DNA of 52,192 nucleotides from a virus, in the IMG/VR virus record IMGVR_UViG_3300046167_000237, positions 1-52,192 of that record, one strand, 5' to 3'. Shown here piece after piece: positions 1 through 52,192 of this stretch. The notes beneath the pieces are model-generated. The model was not told where the DNA came from and searched no databases. It was given only the letters and a program-made list of their open reading frames with translations. Each line of letters begins with the position of its first letter. The first letter of the stretch is position 1. The position numbers and the translations under genes are program-made.

Positions 1-384
1 TGACATACAACGCGCGCGACCCTCCGGCGGGACGACCCCCCGCCCCCCGCCTGCGGCGCACGTCTGTGTCACATGCAGGTCGCAGAGCGACCCAAACCGC
101 TGATTTTGCAGGGTTTTTGCTCCCCATGTAGGGGAGTTTCTGGCCTCGTGTGTGCAGACGTTTCACGCGAACTCTCTCCGTGCCTACGCACAATGGGGTT
201 AAAAACCCCATCGCTAGTCTTTTCAACATCTTAGCTCAGAGAGCCGCCGACCATCGTCCGCATCCACGCGTGTGTATCCCGAAGGGACTTATGGGGCGAG
301 GTTGGTCACTGCCGATCAGCCTTCCGGCGATGCGTCCTGCGCAGCGCACGCCGCGTATTCATCCGCGCACAGGAGAACTTCACC
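1..384. other. Non-coding leader with three stem-loops
   Basis: No convincing gene is seen here. Three perfect short hairpins follow one another: GGTCGC-AGA-GCGACC at 78-92, CTCCCC-ATGTA-GGGGAG at 120-136, and ATGGGGTT-AAA-AACCCCAT at 193-211. None has a proper T-run, though the third is followed by a weak TCTTTTC. They could be processing signals or weak terminators in the leader of the rightward gene set, or mark the end of a gene left of the window. No clear -35/-10 pair was found. Confidence 0.4.
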
Positions 385-798
385 ATGGCAAAATTAGATA
401 TCACAACGCTCGCAACCTCACGCGATCACGCAGCCGCATGGACTTCTACGAAGTCCGCGCAAGCGAAGAAGGACATCCACGCACAGGTGGTCGCGAAGTC
501 GAAGACTTCCAAGCGCGTGCGTTGGGTCAACCTCGCGAAAGCGATGGCCGAAGGCGACAACTTGCGCGTCAACGCATACGCCGCGATTGGCGAAGCCAAA
601 TCGCAAGCGTGGGCGGCGGTCAAGGCCGCGAACGCACCCGCGTCTGCACCTGCGAAGCCGAAGGCCAAGGCCAAGGCCGCGCCAAAGCCGAAGGCTGACG
701 CGACGCCAGACCTCAACGCGTTTGCGAAGCAACTCGCGAGCATGGACGAGGCCGCACAAGCGGCGTTCCTGAACGCCTTCGCTCGCGCTCGCAGCTAA
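385..798 (+). CDS. Small basic Ala/Lys-rich protein, unknown function
   Basis: 137 residues, preceded by an AGGAG ribosome site at about 371. The N-terminal two thirds look helical and contain conserved-looking Trp residues (AAAW, RWVN, QAWAA). A Pro/Ala/Lys linker around residues 88-108 leads to a short amphipathic C-terminal helix rich in Ala. The net charge is strongly positive, so nucleic-acid or nucleoprotein binding is possible, but no family is recognised. The gene stands alone between the hairpin-rich leader and a strong terminator at 820, so it is probably its own transcription unit. Large shadow frames on both strands reflect its biased composition. Confidence 0.7.
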   Translation: MAKLDITTLATSRDHAAAWTSTKSAQAKKDIHAQVVAKSKTSKRVRWVNLAKAMAEGDNLRVNAYAAIGEAKSQAWAAVKAANAPASAPAKPKAKAKAAPKPKADATPDLNAFAKQLASMDEAAQAAFLNAFARARS

Positions 799-819
799 TC
801 ACCCGCACACCTGCCTCAC

Positions 820-854
820 AGCCCTGCACGCTCACGCGTGTGGGGCTTTTTTTT
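820..854 (+). terminator. Rho-independent terminator after the first gene
   Basis: GCCC-t-GCACGC pairs with GCGTG-tg-GGGC across a short loop, followed by eight T residues at 847-854. The structure lies 22 bases after the stop codon at 798 and is a classic intrinsic terminator. Confidence 0.85.
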
Positions 855-877
855 GTGCCAACGAAGGAGACACGCAC

Positions 878-1081
878 ATGTACGAACAACAACGACACCA
901 CGACGACGCCACGCGCACGACCGTGGCCGAGGTCATAGGCCAGATCGCAATGGGCGCGATCAGTCGGGCATCCGTCATCGCATGGCTTGGGATCAACTGG
1001 ATCAGCGGATGCGGGGAGATAATCTACACCGCCACGGGCGCGATACCGGGCGAGTGCATCTTCATGCCATGGGTGGACTAG
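878..1081 (+). CDS. Small hypothetical protein, possible membrane segment
   Basis: 67 residues with a good ribosome site (GAAGGAGA) ahead of the ATG. The middle (about residues 18-45) is hydrophobic (VIGQIAMGAISRASVIAWLG), enough for one membrane helix or a buried core. It lies directly after a terminator and only two bases before the next small gene, so the two are probably co-transcribed. No family is recognised. Confidence 0.55.
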   Translation: MYEQQRHHDDATRTTVAEVIGQIAMGAISRASVIAWLGINWISGCGEIIYTATGAIPGECIFMPWVD

Positions 1082-1083
1082 GC

Positions 1084-1221
1084 ATGTGGGACAACTACGA
1101 GCTTCGCTCGCACCCACGCGGTTGGGCAATCGTTCACATCACAAGCGGGTACATCACCGAGGTCTTGCGCTCACGCGCAAAGGCCGAGGCCATGCTGTCT
1201 CGCTACAACGAGGGCATCTGA
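1084..1221 (+). CDS. 45-residue hypothetical protein
   Basis: A 45-residue ORF starting two bases after the previous stop and ending just before a terminator at 1260. Its sequence (WAIVHITSGYITEV, then an R/K/E/A-rich helix) looks like a small mixed alpha/beta protein. No homologue is recognised; support comes from the tight spacing and its plausible composition. Confidence 0.45.
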   Translation: MWDNYELRSHPRGWAIVHITSGYITEVLRSRAKAEAMLSRYNEGI

Positions 1222-1259
1222 TGAACTTCCTCGCAGACACCCGCAGACGTCGCAGGCTT

Positions 1260-1279
1260 AAACGCTTGCGGCGTTTTTT
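1260..1279 (+). terminator. Intrinsic terminator
   Basis: AAACGC-TTGCG-GCGTTT followed by further T residues, 38 bases after the stop at 1221. It closes the small-gene unit before the promoter at 1326. Confidence 0.7.
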
Positions 1280-1325
1280 CGTTCGCAGATTACACCCACA
1301 GGTGCCGCAAGGTGTCGAAAGGGAG

Positions 1326-1354
1326 TTGACTGCATCGTGTAACGCAGGTTATAC
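1326..1354 (+). promoter_or_regulatory. Sigma70-type promoter for the MoxR/VWA gene set
   Basis: TTGACT (1326-1331), a 17-base spacer and TTATAC (1349-1354). Transcription would start near 1361 and run into the gene at 1466. An operator-like palindrome lies just downstream of the expected start. Confidence 0.6.
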
Positions 1355-1363
1355 ACACCGAGA

Positions 1364-1380
1364 GGTGTCACTACAACACG
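1364..1380. promoter_or_regulatory. Operator-like site GGTGT-N7-ACACG
   Basis: A near-palindrome GGTGT-cactaca-ACACG placed at about +4 to +20 of the 1326 promoter. It matches the spacing of two perfect GGTGT-N7-ACACC sites at 15000 and 17487. It may be a third, weaker site for the same phage regulator. Confidence 0.45.
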
Positions 1381-1465
1381 CACAGGTGTGTACGCGTTAT
1401 TCCGAAGGAACTTATACGATGGGCAATTTCGTTGTCCAGAACTCGAAACAGAAGGAGCCGCCGCA

Positions 1466-2305
1466 ATGACGAACCATTCATTGCTCGATGCGTTACGCAT
1501 TGACACGTTCAACGACCGCAGGAAAGCCCTGCGCGACTTGGCAACACCCACCTTGGCCGACAACATGACCTCGATAGGCGTGCGCGATATTTTCGACGCT
1601 AGTCCGCTCGTTGGCACTGCGTCTGACCAAATCAACCCACGTCCCACGGTATCGGGCTTGCGCGATAGCTTGGACGAGGACACGCTTTGCGCCCTGATCG
1701 ACGGTCGCATCACCGCAGCCGATGTCTGCACCGCGATCCACTACCCTGCCTCGCATGCAGAACGCTCGACCACATCCAAGACTGGATACGCCTTCGGTCG
1801 CCCGACGGGCATCGTCAGCGCACAGCAGACGTACAACGACCTCGCAACCACACAGGAGCCAACCATGGGCTACAACATCGCCGACTTCGGCTTGCAAGAC
1901 TACATCGACATCCACGATCACTGCGTGAGCCAAGGCCACGACAGCGAGGACGTGCTTGACGCGATGGTGACGGCCATCGACGCACCTGCTCTGACCATCA
2001 ACGGCATACAGGCAATGCTCAACGCTCGCACACAAGGGCCAGAGAGCAAGGACTTGCCCAAGTTCACCGAGATGGCCGCAGACGACGTCCTCAAGCACCT
2101 TGCAGGCGAGGTCACAGAGGCACCTGCACCGTCTGCGATCTACAATCCACCTGCCGACACGCAGTTGATTGACCTCGCGTTATCGCAAGCGGGTCTGCCA
2201 CCGATTGGCAAGCTGATTGGCGAGTTGAACGACGCCACCGAGAAGGCCAAGACCGCATCGCTGTCTGCGATACCGCAGGTAGGTCGAAGCCAGTGTGGGC
2301 GATGA
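1466..2305 (+). CDS. Probable N-terminal part of the MoxR-like ATPase gene
   Basis: The ATG at 1466 has an AGGAG site twelve bases upstream. The ORF gives 279 residues, mostly helical and acidic, with no recognised domain; the last third (LIDLALSQAGLPPIG, then a helix rich in K/A/T) resembles a linker. It ends ten bases inside the next ORF, whose GTG at 2295 has no ribosome site. Reading past 2285 in the other frame gives VEASVGDDIP, which continues naturally into the ATPase. I therefore infer one gene of about 600 residues broken by a single-base shift near 2285. The alternative is two genes with a short overlap. An internal ATG at 1865 is a possible later start. Confidence 0.6.
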   Translation: MTNHSLLDALRIDTFNDRRKALRDLATPTLADNMTSIGVRDIFDASPLVGTASDQINPRPTVSGLRDSLDEDTLCALIDGRITAADVCTAIHYPASHAERSTTSKTGYAFGRPTGIVSAQQTYNDLATTQEPTMGYNIADFGLQDYIDIHDHCVSQGHDSEDVLDAMVTAIDAPALTINGIQAMLNARTQGPESKDLPKFTEMAADDVLKHLAGEVTEAPAPSAIYNPPADTQLIDLALSQAGLPPIGKLIGELNDATEKAKTASLSAIPQVGRSQCGR

Positions 2306-3275
2306 CATCCCGACAGGTCGTGTGAAGACCGCGAAAGCCAAGGATGTGTTCGGCATCAAGGGCGTTGCGGCTCAGTCGTTCGATTTCGACGTGCCAGTGT
2401 GGGAGTGGGATGCACCGCACCCGCATGTGCCAAGCAAGGACGCAGACTACGTGTTCAGAGGCACAGACCTGTTGCGTGTGCTGTACTCGATCTTGTCGAA
2501 CAAGCGCACGTATCTGCACGGCCATTCTGGTTCGGGCAAGACCACGCTCGTGGAGCAGGTCGCCGCGTTCTTGGGTTGGCCGTTCATGCGTGTCAACTTC
2601 GACAGCGAGATCACGCGCATGGACTTGATTGGTCGTGACACGCTTGTGCAAGAGGGTGGCACCACCGTGAGCAAGTTCGTCGACGGTATCTTGCCGCAGA
2701 TGCTGTCTGGCCCATACATCGCATGCTTTGACGAGTTGGACTTCGTGAGGCCAGACGTTGCGTATGTGATGCAGCGTGTGTTCGAGGGCAACGGCTTGAT
2801 GCTGACCGAGGACGGTGGCCGCATTGTGAAGCCGCACCGCATGTTCCGCATGTTTGCGACTGGCAACACCGTTGGGCAGGGCGACGAGTTCGGCATGTAT
2901 CAGGGTGCGCGTCCGCAAAGTATGGCCATGCTTGATCGGTTCACCGTGTGGGCGCACATCGACTATCTGAACGAGGCCGAGCGCAAGCGTCTGCTTACCA
3001 AGCGTGTGCCTTCGCTTGCCAAGGACATGCTCGACAAGGTCAACAAGTACGTGACCGAGCATATCGAGGCGTTCAAGACGAGCAAGGTCATGCAACCGAT
3101 TACACCGCGTGGCTACTTGGACATGGCCGAGGCCATCGTGATGTTCACGCAGGTGTTTCCTGCAAGCAAGCAATCCAAAGCTGTCGACGAGGCGGTCGCT
3201 ATGACCGTGCTTGACCGTGCGTCTGTTCAAGACCGTGCGGTTCTCACAGGCATCGTAAACCGTGTGTTCAACTAA
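2295..3275 (+). CDS. MoxR/CobS-type AAA+ ATPase
   Basis: 326 residues with a complete AAA+ core: Walker A GHSGSGKT (about residues 76-83), Walker B FDE near 145-147, the sensor-like FATGNTVGQGD near 188-197 and LDRFTVW for the arginine-finger region. The stretch FDVPVWEWDAPHPHVP ahead of Walker A is typical of phage CobS-like proteins. MoxR-family ATPases remodel targets together with a VWA partner, and such a partner follows directly. A true role in cobalamin synthesis is unlikely because no other cob genes are present. The GTG start shown is weak; the protein probably continues upstream in another frame. Confidence 0.85.
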   Translation: MGDDIPTGRVKTAKAKDVFGIKGVAAQSFDFDVPVWEWDAPHPHVPSKDADYVFRGTDLLRVLYSILSNKRTYLHGHSGSGKTTLVEQVAAFLGWPFMRVNFDSEITRMDLIGRDTLVQEGGTTVSKFVDGILPQMLSGPYIACFDELDFVRPDVAYVMQRVFEGNGLMLTEDGGRIVKPHRMFRMFATGNTVGQGDEFGMYQGARPQSMAMLDRFTVWAHIDYLNEAERKRLLTKRVPSLAKDMLDKVNKYVTEHIEAFKTSKVMQPITPRGYLDMAEAIVMFTQVFPASKQSKAVDEAVAMTVLDRASVQDRAVLTGIVNRVFN

Positions 3276-3289
3276 GGGAGATTATACAC

Positions 3290-5282
3290 ATGAAAGGTGA
3301 ATTATTTACACACGAGGTCAGCAAGACCTCAAGCGTCTTCGGACGCAAGCAAAGCGTCAACGTCGTGTTCCAAGGTGAGCAAGCGTGTACTGACGGATCA
3401 ACAATCATTCTGCCATCGCTCGATCTTGACTGGCGATGTCAGCGACAGCACTGCTGATGTCATTCGCGGCTACGTGGATCACGAGGCAGGGCATGTGCGG
3501 CACACAGACTTCGACGCCTTGCAGGTGTTTGGTCAGGAGTGTCAGCGCACCAAGAACAACCTGTTGCGTGCCATCCACAACGCGTTGGAAGACGTGTGGT
3601 TGGAGCGTCGTGTGATCGAGGAATACCCCGGCGCACAGCGCAACCTCGTGGCCACGTCTGATGCGGTCAATCAGGAGTTCTTGGACAACGTGCCAGCGGG
3701 TGACGCACGTCTGCGTGACGACAAGTTCGTCAGTGCCGTGGCACTCACATGGGAAGGGCGCAAGGACTACGGCGGCGATACGTGTGGGCAGTGTCTTGAC
3801 CTGCTCGACGCTGAGTTGCGTGCCGCGCTTGAAAACTGGGTGTCTGCCGTCGGCGGATGCAAAACAACAACAGACGTAATCGCCCTAGCCAAAGAGGTGG
3901 AGCGTCAACTGAGGACAGGAGAGCATCGTGAGCAACCACAGCAACCACAAGGACAACCAGACGGAGACGGACAGCAGAGTGCTGACGGTGAGGGCGACGC
4001 TGAGATGCGGGAGCCAGATGGAGATGCGTCTGGAGACGGAGGTAAGCCAAGCGGCGAGCCTATGGGCGAAGACGATGGAGATGCTTCACCTGATGGGGGC
4101 GATGCCGCACGCGGTGAGGGCGACGGAGAGGACGGTGAGCAAGAGCGCGACCGAGCCAAGGGCGTAGGCGCAGGCCAGAACGAGGACGACCCCGAAGTGT
4201 ACGAGGACTTTGACCTGTCGAGAGCGGTCAAGCAAGCGGTTGAGGCTGATGGTCTGACCGAGCAGAGCGCAGGCAAGTATCGTCCGATGTCGACTGCGCA
4301 TGACAAGTGGCACCATCGCTCAGACGAGCGGAGCAAGTATCAGGGCAAGACGCTCGGTCTGGTCTTGGGCAAGGGCAAGCGTGAGAAGTACGACCAGAAA
4401 CTGGAGGCGACTGCGGGTGCCACCAACATCATGCGCCGCAAGTTGGAGCGTGCGTTGATGGCCAAGCAGAACAGGGACTGGGACAGCGGTCGTGAGCATG
4501 GTCGTCTGGATAGTCGCAGACTTGCGTCTGCGTTTGCAGGCAAGGCCAACGTGTTCAAGATGTTGGAAGAGCGGCCAGAGGTGGACACTGCGCTGATGAT
4601 GTTGGTCGACTTGTCGGGTTCGATGATGGGCTACGAGGCACACTTGGCGACGCTGACAACGATTGCCATGAGCGAGGCGATTGATCGCACAGGTATCGCT
4701 TACGAGGTGCTTGGCTTCAACAATCGCACAGGTTGGTTGGCTGATGTGCCAAAGCCAGACCCGTATCACAAGGATGAAAACGGCGACCTAATCATGGGCA
4801 AGGACGGCGAGTATGTGATGGACAAGTATCACCGCACAGACCCGCTCGACATGTACATATTCAAGGCGTTCGAGGAGCGGTTGAACGAAGCCAAGGGGGC
4901 GATGGCGCAGATGCCAGAGCTTGCGGGTGGTGACAACTCGGATGGCGAGGCTGTGCAGAATGCCTTTGATCGTCTGCGCAAGCGGCCAGAGAAGCGCAAG
5001 GTGATGATCGTGTTCAGCGATGGACAGCCAATATCGGGTGGTCACTTTGGTCGGCGAGCGTTCGACCATCACCTGCGTGACGTGGTGCGTGACATCACAG
5101 ACGCAGGCGTTGACGTGATCGGCGTTGGCATTGGTGATGATAACGTCTCGAAATTCTATCCCAAGTATGTGGTCGTCAATGACGTCGAAGACCTTGCAGG
5201 TCAGGCGATTGACATGATGGCCAAGGCGTTGATGGGCGAGGGCTTTGTTGTGGACAACAGCAAGCTGCTCGATGCGTCGTAA
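3290..5282 (+). CDS. CobT-like VWA-domain protein with HEAGH motif (frameshift near 3430)
   Basis: The likely start is the ATG at 3290, with a GGGAG ribosome site at 3276. Its frame gives a CobT-like beginning (SVFGRKQSVNVVFQGEQA) and closes soon after 3430, while the adjacent frame carries on with GDVSDSTADVIRGYVDHEAG, so one base is probably shifted near 3430. The N-terminal domain holds HEAGH near residue 64, an HExxH-like motif. A very acidic, Gly/Asp/Glu-rich linker spans about 215-300. The C-terminal VWA domain has the metal-site motif VDLSGSM near 438 and a later FSDGQP. It probably works as a complex with the upstream AAA+ ATPase. Substrate unknown. Confidence 0.8.
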
Positions 5283-5448
5283 GAAGGGTGGGCGCGTTCG
5301 AATACATACAGCGTGGTTCAAAGTCTGGCCGATGCGCGGCCAGAATTACGCGTTCTGGTTCAGCGTTGCCCAGACTGCCAAGGCACGAGGCGTTCGTGCC
5401 AATAACCTGCCTATGATTAGGCAAATCTGCATGGAGATTGACAGATGA
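5272..5448 (+). CDS. 58-residue basic hypothetical protein
   Basis: The ATG at 5272 overlaps the end of the VWA gene and the stop overlaps the next start (ATGA-type, 5445-5448), so the ORF sits in a translationally coupled chain. It is basic and Arg/Lys-rich with several aromatic residues (WFKVWPMRGQNYAFWF). The ending (TAKARGVRANNLPMIRQICM) looks helical. No family is recognised. Confidence 0.5.
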   Translation: MRRKKGGRVRIHTAWFKVWPMRGQNYAFWFSVAQTAKARGVRANNLPMIRQICMEIDR

Positions 5449-5558
5449 AGACAACAACAACCCCGAAGAAACGTGGCCGCAAGGCATGGAAACGCAAGCC
5501 AGTGACGCTGTTGCGCATTGGACACTTGCAAATTGTATGGATGAGGAAGCCTCAATGA
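5445..5558 (+). CDS. 37-residue basic peptide, coupled ORF
   Basis: Starts in the ATGA overlap with the upstream stop and ends in a TGA that overlaps the next ATG at 5555. It is highly basic (TPKKRGRKAWKRKP), then hydrophobic (VTLLRIGHLQIVW). Either a real small protein or a coupling leader for the gene at 5555. Function unknown. Confidence 0.4.
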   Translation: MKTTTTPKKRGRKAWKRKPVTLLRIGHLQIVWMRKPQ

Positions 5559-6049
5559 ATTTATTTTTCTTGGACGACAGCCCGATGCAAGCGGCGCGTG
5601 ATCTTGCAGACGTGCATGTAGGCAAGATGTTGTTGGAAGCATGCCAGATGATGTCGACTGCGGCACGTCAGCATGGTTTCGATGGCGGCTATGCCAGAGC
5701 ATATGAGCATCACCCGATGACCAAGTGGGTGGCGCGTAGCAAACAGCATTTCGAGTGGGCATGGGAGCATGCCCTCTCTTGTGCAGGTGAGCATGAGGTT
5801 CGGTTTGGCACGTACCACAAGAGCGCGTTGCTGTTGCCGACGTTGAGTGTTGCGATGCACACCGTCATGCCAGACAGGGGATGGCGCAACCCGCCAAGGT
5901 GCATGCCAGATGAATACAAGGTGGACTTTGATGCGTGGGATGGCTCGGTGCCATGCCATGTGCAGAGTTACCGTGACTATTATGCGGATGCCAAGCGGCA
6001 TCTGCATAAGTGGACGAACGTGGAGACACCGGAATGGCTGAGTGTTTGA
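5555..6049 (+). CDS. Pyrimidine-dimer-glycosylase-like phage protein
   Basis: 164 residues from the ATG at 5555; the longer frame upstream is rejected because a coupled ORF fills that stretch. The N-terminus MNLFFLDDSPMQAARDL followed by HVGKMLLEACQMM, the central HPMTKWVARS and the later MPDEY and YRDYYADAKR fit a phage family often annotated as pyrimidine dimer DNA glycosylase (Pyr_excise-like). If the assignment holds, it would act in base-excision repair of UV damage. I rely on motif memory only. It shares a short overlap with the following gene. Confidence 0.5.
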   Translation: MNLFFLDDSPMQAARDLADVHVGKMLLEACQMMSTAARQHGFDGGYARAYEHHPMTKWVARSKQHFEWAWEHALSCAGEHEVRFGTYHKSALLLPTLSVAMHTVMPDRGWRNPPRCMPDEYKVDFDAWDGSVPCHVQSYRDYYADAKRHLHKWTNVETPEWLSV

Positions 6050-6327
6050 AGCGTAAGTGGTGGGAGTTCCACAAAGACAACCCCCATGTGTACGACTTGG
6101 TCGAGCAGTTCACGTTTGAGGTGATCAAGCGTGGCTATGATCATTACTCGATCAACTCTGTGTTCGAACGGATACGTTGGCACACAGACGTAGAGACTGA
6201 GTGCGAGAAGGAGTTCAAACTCAGCAACAACCACCGTGCCTACTATGCACGGTACTTCATGCACCTTCATCCAGAGCATGATGGATTTTTCAGAACCAAA
6301 ACAACGCAAGGAGAGCGCGATGACTAA
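6034..6327 (+). CDS. Conserved phage hypothetical protein, about 97 aa
   Basis: The ATG at 6034 lies 16 bases inside the end of the previous gene. The sequence has a striking set of aromatic and charged motifs: KWWEFHKDNPHVYDLVEQFT, IRWHTDVET, LSNNHRAYYARYFM and GFFRTK at the end. This pattern recurs in small phage proteins of unknown function. It is mixed helical, soluble and without a visible catalytic signature. Its end overlaps the next start by eight bases, continuing the coupled operon. Confidence 0.7.
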   Translation: MAECLKRKWWEFHKDNPHVYDLVEQFTFEVIKRGYDHYSINSVFERIRWHTDVETECEKEFKLSNNHRAYYARYFMHLHPEHDGFFRTKTTQGERDD

Positions 6328-6793
6328 TGCAAATGATGTGGCCAAGACGTTGGCGAAGAAGAAACTTGGTGAGTACAGCACCGAGCAGACGAAGCCAGTG
6401 GTTGCGAGAGAGGTGCGCCAACACTTCCCCCGCAAGACGACGGTCAAGAGTTCACCAAAACCAGTAACGTCTGCGAAGGACTATGCCACACGGTATCCGT
6501 CTATTCAAACGCCAAGTGTGTTGAGCAAGGCCAAGGTGGATGAGAAGTTGAAGGCCATGCAGGAGTTGCCATGGCCAAAGGAGACTGCGGTTTACAAGCG
6601 TGCAGACTTCGAGAAGTTGGTGGGTGTGCTTGCAGACTACATGCTCGACGTGACCGAGGGTGCAGGGCTGATCAATGCGGGGACTGCGGGGACTGCCTTG
6701 CGGGATGCGTTGGCGTCTGTGATTCCAGACCACTTCAAGCACCGTGATCCGTTCGATGGCGAGTATCGTGTGATCAGCGTGGAGGACAAGTGA
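6320..6793 (+). CDS. Hypothetical protein, 157 aa
   Basis: The start at 6320 (GGAGAGCGCG ahead of the ATG) is chosen over an upstream in-frame ATG because it has a ribosome site and overlaps the previous gene only slightly. Residues 1-60 are basic and low in complexity (KKKLGEYSTEQTKPVV, many Lys/Thr/Ser). The C-terminal half is a more ordered helical domain (FEKLVGVLADYMLDVTEGAG, LRDALASVIPDHF). No family is recognised. The stop codon overlaps the next ATG (TGATG). Confidence 0.65.
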   Translation: MTNANDVAKTLAKKKLGEYSTEQTKPVVAREVRQHFPRKTTVKSSPKPVTSAKDYATRYPSIQTPSVLSKAKVDEKLKAMQELPWPKETAVYKRADFEKLVGVLADYMLDVTEGAGLINAGTAGTALRDALASVIPDHFKHRDPFDGEYRVISVEDK

Positions 6794-6933
6794 TGTCAGC
6801 ACAGGTGGAAAATCTCGAAGAGTTCCTATCGTGGCTGAAGACTTGCCCAAGCTACTACGCAATCAGTTCGATGTCTGGTGGCTACGTCCATGTGAAGTTC
6901 TTGATCCCAATGGAAAAGAAGGAGGAAAAGTGA
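6793..6933 (+). CDS. 46-residue hypothetical protein
   Basis: A coupled ORF starting in a TGATG overlap and ending in another TGATG overlap with the gene at 6933. It begins MSAQVENLEEFLSWLKTCP, a short amphipathic helix, followed by a possible beta hairpin (SSMSGGYVHVKFLIP) and a KKEEK tail. Support is the double overlap and good local coding character; the function is unknown. Confidence 0.5.
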   Translation: MSAQVENLEEFLSWLKTCPSYYAISSMSGGYVHVKFLIPMEKKEEK

Positions 6934-7307
6934 TGATTAAAGTTAGATCAACGGCTGTGATGGAAACAGCAATGACATGGGAAGGCTTCGTGCCAGAGAG
7001 TGTACCCGCAGACGAGCGTTGGGCTTGGATAAAGGACAACGTGGACGGTGCTGAGTTCACGCCAGACGAGGATGGTGGTGCTTGGCTATGGGGAACAGAC
7101 GTTCAAGTAATCAAACAGAAGACGTTTGAGGTGAGTGTTTGGACTGAAGTGGGTTACGCCGTGACGGTGCAAGCTGACAATGAAGAGGAAGCTGAAGAGA
7201 TGGCGTTAGAGGCTTGCGACTGCGCAAGCAGTAACAAGAATGTTAAATTTTCCAGAGAAGTGCATGGTGATCGTGGCACTTGCGGAACTACAGAGGTGAA
7301 ATCATGA
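6933..7307 (+). CDS. Hypothetical acidic protein, 124 aa
   Basis: The start at 6933 is set by the TGATG overlap and the GGAGG ribosome site at 6921. The C-terminal half (FEVSVWTEVGYAVTVQADNE, then EEAEEMALEAC) is the beta-strand/helix pattern of small DpnD/PcfM-like domains, in which a strand pair is followed by an acidic helix; I treat this as a resemblance only. Two Cys pairs lie near the end. Next gene overlaps by four bases. Confidence 0.6.
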   Translation: MIKVRSTAVMETAMTWEGFVPESVPADERWAWIKDNVDGAEFTPDEDGGAWLWGTDVQVIKQKTFEVSVWTEVGYAVTVQADNEEEAEEMALEACDCASSNKNVKFSREVHGDRGTCGTTEVKS

Positions 7308-7777
7308 CTGTAATTGAAACTGTAATGACCCTATGGGGTGCGATGAACATGGCCGAGAAGAAAGAACTTATCTTGGCCATTGGCGAGGCGTCTGTGAAGG
7401 ACGGGCTTGTGAGTGAAGAGGACGTGAAGTCTGCGCCCAAAGCCAAGAAGGGCAAGAAGAGCGGCAAGCGTATGCCCTATAAGCCGTATTGGATTAAGAG
7501 CGTTGATGGCGTGGATGATACCAAGAAGGGCATGTTCCGCATCGAAGGCGAATGGGTGAATGATGTGCAGAAAGATGTGAGCAGTGGGAACATGGTGATC
7601 GTGGGTACGAAGCACCCCAAGCATTACTATCTGGCGAAGCGAAAAGATGGCGCAAGCCTTACGCTTGCAACCGATGGTGGTGATATGACTGTGCCTCATT
7701 TGGTGCGTGTTACGGATGCAGATAGATTTGCAGGTGTCGAGGCAGGCGATAACAAAAGTACTTGCAGCGTAGTTTGA
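7304..7777 (+). CDS. Hypothetical protein, 157 aa
   Basis: ATG at 7304 in an ATGA overlap. The N-terminal helix (MTVIETVMTLWGAMNMAEKKEL) and an acidic helix are followed by a Lys-rich linker (APKAKKGKKSGKRMP). The rest, about residues 60-150, looks like an all-beta domain (KPYWIKSVDGVD, GMFRIEGEWVND, HYYLAKRKDG). The overall design suggests a small DNA- or protein-binding module. No family is recognised. This is the last gene before a promoter-like region at 7774. Confidence 0.6.
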   Translation: MTVIETVMTLWGAMNMAEKKELILAIGEASVKDGLVSEEDVKSAPKAKKGKKSGKRMPYKPYWIKSVDGVDDTKKGMFRIEGEWVNDVQKDVSSGNMVIVGTKHPKHYYLAKRKDGASLTLATDGGDMTVPHLVRVTDADRFAGVEAGDNKSTCSVV

Positions 7778-7801
7778 AACGATATAGGTGTATCGTATGT
7801 T
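7774..7801 (+). promoter_or_regulatory. Promoter-like region with a small palindrome
   Basis: TTGAAA (7774-7779), a 16-base spacer and TATGTT (7796-7801). The spacer holds the inverted repeat CGATA-taggtg-TATCG (7780-7795), which could be an operator. It lies ahead of the HTH and integrase genes, so it may control the integration module. Confidence 0.4.
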
Positions 7802-7823
7802 ATACACAAAGGGAGGGAAATAT

Positions 7824-8156
7824 ATGCGGAACACAGACTTTAGCACATGGGGTAGGCCAGCATCAAGCTGGTCAGCACCCCACCAAGCACCCCCCTTGGA
7901 TGTAATCATGTGCGTTCTGAAAGAGCGCGAAGTGAACAATAAAAACATGGGTAACATCCAGAGGAAATATGCAAACACAAATGGACAGGATCGAGTGGAA
8001 ACTCGATCAGATACTTGGTGCTTTGATGGTGAAAGCCTTCGACGCGCCTTCAAGCGGCGAAGTCTCGCCAACGGCAACAACGCGCCACCATGTGGAAATG
8101 CCACAGTTTACCACCAAGCAACATGCGGCACTGCAAATGCTGTTGCGTGGGGCTGA
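7824..8156 (+). CDS. Small ORF ahead of the HTH gene, end uncertain
   Basis: The ATG at 7824 has a strong ribosome site (GGGAGG, 7811-7816), which argues that something is translated here. The first 33 residues (MRNTDFSTWGRPASSWSAPH and on) look plausible. From about 7969 the ORF lies out of frame inside the better-supported HTH gene, so the true protein is probably shorter, and a shifted base may hide the real stop. Function unknown. Confidence 0.35.
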   Translation: MRNTDFSTWGRPASSWSAPHQAPPLDVIMCVLKEREVNNKNMGNIQRKYANTNGQDRVETRSDTWCFDGESLRRAFKRRSLANGNNAPPCGNATVYHQATCGTANAVAWG

Positions 8157-8412
8157 CAACAACGAAATCGCAGAGCGGTTTAACGTGTCACCAAATACGA
8201 GCAAGGTTTATGTGAGAAGTATTGCTCGGAAATTAGATGTGCAAACAAGAGCGCAGATCGTGGTGAAGATGTTGGATGTGTTCAACGAATTCGATGACAA
8301 CAGCTATCGCATGCTAACTGGTGGACTGCCGAAAGATTGGGATCAAAATTACGCGGAACCCGATCCATTCGCAAACTTATACCGCGTGGAGAGAGGAGAG
8401 GATGACACTTAA
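7969..8412 (+). CDS. LuxR-type helix-turn-helix protein
   Basis: 147 residues with an AGAGGA ribosome site. The N-terminal 20 residues form a short coiled helix (MDRIEWKLDQILGALMVK). The central region (FTTKQHAALQMLLRGADNNE, then IAERFNVSPNTSKVYVRSIA) matches the four-helix LuxR/GerE DNA-binding fold. No sensor domain is present, so it is probably a stand-alone DNA-binding protein. It overlaps the integrase start at 8402 by 11 bases, which suggests co-expression and a possible role in controlling integration or acting as an accessory factor at the att site. Confidence 0.8.
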   Translation: MQTQMDRIEWKLDQILGALMVKAFDAPSSGEVSPTATTRHHVEMPQFTTKQHAALQMLLRGADNNEIAERFNVSPNTSKVYVRSIARKLDVQTRAQIVVKMLDVFNEFDDNSYRMLTGGLPKDWDQNYAEPDPFANLYRVERGEDDT

Positions 8413-9426
8413 ATTAAATCTACGAAACGATGTCTGGCAGGTAATGGGTACTGTGATCACGCCAGAGGGAGAGAAAGTCAGGGTGAGGAAATCAACTGGC
8501 TTTACCAAACACCAAAAGCAATATGCGAGTGCCGCAATGTCTCGCATATTGCACGACGCAATGAACGGATCGGCAGTCGAGAACGATGCCACGTCTGTTG
8601 ATGATGCCATCCGTCTGTATCTTACCCGGCCTAACCCGCCGGGAAAGACAGACGCCGTTGTCTTGAGTGTTTTCTCCAGAGCCATGGGGAAGAACGCCGC
8701 TGAATTGTTTGCAGGTGCATGAAGTTATGGCGCATGTGAATGGAAGGGGTAACAAGGCAGGTACGGTTGCGCGTGAACTGAATAGCATCAATGCAATGCT
8801 TGCACATGCGAGAGACATGGGTCTGAATGCACCAGACTTTCGCTTGAAAAGGCCAAGTGTGGATGATGCGCGGTCACGTTGGTTGACTGAGGATGAAAGG
8901 GACAGGCTAATTGCGGCCTGTTCAGACGAGATACGTGGGCTTGTGACGTTCCTGTTTTATACGGGGTGTACGATTGGCGAAGCGTTCTCGTTGAACTGGC
9001 AAGATGCGCGTGGGGGAAGAGCATTCTTTACGCGCAGTAAGGGCAAGATGCGTAAGCGTCGGACAAGGGCAGTGCCTTTGACTGGCGAGGCGCAGACAGC
9101 CATGGGTGCAGACACAGGTGGACTTGTGTTTACACGGCCAGATGGAAGTGAGTGGGAGCGCAATGCGTTCTACGCTTTCTTTCACCCAAGCTGTATGGCG
9201 GCAGGGATCACGGACTTCACAGCCCATGATTGTCGGCATACCTTTGCGTCTCACCTTGTGCAAAAAGGGTGCGTCGTTGAGAGCGGTGGCTGACTTGTTG
9301 GGTCATACATCGTTGGCAATGGTGATGAGGTACAGCCATTTGGCACCAAGTCACCTGAGTGACACCGTAAACCTCTTAGGGTGTGGTGGCACAAAAGCGA
9401 CACACAGTACTGAAATAGCCATATAA
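8402..9426 (+). pseudogene. Tyrosine recombinase (integrase), frame broken twice
   Basis: Three consecutive frames together make a normal-sized phage integrase of about 340 residues. Breaks fall near 8705 and near 9270, where an extra G in CAAAAAGGG separates HLVQKG from ASLRAVADLLGHTSL. Catalytic parts visible are the beta-hairpin Lys region (TRSKGKMRKR), HDCRHTFASHL (His-x-x-Arg), GHTSLAMVMRYSH (His and nucleophile Tyr). The first catalytic Arg, expected at TGCRIGEA, is a Thr (TGCTIGEA, about 8967). Broken frames plus the missing Arg suggest inactivation unless both are sequence errors. It directly precedes the tRNA-type att site. Confidence 0.8.
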
Positions 9427-9437
9427 AAAAGGCTTTT

Positions 9438-9517
9438 GAGGTGGCATTGATACCCCTGCTAAGGGAGTAGGCCCGGAAGGGTCTCGAGGGTTCGAATCCC
9501 TTCGTCTCCGCCACCTC
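9438..9517. repeat. 8-base inverted repeat flanking the att core
   Basis: GAGGTGGC (9438-9445) and GCCACCTC (9510-9517) are perfect inverted copies bracketing the tRNA half. The right copy overlaps the tRNA CCA end. It may be an integrase or excisionase arm arrangement or a stem enclosing the tRNA-like transcript. Confidence 0.5.
9455..9513 (+). other. attP-type site: 3' half of tRNA-Ser(GCU)
   Basis: From the anticodon loop CTGCTAA (anticodon GCT) the sequence continues as a serine tRNA: anticodon stem GGGAG, a long variable arm with GGCCC-GGAA-GGGTC, T arm GGGTTCGAATCCC, then acceptor CGTCTCC, discriminator G and encoded CCA at 9511-9513. The 5' half is absent. This is how a phage that integrates into a tRNA gene restores it, and the integrase lies immediately upstream. 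I read it as the attP core, or one prophage end. Confidence 0.8.
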
Positions 9518-9550
9518 AACTTCAGTGCAATATGTCGCGCAAGAAAGCGT

Positions 9551-9635
9551 CGAGCGGTGTCATCGCTCGCGCAGAGCGCAAGAGCGAGGTGTCTGTTGTC
9601 ACGTCTGTGACACAGAAAAGTCTCACTTGTATATT
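9551..9635 (+). promoter_or_regulatory. Promoter with operator-like palindrome, post-att genes
   Basis: GTGACA (9607-9612), a 17-base spacer and TATATT (9630-9635) form a good sigma70 promoter for the gene at 9688. The -35 is half of the inverted repeat TGTCAC-gtct-GTGACA (9597-9612), placed for repression. A second inverted repeat, CGAGCG-N7-CGCTCG, lies upstream at 9551-9569. Confidence 0.55.
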
Positions 9636-9687
9636 ATACGAGACACCTGTAGAGTGTTTCACAGGATGAGTGAAGAGAGGTTAGGTT

Positions 9688-9975
9688 ATGAGCAAGAAGA
9701 TTAAGGTGGCGGCAAAGATTGAGCCGCCGTTTACAGACGTGGATTACAAAGAGATTGATGCTCTTTGCGAGAGTTTAATAATGATATGCGGTAAAATGAG
9801 AGATGACAGTCCATCAGTCTATGCTCGTAACACGGCAAGCGACATCATTGATATGATCGTAGATTTGAAAATTGATCTGTCGAGCTTCGGCGATAAGCAC
9901 GCACAACAGCTTGACGCAGACGGTTTCGTCACAATCAAAAGCAAACCAGATGAAAGGGTAGCACATGAGCAATGA
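9688..9975 (+). CDS. Hypothetical protein, 95 aa, regulator region
   Basis: ATG at 9688 preceded by GAAGAGAGG. The product is helical and acidic (YKEIDALCESLIMICGKMRD, TASDIIDMIVDLKIDLSS), with no motif that I recognise. It is the first gene downstream of the operator-bearing promoter at 9607 and overlaps the next gene by 11 bases. The position beside the att site suggests a lysogeny or accessory role, but that is inference from location only. Confidence 0.6.
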   Translation: MSKKIKVAAKIEPPFTDVDYKEIDALCESLIMICGKMRDDSPSVYARNTASDIIDMIVDLKIDLSSFGDKHAQQLDADGFVTIKSKPDERVAHEQ

Positions 9976-10270
9976 GCCAGAATTGATTAAAGTCGGCGAG
10001 GTGTTTGTCGTACAGAAAGACAGCACTTTGATTGGTGCCGAGGTGGCGTTCAGCGAGAACGTCAGGAATAAACAAGGGGCGGCAACGGCCCTTGATCTGA
10101 TGCGAGGTGCGCTGAACAACAGTGGTTGGATTACACAGACAGTTATGCGTGTGGAGGATAAGGTAGATGCACAGACTGACACATCAGCAGAAGGTGAACG
10201 CGGTGAAGATAATCAAACACCTCCGCAACCAACCGCCAAGCAAAAGAAAAAAGCAAAGGCAGATAGCTGA
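9965..10270 (+). CDS. Hypothetical protein, 101 aa
   Basis: Overlaps the preceding gene and has a weak GAAAGGGTAG ribosome site. Residues 1-60 may be ordered (ELIKVGEVFVVQKDSTLIG, then ALDLMRGALNNSGW). The last 35 residues are Thr/Glu/Pro- then Lys-rich and overlap the start of the winged-helix gene at 10167 by 104 bases, in a different frame. No family is recognised. Confidence 0.5.
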   Translation: MSNEPELIKVGEVFVVQKDSTLIGAEVAFSENVRNKQGAATALDLMRGALNNSGWITQTVMRVEDKVDAQTDTSAEGERGEDNQTPPQPTAKQKKKAKADS

Positions 10271-10421
10271 AAGTCTGGGGCTAACGCAAAGTCAGATCAG
10301 TAGGAACCTGAGTATATTAACTTATGTGGGCATCGTCGACCACGATGGCGATGCCTACGTTGAAGGGCCAAAGTCTGAGAAGTATCTTGCAGACTGGGCA
10401 GTCTACCTGTTGGATCGCTAG
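10167..10421 (+). CDS. Winged-helix DNA-binding regulator, 84 aa
   Basis: The sequence has the order expected of a winged-helix domain: helix 1 VNAVKIIKHLR, helix 2 QRQIAESLGL, recognition helix TQSQISRNLSILTYVG and wing IVDHDGDAYVEG. This recalls MarR/ArsR/IclR-type repressors, with the SQISRNLSIL pattern typical of the recognition helix. It overlaps the previous ORF by 104 bases; a Met at 10167 is the best start. It is the last gene of the rightward block near the att site, so a lysogeny control role is plausible. Confidence 0.7.
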   Translation: MHRLTHQQKVNAVKIIKHLRNQPPSKRKKQRQIAESLGLTQSQISRNLSILTYVGIVDHDGDAYVEGPKSEKYLADWAVYLLDR

Positions 10422-10467
10422 GTCTCGTAAAATGATCTAGGACAGACGAAGTCTGGATGCACAACGT

Positions 10468-10501
10468 ACCTCTTACGGAGATAGTATTTTTCGTAAGAGG
10501 T
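10468..10501. terminator. Perfect 10-bp hairpin between convergent genes
   Basis: ACCTCTTACG (10468-10477) and CGTAAGAGGT (10492-10501) pair perfectly around a 14-base loop that holds a T-run. It lies between the end of the rightward gene at 10421 and the end of the leftward gene at 10597, where a bidirectional terminator is expected. There is no T-run after the stem, so termination is inferred. The rest of 10422-10596 contains only a doubtful ORF. Confidence 0.45.
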
Positions 10502-10596
10502 CTTGTGATCAGTGTGGGAATAGACGCAGACTTTAACGAAACTGTTGTATCCGTCTATGTGCGCGTGCGTATGTAGGATCAAGATAAGAAACCACA

Positions 10597-11049
10597 CTAC
10601 CACCTCCCCATTTTTCTACCGACAAAGAAGACAAGAACAGCAAGGCATATCCCGATCAGCAGGATGATGCCGACCCACATGATGATGTCCTCGATTAGCT
10701 TCTGACGTCTGGCGCGTTTGGCACGCTCCGCTTCGGCGCGTTCAGTTCGGATTTGTCCGCGCAGACGTATGAGTTCCTGCCATGCGGAAATTCCGCGCGT
10801 GGCTATGACGATCTGACGGAGTTGATGCTCTAGGTCTTCGGCTTGTTTACGCGCGACGAAGGTGTCGAGTGCTTCCTCGTTCGCAGACATGATCTGTCTG
10901 CCCTTCTTCTTTTGGTGGTCGCCTTTGACGCTGTCGATTGCGTCGAACAGGGAACCAATTTCTTTGCCAAGCGATGCAATCTCACGGCCTGCGGACACGC
11001 CTGCCTTGATCGCACTGAATGCCGCCATAGCGGTTGTGATCGGTTCCAT
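10597..11049 (-). CDS. Virion-associated coiled-coil protein with C-terminal membrane helix
   Basis: 150 residues. The N-terminal part (MEPITTAMAAFSAIKAGVSA) is a hydrophobic, Ala-rich helix. Residues 50-115 are charged and form a likely coiled coil (ERAEAERAKRARRQKL). A strong membrane helix (IIMWVGIILLIGICLAVLVF) occupies about residues 120-140, with a short basic tail. It lies directly downstream of the lytic transglycosylase at the end of the leftward block. A role in DNA ejection or lysis is possible but not shown by sequence. Confidence 0.55.
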   Translation of the reverse strand: MEPITTAMAAFSAIKAGVSAGREIASLGKEIGSLFDAIDSVKGDHQKKKGRQIMSANEEALDTFVARKQAEDLEHQLRQIVIATRGISAWQELIRLRGQIRTERAEAERAKRARRQKLIEDIIMWVGIILLIGICLAVLVFFVGRKMGRW

Positions 11050-11103
11050 TTAGAGACCCCCTTGTCCCGACAATTTTATCAAGGGAGTTGGGGGAGGGTC
11101 GTC

Positions 11104-11943
11104 CTAGACGTCGAAAGCCAAGGAGAAACGCATGCCGCTAGAGTTGAAAGGTGTGGAGAGGCGTTCGTCTGCAACGGATTGCGACTGGATTTCGGAGGAG
11201 TTGGAGAGAACGCGACGACTGTCTTGGTATGGATTGTTCTTCATCATGTATGCGCTGTAGGAAACGACTTCGTTGTCGTCTGTATCGTCGCTGCTGCTTT
11301 GCTTCATGGCAGTAGAGACGTCTGCGTTTGGGCTGTCAGGCTCGTCGTTCGCTTCGTTGGATACGATTTCCGTGGACTTCGAGTTGGTGTCAGAGGCTTT
11401 GGCGGTGAGGATTGCGGAGCCGAAACCATTGTTGAAATGCGGATTGCCGAGGGGGATCGTTGGGTTGGTGTCGTTGCCGAGCAAGGCAATAGCCTTGGCT
11501 CGGTGGCCAGACATCTGGTCGTTTACTTTATCGCGGACAGTTCCCGGCATACCGCCAGACGCGGCGTCTGTAGCGTCGTAGTTGCCCGGCCCCCCGGTGT
11601 TGACGATGGAGTACATGTCTAGCAAACCCATGCCATTCTTGAAGCCATTGCGACGGAAGTAGTTTACGATTGCGCCACCTGCTCCGAGTTGGCTCTTCAT
11701 TGCGGTCTCGTAGGTGGAGAGGTCTGCGCCGTTCTCTTCCTGTTGAGGCTCGCCAAACTGAATGAAGCCTGCGTGTTGGCCCCACTTGGTCTTTGGCCCC
11801 TTCTTTTGTGGATCAAAGGTGCCTGCGGTCTCGTAGGAGATTATGGTGGCAAGGTCTACTGGGTCGACGCCAAGGGCGGCGGCGGCTTCAATGATGCCGT
11901 TCGATAGGTTTGTATCGTGGCCTAGTTTTTCTGAAAAGCTCAT
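11104..11943 (-). CDS. Lytic transglycosylase-like murein hydrolase
   Basis: 279 residues. The N-terminal 130 residues have the SLT/lysozyme-like fold pattern: ALGVDPVDLATIISYETAGT with a likely catalytic Glu at 38, then GFIQFGEP and a helix ending in a Gly-rich loop (NTGGPGNYDATD). The C-terminal half is Asn/Ser-rich and low in complexity, without a signal peptide, which suits a virion-carried enzyme that opens peptidoglycan during DNA entry rather than the lysis enzyme. The start overlaps the upstream stop (ATGA at 11940-11943). Confidence 0.7.
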   Translation of the reverse strand: MSFSEKLGHDTNLSNGIIEAAAALGVDPVDLATIISYETAGTFDPQKKGPKTKWGQHAGFIQFGEPQQEENGADLSTYETAMKSQLGAGGAIVNYFRRNGFKNGMGLLDMYSIVNTGGPGNYDATDAASGGMPGTVRDKVNDQMSGHRAKAIALLGNDTNPTIPLGNPHFNNGFGSAILTAKASDTNSKSTEIVSNEANDEPDSPNADVSTAMKQSSSDDTDDNEVVSYSAYMMKNNPYQDSRRVLSNSSEIQSQSVADERLSTPFNSSGMRFSLAFDV

Positions 11944-12140
11944 GCCTTATTCTTCTTCCAACTGATGCGCTTCTTGCTCGTCTTGTTCTTTGCAGACGAG
12001 TTGCACGCAGACTTGGTTGGGCGGCACGCAGGGTAAGGGCGTTTGCTGTCCGTGCGAGAGGAGCGACCGCAAGGTTTGCCCGTCTTGCAGTCGATCCATC
12101 CCTTGCCATCGTTCTGATTAAACCATTCGCGTAAGCTCAT
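11940..12140 (-). CDS. Small basic Cys-containing phage protein, 66 aa
   Basis: MSLREWFNQNDGKGWIDCKT begins a basic protein with three or four Cys residues (DCKTGKPC, PACRPT, ACNSS) and a Lys-rich tail (SKKRISWKKNK). It resembles a recurrent family of tiny phage proteins found with the next two genes. Cys spacing could bind zinc. The function is unknown. It is coupled to both neighbours by ATGA overlaps. Confidence 0.65.
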   Translation of the reverse strand: MSLREWFNQNDGKGWIDCKTGKPCGRSSRTDSKRPYPACRPTKSACNSSAKNKTSKKRISWKKNKA

Positions 12141-12310
12141 TTCTTTTTACTCTTGTTGCCCCAGTTCTTTGCGCCGACCTTTCGGCATTTGACGAGTGCG
12201 CCAGACGCGTAAGCTGATGGCCATGTGCCGCCGTTACGTGTGTAGCGTGCCTTCACCTTGGTGTAGCAGGCGTCACGCTTGGCGGGCTTCTTCTTTGACT
12301 TGCTTGCCAT
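12137..12310 (-). CDS. DUF5872-like small basic protein, 57 aa
   Basis: A 57-residue ORF from the ATG at 12310: MASKSKKKPAKRDACYTKVK, ARYTRNGGTWPSAYASGALV and KCRKVGAKNWGNKSKKK. The pattern KRDACYTKVKARY...WPSAYASGALVKCRK is that of a phage family annotated as DUF5872; the assignment is from memory. It is very basic with two Cys. The TGA overlaps the next ATG. It belongs to a cluster of similar small basic proteins. Confidence 0.75.
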   Translation of the reverse strand: MASKSKKKPAKRDACYTKVKARYTRNGGTWPSAYASGALVKCRKVGAKNWGNKSKKK

Positions 12311-12312
12311 TG

Positions 12313-12580
12313 TTACCCCTCAAAACACATGGGCATACAGCGTGTTGCATGTTGCCCGTCCGCGTCTTTCTTGCGATTGATTTGACCTTGGAGGATTTCA
12401 TTACCGCCTCCGAATAGCACGGCTGCGCTGTCCAAAAACTGGCGTTGAAGATTTCTGTGCGGATCGGCCAAACTGCGTCGGCATATTCGACATCGCACGG
12501 TATGGGTTCTGTGCGCGTAGCACCTGCTTGCCCATGGTCGGCCCCGATGTGCCGAAGATTTTTCCTCTGTTTCTACGCAT
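12313..12580 (-). CDS. Small hypothetical protein, probable frameshift near 12440
   Basis: From the ATG at 12580 (ribosome site AGGAGA) one frame gives 59 residues: MRRNRGKIFGTSGPTMGKQV, then QNPYRAMSNMPTQFGRSAQK and an Arg-rich end at 12401. The overlapping frame gives FLDSAAVLFGGGNEILQGQI and NRKKDADGQHATRCMPMCF, ending at 12313 just before the next gene, but without its own start. A shifted base in the TTTTT run near 12440 would join them into a protein of about 88 residues. The joined version is preferred; the function is unknown. Confidence 0.4.
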
Positions 12581-12593
12581 GCCACATTATCTC

Positions 12594-13232
12594 CTAATGT
12601 TCCGCTTCGTTGCCTTCGATCCTGCGCTGGAGGGCTTCCTCTTCGCGGCTGGCTTGGGCTTTCGCATCGACTTTTTCATTCCACGCATCATATGTCTCCT
12701 TGCGTTTTGTTAGGTACTCGATGTCTTCGTCTGGGAAATTTGCGTAGTATTGTGTGGTGCGCAATCTTTCAGATGCTTCGATCAAGTGAGTATATGATTG
12801 CACAAGAATGATAGCGTAGTCGTCCGCACCTAGCCCCTCAAATTCTGGGGTCAGCGGGTCTTCGTCGCTGTCTGGGTGGAAGCCCATGATCCAGACGCCG
12901 AAATGGTTTTTGTTCTGAGCGTCTACCCACGCATCGAATTGTGCAGGCGTCATGTCATCGTAATCAGTCCAAGCCACGACGTGGAGAAGGTCGTCTGTGG
13001 GCGGGTGGAAGGCTTTGATCTCTGCGATAGTGTCGATGTCTGGAGTGACATGGATCATTACGACGTTGCGGAGCCACGCTTGCCGTGCGTAAGGACATGG
13101 AGGCAAGCCCCCGAAGAGGGGCGAAGCCTTCTCTAGCACAGTCTCAGACCATAGTTGGATTTCCTGTGCAATTAAGACAGAGCTTTCTTCCCACGCTTCC
13201 ACGCTACTAATACTTTCCGTTTGCCTGTCCAT
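12594..13232 (-). CDS. Hypothetical phage protein, 212 aa
   Basis: An acidic soluble protein with clear ordered segments: LLHVVAWTDYDDMTPAQFDA, NHFGVWIMGFHPDSDEDPLT and ADDYAIILVQSYTHLIEASE. The last 40 residues form a charged coiled coil (KRKETYDAWNEKVDAKAQAS). No family is recognised. The start at 13232 lies 61 bases inside the oxygenase gene, so a later start is possible, but no better ribosome site is visible. Tight packing with the 2OG oxygenase suggests joint function or at least joint expression. Confidence 0.6.
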   Translation of the reverse strand: MDRQTESISSVEAWEESSVLIAQEIQLWSETVLEKASPLFGGLPPCPYARQAWLRNVVMIHVTPDIDTIAEIKAFHPPTDDLLHVVAWTDYDDMTPAQFDAWVDAQNKNHFGVWIMGFHPDSDEDPLTPEFEGLGADDYAIILVQSYTHLIEASERLRTTQYYANFPDEDIEYLTKRKETYDAWNEKVDAKAQASREEEALQRRIEGNEAEH

Positions 13233-13726
13233 ACTGGGTTTGCCCTATGAGGTAAGTGTGAGGGGAAGATCGCGGCATGCCCCCGGTCACGGGGGGCATG
13301 GCGAAGTTTCGTCTGTCCGTAGACGCGCAGTCTGCCACCAGTGTATGAACGTGGACTTGATAGTTGGATTACCATTGTCAGCTTGCGTCTTTCGACTTGG
13401 TCTGCGCCATTGTCTACGTGCGTGCCATAGAATTGGCCGAAGCCATATTCGAGATACTGTAATGTTTCGAGTTCACCATCGAGGTTAAAGCCAATGGTGC
13501 GTTTGTTTACGTCGTCGAAGAGTTGCTCGATACGCTGATAAAGCCAGTCGTTGGGAGCGTCTGGTCTGATCCAGCCAACCTTGCAGTTGCGTTGCAGCTT
13601 GGAGACAAGACGACGGCCAGAGATGACAGACGCATCGTCGATAGAGACTTGATCGCAGAGAGCTTGGATTTGATCGCACTCGTCTTCGTTAAATGCTGGG
13701 ACTTGGAACCAGTTTTGTATGTGCAT
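13172..13726 (-). CDS. 2-oxoglutarate/Fe(II)-dependent oxygenase (PKHD/prolyl-hydroxylase type)
   Basis: 184 residues, the usual size of a single-domain phage enzyme. The iron-binding triad is visible as H103-x-D105 (FYGTHVDNG) and H160 (SHLPHRANP), with R170 in GKRKVLVAW as the 2-oxoglutarate ligand. The core strands RKLTMVIQLSS and GGRLRVYGQ fit the double-stranded beta-helix. Such enzymes hydroxylate proteins or nucleic acids; in phages the targets are mostly unknown. Here it is surrounded by small structural-like genes, which hints at modification of a virion or host protein. Confidence 0.85.
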   Translation of the reverse strand: MHIQNWFQVPAFNEDECDQIQALCDQVSIDDASVISGRRLVSKLQRNCKVGWIRPDAPNDWLYQRIEQLFDDVNKRTIGFNLDGELETLQYLEYGFGQFYGTHVDNGADQVERRKLTMVIQLSSPRSYTGGRLRVYGQTKLRHAPRDRGHAAIFPSHLPHRANPVWTGKRKVLVAWKRGKKALS

Positions 13727-13727
13727 G

Positions 13728-13979
13728 CTATACCTTTACGTCTACGTTGGTGCCTTCGGGTTTGCGCATAGCTTCCTGTCTGCCAACGCGGTCATATGAC
13801 CAACGCTCGCGCATGTCTTCATGGACGCGAATGCGCTGTTCAACATGGACTGCTATGTGTTTTTCTTTGAGGCGTTCGAGGTTTCGCAGACGTTTCTGTT
13901 CGGCAAGCTGCTCATTGAAGTTTGCTTGTCTGAGTTCGTTCAGATTGAAGGACTGAATGCCAGAGAACTCTACTGCCAT
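13728..13979 (-). CDS. Hypothetical helical protein, 83 aa
   Basis: Starts in a TAATG overlap with the upstream stop, preferred to an earlier in-frame ATG. After MAVEFSGIQSFNLNELRQAN comes a long charged helix (QLAEQKRLRNLERLKEKHIA) likely to form a coiled coil. The ending is Arg/Glu-rich. No family is recognised. Only two bases separate its stop from the oxygenase start. Confidence 0.6.
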   Translation of the reverse strand: MAVEFSGIQSFNLNELRQANFNEQLAEQKRLRNLERLKEKHIAVHVEQRIRVHEDMRERWSYDRVGRQEAMRKPEGTNVDVKV

Positions 13980-14254
13980 TAGCACTTCCATCTACGTCTG
14001 GCCGCGCATATGCGCTTCTTGGGCGTCTTACTGCATGAGATATTGTGCATCTTCATCTGGCCTGCCGAGCGAGAACAGTAGGAGGATCGACGCTTGCCGC
14101 CAGATGGTTGGGGTGCCTTGAGCTTTGAGCCGCATGCTTTGTTGTACTTGGCTCTGCCCTTGGCAGTCAGGCCAGCACCTTGGCTGGCTGGTTTCTTTTC
14201 GCCGCGTCCTACGGAGAGGCTTACGTTACAGCGTTTCTTTTTCTTTGCGGCCAT
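13979..14254 (-). CDS. DUF6321-like basic Cys-rich protein, 91 aa
   Basis: The segment GLTAKGRAKYNKACGSKLKA, followed by PQPSGGKRRSSYCSRSAGQM, is the hallmark of a small phage family annotated as DUF6321. The protein is very basic and holds five or six Cys residues (RCNVS, YCSR, ISCSKTPKKRICAARRRWKC), possibly binding zinc. It belongs with the other tiny basic proteins at 11940-12310. The role is unknown; nucleic-acid binding is a reasonable guess from charge. Confidence 0.75.
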   Translation of the reverse strand: MAAKKKKRCNVSLSVGRGEKKPASQGAGLTAKGRAKYNKACGSKLKAPQPSGGKRRSSYCSRSAGQMKMHNISCSKTPKKRICAARRRWKC

Positions 14255-14263
14255 GTGTTGCTC

Positions 14264-14626
14264 CTACTTCTTGGTCAGTCCTTCACGCTGTAAATATGCC
14301 AGATAATACTTTAGGAAGTCGTCCAGTCTGAGCAGGACAAGGCTGTCGCCTGTCTTCATGCGTGACTTGCGATTGATCACGACTGCACTGCTGTCTGATC
14401 TGGTCTTCTCAATGTTGGTTTCTGCTTGGCGAAGGGCGTCGTGAAAGTTCAGACGCTCCACTCTCTTGGCTTCTACGAACAAGTCTGGCGTGCCGAGCAA
14501 GTCTGCACCGCCAACCATGTTGACATGACCGCCACCCGATAAGGGTGCGCGGAAACTGTCGAGACCTGTTTGTTCGTTAATGTATGCGGCAAGTTCTCGT
14601 TCGTACTTGTCACCTTTGGCTTTCAT
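14264..14626 (-). CDS. PD-(D/E)XK Holliday-junction-resolvase-like nuclease
   Basis: Motifs of the archaeal-Hjc-like nuclease fold are clear: KGDKYERELAAYI (helix with Glu), a loop ending GTPDLFVEAKR giving Asp48 and Glu52-x-Lys54, and later SAVVINRKSRMKTGDSLVLL for the core strands. The length, about 120 residues, is normal. It would resolve branched DNA during phage recombination or packaging. The start is uncertain: an ATG at 14626 is used, while a TTG at 14641 overlapping the upstream stop is the alternative. Confidence 0.75.
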   Translation of the reverse strand: MKAKGDKYERELAAYINEQTGLDSFRAPLSGGGHVNMVGGADLLGTPDLFVEAKRVERLNFHDALRQAETNIEKTRSDSSAVVINRKSRMKTGDSLVLLRLDDFLKYYLAYLQREGLTKK

Positions 14627-14637
14627 CCCTCGACCGC

Positions 14638-14931
14638 TCAATCGTCATACCCCATATCTTTCCGACATGGCTTGCAAAAGAACCAGTTCTTCGGACGTTT
14701 CTTTGTGTCACCGCACGACATGCAGGGACGCGACCACTGTATTTCCTCAAAGTCACGGCGAACTTGGTACTTAGCTCCATCAAATTCTTGAAGCCCCTCG
14801 CGAACGAGGATGCGCTTCAGTGTGTCGACGCAACAGCCAATGCGGCGTGCCATCTCTGAGTAATTTCTAATTCTGTGGTTTTCTTGGAGCCAAGACAAAT
14901 CCGCGTCACTGACGCGAACATTCCTTGGCAT
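14638..14931 (-). CDS. HTH protein with C-terminal zinc ribbon
   Basis: 97 residues with a GGAG ribosome site. Residues 8-50 form an HTH (LSWLQENHRIRNYSEMARRI, then GCCVDTLKRILVREG). The C-terminal part carries two Cys pairs, PCMSCGD and FFCKPCRKD, as in small zinc fingers. The combination is seen in phage DNA-binding proteins and homing-endonuclease-linked regulators, but no nuclease motif is present. Its promoter region abuts the operator at 15000, so it may be regulated by, or be, the factor acting there. Confidence 0.65.
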   Translation of the reverse strand: MPRNVRVSDADLSWLQENHRIRNYSEMARRIGCCVDTLKRILVREGLQEFDGAKYQVRRDFEEIQWSRPCMSCGDTKKRPKNWFFCKPCRKDMGYDD

Positions 14932-14999
14932 AAAACACTCCTAACAATTTCAAGTTGTATAGAATTTAATACGCAAAAAGAGGAATGTAAATAACCACA

Positions 15000-15016
15000 G
15001 GTGTCTTTAACACACC
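15000..15016. promoter_or_regulatory. Operator palindrome GGTGT-N7-ACACC
   Basis: A perfect palindrome GGTGT-ctttaac-ACACC between divergent genes. It lies two bases upstream of the -35 of the rightward promoter at 15019, and upstream of a plausible leftward promoter (TTTACA-17-TAAATT) for the HTH gene at 14931. Confidence 0.6.
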
Positions 15017-15018
15017 TA

Positions 15019-15047
15019 TTGACGTATGAGCCGCAGACTGGTATAAC
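15019..15047 (+). promoter_or_regulatory. Strong sigma70 promoter
   Basis: TTGACG, a 17-base spacer and TATAAC. This is one of the best promoters in the window. The -10 lies inside TGGTATAACGTC (15039-15050), whose exact inverted copy GACGTTATACCA is at 15133-15144, so the two may be a looping or dual-operator pair. Confidence 0.7.
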
Positions 15048-15065
15048 GTCAAGGCGTTGAGTTTG

Positions 15066-15094
15066 AAACGCCCCCACCGTAGGTGGGGCGTTTG
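15066..15094 (+). promoter_or_regulatory. Leader hairpin at the start of the 15083 ORF
   Basis: AAACGCCCC-(C)-ACC pairs with GGT-GGGGCGTTT around a three-base loop with one bulged C. The stem buries the GTG start at 15083 and begins about 13 bases after the expected transcription start. It could block translation, stabilise the RNA 5' end or act as an attenuator. Confidence 0.5.
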
Positions 15095-15382
15095 GCTAAA
15101 ACGAAAAAGACTTCTTCTACGAAGTTGAACTCGACGTTATACCACTTTTCCCACTTAACTAATAAAAACAATGGGTTAGCCTTGACAGACGTTGACGAAA
15201 AAAAACGCAGCAACCGTGAAAAATATCCCGAAATTGCTGCGTTTGTAGACAAGGTGCGCGAATATTTCCCCGATGCGAAGGTCACTGCTATTCGGAATTT
15301 ATCACCCGAAGAGATGGAGAAGCGGAAGGCGCGTCAAGCTCAAGCCAATCGCGAACAAGGCGTAAGGGTCTGGAAAGTTTAG
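15083..15382 (+). CDS. Small protein convergent with the primase-helicase, up to 99 aa
   Basis: The frame runs from a GTG inside the leader hairpin, or a later TTG (15092 or near 15178), to 15382. The C-terminal part is convincing: REKYPEIAAFVDKVREYFPD, AKVTAIRNLSPEEMEKRKAR and QAQANREQGVRVWKV, which resembles a short helical phage protein. The last 95 bases overlap the 3' end of the primase gene on the other strand. It has its own strong promoter, so it may be a regulator of replication or act partly as antisense RNA. Confidence 0.5.
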   Translation: MGRLAKTKKTSSTKLNSTLYHFSHLTNKNNGLALTDVDEKKRSNREKYPEIAAFVDKVREYFPDAKVTAIRNLSPEEMEKRKARQAQANREQGVRVWKV

Positions 15383-17231
15383 TAGCGATATACTCTGGAT
15401 CGTACCCATCGAGAGCCATGTCTTTCGCACGTTGCTTCGTTGACCTACTAGACACAACAACCTTTGCGTCTGTGATGTTATGCGCGGCAAAGCCTACCCA
15501 TTGCACACGGTCGTGCATGTCTGTCCACTCACGAACCTTACCGTATCTAACTTCCATAACCATGTAGAGCCTGTGATCTGGCGGTAGCTTTGCCTGTAGC
15601 TGTGGCCAGATGGGGTGATCGTATGACCCGTCGAAGATGCCTGCGTTCTGCTTGGCCGTCTCTTCGTCCGCAAAGACTTGCGCCACTCTGATCTGCGTCT
15701 CCAGCACAGTAAGCTGGTTGGTTGAACCTGCTTCTCTACCCATGCCACCCTCGGATGGTTTGTTCGAATGGTGTACCATGATCACAGACAAGCCAGAGTT
15801 GCGGAGCTTGACCGCCAGCTTGTTGATCTTTGCCCACTCGTCTGCGGAGTTTTCGCCAAGTCCGGGGTAGGCTGAACGGATGGTGTCGATCACGACAACG
15901 TCTGGCTTGGCGTATTCGATCCAGCCTTGCAGTTCCATCAAGCCTTCACGTTGGTTGAGGTCAATCTCTTTGTCATCAACGAATGGCGTCCAGATGTTAA
16001 GGCGGTCTTGTGTGTCGCCGTGCATGTGCCGCATCTCCATCAGACGCTTGGCAATGGTGGACATACCCATTTCAAAATCGAGGTAGAGAACTCGTGCAGG
16101 TCTGCCGATTTCGAACGGGCCAAAGTATTTTCGACCCGCCGCCATGGAGGACATTGCATGTTGAACAAACATGGATTTGCCGTGGCCCGAATAACCGAAG
16201 ACCTGCACGATAGTATTACTAGGAAGCCACGGTTCTATCAAGTAAGACTTAGCATCAGCTTGAGATAAAAGTTGCTCTGCATCCTTCATCTGGATGAGCT
16301 TTCGATCACGCTTTTCAGCCTGCTGTTCTGGATGCACCATTGGCTTGAAGTTGTAGTTGCCTTGGTCGTCAAACCGTTCGGGATGATTGCGCCTCTCGGC
16401 TTGCTCCATTGACTGCACAGTCGCCTCAAACTCAGGCTCGTCCAGTGCGTCAGCAAAGAACTCATTCATAAACGCGTGGCCTCTGACCCGCAGGTCTGGG
16501 CCGAAGTAACCTTCAAGAATACTCTCAGATATGTGGCGCATCACGCGCTCGTTACGCCCATTGCTCATGCCCGTGGGTATCTTGAGTGTGTTCGGAAAGT
16601 TATCGCGCACATACTTAGCCGTGCGATCCCATTCTGATATAAATTCGTCTGGCTGCAACGGCTGCACAGACGTCAGGTCTAGCTCCTCGAAGCTGAACTC
16701 ACCCTCTACTTTTTCATACAGGGTTGGTTGCCAGTCTTCCCACATGGGATAATCATCATAGTCGAGATACTGAGGGTAGTCCCAATGGTAGTGGTTCGAT
16801 GGCGGAAGAAGTGCGTAGCTCCCGTCGCCTCGGAAATCTAGCCCGTCTATCTTCGGCCAGTCTGCACCCCGGCTGTTGACCCCGGCACGAGGGCCGCGTC
16901 TGACACCGTCCTTGGGGTGTTCGAAGTATAGATGGACACCGCGCTTTGTTTTTACGCGGATGGGTGATCGCATGCCAGCATCGAATGCGGCATGCAATGC
17001 GTCTTCATTATCGCAATCGACGACGACTAAGCCAGAGACTGCGCCTGTAACGATGGCAATGTCATAGTTCGGCCATTGACCCCACCATCCATTCACCTCG
17101 TCTTCAGTTGGCAGTCTGTCTTGATACTCTCGCCATTTGATTGCGGGTCGCTTGCCTTCTGGCTTGATTGGAATGATGCTCCAACCTCTGTCCAGATATT
17201 CAAGTGCCGCGTCTAGTTTTGTCTTGGTCAT
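15288..17231 (-). CDS. Bifunctional primase-polymerase / RepA-like helicase
   Basis: 647 residues from the ATG at 17231. N-terminal Prim-Pol domain: LVVVDCDNED gives Asp72 and Asp74, GVHLYFEHP gives the His near 100, and GSYALLPPS lies near 138. The C-terminal RecA-like ATPase of the RepA/AAA_25 type has Walker A GYSGHGKS at 346-353, Walker B VVVIDT near 445 and VIMVHHSNKPSEGG. Together they make primers and unwind DNA at the phage origin. No DNA polymerase gene is in the window. It is coupled to the small regulator upstream by a 32-base overlap. Confidence 0.85.
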   Translation of the reverse strand: MTKTKLDAALEYLDRGWSIIPIKPEGKRPAIKWREYQDRLPTEDEVNGWWGQWPNYDIAIVTGAVSGLVVVDCDNEDALHAAFDAGMRSPIRVKTKRGVHLYFEHPKDGVRRGPRAGVNSRGADWPKIDGLDFRGDGSYALLPPSNHYHWDYPQYLDYDDYPMWEDWQPTLYEKVEGEFSFEELDLTSVQPLQPDEFISEWDRTAKYVRDNFPNTLKIPTGMSNGRNERVMRHISESILEGYFGPDLRVRGHAFMNEFFADALDEPEFEATVQSMEQAERRNHPERFDDQGNYNFKPMVHPEQQAEKRDRKLIQMKDAEQLLSQADAKSYLIEPWLPSNTIVQVFGYSGHGKSMFVQHAMSSMAAGRKYFGPFEIGRPARVLYLDFEMGMSTIAKRLMEMRHMHGDTQDRLNIWTPFVDDKEIDLNQREGLMELQGWIEYAKPDVVVIDTIRSAYPGLGENSADEWAKINKLAVKLRNSGLSVIMVHHSNKPSEGGMGREAGSTNQLTVLETQIRVAQVFADEETAKQNAGIFDGSYDHPIWPQLQAKLPPDHRLYMVMEVRYGKVREWTDMHDRVQWVGFAAHNITDAKVVVSSRSTKQRAKDMALDGYDPEYIATKLSRPLRLVRDWLELDAPSASPSLRVINSE

Positions 17232-17427
17232 AATCATCCTCTTCAAAGTATAAGTCTAAGTCTAGTTCTGGTTTCTGGGACTTGATCCTCTCCAAGACGA
17301 CGCTCGAAACGTATGCGCGATTGATCCATCCGTAGGGTGCTGTCCTTACAACCCCTGCGATCTGGGCAACCGCTGACGCTCCACCAAGGTCATCAATCAG
17401 ACGTTGGATGTTCAGCTTCGCTTGCAT
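17200..17427 (-). CDS. Cro-like small HTH regulator, 75 aa
   Basis: The product has a compact HTH: LIDDLGGASAVAQIAGVVRT, then APYGWINRAYVSSVVLERI, the spacing of Cro/CI-type or YdaS-like repressors, where GGASAVAQ(L/I)AGV is the usual helix-turn-helix start. The tail is acidic (LDLDLYFEEDDYDQ). It is the first gene of the leftward replication unit and overlaps the primase. It faces an operator palindrome at 17487, so it is the prime candidate for the protein that reads GGTGT-N7-ACACC and represses itself. Confidence 0.7.
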   Translation of the reverse strand: MQAKLNIQRLIDDLGGASAVAQIAGVVRTAPYGWINRAYVSSVVLERIKSQKPELDLDLYFEEDDYDQDKTRRGT

Positions 17428-17442
17428 ATAAATCTTCCTTTT

Positions 17443-17471
17443 TTGTTTTCAGACTTGCGTCTCTGTATAAT
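17443..17471 (+). promoter_or_regulatory. Rightward promoter of the recombination operon
   Basis: TTGTTT, a 17-base spacer and TATAAT (17466-17471); a second TATAAT follows at 17473. It drives the gene at 17541. A leftward promoter (TTGTAA with TATACA) can be read on the other strand, with its -35 inside the operator at 17487-17503. Confidence 0.6.
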
Positions 17472-17486
17472 GTATAATACTCTTTA

Positions 17487-17503
17487 GGTGTTTACAAGAC
17501 ACC
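17487..17503. promoter_or_regulatory. Operator palindrome GGTGT-N7-ACACC
   Basis: A perfect palindrome GGTGT-ttacaag-ACACC between the divergent Cro-like gene and the recombination operon. It covers the expected rightward start and the leftward -35, so binding would control both directions. Confidence 0.6.
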
Positions 17504-17540
17504 AAACGTAGTAGCTGGTGTCAGATTTACGGAGGTATAT

Positions 17541-17975
17541 ATGAGTGAAGTAGACAGTTGGTCTGTCTTTGAAGACACGGCCAGCACAGCACAAACCGCT
17601 GATATATCAGCAAATAAACTTGAGCCGCTTGCAGATGAGTACGCAAAACTCAAGTCACAAAGCGAGGCTATCGCCGACAGACTAGGCCAACTCGAAAATG
17701 AGATTGCCTATCTATTCCCCGAAGAAGCAGGGGAAATCGCCCAATCCACCACAAAGTTTGAGGTCATAGTGTCTCGCTCTGAGCGTTGGTCTTGGGACAA
17801 AGAAGCTCTGGAAAGAAAGTTCGGTGAGGGCAGTCTTCCTGACCACATCAAGCGCAGTCTTAGCGTGGACAAGCGCAAGTTTCAGAAGTTGCCACAGCAT
17901 GAGCAAGAAACCTTGCGCTATGCACTAACCCGAAAACTGGACAGACCGAAAGTGAAGGTGATCCCAAATGTTTAA
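17541..17975 (+). CDS. Hypothetical protein in the recombination operon, 144 aa
   Basis: The ATG has an ACGGAGGT ribosome site. Residues 25-60 form a coiled-coil (EPLADEYAKLKSQSEAIADR, LGQLENEIAYLFPEEAG), followed by a mixed region with FEVIVSRSERWSWDKEALER. This gene commonly sits ahead of Sak4-type ATPases in phages and may be a partner, but no activity is visible. It overlaps the Sak4 start by eight bases. Confidence 0.65.
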   Translation: MSEVDSWSVFEDTASTAQTADISANKLEPLADEYAKLKSQSEAIADRLGQLENEIAYLFPEEAGEIAQSTTKFEVIVSRSERWSWDKEALERKFGEGSLPDHIKRSLSVDKRKFQKLPQHEQETLRYALTRKLDRPKVKVIPNV

Positions 17976-18747
17976 GCCAATGTCGACGTCGGACGTGACA
18001 GAAAATGAACCGACAAAAACTCTATTGTATGCCCATCATGGCTACGGCAAGACCTATCAATGTCGCTACTATCAGAAGCGATTTGGCAAGGGCTTGATCT
18101 TATCTGGTGAAGCAGGGCTAAAATCTATTGAAGATGTAGCTATTGATTATCTGCCCTTCTCATCATGGGATGGCAAGCAAGACCCAGACAACGGCATCTA
18201 TTCGTTTCGTGGCATCTGGTCATTCATCGCATCTCCAGACTTCAAGAAGGCTGGCTACAAATGGGTAGCTATCGACAGCCTGACTGAGTTGTCTGAGCGT
18301 CTGATTGAGCATCTTGAGAAACAGCATGAGGGCAACAAGAACGCCTTCGCCATGTGGGGTGATTACAACCGCATGATGTTGGGTGCGCTCAAGGCTGTTC
18401 GTGACCTGCCTGTGCATGTGTACGTCACATGTCTGGCCAAGGAAGAGAAAGATGCGAACGACATGACGCATTACTGGCCGCTCGTCAAAGGCCAAGCGGT
18501 GTCTAAGCATGTCCCTGCATTGTTCGATCATGTCCTGTGCGGTGTCCGTACAACGGAGCCGAACGATCAAGGGAAGCCAAAGGTTCAGCGGTACATCGTG
18601 ACCGATGAGGTGTCTGGTTGGCACGGCAAGACGCGCGATCCGCGCAACCGTTTGAAGGCTTATGAAAAGTCAGATGACGTAACAGAATTACTGGCTCGGA
18701 TGTCTGCGCCAGAAGATGAAACATCACCCAAAGGAGAAAGCAAATGA
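17968..18747 (+). CDS. Sak4-like RecA-fold ATPase (AAA_24)
   Basis: 259 residues. Walker A AHHGYGKT at 22-29, then KGLILSGEAGLKS, Walker B-like WVAIDSLTEL near 108 and a polar strand VHVYVTCLAKEE. This is the phage AAA_24 family, whose studied members (Sak4) are single-strand annealing or RecA-like recombinases working with a phage SSB. The neighbours fit: the next gene is an SSB-like DUF669 protein and the one after is a nuclease. Confidence 0.8.
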   Translation: MFKPMSTSDVTENEPTKTLLYAHHGYGKTYQCRYYQKRFGKGLILSGEAGLKSIEDVAIDYLPFSSWDGKQDPDNGIYSFRGIWSFIASPDFKKAGYKWVAIDSLTELSERLIEHLEKQHEGNKNAFAMWGDYNRMMLGALKAVRDLPVHVYVTCLAKEEKDANDMTHYWPLVKGQAVSKHVPALFDHVLCGVRTTEPNDQGKPKVQRYIVTDEVSGWHGKTRDPRNRLKAYEKSDDVTELLARMSAPEDETSPKGESK

Positions 18748-19232
18748 GTGATTGGAATGGATTTGGGTCTCTCGACCTATCAAAAGTAGAAGCTGGCGGT
18801 GGAAGCACACGTCTGCAACCCGGAACGTACACTGTGAAATGTACAGACGCGAAAGTCGAAGCCATTGGTAGCACGAGCAACAAGAAGCTCGTGGCAGACT
18901 TTGTTGATGCGGCAGGCACTGGTGACATCCGCATGAACTTCAACATCGTTCACAACAATTCACAGGCACAAGAGATTGGCATGCGTCAGTTGAAGTCTTT
19001 CTTGATTGCTGGCAATCACCCAAGCCCAGATAAGCCCGGTGATGTGGCCAGTCTGAAAAACCTTGAGTGTAAGATCATCGTCGGCATGGGTAAGCCGTGG
19101 ATTAATCGCGACAATGTCGAGGTGACGACCAGTGAAATCAAAAAGTTCATGGCGTTGAATGAGCAAGCTGCGTCTGCGGCTTCATCTGCACAAGCACCCG
19201 CAAAGGACTTGGACGACGAAATCCCGTTTTAA
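18744..19232 (+). CDS. DUF669-like single-stranded-DNA-binding protein
   Basis: 162 residues overlapping the Sak4 gene by four bases. The OB-fold-like core reads RLQPGTYTVKCTDAKVEAIG, KKLVADFVDAAGTGDIRMNF and LECKIIVGMGKPWINRD. The C-terminal tail ends in an acidic-hydrophobic tip (AKDLDDEIPF), the hallmark of SSBs that recruit partner proteins. It probably coats DNA for Sak4 and the nuclease. Confidence 0.75.
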   Translation: MSDWNGFGSLDLSKVEAGGGSTRLQPGTYTVKCTDAKVEAIGSTSNKKLVADFVDAAGTGDIRMNFNIVHNNSQAQEIGMRQLKSFLIAGNHPSPDKPGDVASLKNLECKIIVGMGKPWINRDNVEVTTSEIKKFMALNEQAASAASSAQAPAKDLDDEIPF

Positions 19233-19241
19233 CAATAACAA

Positions 19242-19260
19242 GGGGGGCGAAACGCCCCCC
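19242..19260 (+). other. GC-rich hairpin between SSB and nuclease genes
   Basis: GGGGGGCG-AAA-CGCCCCCC, a perfect 8-bp stem with a three-base loop, ten bases after the SSB stop. No T-run follows, so it is not a standard terminator. It may protect the 3' end of an upstream mRNA or reduce readthrough into the nuclease. Confidence 0.55.
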
Positions 19261-19276
19261 AACCTTGAGGTAGGTT

Positions 19277-20092
19277 ATGAGCATAAAAGCTACGGAAGTT
19301 GTTGTTAAAATTGACGACGGATATGACAAACAAACAGAAGGCAGAGCCAGAGAATACATTGGGGCTTCGGGTGTCGGACATCCCTGTGACGCATACCAAG
19401 CATACAGTATGCGAGGATTTCCAAACACTGAGCCAGACGCTCGCCTCAAGCGCATATTCCGCTTGGGCCACATCCTCGAAGACGAAGTAGTCAAAGACCT
19501 TAAAGAAAAGGCTGACGTGCGGGTTTGGGAAGTTGATGGGCTGACTGGCAGGCAGCACACATATGAAGAATGGGAAGGCCACGTCGTCTGTCACATGGAC
19601 GGACACATCGAGTTGGACGACGGGATACTTCGCGTCTTGGAAATCAAGTCGATGAACGATGCCTCATTCAAAAAGTTTAAGAAGGATGGCGTGAAATATT
19701 CGCATCCAAGATACTACGCCCAGTTGATGATGATGATGGGCATGTCAAAAATTCACAGCAGTTTCTTTATCGCTGTCTGTAAGAATAACTCAGAGTACCA
19801 TGCAGAGATTGTGGACTACGATGAGTTCGAGTTCAGCCATCTCAAGGAGCGCGTTCAACGTGTGCTTGATGGCGGTGCCAGAAAGATCAGTACCGACAGT
19901 TCAGACTGGAGATGCCGAGGATGCTTCAAGTCTGGCGCATGCTGGGAAGGTGCCGAGGTCGGCAAGAGATGCCAGACTTGTCAGTTCGTCAGGCCAAAGC
20001 CAGATGGTGGATGGCACTGCAACAAGCATGACAAAGACGCGTCTGTCTTGTGTCAAGATTACAAGCTCTACGAGCCGTTACCGAAGGAGTGA
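19277..20092 (+). CDS. PD-(D/E)XK exonuclease with C-terminal Cys cluster
   Basis: 271 residues. The nuclease core shows GHILEDEVVKDL (helix with Glu), MDGHIELDDGI (Asp) and RVLEIKSM (Glu-x-Lys), then a helix with YYAQLMMMMG. The C-terminal third has seven or more Cys (RCRGCFKSGAC, KRCQTCQFVR, WHCNKHD, VLCQDY), suggesting a zinc or Fe-S cluster as in Cas4/AddB-type nucleases. It probably makes single-stranded ends for the Sak4/SSB pair. Confidence 0.75.
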   Translation: MSIKATEVVVKIDDGYDKQTEGRAREYIGASGVGHPCDAYQAYSMRGFPNTEPDARLKRIFRLGHILEDEVVKDLKEKADVRVWEVDGLTGRQHTYEEWEGHVVCHMDGHIELDDGILRVLEIKSMNDASFKKFKKDGVKYSHPRYYAQLMMMMGMSKIHSSFFIAVCKNNSEYHAEIVDYDEFEFSHLKERVQRVLDGGARKISTDSSDWRCRGCFKSGACWEGAEVGKRCQTCQFVRPKPDGGWHCNKHDKDASVLCQDYKLYEPLPKE

Positions 20093-20096
20093 TGTA

Positions 20097-20408
20097 ATGC
20101 AGAAAAGTTTTGACACATACCGCGAAGATTACAAATGGCTATCGGAAGCAATATCTGAACGATCCGCTCAGATCGAGGACAAAGAGAACGAGATACTGTC
20201 CATATCAGACAGGCTGACAGAGTTGCTTGCTGAAAAATCTAGCCCAGAAAACAAAGCACAATACGCAAGAGCCAGAGAGAAGCGGACGCGTCTGCGCGAG
20301 GAATGCGTAAGCATGCGTGCAGAGCTTAGAGATGAAAGCGCAAAGCGCGATTGGCTGATGCTGGAAGTGAAAATATTTTATGGGGGAAGCACTATTGAAA
20401 CGCGATGA
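20097..20408 (+). CDS. Coiled-coil hypothetical protein, 103 aa
   Basis: Starts at the ATG at 20097 (AAGGAGTG ribosome site), four bases after the nuclease stop. The whole protein is a charged heptad-like helix: WLSEAISERSAQIEDKENEI, LSISDRLTELLAEK, REKRTRLREECVSMRAEL. It is probably a dimeric coiled coil and perhaps an accessory of the recombination proteins. Its end overlaps the next gene by 29 bases. No family is recognised. Confidence 0.6.
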   Translation: MQKSFDTYREDYKWLSEAISERSAQIEDKENEILSISDRLTELLAEKSSPENKAQYARAREKRTRLREECVSMRAELRDESAKRDWLMLEVKIFYGGSTIETR

Positions 20409-20736
20409 AACTTTAGACATGGCCAAGGAACTTATCAATGGCCAGAGAGCAAAAGACTATGGCGATGCGTTTGAGAACCATGGTAAAATTGCCGATGGAT
20501 GGAACATAATTGTACGCGCGGCTATGAATGATCGGGGATACCTGACCGAACAGCACGTTATCTTGATGATGGATTGGGTCAAGACAGCTAGGTTGCTGAA
20601 CTGTCCTGACCATGATGACAGTTGGGTAGATAAGATTGGCTATTCAGCCTTGGGCGCAGAATTTACTGAGAACAACACTGAGATAAAGCAACGTCTCAAT
20701 ATGTTTACTGGCCAGCCAGACAAGATTAGAGGGTGA
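20380..20736 (+). CDS. DUF6378-like phage protein, 118 aa
   Basis: The sequence AKELINGQRAKDYGDAFENH, GKIADGWNIIVR and VILMMDWVKTARLLNCPDHD fits a widespread phage family (DUF6378) that is all-helical and resembles the MazG/dUTPase-2-like fold in its helix arrangement. The fold comment is a resemblance only. The function is unknown; nucleotide metabolism is a common guess. It is the last gene of the rightward recombination unit and runs up against the convergent lysin gene with no gap. Confidence 0.75.
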   Translation: MGEALLKRDETLDMAKELINGQRAKDYGDAFENHGKIADGWNIIVRAAMNDRGYLTEQHVILMMDWVKTARLLNCPDHDDSWVDKIGYSALGAEFTENNTEIKQRLNMFTGQPDKIRG

Positions 20737-21357
20737 CTAAGTCAGCCACCCGTAAATCTTTTTCGTCTGTTCTTTCCTATCGTCGAGACCGTGATACCCA
20801 CCGTTCACACGACGTGTAATCATCTTAATTACTTCGTCCGATACACCGTCGTCTGCAAGCTGGAAGAGCTTGTTGCGCTGGAAAAACCAAAGCGCACTGT
20901 CGAACGCATACTCTTCTTCAAGCATTGATGGCGCGTTCAAAACCTCTGGCAGACGCATATCTTTTGCAAACAGTCTGTAATTTGTATGCCCGGTGCATTG
21001 AAGAAATCCTCGGCCAATAAACATGGCAGCTTCTTTTTCGTTAATGTTGCCCATCCTGCCTGCATATACTTTGCCTGCCAGCTTTTCTGGGTTGCGTGCG
21101 TATGGCTCTGCATCCTGTACAGTCCTAAAGCGAGTAGGCCAGACTTTCTGTATTCTTTCGGGGCTGCTGTAGTACAGACTTTCCTTCACGCGTTTGAAGC
21201 CACCACTCTCGTGAGATGCCTGACCTAGCAAATGGGCCGCGCGTTCTGGTGATAGCTCGTAATGATCGGCGATAGCCCGTGCAGTGTTGGGGCCAAAGGC
21301 TCCGTCTGCTGTTACTCCGCATTTCTCTTGCAGAAGTTTCATAGCTTTGTTTGTCAT
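20737..21357 (-). CDS. GH19 endolysin (chitinase-like lysozyme)
   Basis: 206 residues. The start MTNKAMKLLQEKCGVTADGA with FGPNTARAIA is a shortened peptidoglycan-binding-1 repeat. The GH19 domain follows: AAHLLGQASHESGGFKRVKE with catalytic Glu50, YSSPERIQKVWPTRF, then MFIGRGFLQCTGHTNYRLFA and a final WFFQRNKL. These cleave peptidoglycan glycan chains in phage lysis. No signal peptide, so a holin must release it; holin-like genes lie directly upstream. Confidence 0.9.
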   Translation of the reverse strand: MTNKAMKLLQEKCGVTADGAFGPNTARAIADHYELSPERAAHLLGQASHESGGFKRVKESLYYSSPERIQKVWPTRFRTVQDAEPYARNPEKLAGKVYAGRMGNINEKEAAMFIGRGFLQCTGHTNYRLFAKDMRLPEVLNAPSMLEEEYAFDSALWFFQRNKLFQLADDGVSDEVIKMITRRVNGGYHGLDDRKEQTKKIYGWLT

Positions 21358-21448
21358 TGTGATTTCCTTACTTCAACATACAGACGCAAGCAGTTCACAA
21401 TGGTATTGATGCTGACCATCAGGAGGAGGAATGCTTGCCAAGTCTCCA

Positions 21449-21784
21449 TTATCTCGCGCCATTCGAGATATATTTGAGTTCGTTCTCAATGATTGCGACG
21501 CGTTGCTGAACTTCTGTGACCCTCGAAATCATGGATGCGAGACCTGAGATTTCTTCCCAGACTTCTTCCAGATCATCCCAGATGCGGCCAATGTCGTCGT
21601 TGTTGTTTGCAACATCACGCTTCAAGTTGATGTTGTCTTCTATGGCCATACGAGAGCCAAGCTGACTGACAGTTTCTTCGAGGCTTGATATGGTTGACGC
21701 CTGTTGTGAAACCCACCAGACGCCGCCTGCTAACTGAACTGCCATTGCGATAACCAAAGCAATCGGTAACTTAATATTATCCAT
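21449..21784 (-). CDS. Membrane-anchored coiled-coil protein, possible spanin-like
   Basis: The start at 21784 (MDNIKLPIALVIAMAVQLAG) is chosen because it begins a membrane helix and fits the neighbouring gene; the longer frame overlaps the holin. Residues 5-25 are a signal-anchor. The rest is heptad-rich (SSLEETVSQLGSRMAIE, DLEEVWEEISGLASM). The Rz-like layout next to the holin and endolysin suggests a spanin or phage lysis accessory, but no lipoprotein partner is visible. Confidence 0.6.
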   Translation of the reverse strand: MDNIKLPIALVIAMAVQLAGGVWWVSQQASTISSLEETVSQLGSRMAIEDNINLKRDVANNNDDIGRIWDDLEEVWEEISGLASMISRVTEVQQRVAIIENELKYISNGAR

Positions 21785-21785
21785 T

Positions 21786-22172
21786 CTACTTCCTACCTCC
21801 GAAGAACTGCTTGCCACCGCGAATACCAATGGCGGCACAACAGACGACATAAACGAGGTAGGTGTACCACTCCGGCAACTCAGCCAGACGGTCAAAGCCA
21901 TTCTTTACTGTTTGTTCCAGACCGGGAATGAAGCAGAGGATCACCGGGATCAGCACGATGACGGTTACGAACTCATCCTTGAGAGAGTTCTGTGTGCCTT
22001 GCGCCATGATGCGCTCCCAGTCTGCGACAGACGTCTTCTCTGAGAGCATAATCTTTGCTTTTGCTTCTGCTTCAGTCAGCTTCAGCTTTGCTTCGGCGGC
22101 TTGCTTCGTTGTCTTTGCGTCTAGCCAACTACCTGCCAGACTTGCGATGGGGCCAAGTAATGCTTGTATCAT
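21786..22172 (-). CDS. Holin of the gene-transfer-agent 3TM type
   Basis: 128 residues: Ala-rich N-terminal helix (MIQALLGPIASLAGSWLDAK), a charged helix, then two strong membrane segments, VTVIVLIPVILCFIPGLEQT and WYTYLVYVVCCAAIGIRGGK, ending KQFFGGRK. The layout, Trp in ADWERI and the IPGL motif fit the GTA_holin_3TM family, common in alphaproteobacterial phages. It would form the membrane lesion that lets the endolysin act. It overlaps the next small membrane gene by four bases. Confidence 0.75.
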   Translation of the reverse strand: MIQALLGPIASLAGSWLDAKTTKQAAEAKLKLTEAEAKAKIMLSEKTSVADWERIMAQGTQNSLKDEFVTVIVLIPVILCFIPGLEQTVKNGFDRLAELPEWYTYLVYVVCCAAIGIRGGKQFFGGRK

Positions 22173-22375
22173 TTTTCATGCCCCACCCATACAGCAAACG
22201 CACCCGTAAGTGCGCCTGTTACTGTTGCGGTCAACGCCGTTGCCTGTGTGCTGACGACGTCTTGGGGTAGTGACATGAACCACTCAATCACGCGTATATA
22301 CATGATGGTCATCACCAACATCATAATGCGCGGCATGATCTTCCACGCTAGAATTTTCTCCATTGCTACTGCCAT
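22169..22375 (-). CDS. Small two-helix membrane protein (holin/antiholin-like)
   Basis: 68 residues with two membrane helices (IMPRIMMLVMTIMYIRVIEW and TATVTGALTGAFAVWVGH) and a short loop SLPQDVVST. The size and place in the lysis cassette are typical of a second holin or antiholin. It overlaps the holin by four bases and follows the giant protein by eight bases. Confidence 0.65.
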   Translation of the reverse strand: MAVAMEKILAWKIMPRIMMLVMTIMYIRVIEWFMSLPQDVVSTQATALTATVTGALTGAFAVWVGHEK

Positions 22376-22383
22376 GTTTCACC

Positions 22384-25300
22384 TCAATAAGATTTGCTCC
22401 AACTAGACTGCCATCCGCCTGTGTTGCCGCTTGAGGCTTCACCTGCTGTAGCGTCTACAATCCCTTCGCGGATACGTCTGTTGCCGCCGAGGATTGGAAT
22501 ACGGGTTGCGACCTCACGCATTGCTGAACGCTCTTTGGAGTTGCTGTTGTCACCTTCATCGAAGATGCCAGCAGTCACCTGCATTCCTGCATTGCCGAGA
22601 CCAAATGATGGGCCAAGAACAGTCGACCACATACGCTGTTGACCGTATGCACCGTTGTCTACTTGGCTCACTGCGGAGTGAATGACGTCGCCGAGCAGAC
22701 CAAAGCCGCCCATAACCATCATACTTTCTACATACCAGCCGAGGAAATCATTCTCGTCGCCATGCACTTTCTTGTCATAGCCAAGTGCTTTGAGAACATT
22801 CCTCTTGCGCAACTCTGGGCTGCGGTCATCTTCACCGCCGCGCATCTGGATCATGTCTTTTGCAGACAATGTAACGACGCCGAACGCTGGCCCGACAGAC
22901 GCAAGATACATGAGCGGTCTGAAGTTGCCTTGGTTTGCTTCGCTCAGTATGTGGCCTGTCATCCGTGACATCATCAGCGGGAAAGACTTCAGTTGGAATA
23001 CAAGTTGTCCAACAGGCGTCTGCGCCCACATCGGGATGTCGTTGGGGTTTGGCTGGAAGATAGCGTCGTCTGCGAACTTGATGACACCCATACGAACAGT
23101 GTCGTCTGACTGCATCAATGCCCGGTTGCCAAGGCTTTCCCCGGCGCGTTTTGCTCCGGGTAGGAACTCAGCTAGACCGTAATTCTTCAAGAAGCGGTGT
23201 GCCGTCTTGTATTGTGCAGACTGCTGCGCGTATGGAACGCCCGTCTTGAAGGTATCGAATGCTTTCTGCTGCATGGTTATGAAGGTTTCATAGCCAGTGG
23301 CACCTGCAATCATACGGTTCATGTCTGTCCACGGTGTGAGCAATGTCGCGTTGAAGAATGCGTGCGAGGCTTTGTTGTCTGGCGCACCGTACAGGTGAAC
23401 CATCCGCTCGTGTACAATGTTCTCCATGGCCACGCCGACGTTGCGGATCATCTCTCTGTATTGTGGGTCTTTTAGTTCTTTGAGGCTTTTTGCCCAAGAC
23501 TTAAAAGAGCCAGAGCGAATGATGGGCAAGCCCAAGTCACCGATAGATGTCAGGGTGGTAAAGCCAAGCAGGGAGACATTGTTAAAGAAGCGAAGCGAGC
23601 GTGACACTTTCATGCCAGTCTTGTTTGTGCCGTGCATTGGCTTCTTCATCAGAATACGCATGGCGTTATCTACATACTCTTCACCTTCATCGTATGCGAT
23701 AGAGCCAGCCTTGCCTTTGAAGTCGTTGAGTGCGCCGACAATCGCATCCACACGCTTGGCATAAACAGGATTTACCTTTCCGTCTGGGCCAAGTGTGGCA
23801 ATGTCCATCAACATCTGCCGCGCCCCAGCGGGGCCAGATGTGTTAGCGACTTCCATCAGTTTATCTACAAACTCGGACGCTTCTCCGTTGTCGCCTTGGA
23901 ATGGCATGCGAATTGTGTCGACCAAAGAAGCTGTCTCTTTGCGACCCTGCGGGTTCATCGCTGTGATGTCATATTCGAACTGCTTGTTCTTTGTTAGCAG
24001 TGCAATGATACCTTCCCGACCTTCTCTGCCGACAGTCATGTAGTCAGAGACCGCGTGGCTATTCACACCGAAGCGTTTCGCAGACGTCAGACGGCGGGAG
24101 CTTCCCTCCAAGTATTTAACGAGGATTGCTTCGAGGTCGTCTTCCAAGAACTTTTCTAGTTCATCTAAAATCCCTGTTTCTGCGTACTTATCAAGTTCGA
24201 TAACACGGGAGTAATCTACGTTCTCAAACGTAGAGTTCTTAGTTGTACCTTTAACTGGGATGAACACACCTTCTTCTGTCTCATCAAGCAGCTTGAGCAT
24301 GATGCCTTCAGCAAATGCGTTGGCCTCCGCGTCTGTGTAATCTGCGCCCATGTTGTTACGCTCGATCCCATAGTACCGCTTCATCTTCTCGATAAATTCT
24401 GCGCGGTTCTTGTGAATTGCTTTCTGGTTCCAGACTTGTGGCAAGTAGTTGGGGCCACGATTGCCTACATGGAAGCCTTCTTTGATAAGCTCGTTGCGCT
24501 CATTGGCTAGTGTCGCTCTGATTTGGCGGTAGATATTACGCTCGTCTGCGCTCAATGCCTTCTCTTGGCGAGACCCGTCGCCCCGACGCAATGCACGGAC
24601 AATACGGCCATAGGATTTAGGCTGTTCTTGCCCGATGCTCGCAGACGCCTTACGGAAATAACCGCGAAGGATACCGTCTGTGTCTGGCAGTGCAGCCAGC
24701 TTGTCAGCAATCGGCATAAACTTCTTTGCAAACCGCTGGTTCATATCAGGGTAATGCTCTTTGTACTTGTCACCAAGCCAGTGCATCCCTTGGTTCTTAA
24801 TCCGGGTCGACAGACGCTCAAAGTATTTGAACGGGCCAGCCTTGCGGACTGCCTGCTCTTCACTCGGAGACATGTTACGCTTGCGCATCATGGACATGAC
24901 TGCGCCAGTGATCGTGCTGTTCGTGCCTTCTTGCTCAAGAAGCTCACCGAATTGTCCAACTGGGATTTCGTCGATGCTGGAAACGCTCTCGTCCATGACA
25001 GCGTTGATGATGTCGCCGTTCACACCCTTTGGAATGGGGCGGTCAAACTCCATGATGCTGTTGTAGATCATCTCATCGTTGCTATCGAAGTAATCAGCGT
25101 CGATATGCTTGGCTTGCTCTGGGTTAAACAAGACCGCAGACGTGTGGGTTGTGGAAGATGCACGATATGTATCGCCATTCGCCATAACATCTTCGCCATC
25201 AGCCAATGAGTTGCGATGTGTCGTAAGCATGCCGTCATAGCCAAGGTCGTCTAGGATGCCCGTTAGTTCTTCCTGCGCGGCTGCGCGGTTACGGCCAGAC

Positions 25301-27000
25301 TTGATGAGTGAGTTCACCAGTTCGCGATACGCCGTTGTGCCATCGACCTCGACGCCTCCCATGGCGTCTTCGATGTGACGGAAGGTGCGCTCGCTCGTGT
25401 TACCGACCTCGTTCATCTTCGCCATGATTGACTTAACCATGGGGTGGCTTGCGCTGTATGACGCGGTGTCTCTGAAATCGACAGGCGTGTTCAGCTTGAT
25501 CACCATGGGCATGACATATGGGTCAATCGTAAGGCCACGCTCAGACAAACTCTCAGCTATGGCTTGTTCGTTTGCCACCAAGTCATCGAGGTGATCGCGG
25601 AACGCATCCAGTGTGCCAGTTGTAACGTCTGGGTTTATGCCAAGTTCATCTTCAAGTGCGCTAAACTCGCGGCGTACCTTAGAGATTTCGCGGCGTGTCT
25701 CCACCATATCCCAGATGTCCCAATCAAGGTCTTCCTTCTCGGCAGTTGGCAGGCCAAGCTCTTCAGCCTGCTGGAACATTGCTTCGACAGTCGGGCGTTT
25801 TGCATAGACTTCGCCAGCTACGTGCGGGTTTGCCGTTAGGTAGTAGCCGGGGCCATAGTTGCCGCCCTGCGAACGCTTGAAGATTGCATTCGGGTTGTCG
25901 TCTGTACGACGGAACACGTACCCTTTGGGTGTCCCGTGGTAGAAGACGTTTGGCGTCTGCGATGCTTCGTCAAAGCCAACGCCACCCTTAGTAAAGTTTA
26001 CAAGGTTAGCCATGCGAGGCTTGCTTGCAGAGTTTATCGCGTCTTGTGCGTAATCTGCCGCGTATGATGGATGTGCAAGGACACCGCCATCGAGCGAGCC
26101 AATCATCGGACGCTTCTCACCACTCTCGAACATATCACCGTACAGTGTCAGGCGGCGATAGCGACCTTTTACATCTGTGCGTCCAATCTGCCCGTTGGTA
26201 GCGTAGGCTGTGTACTCAATCGTGCGATCAATAGCACGATCTAAGGTGCTTCTCATGCGGACGTTGTTCGTATCGCCTGTGATTACACCGTCTAGGATTT
26301 GCGAGCGAGGCATTTCTTCGCGTGTGTAGCGATTGACTGCATCAGAGAACCATTCCTCTGCTATTGCCTGCTCACGCACGAACTCTGAGCGGTCTGCGTA
26401 TTTGCTTCCGATCAGACCCTCAATGCGGTTGCGCATTGTGCTGTCTAACGAGCGGTATGCTTCGACGATTGCTTCGCTTTCTTCTGGCTTCAGTGCGCCA
26501 GAGCGGACAATCATGTGCATCAGACCACCGATTGCTTCATCTGGTTTGCCATCGCCCTTGTTGAGTGCGGACGAAATGCGGCGAACCTGTTTGCGGAATG
26601 CGTTGAAGTCGGTTCCTCGGTAGTCGCCGAATACGCCGTCACCTGCAAAGCTCGGATCGCTACCTGCCAGACGTGACATGTCAGCAGTTCCAATCAAGTT
26701 TACGCTGTCTTCTCCGCCGCGAGATGTCTTACCGATAATGTTGTACAGGCGATATGCCATAGTGCGTGTTACGTTCTGTACGTCTGCGTCCCGGTGGGTC
26801 ATCAGAGACAGGTTCTCACGTACAGACGCACGGGCTGCGGCAGGCACGCCGTCAAGAGATGTAACACCTACATTGTCATTAACTTCACGCATGATCATCA
26901 GGCTGCTTTCGCGGAATGTGCGAGATATAATCTTGCCGCCAGTCTTGCGAGCCTTCTTCTTAGCAACGCGATACTGGGTTTCCCACAGTGCTTCATTCAA
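22384..27000 (-). CDS. Giant polyvalent/ejection protein, C-terminal part with ART-like domain
   Basis: About 1,538 residues from the TTG at 27000; the 21 upstream residues in this frame shadow the previous gene. Near residue 350 there is an ADP-ribosyltransferase-like motif set: VFYHGTPKGYVFRRT, GPGYYLTANPHVA, then MPMVIKLNTPVDFRDT, as in ART domains of phage polyvalent proteins. The rest is helical and very large, with segments such as KFFNNVSLLGFTTLTSIGDL late in the protein that may touch membrane. It probably enters the cell with the DNA. It likely forms one polypeptide with the two upstream frames. A single continuous gene would be about 3,270 residues. Confidence 0.7.
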   Translation of the reverse strand: MNEALWETQYRVAKKKARKTGGKIISRTFRESSLMIMREVNDNVGVTSLDGVPAAARASVRENLSLMTHRDADVQNVTRTMAYRLYNIIGKTSRGGEDSVNLIGTADMSRLAGSDPSFAGDGVFGDYRGTDFNAFRKQVRRISSALNKGDGKPDEAIGGLMHMIVRSGALKPEESEAIVEAYRSLDSTMRNRIEGLIGSKYADRSEFVREQAIAEEWFSDAVNRYTREEMPRSQILDGVITGDTNNVRMRSTLDRAIDRTIEYTAYATNGQIGRTDVKGRYRRLTLYGDMFESGEKRPMIGSLDGGVLAHPSYAADYAQDAINSASKPRMANLVNFTKGGVGFDEASQTPNVFYHGTPKGYVFRRTDDNPNAIFKRSQGGNYGPGYYLTANPHVAGEVYAKRPTVEAMFQQAEELGLPTAEKEDLDWDIWDMVETRREISKVRREFSALEDELGINPDVTTGTLDAFRDHLDDLVANEQAIAESLSERGLTIDPYVMPMVIKLNTPVDFRDTASYSASHPMVKSIMAKMNEVGNTSERTFRHIEDAMGGVEVDGTTAYRELVNSLIKSGRNRAAAQEELTGILDDLGYDGMLTTHRNSLADGEDVMANGDTYRASSTTHTSAVLFNPEQAKHIDADYFDSNDEMIYNSIMEFDRPIPKGVNGDIINAVMDESVSSIDEIPVGQFGELLEQEGTNSTITGAVMSMMRKRNMSPSEEQAVRKAGPFKYFERLSTRIKNQGMHWLGDKYKEHYPDMNQRFAKKFMPIADKLAALPDTDGILRGYFRKASASIGQEQPKSYGRIVRALRRGDGSRQEKALSADERNIYRQIRATLANERNELIKEGFHVGNRGPNYLPQVWNQKAIHKNRAEFIEKMKRYYGIERNNMGADYTDAEANAFAEGIMLKLLDETEEGVFIPVKGTTKNSTFENVDYSRVIELDKYAETGILDELEKFLEDDLEAILVKYLEGSSRRLTSAKRFGVNSHAVSDYMTVGREGREGIIALLTKNKQFEYDITAMNPQGRKETASLVDTIRMPFQGDNGEASEFVDKLMEVANTSGPAGARQMLMDIATLGPDGKVNPVYAKRVDAIVGALNDFKGKAGSIAYDEGEEYVDNAMRILMKKPMHGTNKTGMKVSRSLRFFNNVSLLGFTTLTSIGDLGLPIIRSGSFKSWAKSLKELKDPQYREMIRNVGVAMENIVHERMVHLYGAPDNKASHAFFNATLLTPWTDMNRMIAGATGYETFITMQQKAFDTFKTGVPYAQQSAQYKTAHRFLKNYGLAEFLPGAKRAGESLGNRALMQSDDTVRMGVIKFADDAIFQPNPNDIPMWAQTPVGQLVFQLKSFPLMMSRMTGHILSEANQGNFRPLMYLASVGPAFGVVTLSAKDMIQMRGGEDDRSPELRKRNVLKALGYDKKVHGDENDFLGWYVESMMVMGGFGLLGDVIHSAVSQVDNGAYGQQRMWSTVLGPSFGLGNAGMQVTAGIFDEGDNSNSKERSAMREVATRIPILGGNRRIREGIVDATAGEASSGNTGGWQSSWSKSY

Positions 27001-30000
27001 AGGTTGCTTTATCACCTTCGTAAATCGCACGAAGTAGTCTGTCTTCGAGTGCCGCACCGCCAAGCTCCATGATTTCTCTGCGAACTGGCACAGCCTTGGT
27101 TGGCAGAGGCGCAGCTTTTACTTTCGCAACTATCTCTGCCGCCACCTGATCGCCATAATCTGTACCGCGATGCTTGCGGAAGTCAGACTGTAGTTTCTTC
27201 AGCGACAAGGTTTTGACTGTATCTGCTACAGTTGGGTCTACGTTTGGCTTGTTCTTGCCAGTGTTGCGTGCGCGTTTGTTTTTCTGCGTCTTCGTATCGG
27301 CAGTTGCTTGCGCTGTTGTGCGGTCTTCTTTTGCCTTTTTGGCCTTGGCTGCTTTGCGCTTGGTGCCAGAAGGTGTGACGTTGCCGTCTGCACGAACTGG
27401 TGGCTGCGCTCCGCCTGTTACAGACGCAGGAACTGCACCAGTTGGTAGTTCAGCTTTGCCCTCTGCACGTTGATAACCAGCACCCAATGATTTGCGGACG
27501 CTTTCGATCATATGTTTGACGCTAGATTTCTCTAGCTTCTTGATCTGCCCCGGTACGCCATTGGCAGGAACGAACTTGCCAGCATAACCGTTGTAGTAGA
27601 AGTCGCGCAGCAAGTCTGCGACAGCTTGTGGGTCTGCAATCTCTGACATGCCAGAAAACTCGCCGCCTTCAAGGTAGCGTCTGGCTTGCGCCGCGTCGTC
27701 AATGCTGGTCAAATCTGATGGCTTGCCGCCAATGATTTCGTCGAGTGCCTTGAGCTTTTCATTCAAGACCTTCAGCATCGTCTGCGGCTGACCTTTAGGT
27801 GAGCGCAAAGCCAGTAATGGGCCAGAGCCACCAACACCGGGCAGAACCTCTTCGCTATTTCTGCCGACGCCAAGGATGTATTTACGCAATTCATCAAAGG
27901 CAGTGATGATCCCGTCTGCGCTGTCAGACGCAAACGCGGATTCGATGTCCTGCTCGATCATACCAAGCTGAACGTAGCGTTTCTGTATTGCTTTCCCTTC
28001 TGGCTTCTGAGGTGCTGCGTCTACCCCCAGTTGGAATGTACGCTCTTCCGCACGGTTCGGAAGTATCTTAGCGAACAGAGGCTCAAGGTTCGGGTCGATG
28101 CTTTCTTTGGCGAAAAATCTATCAAAGACTGCTTGAATATACTGCGTCATACGACGCCAGAATGACATGTCGCGGATGGCTACGTCTGAGTGGTTTTGCA
28201 TAGCCCACATAGCGAACTGATTTGCAAAAAACTCTTGGGGGTTTTTTGTCGTGTTCGTTGTTAAATTACCGTGTGGGTTTTCCATGCCAGTAAATGCAGG
28301 CAGACGGTCTTTGACCGCGCCCATATCTAGCTGACCTTTGGTGTTGTAGTAAGTACCCATATGCTCCCAGAACTCTACGCGGTCTTCTGGGGTCAGAATG
28401 TTACGATACGCCCAATGTGCCACCTCGTGATATAATGCAGCCATCTTAGGCTGTATTAGTTTTCTGGATGGGTCTGTGTTGATGTTAATGTACTGGCTTT
28501 CGGGCGCAGTAACTGATTGGATTTGCGTTTGAGCAAAGTAATCTCCACCGCTGTTCCCACGAATACTTGGAGCAATAGCAGGGTTGCCGCCTAGCTGTTG
28601 TAATAGCTTGCGAGCGTTGGCTAGTTCTTCCGAAGAAAACCCGTCGAAGGTATGTTCAACTGCGCTGATTGCGTCTTTTCGTTGCCTGTTTGCTGTTATG
28701 TAGCCGTTAGGATTGGCACGGTGCATCGCGCCATAAAGAGTTCGCAAAGACTGTGCGATAGTCCTTTGTCCCTCTACGGTCTTTGGCCAGCCCATCTTTG
28801 TGTCTAAGTAGTCAGTAGCCCAACGTAGCTTGGCAAACGGCACAATGTTGTTGTTGATCTTGTCAGTGTATCCGACGCCCCGTGCGGCTTGTGTATATAC
28901 AGCAAGCTCGTCTGGAGTTAGCGTCACTTCAATTAAATCTGCATCGTCGACCATCAACGGATCGCCAAGGCCAGTGGTGTTTCCACTGTTGAAGCGGCCA
29001 CCTTCGATTGGCTTTGTTGTTTCTTCTGGCAAGCTGTCGAACAGAGCTTCACGCGCACGCTGAGTGCGCGGGTTTGCATCCATTGGCGCGTAGCGCACAT
29101 CCCAGTTTTCATAGACGGATGATGACTTTTTAGGGTCTTGGCCAATAATGGCGAAGATGTCCTTGCCGTCCTCGATCTGCTTCTTGCTCATAATCCTGAT
29201 GTCGTCAGGGTTTTCTTTTGAGCGGACGATCAGCTTCTTATCGCCACGAGATGGAGCAGGTGATGGCTCCGCAGGTGTAGCTGGGTCAACAGCTACTTCT
29301 GGTTTCTTACCTTCTTTCCGCGCTCTCAGTTCTTTGAGCAGAGTATCGACGTCTGCCTCGCCATCGCCAGCGTATTTTGCAAGTAGGCTTTTTAGAGTTT
29401 CATCCACACCTTTTTCTGGTGCAGCTTGCGTTGCTTTAGGCTGTGCAGACGGAGCTTCGCCGCGAGCTTTCAGTGCGAAGTCTCGGCTGGAGAATGAACG
29501 TCCAGTGACAGCGTCTGCCCATGCAGTCGCGCCCTTCTTAACCTCGACAAGACCGCCCGGAGCGAATACTTTCTCGGCTCCAGTGGTTGTGTAGGGTACA
29601 AGGTCTGGCCCCTTGCCAGAGTTTGCACGAAGCATTGCTTCTTCACGGCCAAAATCTGCTGGGCTTGCGTTGTACCCACTAGAAACAGTGTAATCTGATC
29701 CTTTAGCAATACGTGTTCCACGGCGCAGAATACCTTGGATTTTGCCAGTGGCTGCGGAGCGGCCTGCTGTTGTATATACGGTCTTCTGGTCGATACCTTT
29801 TTGTGCAGACCGCATGCCTGATGACGACTTGTTGCCACGCATCTCAGTGATACGCGCCTCTGCCATAACAGTCAGAGCATCATCACTCGCATCTGGCATT
29901 TCTTTCTTGTACTGCTTCTTCAGTCTCGCGATCTGCTTGAGTTCAGTCTGAGTGAAGATGTCGCTACGGCTTTCGTCGATCATTGTAGAGCGACTGATGT

Positions 30001-30097
30001 CGTACTCGGCTAAAGCCAGAAGGTCGTCGAGGTCTGTCTCGAAGTCTGACGCACGACCAAGCAGAGCAACGCCAGAGCGTATGTCGTCTGCGTCCAT
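26993..30097 (-). CDS. Giant polyvalent/ejection protein, middle part with zinc metallopeptidase motif
   Basis: About 1,034 residues from Met at 30097 (an upstream extension to 30172 shadows the previous frame). It is Ser/Thr/Ala/Lys-rich with long low-complexity linkers. Near residue 557 there is HEVAHWAYRN, an HExxH zincin site, and about 65 residues later NPQEFFANQFAMW supplies a third acidic ligand. This is a metallopeptidase domain, as found in large phage polyvalent proteins. The C-terminus is Lys/Ala/Thr-rich and runs to TGA at 26993, where the next frame continues. It is probably a segment of a single giant protein. Confidence 0.7.
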   Translation of the reverse strand: MDADDIRSGVALLGRASDFETDLDDLLALAEYDISRSTMIDESRSDIFTQTELKQIARLKKQYKKEMPDASDDALTVMAEARITEMRGNKSSSGMRSAQKGIDQKTVYTTAGRSAATGKIQGILRRGTRIAKGSDYTVSSGYNASPADFGREEAMLRANSGKGPDLVPYTTTGAEKVFAPGGLVEVKKGATAWADAVTGRSFSSRDFALKARGEAPSAQPKATQAAPEKGVDETLKSLLAKYAGDGEADVDTLLKELRARKEGKKPEVAVDPATPAEPSPAPSRGDKKLIVRSKENPDDIRIMSKKQIEDGKDIFAIIGQDPKKSSSVYENWDVRYAPMDANPRTQRAREALFDSLPEETTKPIEGGRFNSGNTTGLGDPLMVDDADLIEVTLTPDELAVYTQAARGVGYTDKINNNIVPFAKLRWATDYLDTKMGWPKTVEGQRTIAQSLRTLYGAMHRANPNGYITANRQRKDAISAVEHTFDGFSSEELANARKLLQQLGGNPAIAPSIRGNSGGDYFAQTQIQSVTAPESQYININTDPSRKLIQPKMAALYHEVAHWAYRNILTPEDRVEFWEHMGTYYNTKGQLDMGAVKDRLPAFTGMENPHGNLTTNTTKNPQEFFANQFAMWAMQNHSDVAIRDMSFWRRMTQYIQAVFDRFFAKESIDPNLEPLFAKILPNRAEERTFQLGVDAAPQKPEGKAIQKRYVQLGMIEQDIESAFASDSADGIITAFDELRKYILGVGRNSEEVLPGVGGSGPLLALRSPKGQPQTMLKVLNEKLKALDEIIGGKPSDLTSIDDAAQARRYLEGGEFSGMSEIADPQAVADLLRDFYYNGYAGKFVPANGVPGQIKKLEKSSVKHMIESVRKSLGAGYQRAEGKAELPTGAVPASVTGGAQPPVRADGNVTPSGTKRKAAKAKKAKEDRTTAQATADTKTQKNKRARNTGKNKPNVDPTVADTVKTLSLKKLQSDFRKHRGTDYGDQVAAEIVAKVKAAPLPTKAVPVRREIMELGGAALEDRLLRAIYEGDKATFE

Positions 30098-32207
30098 GAC
30101 TGTCGCCTTGCGCATCGAGCAGATCAATAATGTCATCAAGTTCTTTGCGAGCTTGCGTGGCGTAGGGATCAATCCCTGCGTCAGCTTTTCGTGTGCGGAT
30201 GGCTTTGCTGACGACGCCTTTGGTAATACGGTTATTTGATTTTGCGCTGGGCGTTAGACTGCGCCAGTCAAGACCTTCAGCCAAGGCACGACCACGTAGC
30301 TCCATCGAAATCTCTGGAGCATTACCAGCGGCGTCCAGACCGTTGCGGCTACTGTACAGCTTGGCTAGTTCGTCAGCTTCTGCATCTGTAAGGCCAGACG
30401 CATTCGCCTGTGCGCGGATAGCATCAAGAAGCTCAAGGGGATTGTCGCGGAATGCCTCGTTGCCAAGGTCGACTTGTGCAAGGACGCCTTCGAGCTTTTC
30501 GTCAGGTGTTAGTTCTTTGGGGCCAAGTGCTTTCTGGATGTCCCGACCGCCTTGAGCAATCTCTTTGATCGTTCGGATGTCAGAAACACTAGAGCGGACA
30601 AGCTGTCCTCTCTTGCCTGTCGATACGCGACCGCTTTCTATATCGCGTGCAAGGTCTGCTTCTGTGTAGTCGCCATCAAGAAGTGCGCGGACTTTGGTTT
30701 CTTGTGTGCCAAATGCAATCGGCTTGGTTTCAGCCGCTGGTTCGGCAGACGCTTCAGGTGCAGCTTCAGGTTCAGGAGTTGCTGGTGCGTCTGTCCCTGG
30801 CGCAGACGTAGTTTCCATCGGCCCGTCTGTGGACGGCGCGTCTGTCATAATTTCTGTTTCCGGCGGAGCTTCAGCAGCAGGTGCCAATTCACCTTCGGGT
30901 GCGTCTGGCTCGGCCTCTGGTGTCTGGCGCATACCAAACCCGTCTCGCTCCATACGTGCCAACATTTCGTCTGGAGTTAGGCCGTCAGAAGTTTGCAAGA
31001 CCCGACGAACTTGAGACATGTAGTCTTCGTAACGACGGCGCATGTCTCGCGCTTTGTTTATGTCAGCTACGTCGTTGGACTTTTCTAGTTCTGCAATTTG
31101 TTTCGCTTCGCGTTCGGCACGAGCAACTGCTGTGCGTAAAGCGGCCATGTCAGCAGTCTCGTTGACTGCATTGTTTATTGTTTCTGCCTCTGCACCAGAC
31201 GCACGTATTCTGTCTAAGTGTGATCTGGCGGCTGTAGTGGCGGCATTGAGTTGGCTTGTTACGTCAGCAAGATCGCCAGCAAGATCGCCAAACTCAGCAG
31301 TGTTAAGTGTAGTCTGTGGTGCGGCTTCGGCTGCGGGGGCTTCGGGGGCAGGTGCTTCGGGCTGTGGCTGGCTAAACTGATCGACGTCACGAGTGCCAAC
31401 CGCTAGTTCATCTAACGCGCGTGTGCCACCTCGTTGCAAGGTTTCGAGAATTTGCGTGTCTGACAAACCCTTGGCACGCAAGCTATCAATGTCAGCCACT
31501 CCTTGCCGTGCGCCAGCAACAGATGAAGGCAAACCAATCGCGCCACCAACACCCGCTCCCAAAACACCACCTGCCAATGCAGATAAGCCAAGCTCGCGGC
31601 CACTAAAACTATCTCGTGCGCCTGTCGCGATGTCTCTAGCCTGACCCGCCGCGTTCACGATTGCTTCTTGTCCACCAGAGATTGCGGCTTCCGAGCCAGC
31701 GGCTCGTGCTGTACCAGACGCAACGCCTCGTGCTACGGGTGCAGACTTTCCAGCCGCATAGGCGGCTCGTGCTGATGTAGCCGCGCCTTTGTAACCAGCA
31801 ACACCGGGAATGAGGTTAAGTGGGTCTGCCACAATCGCTGTCGCGATGTCGCCAAGTGCGCCTGTACCTCGGCCACCTTCTTGCCAGAAGCTAGGGAGTT
31901 GTCGATACACGCTGTCAATACGGCGCATTCGTTCGCGCTGCTCTGGAGATGCAGTAGACGCTTCGAAGGCATCACTCACAGCACCAACTGTGTTTAGATC
32001 GCCCCAGTTCTGATCAGAGTAAAACGCATCAATCAGATACTTGTCGTCTGCGAAGTAACGACCTTTATCGTTGTAGTAAGCGCGTAGGTCTTTCAAAAAC
32101 CTTGGGTCTTTGAGGATTTTCTGTGGGTTTACAGACGCTGAGTAGTCGGCTGCGGGTGCGGACTTGAACGCATTAGGGTCAAGATTGCTGTTCTTAAATA
32201 AGCTCAT
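29964..32207 (-). CDS. Giant polyvalent/ejection protein, N-terminal part
   Basis: About 700 residues are meaningful, from the ATG at 32207 to the junction near 30110; after that the frame is a shadow of the next ORF. The start MSLFKNSNLDPNAFKSAPAA leads to an ordered region (WGDLNTVGAVSDAFEAS), a Gly/Ala-rich hydrophobic stretch (ALAGGVLGAGVGGAIGLP), then Ala/Pro/Glu repeats (EAPAPEAPAAEAAPQ) that form linkers. At 30110 the sense passes from KELDDIIDLLDAQGDS to MDADDIRSGVALLGRA in the next frame. The membrane-like stretch suits an ejected virion protein. Confidence 0.7.
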   Translation of the reverse strand: MSLFKNSNLDPNAFKSAPAADYSASVNPQKILKDPRFLKDLRAYYNDKGRYFADDKYLIDAFYSDQNWGDLNTVGAVSDAFEASTASPEQRERMRRIDSVYRQLPSFWQEGGRGTGALGDIATAIVADPLNLIPGVAGYKGAATSARAAYAAGKSAPVARGVASGTARAAGSEAAISGGQEAIVNAAGQARDIATGARDSFSGRELGLSALAGGVLGAGVGGAIGLPSSVAGARQGVADIDSLRAKGLSDTQILETLQRGGTRALDELAVGTRDVDQFSQPQPEAPAPEAPAAEAAPQTTLNTAEFGDLAGDLADVTSQLNAATTAARSHLDRIRASGAEAETINNAVNETADMAALRTAVARAEREAKQIAELEKSNDVADINKARDMRRRYEDYMSQVRRVLQTSDGLTPDEMLARMERDGFGMRQTPEAEPDAPEGELAPAAEAPPETEIMTDAPSTDGPMETTSAPGTDAPATPEPEAAPEASAEPAAETKPIAFGTQETKVRALLDGDYTEADLARDIESGRVSTGKRGQLVRSSVSDIRTIKEIAQGGRDIQKALGPKELTPDEKLEGVLAQVDLGNEAFRDNPLELLDAIRAQANASGLTDAEADELAKLYSSRNGLDAAGNAPEISMELRGRALAEGLDWRSLTPSAKSNNRITKGVVSKAIRTRKADAGIDPYATQARKELDDIIDLLDAQGDSHGRRRHTLWRCSAWSCVRLRDRPRRPSGFSRVRHQSLYNDRRKP

Positions 32208-32277
32208 CGAAGCGGTTCTCCAGTTTACCGGGTTACGATAAGCCTAGATTACTGGAGATGACGTCTGTTGGTCGTCC

Positions 32278-34542
32278 TTACTGGTTTCTTTCAAGCCAGC
32301 TTCTATACCAGCCGCCGCCCTTATATTGCTTCATGTACTCGTATGGGTCACGCAGGAAGGCGGTATATTCATCCATGTCTTCTGCAATGACCCTGCCGAT
32401 ACCTTCTGGCCCACTACTATCACCTAACCAGAATATGTTCACAGCATCGTTCATATCACCGCCTAAATTGAACAAGAATGCGTTTAGTGCTTTCTTGTCC
32501 ATAAATTCTTCATCCGACTGTTCGACAGTTCGCTTGCCATAGAAGCTCGTGTCTAACGATGTTTGCTTGAAAGTCTCTCTTATCTTGCCAAGGCGGTTTC
32601 CTATAACATCCTCAACTTGGTTTTCGCGTTGATTTACAGTAGAGCCATCCGGGTTTATGCCAGAGTTATTTACTTCTGGGTCTGTCTTTAGGCTTTCTAA
32701 GATTGCTTGTTCTGCCATCGAAATTTGCGTCTGTAGCAAGTCTGAAATTTCAGCCATAGATGAGTTTAGAGTGTCATCAAGCGTTGCAACTTTCGCGTCA
32801 TCCCACACACCGCCCTCAATATCCAGCCAGCCCATGCCTCCGTTAGCTTCTTTCTGCTGACGTCTTAACATATCCCAACGCGAGCGCGTTTGGTTAGTTA
32901 CGCTAGTAACTTCTGTTGCGAAGTTTCTAAGATAAGTGAGTAGGGTCTCTGGATCATCCGCATATATCTGGGCAGCTTGTTCTATTTTTTGTTTCGCGTC
33001 TGGTGCTGTAGCTTGGATTTGCTCCAACTCACCATTCATCCAGTTATCAAACGTCTGTATCTCTGGACTTGCCAAAGTATTTTTTAGCGTTGAATTTAAT
33101 CTGTCTTTAGCATCCCGTAAGGTTCTACCTTTTGTTACAGACTGGAAGCCTGCATCTTTTTTAACCATGTCGATAAGCATAATCGCGTTTGTACTTTCAC
33201 CTTCTTGAACCTGACTAAATACATTTTCTATTGCAGCCAATACTGCTGGTGTCATTTCATATTCTTGAGCTAATATGCTCGCAGCATACGCGCCTTTCTG
33301 CCCGGTGAAGCCGACACTTTCTGGCCCTTTGTCTTTTGTTGGGTTTCCAAAATACGCTTCTGCTTGAGCAAGGTTTTGATCTATCAGCGTTTTCTGTGCC
33401 GCTAAAACTTGATCATTGACCGAAGCTCTCTCAGTGCTGGCAAGCCCACGTTGTTGTAGACGCAGTTCTTGACGTACTTGCGCAACGTAATCCCCAAGAT
33501 ATGCTTCTGGGTTGTCTGTAATTTTTTTGAGAGTGGCGTCTGCGCCGAATATAGTTTGGATGTCCTCTGGAGCCATGCCGTTCAAACGAGAGACTATGTA
33601 ACTAAGGGTCTCTTTGTCGTCTTGCAGAACAATCGAGCTTTTCATTGACTTGCTGTCAACCAAACCTGAAACAAAAGTGTCCACTAATTGCTTCGCTTCT
33701 CTTGTCCGCTCTAACTTAGTGCGGTTCGCATTATCAGTCGCCTCGGCAACTAAACTTGTTATGAATACACTGTCTGATTTGGGTACGTTTTCTGACCCAA
33801 ACATTTCAACTAATGCTTCATGTATATTAGGATTTTCCGCAAGTATTAGCTTTTGAGCTACACCAAGCATTTCAGCTTTTCTTTTTCGTGCGAACTCGTC
33901 ACGAAGCTCATCATCTAAAACTTTAGCTTGGTTAAGAAGAGGTGTGACGAAAGCTGTAGGCACACCCATTTTTTGAAGGTCGGATGCAGTAATATTTTTC
34001 CCACCAGAATTTTTTATAAAAGCCGTAACTTTTGGCAGGTAGTTCCCAATGCGGTCGGCTATTGCCGTCTGACGCAACTGTGGTGAGAACATGGAATTTA
34101 CATCAATGCCCATATTTTCAAAGTCAACATTAGGGAACCGCTCTTTTAAACTGTCCGCCATTGCTGTGAAATCTTTTTGCTCGTATCCACTGTCACCGGG
34201 GTCAGCGTAATCAAGCATAATACCAGTTACTGCGCCTTTTATGGATTCTTGAGCCTCGACGGAGTTTTTAAAGTTAGCGAACTCTTGTTCTTTTAGTGCC
34301 TGCGCACGGCGAGTGTCTGCTCTATCTGTGATTGCTTTGAGCATATCGCCAGACGGCATACCACCGCGCAGGTAATTGCTACCGCCAGCCATGCTGTCGA
34401 TGAAGGCTTGGAACTCCATTGGGTTCGCTGTCGGGTTCTGACGCTGAAACTCTTGGAAGGCTTTAGCCAGTTCGAGGCGTTTGCGCTCGCCTGTATCCTG
34501 TTGCTTTCTGTACCCGTCTGAAAATCCTACGAAGTCTATCAT
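32278..34542 (-). CDS. Large internal/ejection-type virion protein, 754 aa
   Basis: An almost wholly helical, acidic protein with no signal peptide. It begins MIDFVGFSDGYRKQQDTGER, is rich in Ala/Gln/Glu coiled helices (LAEAYFG-type), and ends in YRSWLERNQ. Base composition is more A+T rich than the neighbours, with many A/T-ending codons, so it may have a different history. The position between the giant gene and the next virion protein fits an internal virion protein. No domain is recognised. The stop is followed at once by GGACGACC (see findings). Confidence 0.65.
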   Translation of the reverse strand: MIDFVGFSDGYRKQQDTGERKRLELAKAFQEFQRQNPTANPMEFQAFIDSMAGGSNYLRGGMPSGDMLKAITDRADTRRAQALKEQEFANFKNSVEAQESIKGAVTGIMLDYADPGDSGYEQKDFTAMADSLKERFPNVDFENMGIDVNSMFSPQLRQTAIADRIGNYLPKVTAFIKNSGGKNITASDLQKMGVPTAFVTPLLNQAKVLDDELRDEFARKRKAEMLGVAQKLILAENPNIHEALVEMFGSENVPKSDSVFITSLVAEATDNANRTKLERTREAKQLVDTFVSGLVDSKSMKSSIVLQDDKETLSYIVSRLNGMAPEDIQTIFGADATLKKITDNPEAYLGDYVAQVRQELRLQQRGLASTERASVNDQVLAAQKTLIDQNLAQAEAYFGNPTKDKGPESVGFTGQKGAYAASILAQEYEMTPAVLAAIENVFSQVQEGESTNAIMLIDMVKKDAGFQSVTKGRTLRDAKDRLNSTLKNTLASPEIQTFDNWMNGELEQIQATAPDAKQKIEQAAQIYADDPETLLTYLRNFATEVTSVTNQTRSRWDMLRRQQKEANGGMGWLDIEGGVWDDAKVATLDDTLNSSMAEISDLLQTQISMAEQAILESLKTDPEVNNSGINPDGSTVNQRENQVEDVIGNRLGKIRETFKQTSLDTSFYGKRTVEQSDEEFMDKKALNAFLFNLGGDMNDAVNIFWLGDSSGPEGIGRVIAEDMDEYTAFLRDPYEYMKQYKGGGWYRSWLERNQ

Positions 34543-34544
34543 CT

Positions 34545-36080
34545 CTACCCACCGAACCCAAAGAAGTTATTGAAGCCCTTGCTAAAGCTATCGTTTATGC
34601 CGCTGAATATACCCGGCTGACCTACTGGGCCATAAGTCGCTTTACCGTCTGCGTAGCCTGTAATGCCATACTGCTGACCTTGCGACTGGTTGTTTAAGAA
34701 CTTGTTGAACGACTGACCGAAGCCAGAAGAGGCTGAGTAAGAACGGTCGGCTGCGTTTTGCGCAGACGTTGCCGATGCGTTGTACAAGTTGTTTCCGATA
34801 TTCATGGCGTTGGACATGTATGTGTTCGGATCATTTGTTGTTACGCCGTATGGATTGAAGATCGCGCTGTCGATATTAAAGCCAGCGTTGCTCACCATGC
34901 TCGTTGGGCGCGTATAATCTGCAATCCCCGGTGACATAGTGCCTTGGACGGCTGCGGTGCCAATCTGCATTGGGGCGCGGAAGTTTCCTGCGCTCGATAC
35001 GTTGCGGTTGTAAATTGCAGACGGAACCATCTGAGCCAGACGATAGGCGTCGACGGCTGATGCCGCCTGCGGAACCTTCATAAGTTGGTCAATGCCTGCG
35101 CCAGCGACGTTAGCTGTCTCGCCAAGAATGCCAGCACGGCGTTTCATAATGCTGTCGACATTGCTTGTTAGGGCTGACTGCTCGCCAGTAATGTAGCGAA
35201 GTGCGTCGTCATATGCTCGGCTGCGTGCATCTTGGTATTCGTTGGCGATGCGCTCGGTAATATCACCACGACGGGCTGTGCCTTGTGTGCTGCGATCCAT
35301 TCCGCCTCGGATCAAACCTGCCTCGTTTACAGATGCAACACGGTCTGCTGCTCGATCAACGTCACCCTGATACTGGCTTGTACGTCTGTCGATCTCTGTC
35401 GCAATGTCTGCACTCGTAAGTTGGTCAATCTCTGGAATGTAGCCAAGGCCAGCCGCAGTGTTTTGAACTGCGTCTTGCATGCCGTAAATGCTCTGCATAA
35501 TCGCGTTGCGATCCTGTAGCTGCTGGTCTCTTTCTAGCTGGGCTTGCCCTTTTGCCTCATTGAACTGGTCAGTCAGAAACTCGCGCTCGATGCGAGCCAT
35601 TTCACGCTCTTCAAGAAAGCGGCGCATGTCCTCATCGCGTTCGCCAGAGGCGATTGCTTTGACTTGCTCAAGCTGTTGTATCGCGAACTGGCGTTCGTCT
35701 TCTGCAATGTCTTGACGCTTCAGAAGGTTTTCTAAGTTGAACTGCTGTATCTTCGCAGCCTCACGGTCTTCCTTGACCTGACGCTCGATGTCTAAGCGTC
35801 TGTCTTCCATCAGATACTCTTGGTTCTGACGAAGTTGACCTAGCTCAAACTCACGTTCTTGCGAGCGGAGGCGTCTGTTAAACCGCTCCATCTCCCGCTG
35901 GTATTCGTTTTCCATGCGCTGCTCTCTTTGAGCATCACGCATCATTCCAAGGTTAGCTTCCTGCAAATCCTGTTGTTTGCGGAATTGGTAATCCTGTTGT
36001 GCGCGAGCAGCCGCAGCGTCGCGAGACGCTGATGCTGCACCTATCGCGCTACCTGCTAAACCTAAGACTGCTGAAAACAT
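34545..36080 (-). CDS. Internal virion-like coiled-coil protein, 511 aa
   Basis: The N-terminal segment MFSAVLGLAGSAIGAASASR is a Gly/Ala-rich helix. Residues 25-200 are long coiled coils rich in Glu, Gln and Arg (QEANLGMMRDAQREQRMENE, REMERFNRRLRSQEREFELG). Residues 200-330 remain helical, then a Gly/Asn/Ala-rich, likely disordered C-terminus follows (ASSGFGQSFNKFLNNQSQGQ). This is the pattern of T7 gp14-like internal virion proteins that form an ejection channel. The assignment is by architecture only. Confidence 0.6.
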   Translation of the reverse strand: MFSAVLGLAGSAIGAASASRDAAAARAQQDYQFRKQQDLQEANLGMMRDAQREQRMENEYQREMERFNRRLRSQEREFELGQLRQNQEYLMEDRRLDIERQVKEDREAAKIQQFNLENLLKRQDIAEDERQFAIQQLEQVKAIASGERDEDMRRFLEEREMARIEREFLTDQFNEAKGQAQLERDQQLQDRNAIMQSIYGMQDAVQNTAAGLGYIPEIDQLTSADIATEIDRRTSQYQGDVDRAADRVASVNEAGLIRGGMDRSTQGTARRGDITERIANEYQDARSRAYDDALRYITGEQSALTSNVDSIMKRRAGILGETANVAGAGIDQLMKVPQAASAVDAYRLAQMVPSAIYNRNVSSAGNFRAPMQIGTAAVQGTMSPGIADYTRPTSMVSNAGFNIDSAIFNPYGVTTNDPNTYMSNAMNIGNNLYNASATSAQNAADRSYSASSGFGQSFNKFLNNQSQGQQYGITGYADGKATYGPVGQPGIFSGINDSFSKGFNNFFGFGG

Positions 36081-36084
36081 CTAG

Positions 36085-37944
36085 TTAAGCCCTCATTACA
36101 TTTTGTGCGAACGCAGATGGTGCCAGTGTATTCCCGTACTCCTCCTCCTCTTGATCAGCCAACATTTGCATGTATGCCTGCAAAGTTACTGGATCAACTT
36201 GGGAGAAGTCTTGGAACTCAGGGACACCCGATGCACCCACGGTTGAAAGGATTTGCTCTCTAGCGATGCGGTCGCGCTCTGTCACCGCTTCTTCGTCACG
36301 CTCAAGTCTTTGCCGCTCTGAGTTCAAACGGTCTTGTGCAGACTGGATTTCATCAAGAGCTTGCTGCGCGTTGTAAAGTTCTACTTCAGCATTCAAAGCG
36401 TCAAACTCTCCTTGGTTCCCGCCAAGATCGTCTGTGCCATAATATGAAGCATTGTTTACCTGTTCGAGCAGTGCTTGTGCGCGTGTTTCAAGAGCGGTGC
36501 GTGCCTCGTTTAGCTCGTTCATACGCGTCTCGATTGCACCTGCGGCTGTATCAAGTTGACCACTGATGTCGCCAACTCTGCCACCTGAGAACCGAGCAAG
36601 ATCACCACCTGCGTCTGTAAGCTGTGACGCCAGATTGCGCATGCCAGTCTCATCGTAGGCTTCGAGGTCTGTCAAAGCAGAACCTGATGCCCCGGTGATT
36701 TGAGACAAGATGCTATCAAGTGCTTCCTGACGCTGCTCATTCAAAGAAGCCAGAGCCACGTCTGTGTCACTCAATGCGCCAGTCGTGTCGCCAAAGTCGT
36801 AGTCTAACTGCGATGTGAAGCCGCCAATGTTCTGGCGTAAATCACGAAGCTGGTCTTCCAAGGCGTCAATGCCTGCCGCGCTGTAGATACTGCCAGTTTC
36901 TGCTGACCCCTCTAGGGCGCGTGCTTGGTTGAGATAGTCACGTTCTGCACGGCTAATGCGAGATAGCTCGTCCTGACGCTCGCCAGACAACTGGTTTACG
37001 TCGCGAAGCAAGTCGCTTAGTTCGCCTGTCTCTTGGTTGAAGTCAAAGCCAAGCTCGGATGAGAACCGACCTGCCTGACGATTGCGGTCTTCGATCTGGC
37101 TGATGAGGTCGTTGATGCCAGTCTCGTCTGCGATTGTCAGACCGCCTAAAGTATTGCGATAGGCGTCTGCGTCAGTGAGCAAGCCTTGCTCGTAAGTATT
37201 GATGCGGTCTAACTCTGCCTGCCTTTGATTGCGAAGATCGCCAAGACCTTGCGTCAAACCAGAGTATTGACTGTCGAACTGTGTGAACCCGTCTGGGAAC
37301 ATTTGATTTAGGATGGGAGATGAGAAACCTGTGCGGCCAACATTGAGTGCGGAGAGGTCGCGCTCTAGCTGGTTCATCTGGTTCTCGTCTGCAATCCCCA
37401 GTTGGCCTAGCTGAGTGCTAAAGCCAGCGAGGCTTCCCAGCCCTTGGTTGCGATACTCGTTAATCCGATTAACTTCGTTATCTCGTTCACGTTGCAAGCC
37501 GCTCAATGTTCCTGACAAGCCAGAAACATTGTTCATAAGGTTGTCATACTTGTTGGTATTGAGCTTCAACAAGTCTGGGATGTTCGTAATGCCGACGTTC
37601 CCGTACTCGCTCGAAACACTGCTATCAAATGTCGGCTTCTCAAGATCAAAACTCAGGTTGCCCAAGCCTGATGAGAGATTTCCGATTTGCGTGTTGAAGC
37701 CAGCGTAAGGGTTTTCGTTTACTGCGGTTGTAGGATCATCATAGAGGTCAGCATAAGTTAAGCCACCAACGCCACTTGATAAGTTGGTGAAGGTGTTGCC
37801 ATAGCCTGATAGGCTATCATTGTAGCTTTTAACGGCCTCGTTATACGTGTCCGCTTTTTTCTTGTAATTAGCCTCGGTGTCGAGACGGATTTGTTTTTTC
37901 TCTGCCGTATAATCGGGTGGTGGAGCTGGACTGGACTTACCCAT
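36085..37944 (-). CDS. Virion protein with internal repeats, 619 aa
   Basis: Begins MGKSSPAPPPDYTAEKKQIR. From about residue 150 to 430 a unit of roughly 80-90 residues recurs: a Leu/Gln-rich helix with RQxELxRI (RNQRQAELDRINTYEQGLLT; GERQDELSRISRAERDYLNQ; LNEQRQEALDSILSQITG), then an IADETGINxL-type stretch and a Ser/Phe-rich FxSxLxFDF strand. The ending is acidic. Probably an internal virion or tail structural protein. No family is recognised; it is not a collagen-type fibre. Confidence 0.6.
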   Translation of the reverse strand: MGKSSPAPPPDYTAEKKQIRLDTEANYKKKADTYNEAVKSYNDSLSGYGNTFTNLSSGVGGLTYADLYDDPTTAVNENPYAGFNTQIGNLSSGLGNLSFDLEKPTFDSSVSSEYGNVGITNIPDLLKLNTNKYDNLMNNVSGLSGTLSGLQRERDNEVNRINEYRNQGLGSLAGFSTQLGQLGIADENQMNQLERDLSALNVGRTGFSSPILNQMFPDGFTQFDSQYSGLTQGLGDLRNQRQAELDRINTYEQGLLTDADAYRNTLGGLTIADETGINDLISQIEDRNRQAGRFSSELGFDFNQETGELSDLLRDVNQLSGERQDELSRISRAERDYLNQARALEGSAETGSIYSAAGIDALEDQLRDLRQNIGGFTSQLDYDFGDTTGALSDTDVALASLNEQRQEALDSILSQITGASGSALTDLEAYDETGMRNLASQLTDAGGDLARFSGGRVGDISGQLDTAAGAIETRMNELNEARTALETRAQALLEQVNNASYYGTDDLGGNQGEFDALNAEVELYNAQQALDEIQSAQDRLNSERQRLERDEEAVTERDRIAREQILSTVGASGVPEFQDFSQVDPVTLQAYMQMLADQEEEEYGNTLAPSAFAQNVMRA

Positions 37945-37947
37945 AAC

Positions 37948-38361
37948 TTACCTCTCTAGCCATTTGCATTCTGATCGGAGTTGTCCGAAGACAATGCCAT
38001 CTTTAGGGTTGAAATAAGATCGAAGCCGTCCTTCTTCTTTGAAGCCAAGACCTCGCAGAAGTTTGATCGACTTTCGGTTACTTTCGTTGACGAGCGCGGA
38101 AATTCTAATACATCCGCACTGGTCGAAAACGTATTCGTAGAGCAACTTGATGTAGCGTCTGTGCCACCAGCAGGGGTCTGTGGTGACGACGCTGACGTGG
38201 ATGTCGTTGCCCGTGTATTCTGTGAACACGACTGCACCAACAAGATCACCGTGTCGCTCAAAGCCAAACGCTTGGAAGTTTGCCCATTGGACATTCCCTT
38301 CAAGTTTTGGCTTTGCCCATTTTGCAACGCGGTGTTTGTCATCTGTTATTACCTCAATCAT
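37948..38361 (-). CDS. GNAT-family acetyltransferase, 137 aa
   Basis: The fold is clear: WANFQAFGFERHGDLVGAVV, FTEYTGNDIHVSVVTT, then WWHRRYIKLLYEYVFDQCGC and the terminal NESNRKSIKLLRGLGFKEEG, RLRSYF. NESNRKSIKLLRGLGF is the usual GNAT motif for the last helix and strand. GNAT enzymes transfer acetyl groups from acetyl-CoA to an amine. In phages such genes beside virion proteins may modify the virion, but no substrate is visible. It stands between a tail fibre and the repeat protein. Confidence 0.8.
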   Translation of the reverse strand: MIEVITDDKHRVAKWAKPKLEGNVQWANFQAFGFERHGDLVGAVVFTEYTGNDIHVSVVTTDPCWWHRRYIKLLYEYVFDQCGCIRISALVNESNRKSIKLLRGLGFKEEGRLRSYFNPKDGIVFGQLRSECKWLER

Positions 38362-38364
38362 TAG

Positions 38365-39924
38365 CTAGTCAGAACACTGACCGCCATTGTGACCTTCAAG
38401 CGCAGAGCCTGATGAGTTGTTGGTTACGATAAAGCCAATAGATTTAGATGCTGATGTCGCATCCACTTCGATTGGCGTGCCGATGGTGAACTCGTTTACT
38501 GTTGAGCTTACGCTGTATGTACTTCCAAATCCTGTGCCATTGACCGCCACTTGAACTGAGCAAGTGCCTGATGTCGTCTGCAAGGATAAGCCGTCAATCT
38601 GTATCTTCTGCTTGAAGATGCGTTTGATCGTGTAGGTGGTGATTGGCCGGGGTTGCGACTGTGTCGTAGAAGCTGTCACTCGCCAGTAATGAAGGAAGCT
38701 GAGATGAGGGCAGCCGTCCTGTACTGTCGAGTGATGCAACACCATTGGCGGCACCCTTTTGGGTGACGGCAATCACAGACGACAAGTCGACTGTACCATA
38801 TTCTAGCGCGGTTCCAGTGCCGTTTACTTTTACGAACTGTCCAGAGTTTGCCGTTGTGAATGTAGGCAGAGAGCTTTCTGGTGACGTTTTCAGCCACTGG
38901 GTGCCATCGTAGAATTTGAGTTGGTTTGGGGTGACAGACGTATCATGCCACAAGTCGCCCGTTGCAGGGCCGCTTGGAGATGTGGCTGATACTGTGAGTT
39001 TTGCTTTTGCCCCAAGGTCTGTCGTCAAGCTGACGACTTTTGCCTGTGGGATAGACGCGTTGTCGATCTTAATCTTTGCGAGTTGGATCAGGCCGCTATC
39101 TGTATGAACGTAATCTTCCTCGAACATCATGCCAGTAACAGCTTGGACAGATGTGTTCTCAACCGTGATGATTGAGATTGTGTTGCCCGATGCCACGTTG
39201 CTGTTGAAGGTTACAGTGTTGGATGATGGCGATGTCGTATAGTCGTTAGCACCACCCTCGCGCTGTAGGATACCGTTCTTGTAAACTTGCAGCTTGGTGT
39301 TCTCGTCGTGGACAAAAGGCGAACACAGCTTGGCTAGAAGTTGTGTCAGTGTCTGAGCGGTTAAAGCCAGTGATGGCTGTAGCACGTACCTTGAAGACGC
39401 TGACAACGTCGCCTGCGGATAAGCCGCTGTTGAATACAACTGCGCCTGCGCTCGATGTCCCGCCGGAAGCGTTGGTTGTGTAGTCGAAAGATGATCCGTT
39501 ACGCTTCAGAACGCCGTCGACGTAAACCAGTAGCTCGTCTGTGGCATCGTGAGCAGTAATCAAAGCTGGTTTGTGCAGACGTGGCTGTAAAGTCTACACG
39601 ACCGAATAAGATAGGTGCGCCGATTGTACCAAAGTCTTGGCCAGACGGGCCACGCAAGTCTGCCGCTGCGACCAGTGTGATCCAGCCGTCTGTTGTGTTT
39701 GAGTATTCGCCGACGCGGTACTCAATGTCGCCGCCTGTATTCTTTTGAAGCTCGATAGGGCCATCGAAGTTGCCGTTGGCATCAAATATTTTTGCAAGCA
39801 ATTCGCCAACTGTGTTGTTACCCAACTCAGCAGCGTTAAGGTATCTGATGACACCTTCAAATTCGTTGTTAATGTTCCCGCTTGAGCCGTAGTTCTGGGG
39901 GAATTGTTGTCTAATACGAGCCAT
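38365..39924 (-). CDS. Tail fibre, frame broken at least three times
   Basis: Three overlapping frames read as one fibre of about 510 residues. The first begins MARIRQQFPQNYGSSGNINN and runs to TSAQTSF near 39560; the next resumes at ITAHDATDELLVYVDGVLKR and runs to about 39340; the third continues with LAKLCSPFVHDENTKLQVYK to about 38600; the last frame holds TTYTIKRIFKQKIQIDGLSL and ends near 38365. The repeated VYVDGVLK, LQVYKNGIL and GSSFDYT/NDYTTSP pairs show a duplicated beta domain. It probably binds the host surface. Confidence 0.65.
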
Positions 39925-39925
39925 T

Positions 39926-41437
39926 TTATGTCCTCACGGTCACTGCGAAACCGATAATGCGAAGCAGACCACCGCCTCCTTGTGTTTTGATGCGGTACTG
40001 AGCCGCGCGATAACGGTGTGACCACTTGCGTTCATACTGTTTGGATAGTGGCACATCCTCGAAGTAGTTGTCGTCCGAGGTGTCATCTACCTCGAAAACT
40101 AATGAGCCTAGCGTTCGACCATCTTCGTCTTGGGCGTCCAAGGTGATAATGCCCTTGCCAGACGCCTGTATAATAACGCTTTGCGTCTCCTTCGTTTCTT
40201 CAAGGCTCCCATGCCAAAGCAGGGGGGTGACAACTTCCATATCGGGGGTAAACGCGTTTTCATTATCCTCCTCGACCTTGAGAACTTCGTACAATCCACC
40301 CGTCGTTCCATAGACGAGCTTGCCATTTAAGAATGACCCACAGCGTGCGTTGAGAAAGTCGCCTGTGTTGAACTTCGGCACAGCCTGACCGCCCTCTGGG
40401 TTCATAGCCAGAGTTAGGCGTTTGCAAAGCTGGCCTCCTGCTTGTGGGAAGAAGACGTGGTATTGCGCAGTGTCTTGGTCAAAGACCGCGCTCAATGTTT
40501 CGGGGTTCTCGACGGAGGCAAATAGCTCGCGATAAAGCAGGTCTATCTTGTCCGACAGGCTGTAAGAATACACGAGTATCCCGTTGTCCTCCGACCGTTT
40601 GATCGAATGGATACCAGACCGCGAGCAGTATAGGAGGTCTGTCCCTGCGTTCGCGATAGTATTGTGACTGATGCAGCCAATGTTGATGTTCGCGTTGTCG
40701 TCTATTACCCATCGGTCAATATCCGGGTCTATCCTGTAAATGATGCTTCGGTCAGCAGTGAACACCACGAGACGGTTCTGTTCGAAAGTCCCAAGGCCAG
40801 TGATCTGATCAGCAGTCCCTAACAAGTTTGCTACGTCGATGAAGCCAGCGCGTAAAACATTTGTGCTGGCTGGGTCTTCATCATCGGGGAAGAGTTCGTC
40901 TTGGTCTACCCTACTCAAATGCACCTGTGTTTCACGCCCCGGAATGCCAGCCACAGCCAGACGACGCTGCACAGACGTGACGTATGCAGGCAACATATTA
41001 TTGATCGAGGGAGACTGGTTGCGTGTGAACTGAATGCCGTTATAGCGATACATTGGACGCGAACGAGCAGCCAGATGCACAGACTGGTTGAAGACTGTGC
41101 TGGTAACGATAGCCGCCGTAGGATGTACGTTTTCCAAGACGTGGTCACGCTCTGACTTAAAGTTCAAGCCAGAACCAGTTTCCTCCACCCAGCAGACTTC
41201 GTCTGAGCCAAAGAAGCGGGTGTGGTTTACCTTGAACTCGCCCTTGCGAAACTTGCATGAAGCGTCACGCACCATCTGTCCTCGCCAGTCAGACGAGGCG
41301 TTGTTGATCTTGGTGACGTGCTGGTCTTTGCCAGTGTCTAGGCTTGTGATGTCGCGAGAAGTGTCGAGACCTTGAAAGTTCTCGTAAGCAAAAGTCCTTG
41401 CCTTTATGCCGCTGCGTGACTTCGTCGTGCTAGTCAT
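39926..41437 (-). CDS. Tail or neck beta-propeller-like structural protein, 503 aa
   Basis: Reads as an all-beta protein with recurring blade-like segments: RLVVFTADRSIIYRI, DLLYCSRSGIHSIKRSED, AQYHVFFPQAGGQ, NGKLVYGTTGGLYEVLK. The C-terminal part (TPLLWHGSLEETKETQSVII) resembles the end of podovirus stabilisation or tail nozzle proteins. Such proteins close the tail tube. The gene is coupled to the adaptor gene by a TAATG overlap and follows the usual order capsid, adaptor, nozzle. Family membership is inferred. Confidence 0.6.
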   Translation of the reverse strand: MTSTTKSRSGIKARTFAYENFQGLDTSRDITSLDTGKDQHVTKINNASSDWRGQMVRDASCKFRKGEFKVNHTRFFGSDEVCWVEETGSGLNFKSERDHVLENVHPTAAIVTSTVFNQSVHLAARSRPMYRYNGIQFTRNQSPSINNMLPAYVTSVQRRLAVAGIPGRETQVHLSRVDQDELFPDDEDPASTNVLRAGFIDVANLLGTADQITGLGTFEQNRLVVFTADRSIIYRIDPDIDRWVIDDNANINIGCISHNTIANAGTDLLYCSRSGIHSIKRSEDNGILVYSYSLSDKIDLLYRELFASVENPETLSAVFDQDTAQYHVFFPQAGGQLCKRLTLAMNPEGGQAVPKFNTGDFLNARCGSFLNGKLVYGTTGGLYEVLKVEEDNENAFTPDMEVVTPLLWHGSLEETKETQSVIIQASGKGIITLDAQDEDGRTLGSLVFEVDDTSDDNYFEDVPLSKQYERKWSHRYRAAQYRIKTQGGGGLLRIIGFAVTVRT

Positions 41438-41898
41438 TAGTAGCTAACCGTCCCGTTGTTCGCGTTGGTTGTACCGCCATTGATATTGGCCTTGTTGGTG
41501 CCACCGTCGACAACCTTCATCTGGATTTTGGTATTGCCGTTTATAGACTGCCAGAGTTCACGGTTGAGCGTGGCGAAGTATGTAGGCATGTACATCTGCA
41601 TCTTCTCACTGCCTTGCTGGAGGGCGTAGTGATAGAGCAAGCCTTGCACCATGATGATGTCTTTGATCTTCCGCACGTCTGTGGCCGACTGGTAGTAGTC
41701 GATGGCCACGTTGTCGTAGTACGGATGAGCGCGGATGTCGTCGATCACCATGTTGGCAAACTCGATGAACATAAGCATCACATCACCGTCCACCGTGCCG
41801 GGGTGAAAGTCGCCAAACCGCCGTAACGCCTGCATCGCAAGCGTGTTTAGCGGCGAGTTGTTTTCGCGGATGTGGGGGTTTGTGTCGCTCTGTGCCAT
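41437..41898 (-). CDS. Head-tail adaptor-like protein, 153 aa
   Basis: Mainly helical: NTLAMQALRRFGDFHPGTVD, GDVMLMFIEFANMVIDDIRA, then RKIKDIIMVQGLLYHYALQQ and a Gly/Asn/Thr tail (TNKANINGGTTNANNG). The four-helix layout and location between the capsid and a tail protein match phage head-completion/adaptor proteins. The tail is low in complexity. No confident family name. Confidence 0.55.
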   Translation of the reverse strand: MAQSDTNPHIRENNSPLNTLAMQALRRFGDFHPGTVDGDVMLMFIEFANMVIDDIRAHPYYDNVAIDYYQSATDVRKIKDIIMVQGLLYHYALQQGSEKMQMYMPTYFATLNRELWQSINGNTKIQMKVVDGGTNKANINGGTTNANNGTVSY

Positions 41899-41901
41899 GA
41901 G

Positions 41902-42213
41902 TTACCTCTTACGAACAATCCGTGCGTTCATTACGAAGTGGTTCTTCTCGAAGCGTTCGACATCGTCTGCCTGCACTTCGAACTCTAAGCGTCCACTCTG
42001 GAAATTTCTGATCGGGCCAATGCCAGCGACGGAGAACATAGAAGGTTCTTTCTCGCGGCTCTCGTACCAAACTACTGCGTCTTTCGCAGGTGCAGTCTCA
42101 ACCCAAGCCTCGTTCTCTGGTGTGCTGGGATCGTCTGCAATAAATGCGCCCGTGTCTGTGCGTGCGCGGGTCTTGGTTGTTTTCTTAGTCACAGTCTTTT
42201 TCGTTTGCGCCAT
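41902..42213 (-). CDS. Hypothetical virion-module protein, 103 aa
   Basis: The N-terminus is Lys/Thr-rich (QTKKTVTKKTTKTRARTDTG), and the rest is mixed with beta strands (WETA-like, SMFSVAGIGPIRNFQSGRLE, FEVQADDVERFEKNHF). It lies after the capsid terminator and before the adaptor gene, so it probably assists head completion. Ribosome site AGGAG is present. Confidence 0.55.
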   Translation of the reverse strand: MAQTKKTVTKKTTKTRARTDTGAFIADDPSTPENEAWVETAPAKDAVVWYESREKEPSMFSVAGIGPIRNFQSGRLEFEVQADDVERFEKNHFVMNARIVRKR

Positions 42214-42224
42214 AAGGTTCTCCT

Positions 42225-42254
42225 AAAAATTAAGGGGGCAAGATGCCCCCTTAA
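42225..42254 (-). terminator. Terminator after the major capsid gene
   Basis: A perfect 11-bp stem, TTAAGGGGGCA with TGCCCCCTTAA around a three-base loop, followed on the minus strand by five T residues. It would separate high-level capsid expression from downstream tail genes. Confidence 0.85.
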
Positions 42255-42286
42255 TATCGCTTGTTTCAGCAGACTGGTCGTCCCGC

Positions 42287-43480
42287 TTAGTTTTTGCGTG
42301 CTGACCAGTTTTTGATGTAGGCGTGGGTTTTGTCTTGCAGAAGCTCCAGACCACATTCGGTCAGGTACTCGTGCTTGACGCTGTCCGCGTCTACCGCTTG
42401 ACGGTTTTCCAATAGCTGGGTGTCGCGACCTTCGAGGTGACGATAAACCAGATATGGGAAGTCAACGATGATCATAGCGTTAGCCATGTTCGGGATTTGA
42501 CGGAACTGCGGGTGCAGGTGAACCATCAAGTCTCCAGCGAACGTGTTGTAACGTGTCAGGTTGACGCCGTAGGCACCTTCCATTGCGGTTGGTTGCCAGC
42601 GATCTTTGCCGTACTGCTGCAAGTGGTTTGCAACATTTTCGCCAACAAAAGCGATCTTCTGCTTGGAGCCAAACTTGAAGACTGTGCTGATGAGCAGGCT
42701 GTCAAAGCCTTCTTCAGTCATAGTCCCTGCGCCAGAACCACCGTAAGACGCGTAGTCTGTGGTGATGTCAACGACGTTGCTCAAGCTGTTCAGCAAGCCG
42801 CCAGTGTAGCGAGTTGGCTGTGCAGTTGAACCGTTGGCTTCGTGCTTTTGACCGAAGAACATTGCACGCTCGATGTCAGACATGTGGAGCTTCAGTGCTT
42901 TGGTCATCGCTTCGTCCAGCTTGTCGCCAGTCCGTAGGTATGTGCTTTGCATGGTGTTTGTTACCGCGAAAGCTGTACGGAAAATCTGGGTAAAGTTGGA
43001 TGATACTGTTGCATCAAAGCTGATAGCAGTCGGAGAGGTTCCACCCTCCTGTGCGGCAAAGCCAGCGATGAACAGGTCAGCGTTATCAGCAATCTGGTGT
43101 GATGTGCCGCCAATGTTACGAGCCACAGTCAGCGTAGTTGCTGTTGTGTCCGCAGTGACGTGCATAACTTCGCCAGTTTCGCTGTTGACAACGATTGCGC
43201 CGTTGATGGCGAACTTGTTGTCGTCAGACGCGTCGATAGTAACAGACGTAGTAGACGTTGAGGCTACTGCACCGTTTACTTTCAGTTTGCGCTCCGGCAG
43301 TTCGTCGCGGAAGTTTTTGTATTCCGGGTCGTCTGTCGGCTCTGATGAACCCATTGCAAGCATCGCGTTTAGCGGTGCGTTACCATTTGGTTCGAGAAGC
43401 GTGAATAGCTCACGATAGTTTTTTGGGCGGAAGTCGGAGGTAAACTCACCTGTTCCGCGCAGTCCTTGGATAGCAGCCAT
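42287..43480 (-). CDS. Major capsid protein, SU10/DUF5309 type
   Basis: 397 residues with a strong family pattern: FTSDFRPKNYRELFTLLEPN, NAPLNAMLAMGSSEPTDDPE and YKNFRDELPERK at the N-arm; QIFRTAFAVTNTMQSTYLRT and MSDIERAMFFGQK in the spine region; ERFD-like GFDSLLISTVFKFGSKQKIA and MVHLHPQFRQIPN towards the end. This is the HK97-fold capsid of SU10-like podoviruses. It has its own terminator and follows a separate scaffold gene, the usual order in this group. A GGAGG ribosome site precedes the ATG. Confidence 0.85.
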   Translation of the reverse strand: MAAIQGLRGTGEFTSDFRPKNYRELFTLLEPNGNAPLNAMLAMGSSEPTDDPEYKNFRDELPERKLKVNGAVASTSTTSVTIDASDDNKFAINGAIVVNSETGEVMHVTADTTATTLTVARNIGGTSHQIADNADLFIAGFAAQEGGTSPTAISFDATVSSNFTQIFRTAFAVTNTMQSTYLRTGDKLDEAMTKALKLHMSDIERAMFFGQKHEANGSTAQPTRYTGGLLNSLSNVVDITTDYASYGGSGAGTMTEEGFDSLLISTVFKFGSKQKIAFVGENVANHLQQYGKDRWQPTAMEGAYGVNLTRYNTFAGDLMVHLHPQFRQIPNMANAMIIVDFPYLVYRHLEGRDTQLLENRQAVDADSVKHEYLTECGLELLQDKTHAYIKNWSARKN

Positions 43481-43632
43481 GATTGGCCTCCATTATTAAA
43501 GTTGCGGTTCAGCGAGCTACGCGGGAAAATCCATCGCATTGCCCTTAGTTTTTTAGCTGGCTGGGCCGAAGCGCAGCCGTCATTGCTAGGTGTAGTATAG
43601 GACGTACAAACTAGGTTATCGTCCCTATTCAT

Positions 43633-43663
43633 AAAAAAACGCCACGGGGATTAGCCGTGGCGT
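43633..43663 (-). terminator. Terminator between scaffold and capsid genes
   Basis: An 8-bp stem CGCCACGG with CCGTGGCG around a seven-base loop, followed on the minus strand by seven T residues. It lies 26 bases after the scaffold stop. The rest of the 208-base gap to the capsid gene contains a GGGACGA motif and possibly a promoter (TATACT), but no convincing -35. Confidence 0.85.
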
Positions 43664-43688
43664 AGTTAAGGGAGGAGGTAATGTCGAG

Positions 43689-44738
43689 TTAGACCATGCC
43701 CTTCTTCTGCATGGCCATAGCCGCGAGCTTGTCAAAGGTGTTTCCGCCTTCAGAAGCCCCCGCTTCTGCGCCTGACGACGCGGAAGGTGTTGAACCCATT
43801 GAGCCAGTGTAGGCTTGACGACGCTGTGCGATTGCACGCATGCGCTCCATCTCAGGGCTATCCATGTTGTTCTTAAAGTCTGTCATCACCTTGATGGTGA
43901 GTTGAGGATCGACAAAGTCTTCCATCGTAAAGCCGCGCTCTGCCGCAAAAACCATGAAGTCGTTGGCCTTGTCGTCTGGCAGACCCAGTGCGGTCTGTAC
44001 TTTGTCGATGTTGTTCGAAATTGATTGGCGCATCGCATTGATCTGCTGGCTTTGTGCGCCCTGCATTCCCTGCTTTGCTGCGTCTGCAACGCCAGATGAC
44101 TGAGCCAAGACGGCTTGAAGCATCTGTTGCGTCTGTGCAAGTTGCTGTTGCATCTGTGCCATGCCCTGACCCTGCGAAGCCATCATATCTTTATAGCCGG
44201 GGGGGAGGGATGCCGCGTTATCTTCTTCCCACTTTGACATTATGGCGTCCATGTCGCCACCCTTGAGAGCCGCAGTCTTGGAGTAGTCTCCAGACTTCTC
44301 GCCGTCTGTGTTGCCCATAACAGGGTTCGGTTCGCCAGCTTTCTGTAAGTTGACTAGCGTTTCTGCGACCTGCTTGCTGGTCATGTTGGGATTGGCACGC
44401 ATGTACTGCTCAACCACGTCCATGACGGGTTTGTACTGTGCGTTCTTGTAGTTCATCGCGCTGTAACGCTCGAACGTAGATTTGATTTGTTGAGGTGTTA
44501 GTTTGCGATTATTGCCGTCGCCGAAGTCTACCTCATAAATAATTGCTTCAGCGGAAATTTTATCGCCTTCAGTGTCGGGAGAGCCTTTCTCAGCCGCTTG
44601 GCCTTCTGCGCTATCCTTCTTCTCTGGTTTCGGTGCGTCAGGGGCAGGTTGCGCCTGTTGCGGTTCTACGCCCATGTTTCTGGAGGCGATGCCATCTACC
44701 ATCGCGGCCATTGCTTGGGGGTCTTGGGGGTTTGCCAT
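43689..44738 (-). CDS. Scaffolding-type protein, 349 aa
   Basis: Acidic, Ala/Gln/Met-rich and mostly helical, without visible enzymatic motifs. The start is a Pro/Ala/Glu-rich region (QPAPDAPKPEKKDSAEGQAA), followed by helical segments such as KLTPQQIKSTFERYSAMNYK and QQQLAQTQQMLQAVLAQ. The C-terminus is Lys/Ala/Met. Location immediately upstream of the capsid gene plus composition are typical for capsid scaffolds. There is no HK97-protease motif. Confidence 0.7.
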   Translation of the reverse strand: MANPQDPQAMAAMVDGIASRNMGVEPQQAQPAPDAPKPEKKDSAEGQAAEKGSPDTEGDKISAEAIIYEVDFGDGNNRKLTPQQIKSTFERYSAMNYKNAQYKPVMDVVEQYMRANPNMTSKQVAETLVNLQKAGEPNPVMGNTDGEKSGDYSKTAALKGGDMDAIMSKWEEDNAASLPPGYKDMMASQGQGMAQMQQQLAQTQQMLQAVLAQSSGVADAAKQGMQGAQSQQINAMRQSISNNIDKVQTALGLPDDKANDFMVFAAERGFTMEDFVDPQLTIKVMTDFKNNMDSPEMERMRAIAQRRQAYTGSMGSTPSASSGAEAGASEGGNTFDKLAAMAMQKKGMV

Positions 44739-44786
44739 TTTATTCTCCTTGCCCAGCCGAAGCGGGGTATTGTTTCAGATGTTGTA

Positions 44787-45059
44787 TTATGAGCCAGTGA
44801 GGTTGTTGCTGTCGTCCACAGAGTGAAGGGCTACGTCACCCTCTAGTTTCTGTCGCAGACGTACAGGCAATTCCAACATTTGCTTCGCGGCCCAGATCGA
44901 GCCACGACGAAAGTTTATCTCTTCGAGTTCCATTGACGGGGTCTCTGCAATAGACATTGCAGACGCCAAGATTTCCTCGTGCATGATTTCTAGGACGATT
45001 GTCCAACCCTTGGAATTTAACAGGTTGTCGACCGCCTTTAACTTGGCGGTTGGCGTCAT
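44787..45059 (-). CDS. Hypothetical protein, 90 aa
   Basis: Helical: MTPTAKLKAVDNLLNSKGWT, IVLEIMHEEILASAMSIAET and GSIWAAKQMLELPVRLRQKL. It resembles small podovirus proteins located between portal-side and scaffold genes, but no family is certain. A small GGC-aaaaaa-GCC element lies just upstream; no clear ribosome site. Confidence 0.55.
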   Translation of the reverse strand: MTPTAKLKAVDNLLNSKGWTIVLEIMHEEILASAMSIAETPSMELEEINFRRGSIWAAKQMLELPVRLRQKLEGDVALHSVDDSNNLTGS

Positions 45060-45080
45060 GTGCGTTTGGCTTTTTTGCCT

Positions 45081-45197
45081 TTACGAACGACCTGCCTTGC
45101 CAGCCATGACTGCGCCATGACCCTTCTTGTTGGCAGGTGTGTGTACTGCCGAGCCTTTCGGGTAATACTTGTCTGCGTTACCGTTGTTCATGCCCAT
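45081..45197 (-). CDS. 38-residue Gly/Lys-rich peptide
   Basis: Begins MGMNNGNADKYYPKGSAVHT and continues PANKKGHGAVMAGKAGRS. It has a strong GAGGAG ribosome site and lies in an otherwise empty 194-base gap. The basic, flexible sequence suggests a nucleic-acid or capsid-associated peptide. Function unknown. Confidence 0.6.
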   Translation of the reverse strand: MGMNNGNADKYYPKGSAVHTPANKKGHGAVMAGKAGRS

Positions 45198-45253
45198 GTC
45201 ATTCTCCTCTTATGATAGGAGTATGATAGAAGATACAGACGCACTGTTCGTCC

Positions 45254-45502
45254 CTATCTCGAATAATTTTCTATTAGTCTGTCGATCTTTGCGTCGAGCG
45301 CGTCGAGCCTGTCCATGACCCGGTTGATGTCACTGTTGACTTCGGCCTTGGTGATGTACTCTTTCGCCATCTCTTCGCGCGTTCGATTGATCAGGATTTG
45401 CAGACGCTTCTGCTCCTCGACATAGTTACGGAGCGTCCAACCGCCAAAGCCAATCATGGCGGTTAGTGCGCCGCTCCATAGTATGTCGAACTGCATATCC
45501 AT
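45254..45502 (-). CDS. Small membrane protein with coiled coil, 82 aa
   Basis: One N-terminal membrane helix (LWSGALTAMIGFGGWTLRNY) and a C-terminal coiled coil (YITKAEVNSDINRVMDRLDA, LDAKIDRLIENYSR). This layout resembles the protein at 21449 and phage holin- or Rz-like proteins. Its stop is followed at once by GGGACGA. The start overlaps the upstream gene's stop by one base. Confidence 0.6.
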   Translation of the reverse strand: MDMQFDILWSGALTAMIGFGGWTLRNYVEEQKRLQILINRTREEMAKEYITKAEVNSDINRVMDRLDALDAKIDRLIENYSR

Positions 45503-45774
45503 TATTCTGGCGTTGCTTCGGCAGTCTGTGCCGCTACATGAGCCGCATATGCGTCTTTGACCGCTTGGGTGAATACGGGTGTGCAGATTGCTGCTACATC
45601 ATCGGCTTCGTCTGCTAGAACTGCGTCTGGCATAACTACATGACGGTGAAACGAACGGCTGATCTCTTCACCATCCCGCTTGATGATGTTCGCTCTACGA
45701 ACTTGTACGACAGGAAAAGTGCCATTGTGAACGACCTCGATTTTGTCGTTTAGTGTTTCTTCTGTTAGTGCCAT
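45502..45774 (-). CDS. Hypothetical protein, 90 aa
   Basis: Mixed sequence: NDKIEVVHNGTFPVVQVRRA, NIIKRDGEEISRSFHRHVVM and an Ala-rich acidic end. Such small proteins are often found next to fibre genes in marine phages, and the KRDG-SFHRHV pattern recurs there by memory, but no function is known. A GGAG-type ribosome site is present (AGGAGATAA). Confidence 0.6.
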   Translation of the reverse strand: MALTEETLNDKIEVVHNGTFPVVQVRRANIIKRDGEEISRSFHRHVVMPDAVLADEADDVAAICTPVFTQAVKDAYAAHVAAQTAEATPE

Positions 45775-45828
45775 CGTTTATCTCCTGTGATGGTTGGACT
45801 GTCCGACCCAAAGCTATGCAGTGGGTTA

Positions 45829-47287
45829 TTAAGAAATAAAATATGAAATATAACCAAAACACTCACTGTTATCTTTCCATAACGCTGTTGCTTGTGCCTC
45901 AGCGTAATTGCCGGATGCCGTCGATTTATAGTCTAAGGTTAATAACGGTGAGCCATACATTCCTCTTGGCCTCCAATCAACGGCAGATACATTGACATTA
46001 CTTAATGCAACCTTTCCCGTAATATTCGTTGCGCTAGAGTTAAATGGAAACCCAAATATTCTAGCGGTACTGCCACCAACAGTTCCTTTTGATGTTGTAA
46101 GAATACGAAAGTTACACATAACCTGATTACCAATTTTTACATACGTTCCATCTTGCACTGCATAAACTGCTCCCGAGTTAGACCCGCCTTGATTAGAGCC
46201 AAATGTAGGCGTCCAAGTTCCCTCTTCATAGTCATCCAGCTTATTAGCCGACCCAGTGCCGCCAAGGTATACACCGCCAGACAGCCAGAGGTCACGCCAT
46301 TGGTATGTAGGTGAGCCAAGGTCTTTACCTGAACCTGTTGGTGTAACTTCGTCGGTTGCAAACCTAATAGAGTTGTTTTCGATGCGCATGCGTTCTGTGT
46401 TAGATGTCCCCAATGCTAATATACCTGTTGATGGGCTTATTAACGAAACACCAGATGTTAAATTGATTGAAAGATCGGCAGAAGTTGTATTCGTAAATGA
46501 TGCGATTGAACCACCCGCCGAGTCCGAAACTTGAAACTTATTGCTTGGATTTGTAACCCCAATCCCAACATTGCCTGAGCTATTTATGATCATGCGGTAT
46601 GCGTTATTGTTTCTGTCGTATACCATAAATGCGCCAGCACCAGCACCAGAGTTATCGTCTGCGCCAATGGAAAAATCACTGCTTGCGTCATTGTCCGTAA
46701 ATCTTGCAAAAGCATTACCTGCTGTACCTGTTATTTGCAAAATGTCGCCGTTATCAACAACTTCAAGTTTTCGGCTTGGCGAAGTCGTCCCAATCCCAAA
46801 ATTGCTGCCTACAAATCGTGCAGCCTCAGAACCAGAGGTTCCGAAAATCAAATAATTGCCTGTGCTTGTTCCTTTCACAAGCGAACCCGTGCTTGTGCCA
46901 CCGAGGAACAAGGTGCTTGGGTTTGACTGCAAAATCAACTGCCCATATTCATCAAGGCGCATATGCTCTGTATTATCAACTTCAAATCGGATATTACTTG
47001 AACTTGTTGTGTTGCCTTCATCTGCCCTCAAGAATAAAGTTCCGTTTGAGTCCGATGAAATTTCGGAATAGCTTCCAGTTCCTCTTTGTATTCTAAAAAC
47101 TGGGTCGGCGGCAGAACTCAAGTGGAGGCTAGTTGCTGGCGAACTCGCCCCAATCCCAGTTGCGCCATAGACGTAGTTGCCCGTCTCCGATCCAGCTGAA
47201 CAGGCGTGATCACGTCGTCGGCAAGTTCCGTGGTGCCAATGACACCATCTGAAATCATGTCCTGCGAGGTGTACGGGCTTTTGTCAT
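45829..47287 (-). CDS. Tail fibre, frame broken near its start
   Basis: The best long frame covers 47121-45829 (430 residues), but the protein clearly begins further upstream. An ATG at 47287 (GGAG ribosome site) opens a frame that stops at once; other frames carry DMISDGVIGTTELADDVITP and TGNYVYGATGIGASSPATSL. At least two base shifts, near 47270 and 47205, separate them. The rest is a typical fibre of beta repeats (SNIRFEVDNTEHMRLDEYGQ, GSEAARFVGSNFGIGTTSPS) with a sandwich-like C-terminal domain. Receptor binding is expected. Confidence 0.65.
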
Positions 47288-47291
47288 ATCT

Positions 47292-47630
47292 TTACTCCGG
47301 CTTCGTCGGCCAGACGACATCGTCTAGGCTGGTGTATGTGTCAGTGATGTCACGAAGGGCTTGGCGGTATGCTGTTTGTTCAGCGGTCATGGTGAGGTCT
47401 GAGGTCGCCCACCAATCTGTTTCTGCTAGGAGTGCATTGCGTTTTAAGCGCAAGCGAAGAAGTTCCTCTTCGGCTGTTGGTACAGGCGTTGGGTCTGTGA
47501 ATGCTGAACCATCATAAGTGAAATCAACTTGAACAGTGTCATCACAGTCTACCCATATGAGGTCTTCGTGTACTTCAAACTCTGTCTCTTCGATTTGTAC
47601 AACTCGGTTATTTGATAATAGTGCTTTCAT
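47292..47630 (-). CDS. Phage tail-fibre assembly chaperone-like protein, 112 aa
   Basis: The C-terminal half RLRLKRNALLAETDWWATSD, followed by LTMTAEQTAYRQALRDITD, is the signature of the phage tail assembly chaperone family (PF16778-like). The N-terminal half is beta-rich (FEVHEDLIWVDCDDTVQVDF). These chaperones help fold or trimerise adjacent fibres, and here both neighbours are fibres. TAATG overlap with the upstream gene. Confidence 0.75.
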   Translation of the reverse strand: MKALLSNNRVVQIEETEFEVHEDLIWVDCDDTVQVDFTYDGSAFTDPTPVPTAEEELLRLRLKRNALLAETDWWATSDLTMTAEQTAYRQALRDITDTYTSLDDVVWPTKPE

Positions 47631-48343
47631 TATGCGTACTCCTCGACAATCACACAGCCTTGGTATCCGGGGCCAGAATTACCCCAACTGCCAGAAGTTC
47701 TGTAGAAAGCCCCGCCGCCACCTGCGCCATAAACATTGGGATTTGGTGCGTGTTGAGGGTTATTAGTACCCCCCATAATTTCCGGGCGCGCCGCCACCCC
47801 AAAAGGAAGCACCACCTTGGGAAAGCCCAGAAGCCCAAGTGTAGGTATTGCCAGTAAAGTTATCCCAACCGTTACTTCCATAACCACCGTTCAAGTTTAT
47901 ATCACCACCAGAGCCTGAGCCGCCATAGCCTCCTACAACTGGCCCTGCATTACCAAATATGCCACCCTCGCACCGCCTGTGGCAGAACAATATGAGCCAA
48001 AGGATGATGTACCGCCAGCGGCTCCATTAGCCGCCGCCGACGCCGTATTGACAGCACCGCCGCCGCCTACTGTGCAGGACACTGTTGAAATAGCACGAAC
48101 ATCAATGAGCTTAATAGCTGTGCCGCCCGCACCACCGCCCGCACCAAAGTCTGCGTTTGCACCGCCACCACCACCCGAACCGCCACCACCTGTGACGTAA
48201 ACTCGTACTTTTGAAATGCCAGATGGTTTAGTCCAAGTACCCGTACCAAGTATAACTTGAACAGAAACAAGACCTACATTGTGCCAATCATCAATAGCAT
48301 TTGTGCCTAGTGTTACACCTGATGGCCCTAAAGAAACCGCCAT
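47630..48343 (-). CDS. Glycine-rich fibre-tip protein, frame broken twice
   Basis: Starts MAVSLGPSGVTLGTNAIDDW, then a long Gly-rich region (YVTGGGGSGGGGGANADFGA). The frame breaks near 47980, resuming with GGIFGNAGPVVGGYGGSGSG, and again at a CCCCCC run near 47775, where NPQHAPNPNVYGAGGGGAFY follows. The end, GNSGPGYQGCVIVEEYA, is the classic ending of phage Gly-rich domains in tail-tip adhesins. Joined, it is about 238 residues. Confidence 0.65.
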
Positions 48344-49771
48344 TATTTTGCCTCCAATTCTGCGACACGTTCTTTAATGCCTTAATCTTTTTATGTGCTT
48401 CCTGCAATGCCGCCACTAGGACAGGCGTGATGCGTCCGTAATCCATAGACATCATCTCTTCGCCATCAGGATCACCTGATACAGCCTCTGGAACGATCTC
48501 CTTGCATTTCCTGTGCGATAAAGCCGACGACTGCGTCTGCTTCTGGGATCAGCTTTCCACGTGTGCGTGACAGGCTTCATAGCCATCAGCTTGTCTGTGG
48601 CATCTGCAATAGGCTGAATGTTGTCTTCAAGCGGCGGTCTGAGGTGGTGTTGTAGGTTGTGCCAGAGGTGGTTACGTCGATGGAACCAACGTCCGTGTTG
48701 TTTTTTTGAAGCCTAATGCATTCACCATCGGTACCATGCCTCGCAGCAATAAGTGCGTGGGTGCTAGATGAACCAATCATTATGCCGCTTGTGCCATAAA
48801 TCTGCACACCAGTCCCATCAGTGTGCGGGTTTGGCGAGGCAGTGCCGGGAAACATAAATTGCCCGGTGCTAGTCACTCGCATCCGTGGATTACCATCTCC
48901 ATCAGACAGCACGATTTGATTGTCTGAGGCGCGGATGTCTAGGCCGCCTTGGTTGCCGTTGTAGCTACCAAGGATAGTGTTTTTTTGGCCTGATGTTATT
49001 AATTTACCAGCGTCTTTCCCAATGTAAGTATTGAAGCTTGAAGTTGAAATTTCACCAGCATCGTTGCCGATAAATGTATTAGATCGGCCTGAAACATTTG
49101 TGTACCCAGCCTGACACCCAACCGCTGTGTTGCTAGGCCGCGGTAGTAGAGTTTAACGCCTGTTTACCAACGCCGACATTGCCTGTGCCGTTTTCTATTT
49201 CAATAGTGCCAGAAAGGAAAAGATTATCCCATTGGATGCCAGTATTTCCTAAGTCTACACTAGCAACTGTTGGAGTCATTTGAAGGTTGCCTGTCCAATC
49301 ACTGTTGTATAGAGCAACAATGTTTTGGAGTTCAAGATAACGAGAGCCAGACGTTTTTATCTCAAGCTCATTAGTTGCAGTCCCAATACTCCCCACCGTT
49401 AAGCCGTCTTTGGCAAACTCAATAATATTACCGTCAGCAGTAAGTCTGTTTATGTAGGCAGGGGTGTTGTTGCTACGGGTTACAAATAAAGTGTTATCAG
49501 CCCTTAACTCTATGCCAGAAGTGCCAAATCCTGTGGCAAGCTTACCCACGAGCAAGTTACCGCTTTGATCCAGCAACATTCTCGTGGTGTTGTTCGTATC
49601 AAACCTTAGATTGCCAGTACCTGTTTCTTGGATATGGCTGTCGCCAGTGCCAGCGTCATGGAATATAGCTAAGTCTAAGCCAGTGCCGAAATACAAACCA
49701 CTATTGTCGGTGATTGTCGCAGAGCCAGTTAAGTAAAGACCAGTAAGCGTCAGCCGTGCTGCGTGGCTCAA
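48343..49771 (-). CDS. Tail fibre C-terminal part with S74 self-cleaving chaperone, frame heavily broken
   Basis: The first 210 residues are a fibre of repeated beta units (LYFGTGLDLAIFHDAGTGDS, NLRFDTNNTTRMLLDQSGNL). Past 49145 another frame carries VGCQAGYTN and IGNDAGEIS-type repeats. The Peptidase_S74 intramolecular chaperone starts at TTSDRRLK (near 48640), with the Ser and Lys of the self-cleavage dyad, and continues in other frames: IQPIADATDKLMAMKPVTHT, PEAVSGDPDGEEMMSMDYGR, ITPVLVAALQEAHKKIKAL. Four or more shifts fall within 250 bases here. The chaperone trimerises the fibre and cleaves itself off. Confidence 0.7.
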
Positions 49772-50443
49772 ACTGCTGGTTGGCGACGTTGTAAGCTAGG
49801 ATTTTGTGGTCTGCGTTGTTCGCCGTGGTAACGTCTGTCATGATCATTCATCGACTGGTTTGACAGCGTGAACGTGCCGTAAGCGATAATCTCGATAGCG
49901 TCGTTCAACGCCGCGCCAGAGGCTAAGACAACAGATGTGCCGCTGGTCGCAGTGTAATCCGCCGGAGCCAGCTTTACGCCGTTCATGTAAATATCTGCGT
50001 AGCCACCGTCGTATGCCAGAGTGTTGTTGTTGTCGTCTGCGCCAGTGAATGTAGTTTGGCCTGCGGTTGCTGTGTAATTGAAGCGGTCTGCCGTTCCGTT
50101 GACAGACGAACCCGCAGCCGTCCAACCAGATTGGGCATATACCTTCATCGTGTTGGTACTTGTGTCGAAGTAAAGGTCGCCAACGATCGAGAGCCGAACC
50201 GTCTGGGTCTTGCGTCGGTGCAGACGACTGTGCGCCAAGGTATGTGTTGTTGAATGCTGTTACGTTGGTTGCGGCGGTCGTGACGTCTGCTGCAATTCCT
50301 GCGACGGTCGTTACATTTGATGAGATGCCTGCAACCGTTGTGACGTTAGATGATATGCCAGCGACAGTTGTAATGTTCGCGTTGTTCGTGGCGGCTGTCG
50401 TTACGTCTGCGCTTATGCCTGCCACAGGTTGTGACGTTCGCAC
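49768..50443 (-). CDS. Tail fibre middle part, frame broken at about 50440, 50190 and 49850
   Basis: One frame (from 50443) carries ten-residue repeats (VAGISSNVTTVAGI) to FNNTYLGAQSSAPTQDPDGS; the next (after about 50190) carries VGDLYFDTSTNTMKVYAQSG, GADDNNNTLAYDGGYADIYM and AALNDAIEIIAYGTFTLSNQ. This is the widely shared GDLYFDT...MKVY fibre domain. The third junction near 49850 leads to the frame of the C-terminal part. Read together, these fragments are one protein with their neighbours on both sides. Confidence 0.6.
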
Positions 50444-50990
50444 TTATGCCAGCCAACTGTGTTGACGTTTGCTATGTTGGTGGCCGTTGTATTTACGTTC
50501 GCTATGTTTGTAGCGACTGTGTTTACGTTGGCTATTGATCCGCCAACAAGGTCTACGTTTGTAATTGAATTAGCGACCGTGTCAATTTCTGAAGTGGCTT
50601 CATTAAGGTCGTCTGCGGCAGTTATGACTGCGGCGATGTCGTTCGCTACCGTCTGCAAGTTGTTGTTGTCGATCTCGTCTGCAACAGTCTGCAAGTCTGC
50701 CACGTTGGTAGCGACGGTAGATACGTCTGTGTTGTTGTTTGCGACTGTAGTGACGTTGGATGCTATGCCAGCTACCGTTGTAACATTGGCGGAAATGCCA
50801 GCAACTGTTGTTACATTCGATGCGATGCCTGCAACAGTGGTTGTATTTGCTGAGATACCTGCAACTGTTGTGACATTACTGTCTATGTTTGCGACAGATG
50901 TTACGTCTGCTGATATGCCAGCGACAGTGTTTACGTTCGATATGTTTGTTGCTGTTGTGTTTACGTTGGCGATTGCCGCCGCAACAGTGT
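50260..50990 (-). repeat. 30-base tandem repeats encoding NVTTVAGISA
   Basis: The DNA repeats with a period near 30 bases, encoding NVTTVAGISA or NVTTVAGIAS and variants. Copies differ at several positions, so the array is old or under selection. It crosses a frame break near 50440. Confidence 0.8.
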
Positions 50991-51648
50991 TGATATTGGC
51001 TATGCCAGATGAAACTGTAGTGACTGCTGTACTTGTCGCCCAATATTTGGCTGAATATTCTCCAGTGTTGCCGACTGTGCTGGATGTTTTGATTGCCCAG
51101 TCTTTCGCGGAACCTGTTGTGGTGTCGATACCCGTACCGCCAACTGCGTAGGCTTTAGATGAATAGTCTGTGCTTACGACTTGGCCATTTGTTTTAGATG
51201 CCCAGTCCCTTGCTTCGGATACGTCTACGAGCTTTTCTGTGTTGGCAGATGCGATAACCGCCGCTTCGTCTGCGAATGTTGTGCCGGATGAGAGGCCATG
51301 GACGATGTAAACATCCTTGTTTGTAAGGGTTAGGAGGTCGAAGTTGTTGTAGGTAGTGGACGCATTGAAAGTGCCAGTGATGTCAAAGAACGTGGTAATG
51401 TCCGTCCAGCCAGTGTTGCTGTTGGCAAAGTTGCCTGCGCGGAACTGGATTTTGTCTGCGGTCGCGTCGAAGCGGAACTCAAAGTTAGCGGCGCGGAATA
51501 CACCGTTGCTGTCAAAGAGATCATCCATCAAATCGGGGAGCGTGCGGCTACCCTTCTCTGAGTTCTCCATATACGTGTCAAGAATGTGGTCGCCTGTCGT
51601 TGCGCTCCGAAACCTTAACTGTTCACCTGTAGGACGCGTAATACCCAT
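50413..51648 (-). CDS. Tail fibre N-terminal part, with ten-residue repeats
   Basis: Starts MGITRPTGEQLRFRSATTGD. The N-terminal domain includes GVFRAANFEFRFDATADKIQ and FDLLTLTNKDVYIVHGLSSG, then EARDWASKTNGQ, SSKAYAVGG and AKDWAIKTSSTVGNTGEYSA, repeated patterns typical of phage fibres of marine hosts. From about residue 200 a ten-residue repeat of the NVTTVAGISA type dominates, interleaved with NVNTVA and NNTDVSTVA variants. The N-terminal part attaches to the tail. The frame is lost near 50440, where the next frame takes up the same repeat. Confidence 0.7.
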   Translation of the reverse strand: MGITRPTGEQLRFRSATTGDHILDTYMENSEKGSRTLPDLMDDLFDSNGVFRAANFEFRFDATADKIQFRAGNFANSNTGWTDITTFFDITGTFNASTTYNNFDLLTLTNKDVYIVHGLSSGTTFADEAAVIASANTEKLVDVSEARDWASKTNGQVVSTDYSSKAYAVGGTGIDTTTGSAKDWAIKTSSTVGNTGEYSAKYWATSTAVTTVSSGIANINTVAAAIANVNTTATNISNVNTVAGISADVTSVANIDSNVTTVAGISANTTTVAGIASNVTTVAGISANVTTVAGIASNVTTVANNNTDVSTVATNVADLQTVADEIDNNNLQTVANDIAAVITAADDLNEATSEIDTVANSITNVDLVGGSIANVNTVATNIANVNTTATNIANVNTVGWHKCERHNLWQA

Positions 51649-51920
51649 CAGTCATAATACCCCATGTCTTTCATCAGACGTACTAACTTTGCCTTAGTAA
51701 GCGTGTACTTGTCGTCCAATGCGGTTGTATTGGTTAGCCCCTCTAGTTCTGAGATGCGTAGGCGCATGGCCTCGATCTGAGATTTTAGGGCAGTAACTTC
51801 AGAGGTGCGCTGTTCATCGCGGACGTCTAAGTCGCGCTGTTGTACGCGCTCTACTTCATCGACGTAGTCAACGACCTTCTGATCTATAGTGGAAGCTAGG
51901 GCGGTTTTCTTTTGGCTCAT
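51648..51920 (-). CDS. Small coiled-coil protein, 90 aa
   Basis: Helical and charged: TIDQKVVDYVDEVERVQQRD, LDVRDEQRTSEVTALKSQIE and AMRLRISELEGL, then LTKAKLVRLMKDMGYYD. It lies between the presumed portal and the fibre gene, with four-base overlap upstream and one-base overlap downstream. Probably a minor virion or assembly factor; no family is recognised. Confidence 0.6.
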   Translation of the reverse strand: MSQKKTALASTIDQKVVDYVDEVERVQQRDLDVRDEQRTSEVTALKSQIEAMRLRISELEGLTNTTALDDKYTLTKAKLVRLMKDMGYYD

Positions 51921-52189
51921 CGTCTCTTGGCCTCACTCATTGGTATTAGGTTGCCCTTCTGGACTTCGTTCTGGACATCACCTTGTGGTTGTACGGATGC
52001 ACCGCGCATCTTCTCCATCAACTGCATTTGCTGTGAAGGACTTGGCCCTTCTTGCTCTAATTGCTCTTTGGAGACGCGGAAGCGGTCTAAGTCTGTGATA
52101 CCCATTGCGCGGATTGCCTCTTCTGCAATCTGGCCAGCGTTGTATTCCATGTTCAGACCAGTCTGGGACATAATCTGTAGCATGTTCAT
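51917..52189 (-). CDS. Probable C-terminus of the portal protein, cut by the window edge
   Basis: The visible 90 residues are MNMLQIMSQTGLNMEYNAGQ, IAEEAIRAMGITDLDRFRV and SKEQLEQEGPSPSQQMQLME, then a Gln/Lys/Arg tail. The pattern of a helix followed by GITDLDRFRVSKEQLEQ is what the end of podovirus portal proteins looks like. The ATG at 52189 is probably internal; the gene would continue to the right, outside the window. The portal role is inferred from pattern and place. Confidence 0.5.
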   Translation of the reverse strand: MNMLQIMSQTGLNMEYNAGQIAEEAIRAMGITDLDRFRVSKEQLEQEGPSPSQQMQLMEKMRGASVQPQGDVQNEVQKGNLIPMSEAKRR

Positions 52190-52192
52190 CCA

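What the first reader, a model, noticed from the sequence alone, without database searches (positions are those of the whole stretch)
22384..32207. A single giant ejected polyvalent protein (about 3,270 aa) carrying both a zincin and an ART-like domain
Three open frames in a row (32207-29964, 30172-26993, 27063-22384) join without loss of sense at about 30110 and 27000: the C-terminal extensions and N-terminal extensions at each overlap are shadows of one another. The joined protein has an HEVAH zincin with a later Glu, an ADP-ribosyltransferase-like FYHGTP...GPGYYLT module, a Gly/Ala hydrophobic stretch and long linkers. Polyvalent proteins of phages are believed to be injected to act on the host at once. 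A metallopeptidase and a transferase in one injected chain is a potentially new effector arrangement.
Basis: partly seen in the sequence, partly recalled or inferred. Interest (0 to 1): 0.75.

Follow-up and report, generated by a model that had tools for sequence, protein, structure and literature searches.

The report
Giant phage ejection protein with effectors
Three adjacent reading frames in this marine phage contig are one gene, broken only by base errors, for a protein of about 3,270 residues that is probably injected with the phage DNA and carries a peptidase-like and an ADP-ribosyltransferase-like module; this is an unrecognised member of a kind of phage protein known since 2017.

Summary
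Frames 32207-29964, 30172-26993 and 27063-22384 are one gene. A 94%-identical relative (L002) has a single 3,270-codon frame, and the window carries one extra base at about 30103 and one at about 27002. In all 93 related viral loci examined the gene is one frame (33 complete frames, 3,148-3,591 codons). The window also has at least seven frame changes in four other genes, so the breaks are almost certainly sequence errors.

The protein has an N-terminal Gly/Ala hydrophobic stretch, an HEVAH zincin-like module, a second HExxH module that is degenerate in this clade, an ART-PolyVal domain with conserved His-Tyr-Asp, and a C-terminal 830 residues related to phage T7 gp16 (ejection protein). The closest solved fold to the ART part is a cyanophage A4 pre-ejectosome protein. 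Best reading: a gp16-type ejection protein with a polyvalent effector block in front of the gp16-like core.

Metallopeptidase plus ART in one virion protein is not new: Iyer et al. (2017) described it, including in Roseovarius Plymouth podovirus 1, where I re-detected both. What is new is modest: recognition of this giant gene in the CRP-810 family (annotated there as three genes), its gp16-like core, and its paired zincin-like sites.

The parts
22384..32207 (-). whole giant gene (about 3,270 codons in relatives; three frames in this contig)
   Evidence: single 3,270-aa frame in L002; one frame in all 93 relatives
30104..32207 (-). coding part read in frame 1 (N-terminal ~700 residues)
   Evidence: GGAG ahead of ATG
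27003..30103 (-). coding part read in frame 2
22384..27002 (-). coding part read in frame 3
31509..31592 (-). Gly/Ala-rich hydrophobic segment LGLSALAGGVLGAGVGGAIGLP..., candidate membrane segment
   Evidence: hydropathy scan; conserved in relatives
30186..30311 (-). E3-binding (PSBD)-like motif
   Evidence: motif in many relatives; PF02817 over cut-off in L061; 4 of 22 members match, window itself does not
28100..28780 (-). zincin-like module 1: HEVAH 28429-28415, third-ligand Glu in QEFFANQF 28237-28214
   Evidence: invariant H, E, H, E in A5; weak fold match Z 6.4 to M34-type zincins
26341..26529 (-). zincin-like site 2, degenerate here (GGLMH instead of HExxH; Glu helix AEEWFSD kept)
   Evidence: related to module 1 by hhalign, E 8.8e-6
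25084..25944 (-). ART-PolyVal domain: FYHGTP (His), GPGYYLT (Tyr), GYDG (Asp) at 25242-25225
   Evidence: PF18760 23.3 bits here, up to 45.7 in relatives; fold match Z 10.1 to 9k3a_B
22387..24879 (-). C-terminal ~830 residues, T7 gp16-like ejection core
   Evidence: phrog_684 in window; phrog_342 to E 1.2e-22 in relatives; T7 gp16 is phrog_342

Best explanation
It is a single giant internal virion (ejection) protein of a CRP-810-type marine phage with a podovirus-like virion gene set. Its C-terminal ~830 residues are a T7 gp16-like core that leaves the capsid at infection and helps bring the DNA across the inner membrane. In front of that core sits a polyvalent block with one or two zincin-like peptidase modules and an NAD-dependent ADP-ribosyltransferase of the H-Y-D type. 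Most likely the chain is ejected before or with the DNA, the N-terminal hydrophobic segment and the C-terminal core insert at the inner membrane, and the block between them reaches the cytoplasm. There the ART modifies host proteins to favour the phage, and the zincin trims the chain or cuts a host protein. Shown here: one gene, the motifs, their conservation, homology of the core to gp16 through relatives. Inferred: ejection, topology, activities and targets.
For: One frame in all 93 relatives. Zincin 1 H-E-H-E invariant in 26 relatives and the window; ART H, Y, D in nearly all of 68 aligned rows, Y in every one with sequence there; 20 of 26 relatives match PF18760. C-terminal module matches phrog_342 from position 555 on in five of seven members scanned, E down to 1.2e-22, and T7 gp16 matches phrog_342 at 1,354 bits. 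The ART part's best solved fold is 9k3a_B, a cyanophage A4 pre-ejectosome protein identical to A-4L ORF27, which bears YHGT, GSGTYF and GVDA. BFVD matches are named 'Large polyvalent protein associated domain'. Gene order MCP, stabilization protein, fibre, three large proteins, giant gene, then lysis genes fits ejection proteins.
Against: No virion proteomics or assay exists. The window's own C-terminus matches phrog_684 but not phrog_342 at E 0.001, so its link to gp16 goes through relatives; direct hhalign with T7 gp16 is weak (probability 24%). The zincin 1 model is poor (pLDDT 60), Foldseek found nothing at E 0.001 and Z 6.4 lies in the range of chance matches. No T7-like transglycosylase domain was found in the chain.
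Confidence: 0.72

Rival explanations
1. The three frames are three real genes, or one gene joined by programmed frameshifting.
For: The isolate CRP-810 is also annotated as three overlapping genes in this place, so splits recur.
Against: CRP-810 breaks at other places (about L002 residues 370 and 2440, the second at a 31-base tandem duplication), relatives read through all four places (38-66 loci each), internal frames start with TTG inside overlaps, and the window has at least seven frame changes in other genes.
Confidence: 0.04
2. A real, recent pseudogene: the window's phage has lost the giant protein by two genuine insertions.
For: Two single-base extras are private to this contig.
Against: The same contig has frame changes in a tail fibre, integrase, CobS and CobT, some of them genes a phage needs; substitutions against L002 still favour codon position 3.
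Confidence: 0.06
3. The giant protein is purely structural; the ART and zincin modules are relics or act only in assembly, for example a zincin that trims the chain during maturation.
For: P1 DdrB is processed before packaging and Iyer et al. propose self-processing by such zincins (PMC5512222). One of the two zincin sites has decayed in several lineages while the other stays.
Against: The ART triad is kept across members that share as little as 22-30% identity in this domain, which a relic would not show.
Confidence: 0.18

Closest known systems
Polyvalent proteins of phages (Iyer et al. 2017, PMC5512222)
   Same: Very long chain, zincin-like MPTase and H-Y-D ART of the ART-PolyVal family, late-gene position, presumed packaging and injection
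   Different: This one ends in a T7 gp16-like core rather than an N4-type RNA polymerase
Roseovarius Plymouth podovirus 1 vRNAP-like protein CBX87992
   Same: Giant (3,760 aa) protein of a roseophage with ART-PolyVal and a metallopeptidase match in one chain
   Different: Carries virion RNA polymerase domains; order is ART, then peptidase, then RNAP; little alignable sequence beyond the motifs
Cyanophage A4 (Anabaena phage A-4L) ORF27, PDB 9k3a chain B
   Same: Pre-ejectosome protein with an H-Y-D ART-like part
   Different: 1,717 aa, no HExxH, no sequence similarity outside the ART motif
T7 gp16 (internal virion protein D)
   Same: C-terminal part related through phrog_342
   Different: 1,318 aa with an N-terminal transglycosylase; no zincin or ART
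Roseobacter phage CRP-810 gp36/gp35/gp34 (PMC11288001)
   Same: Orthologue, 37-59% identical by piece
   Different: Annotated as three genes broken at other places; second HExxH intact (HEIGH)

Membership tests
Phage polyvalent proteins | two or more domains of unrelated activity in one chain | tested here: met
   zincin-like and ART-PolyVal modules in one frame in relatives
Phage polyvalent proteins | packaged in the virion and delivered to the host | not testable with these tools
   gene position and gp16-like core are consistent
ART-PolyVal (PF18760, Tox-ART-HYD2) | profile score over the curated cut-off | tested here: inconclusive
   window 23.3 bits against 31.2; L058, L061 and L056 over it when neighbouring stretches are summed; L058 domain 45.7
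ART-PolyVal (PF18760, Tox-ART-HYD2) | His in strand 1, Tyr in strand 2, Asp in strand 5 | tested here: met
   the three residues are in the window and in 67-68 of 68 rows with sequence there; His and Tyr lie on strands 310-313 and 343-347 of the model, Asp 547 right before strand 548-558
Zincin-like metallopeptidase | HExxH helix plus a later Glu on a second helix | tested here: met
   invariant in A5; both on helices 232-247 and 301-316 of the model
Zincin-like metallopeptidase | zincin fold with the three-stranded sheet | tested here: inconclusive
   model pLDDT 60; Z 6.4, rmsd 3.7, 147 residues to M34-type catalytic domains
T7 gp16-like ejection protein | homology to phrog_342 over the gp16-C part | tested here: met
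   E 1.2e-22 to 4.6e-16 in five relatives; window itself below threshold, linked through them
T7 gp16-like ejection protein | N-terminal lytic transglycosylase | tested here: not met
   no Pfam match in the chain; PMC8954989 says this domain is missing from P22-like homologues too, so it does not define the family
N4-type virion RNA polymerase | vRNAP domains | tested here: not met
   no vRNAP Pfam domain in the family, while N4 and RPP1 ring
CRP-810-type phages | shared core genes and gene order | tested here: met
   MCP 88%, prim-pol 79%, stabilization protein 79%, AAA ATPase 76% identical; portal cut by the contig end, TerL outside

The most novel reading that the evidence does not exclude
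A T7 gp16-type DNA-entry protein has been turned into an effector platform: the ART and zincin modules stay tethered between an inner-membrane segment and the gp16-C hub at the DNA entry site and modify host proteins there, with two zincin-like sites of which either may decay but never both.
Probability: 0.3. Interest if true: 0.6.

Novelty: new member of a known kind. Interest (0 to 1): 0.42.

Why it matters
It corrects the annotation of the largest gene of a globally distributed marine phage family, where the one isolate's record lists it as three genes. It links three things seen apart so far (polyvalent effectors, ART-like folds in ejectosomes, T7 gp16) in one chain, and offers a cultured phage-host pair (CRP-810 and its CHUG strain) in which immediate effector action at DNA entry could be tested.

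Tried and rejected
LPD38 (PF18857) in the window: no match, and none in controls. Search of 84,980 bacterial and archaeal genomes with the C-terminal profile: no relative by tblastn. Sequence search of the PDB with four alignments: only chance matches. Homology of the C-terminus to the N4 vRNAP C2 part: none seen by hhalign; of zincin 1 to the N4 HExxH domain: motif only. Programmed frameshifting: rejected, relatives read through. Mutual exclusion of zincin losses: never both lost among 34 non-redundant members, but Fisher p = 0.23 and only five loss events on the tree, so it is a pattern, not a proven rule. N-terminal 240 residues against PHROGs: nothing useful. Literature on the A4 ejectosome: not in the library.

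Full report
Observation. The window is an IMG/VR virus record of 52,192 bases. Aligned to L002, the window has one extra base at about 30103 and one at about 27002, the second a TTT for TT; L004, L003 and L001 agree with L002 where they have sequence. With wider scans, 93 loci hold part or all of the gene, none in more than one frame; 33 frames are complete, 3,148 to 3,591 codons, and two cut at the contig edge exceed 3,800; 48 and 63 loci run across the two places where the window breaks. Substitutions between the window and L002 favour third codon positions in all three parts (71/50/146, 35/21/118, 17/7/94 at positions 1/2/3).

Why the frames break. The window has frame changes in other genes against the isolate CRP-810: three in the gp41-like fibre, two in the integrase, one each in CobS and CobT, and more in the variable gp57-like fibre. 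An error-prone contig explains the two breaks best. CRP-810 itself has the gene as gp36, gp35 and gp34, broken at other places, the second within a 31-base tandem duplication, and relatives read through there too. Whether that is real or an assembly fault I cannot tell.

Anatomy. From the N-terminus: (1) a conserved start with a Gly/Ala-rich hydrophobic stretch; (2) Ala/Pro/Glu-rich linkers and a small E3-binding-like motif; (3) zincin-like module 1, HEVAH with a Glu in a following helix, all four residues invariant in 27 aligned sequences, lost only in L085, L088 and L094 among those read; (4) a second HExxH-plus-Glu site, intact in CRP-810 and about half of the family, decayed to GGLMH in the window's clade. 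Profile comparison relates the two sites (E 8.8e-6, probability 83%). On a tree of the C-terminal part, site 2 changes four times and site 1 once; no member of 34 with both readable has lost both, which is suggestive but not significant (p 0.23). (5) an ART domain with His, Tyr and Asp kept in nearly all of 68 rows; (6) a C-terminal 830 residues, the best conserved part.

Structure. The zincin 1 model is of low confidence (pLDDT 60); its second-look matches are led by M34-type zincins at Z 6.4 over 147 residues, ahead of the PPEP peptidases, which fits Iyer et al.'s own profile result for this class but stays within the range where chance is possible. The model of site 2 plus ART is better (pLDDT 76.5). 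Its top match by a clear margin is 9k3a_B, Z 10.1, rmsd 3.6 over 173 residues, also Foldseek's first (prob 0.96, E 0.025). That chain is ORF27 of Anabaena phage A-4L, which has YHGT at 1425, GSGTYF at 1444 and VGVDAL at 1577, thus an H-Y-D ART-like part inside a solved pre-ejectosome. Among predicted viral proteins the best matches are 'Large polyvalent protein associated domain' proteins.

Ejection. The C-terminal module of relatives matches phrog_342 from position 555 on; T7 gp16 matches the same family over its whole length. The review of ejection proteins (PMC8954989) assigns gp16-C to a cytoplasmic DNA-binding ring flanked by membrane regions, calls it universally conserved, and lists gp16-like proteins of 609-1,337 residues; the present chain is about 2.5 times the longest. 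By analogy the block between the N-terminal hydrophobic stretch and the gp16-like core would reach the cytoplasm. This topology is inference.

Comparison with the known. Iyer et al. (PMC5512222) defined polyvalent proteins in 2017, named the zincin-like MPTase their commonest domain (one to five per chain) and reported MPTase with ART in one chain, also in Roseovarius Plymouth podovirus 1. I re-tested that protein: ART-PolyVal at 1023-1096 and a metallopeptidase match at 1254-1387. CRP-810-type phages were described as a family in 2024 (PMC11288001) with 'internal virion protein D (ORF36)' as the only named part of this gene.

Verdict. Observation confirmed; interpretation right in kind, wrong on novelty of the arrangement. 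A new member of a known kind, with an unusual gp16-like end and a paired zincin-like site worth a specialist's note.

Noticed in passing
window 37944-39926, 8402-9414, 1481-3430, 49133-51648: Further frame changes: gp41-like fibre (three), integrase (two), CobS and CobT (one each), gp57-like fibre (several). The contig is error-prone, so short frames in it should not be read as genes.
   Followed up: partly
window 30186-30311; L061 giant protein residues 503-534: E3-binding (PSBD)-like motif in the giant protein of many relatives; Pfam PF02817 at 40.6 bits in L061. It could bind a host dehydrogenase complex or DNA.
   Followed up: partly
L005:22100-22165 (CRP-810 gp35/gp34 junction): A 31-base tandem duplication breaks the giant gene in the isolate record; with the gp36/gp35 break it hides the gene as three ORFs.
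   Followed up: partly
window 1481-5276: CobS- and CobT-like genes (cobaltochelatase-like) in a phage, shared with CRP-810.
   Followed up: no
L085, L088, L094: The only members read that lost the first HExxH; all three keep the second, and form one clade.
   Followed up: yes
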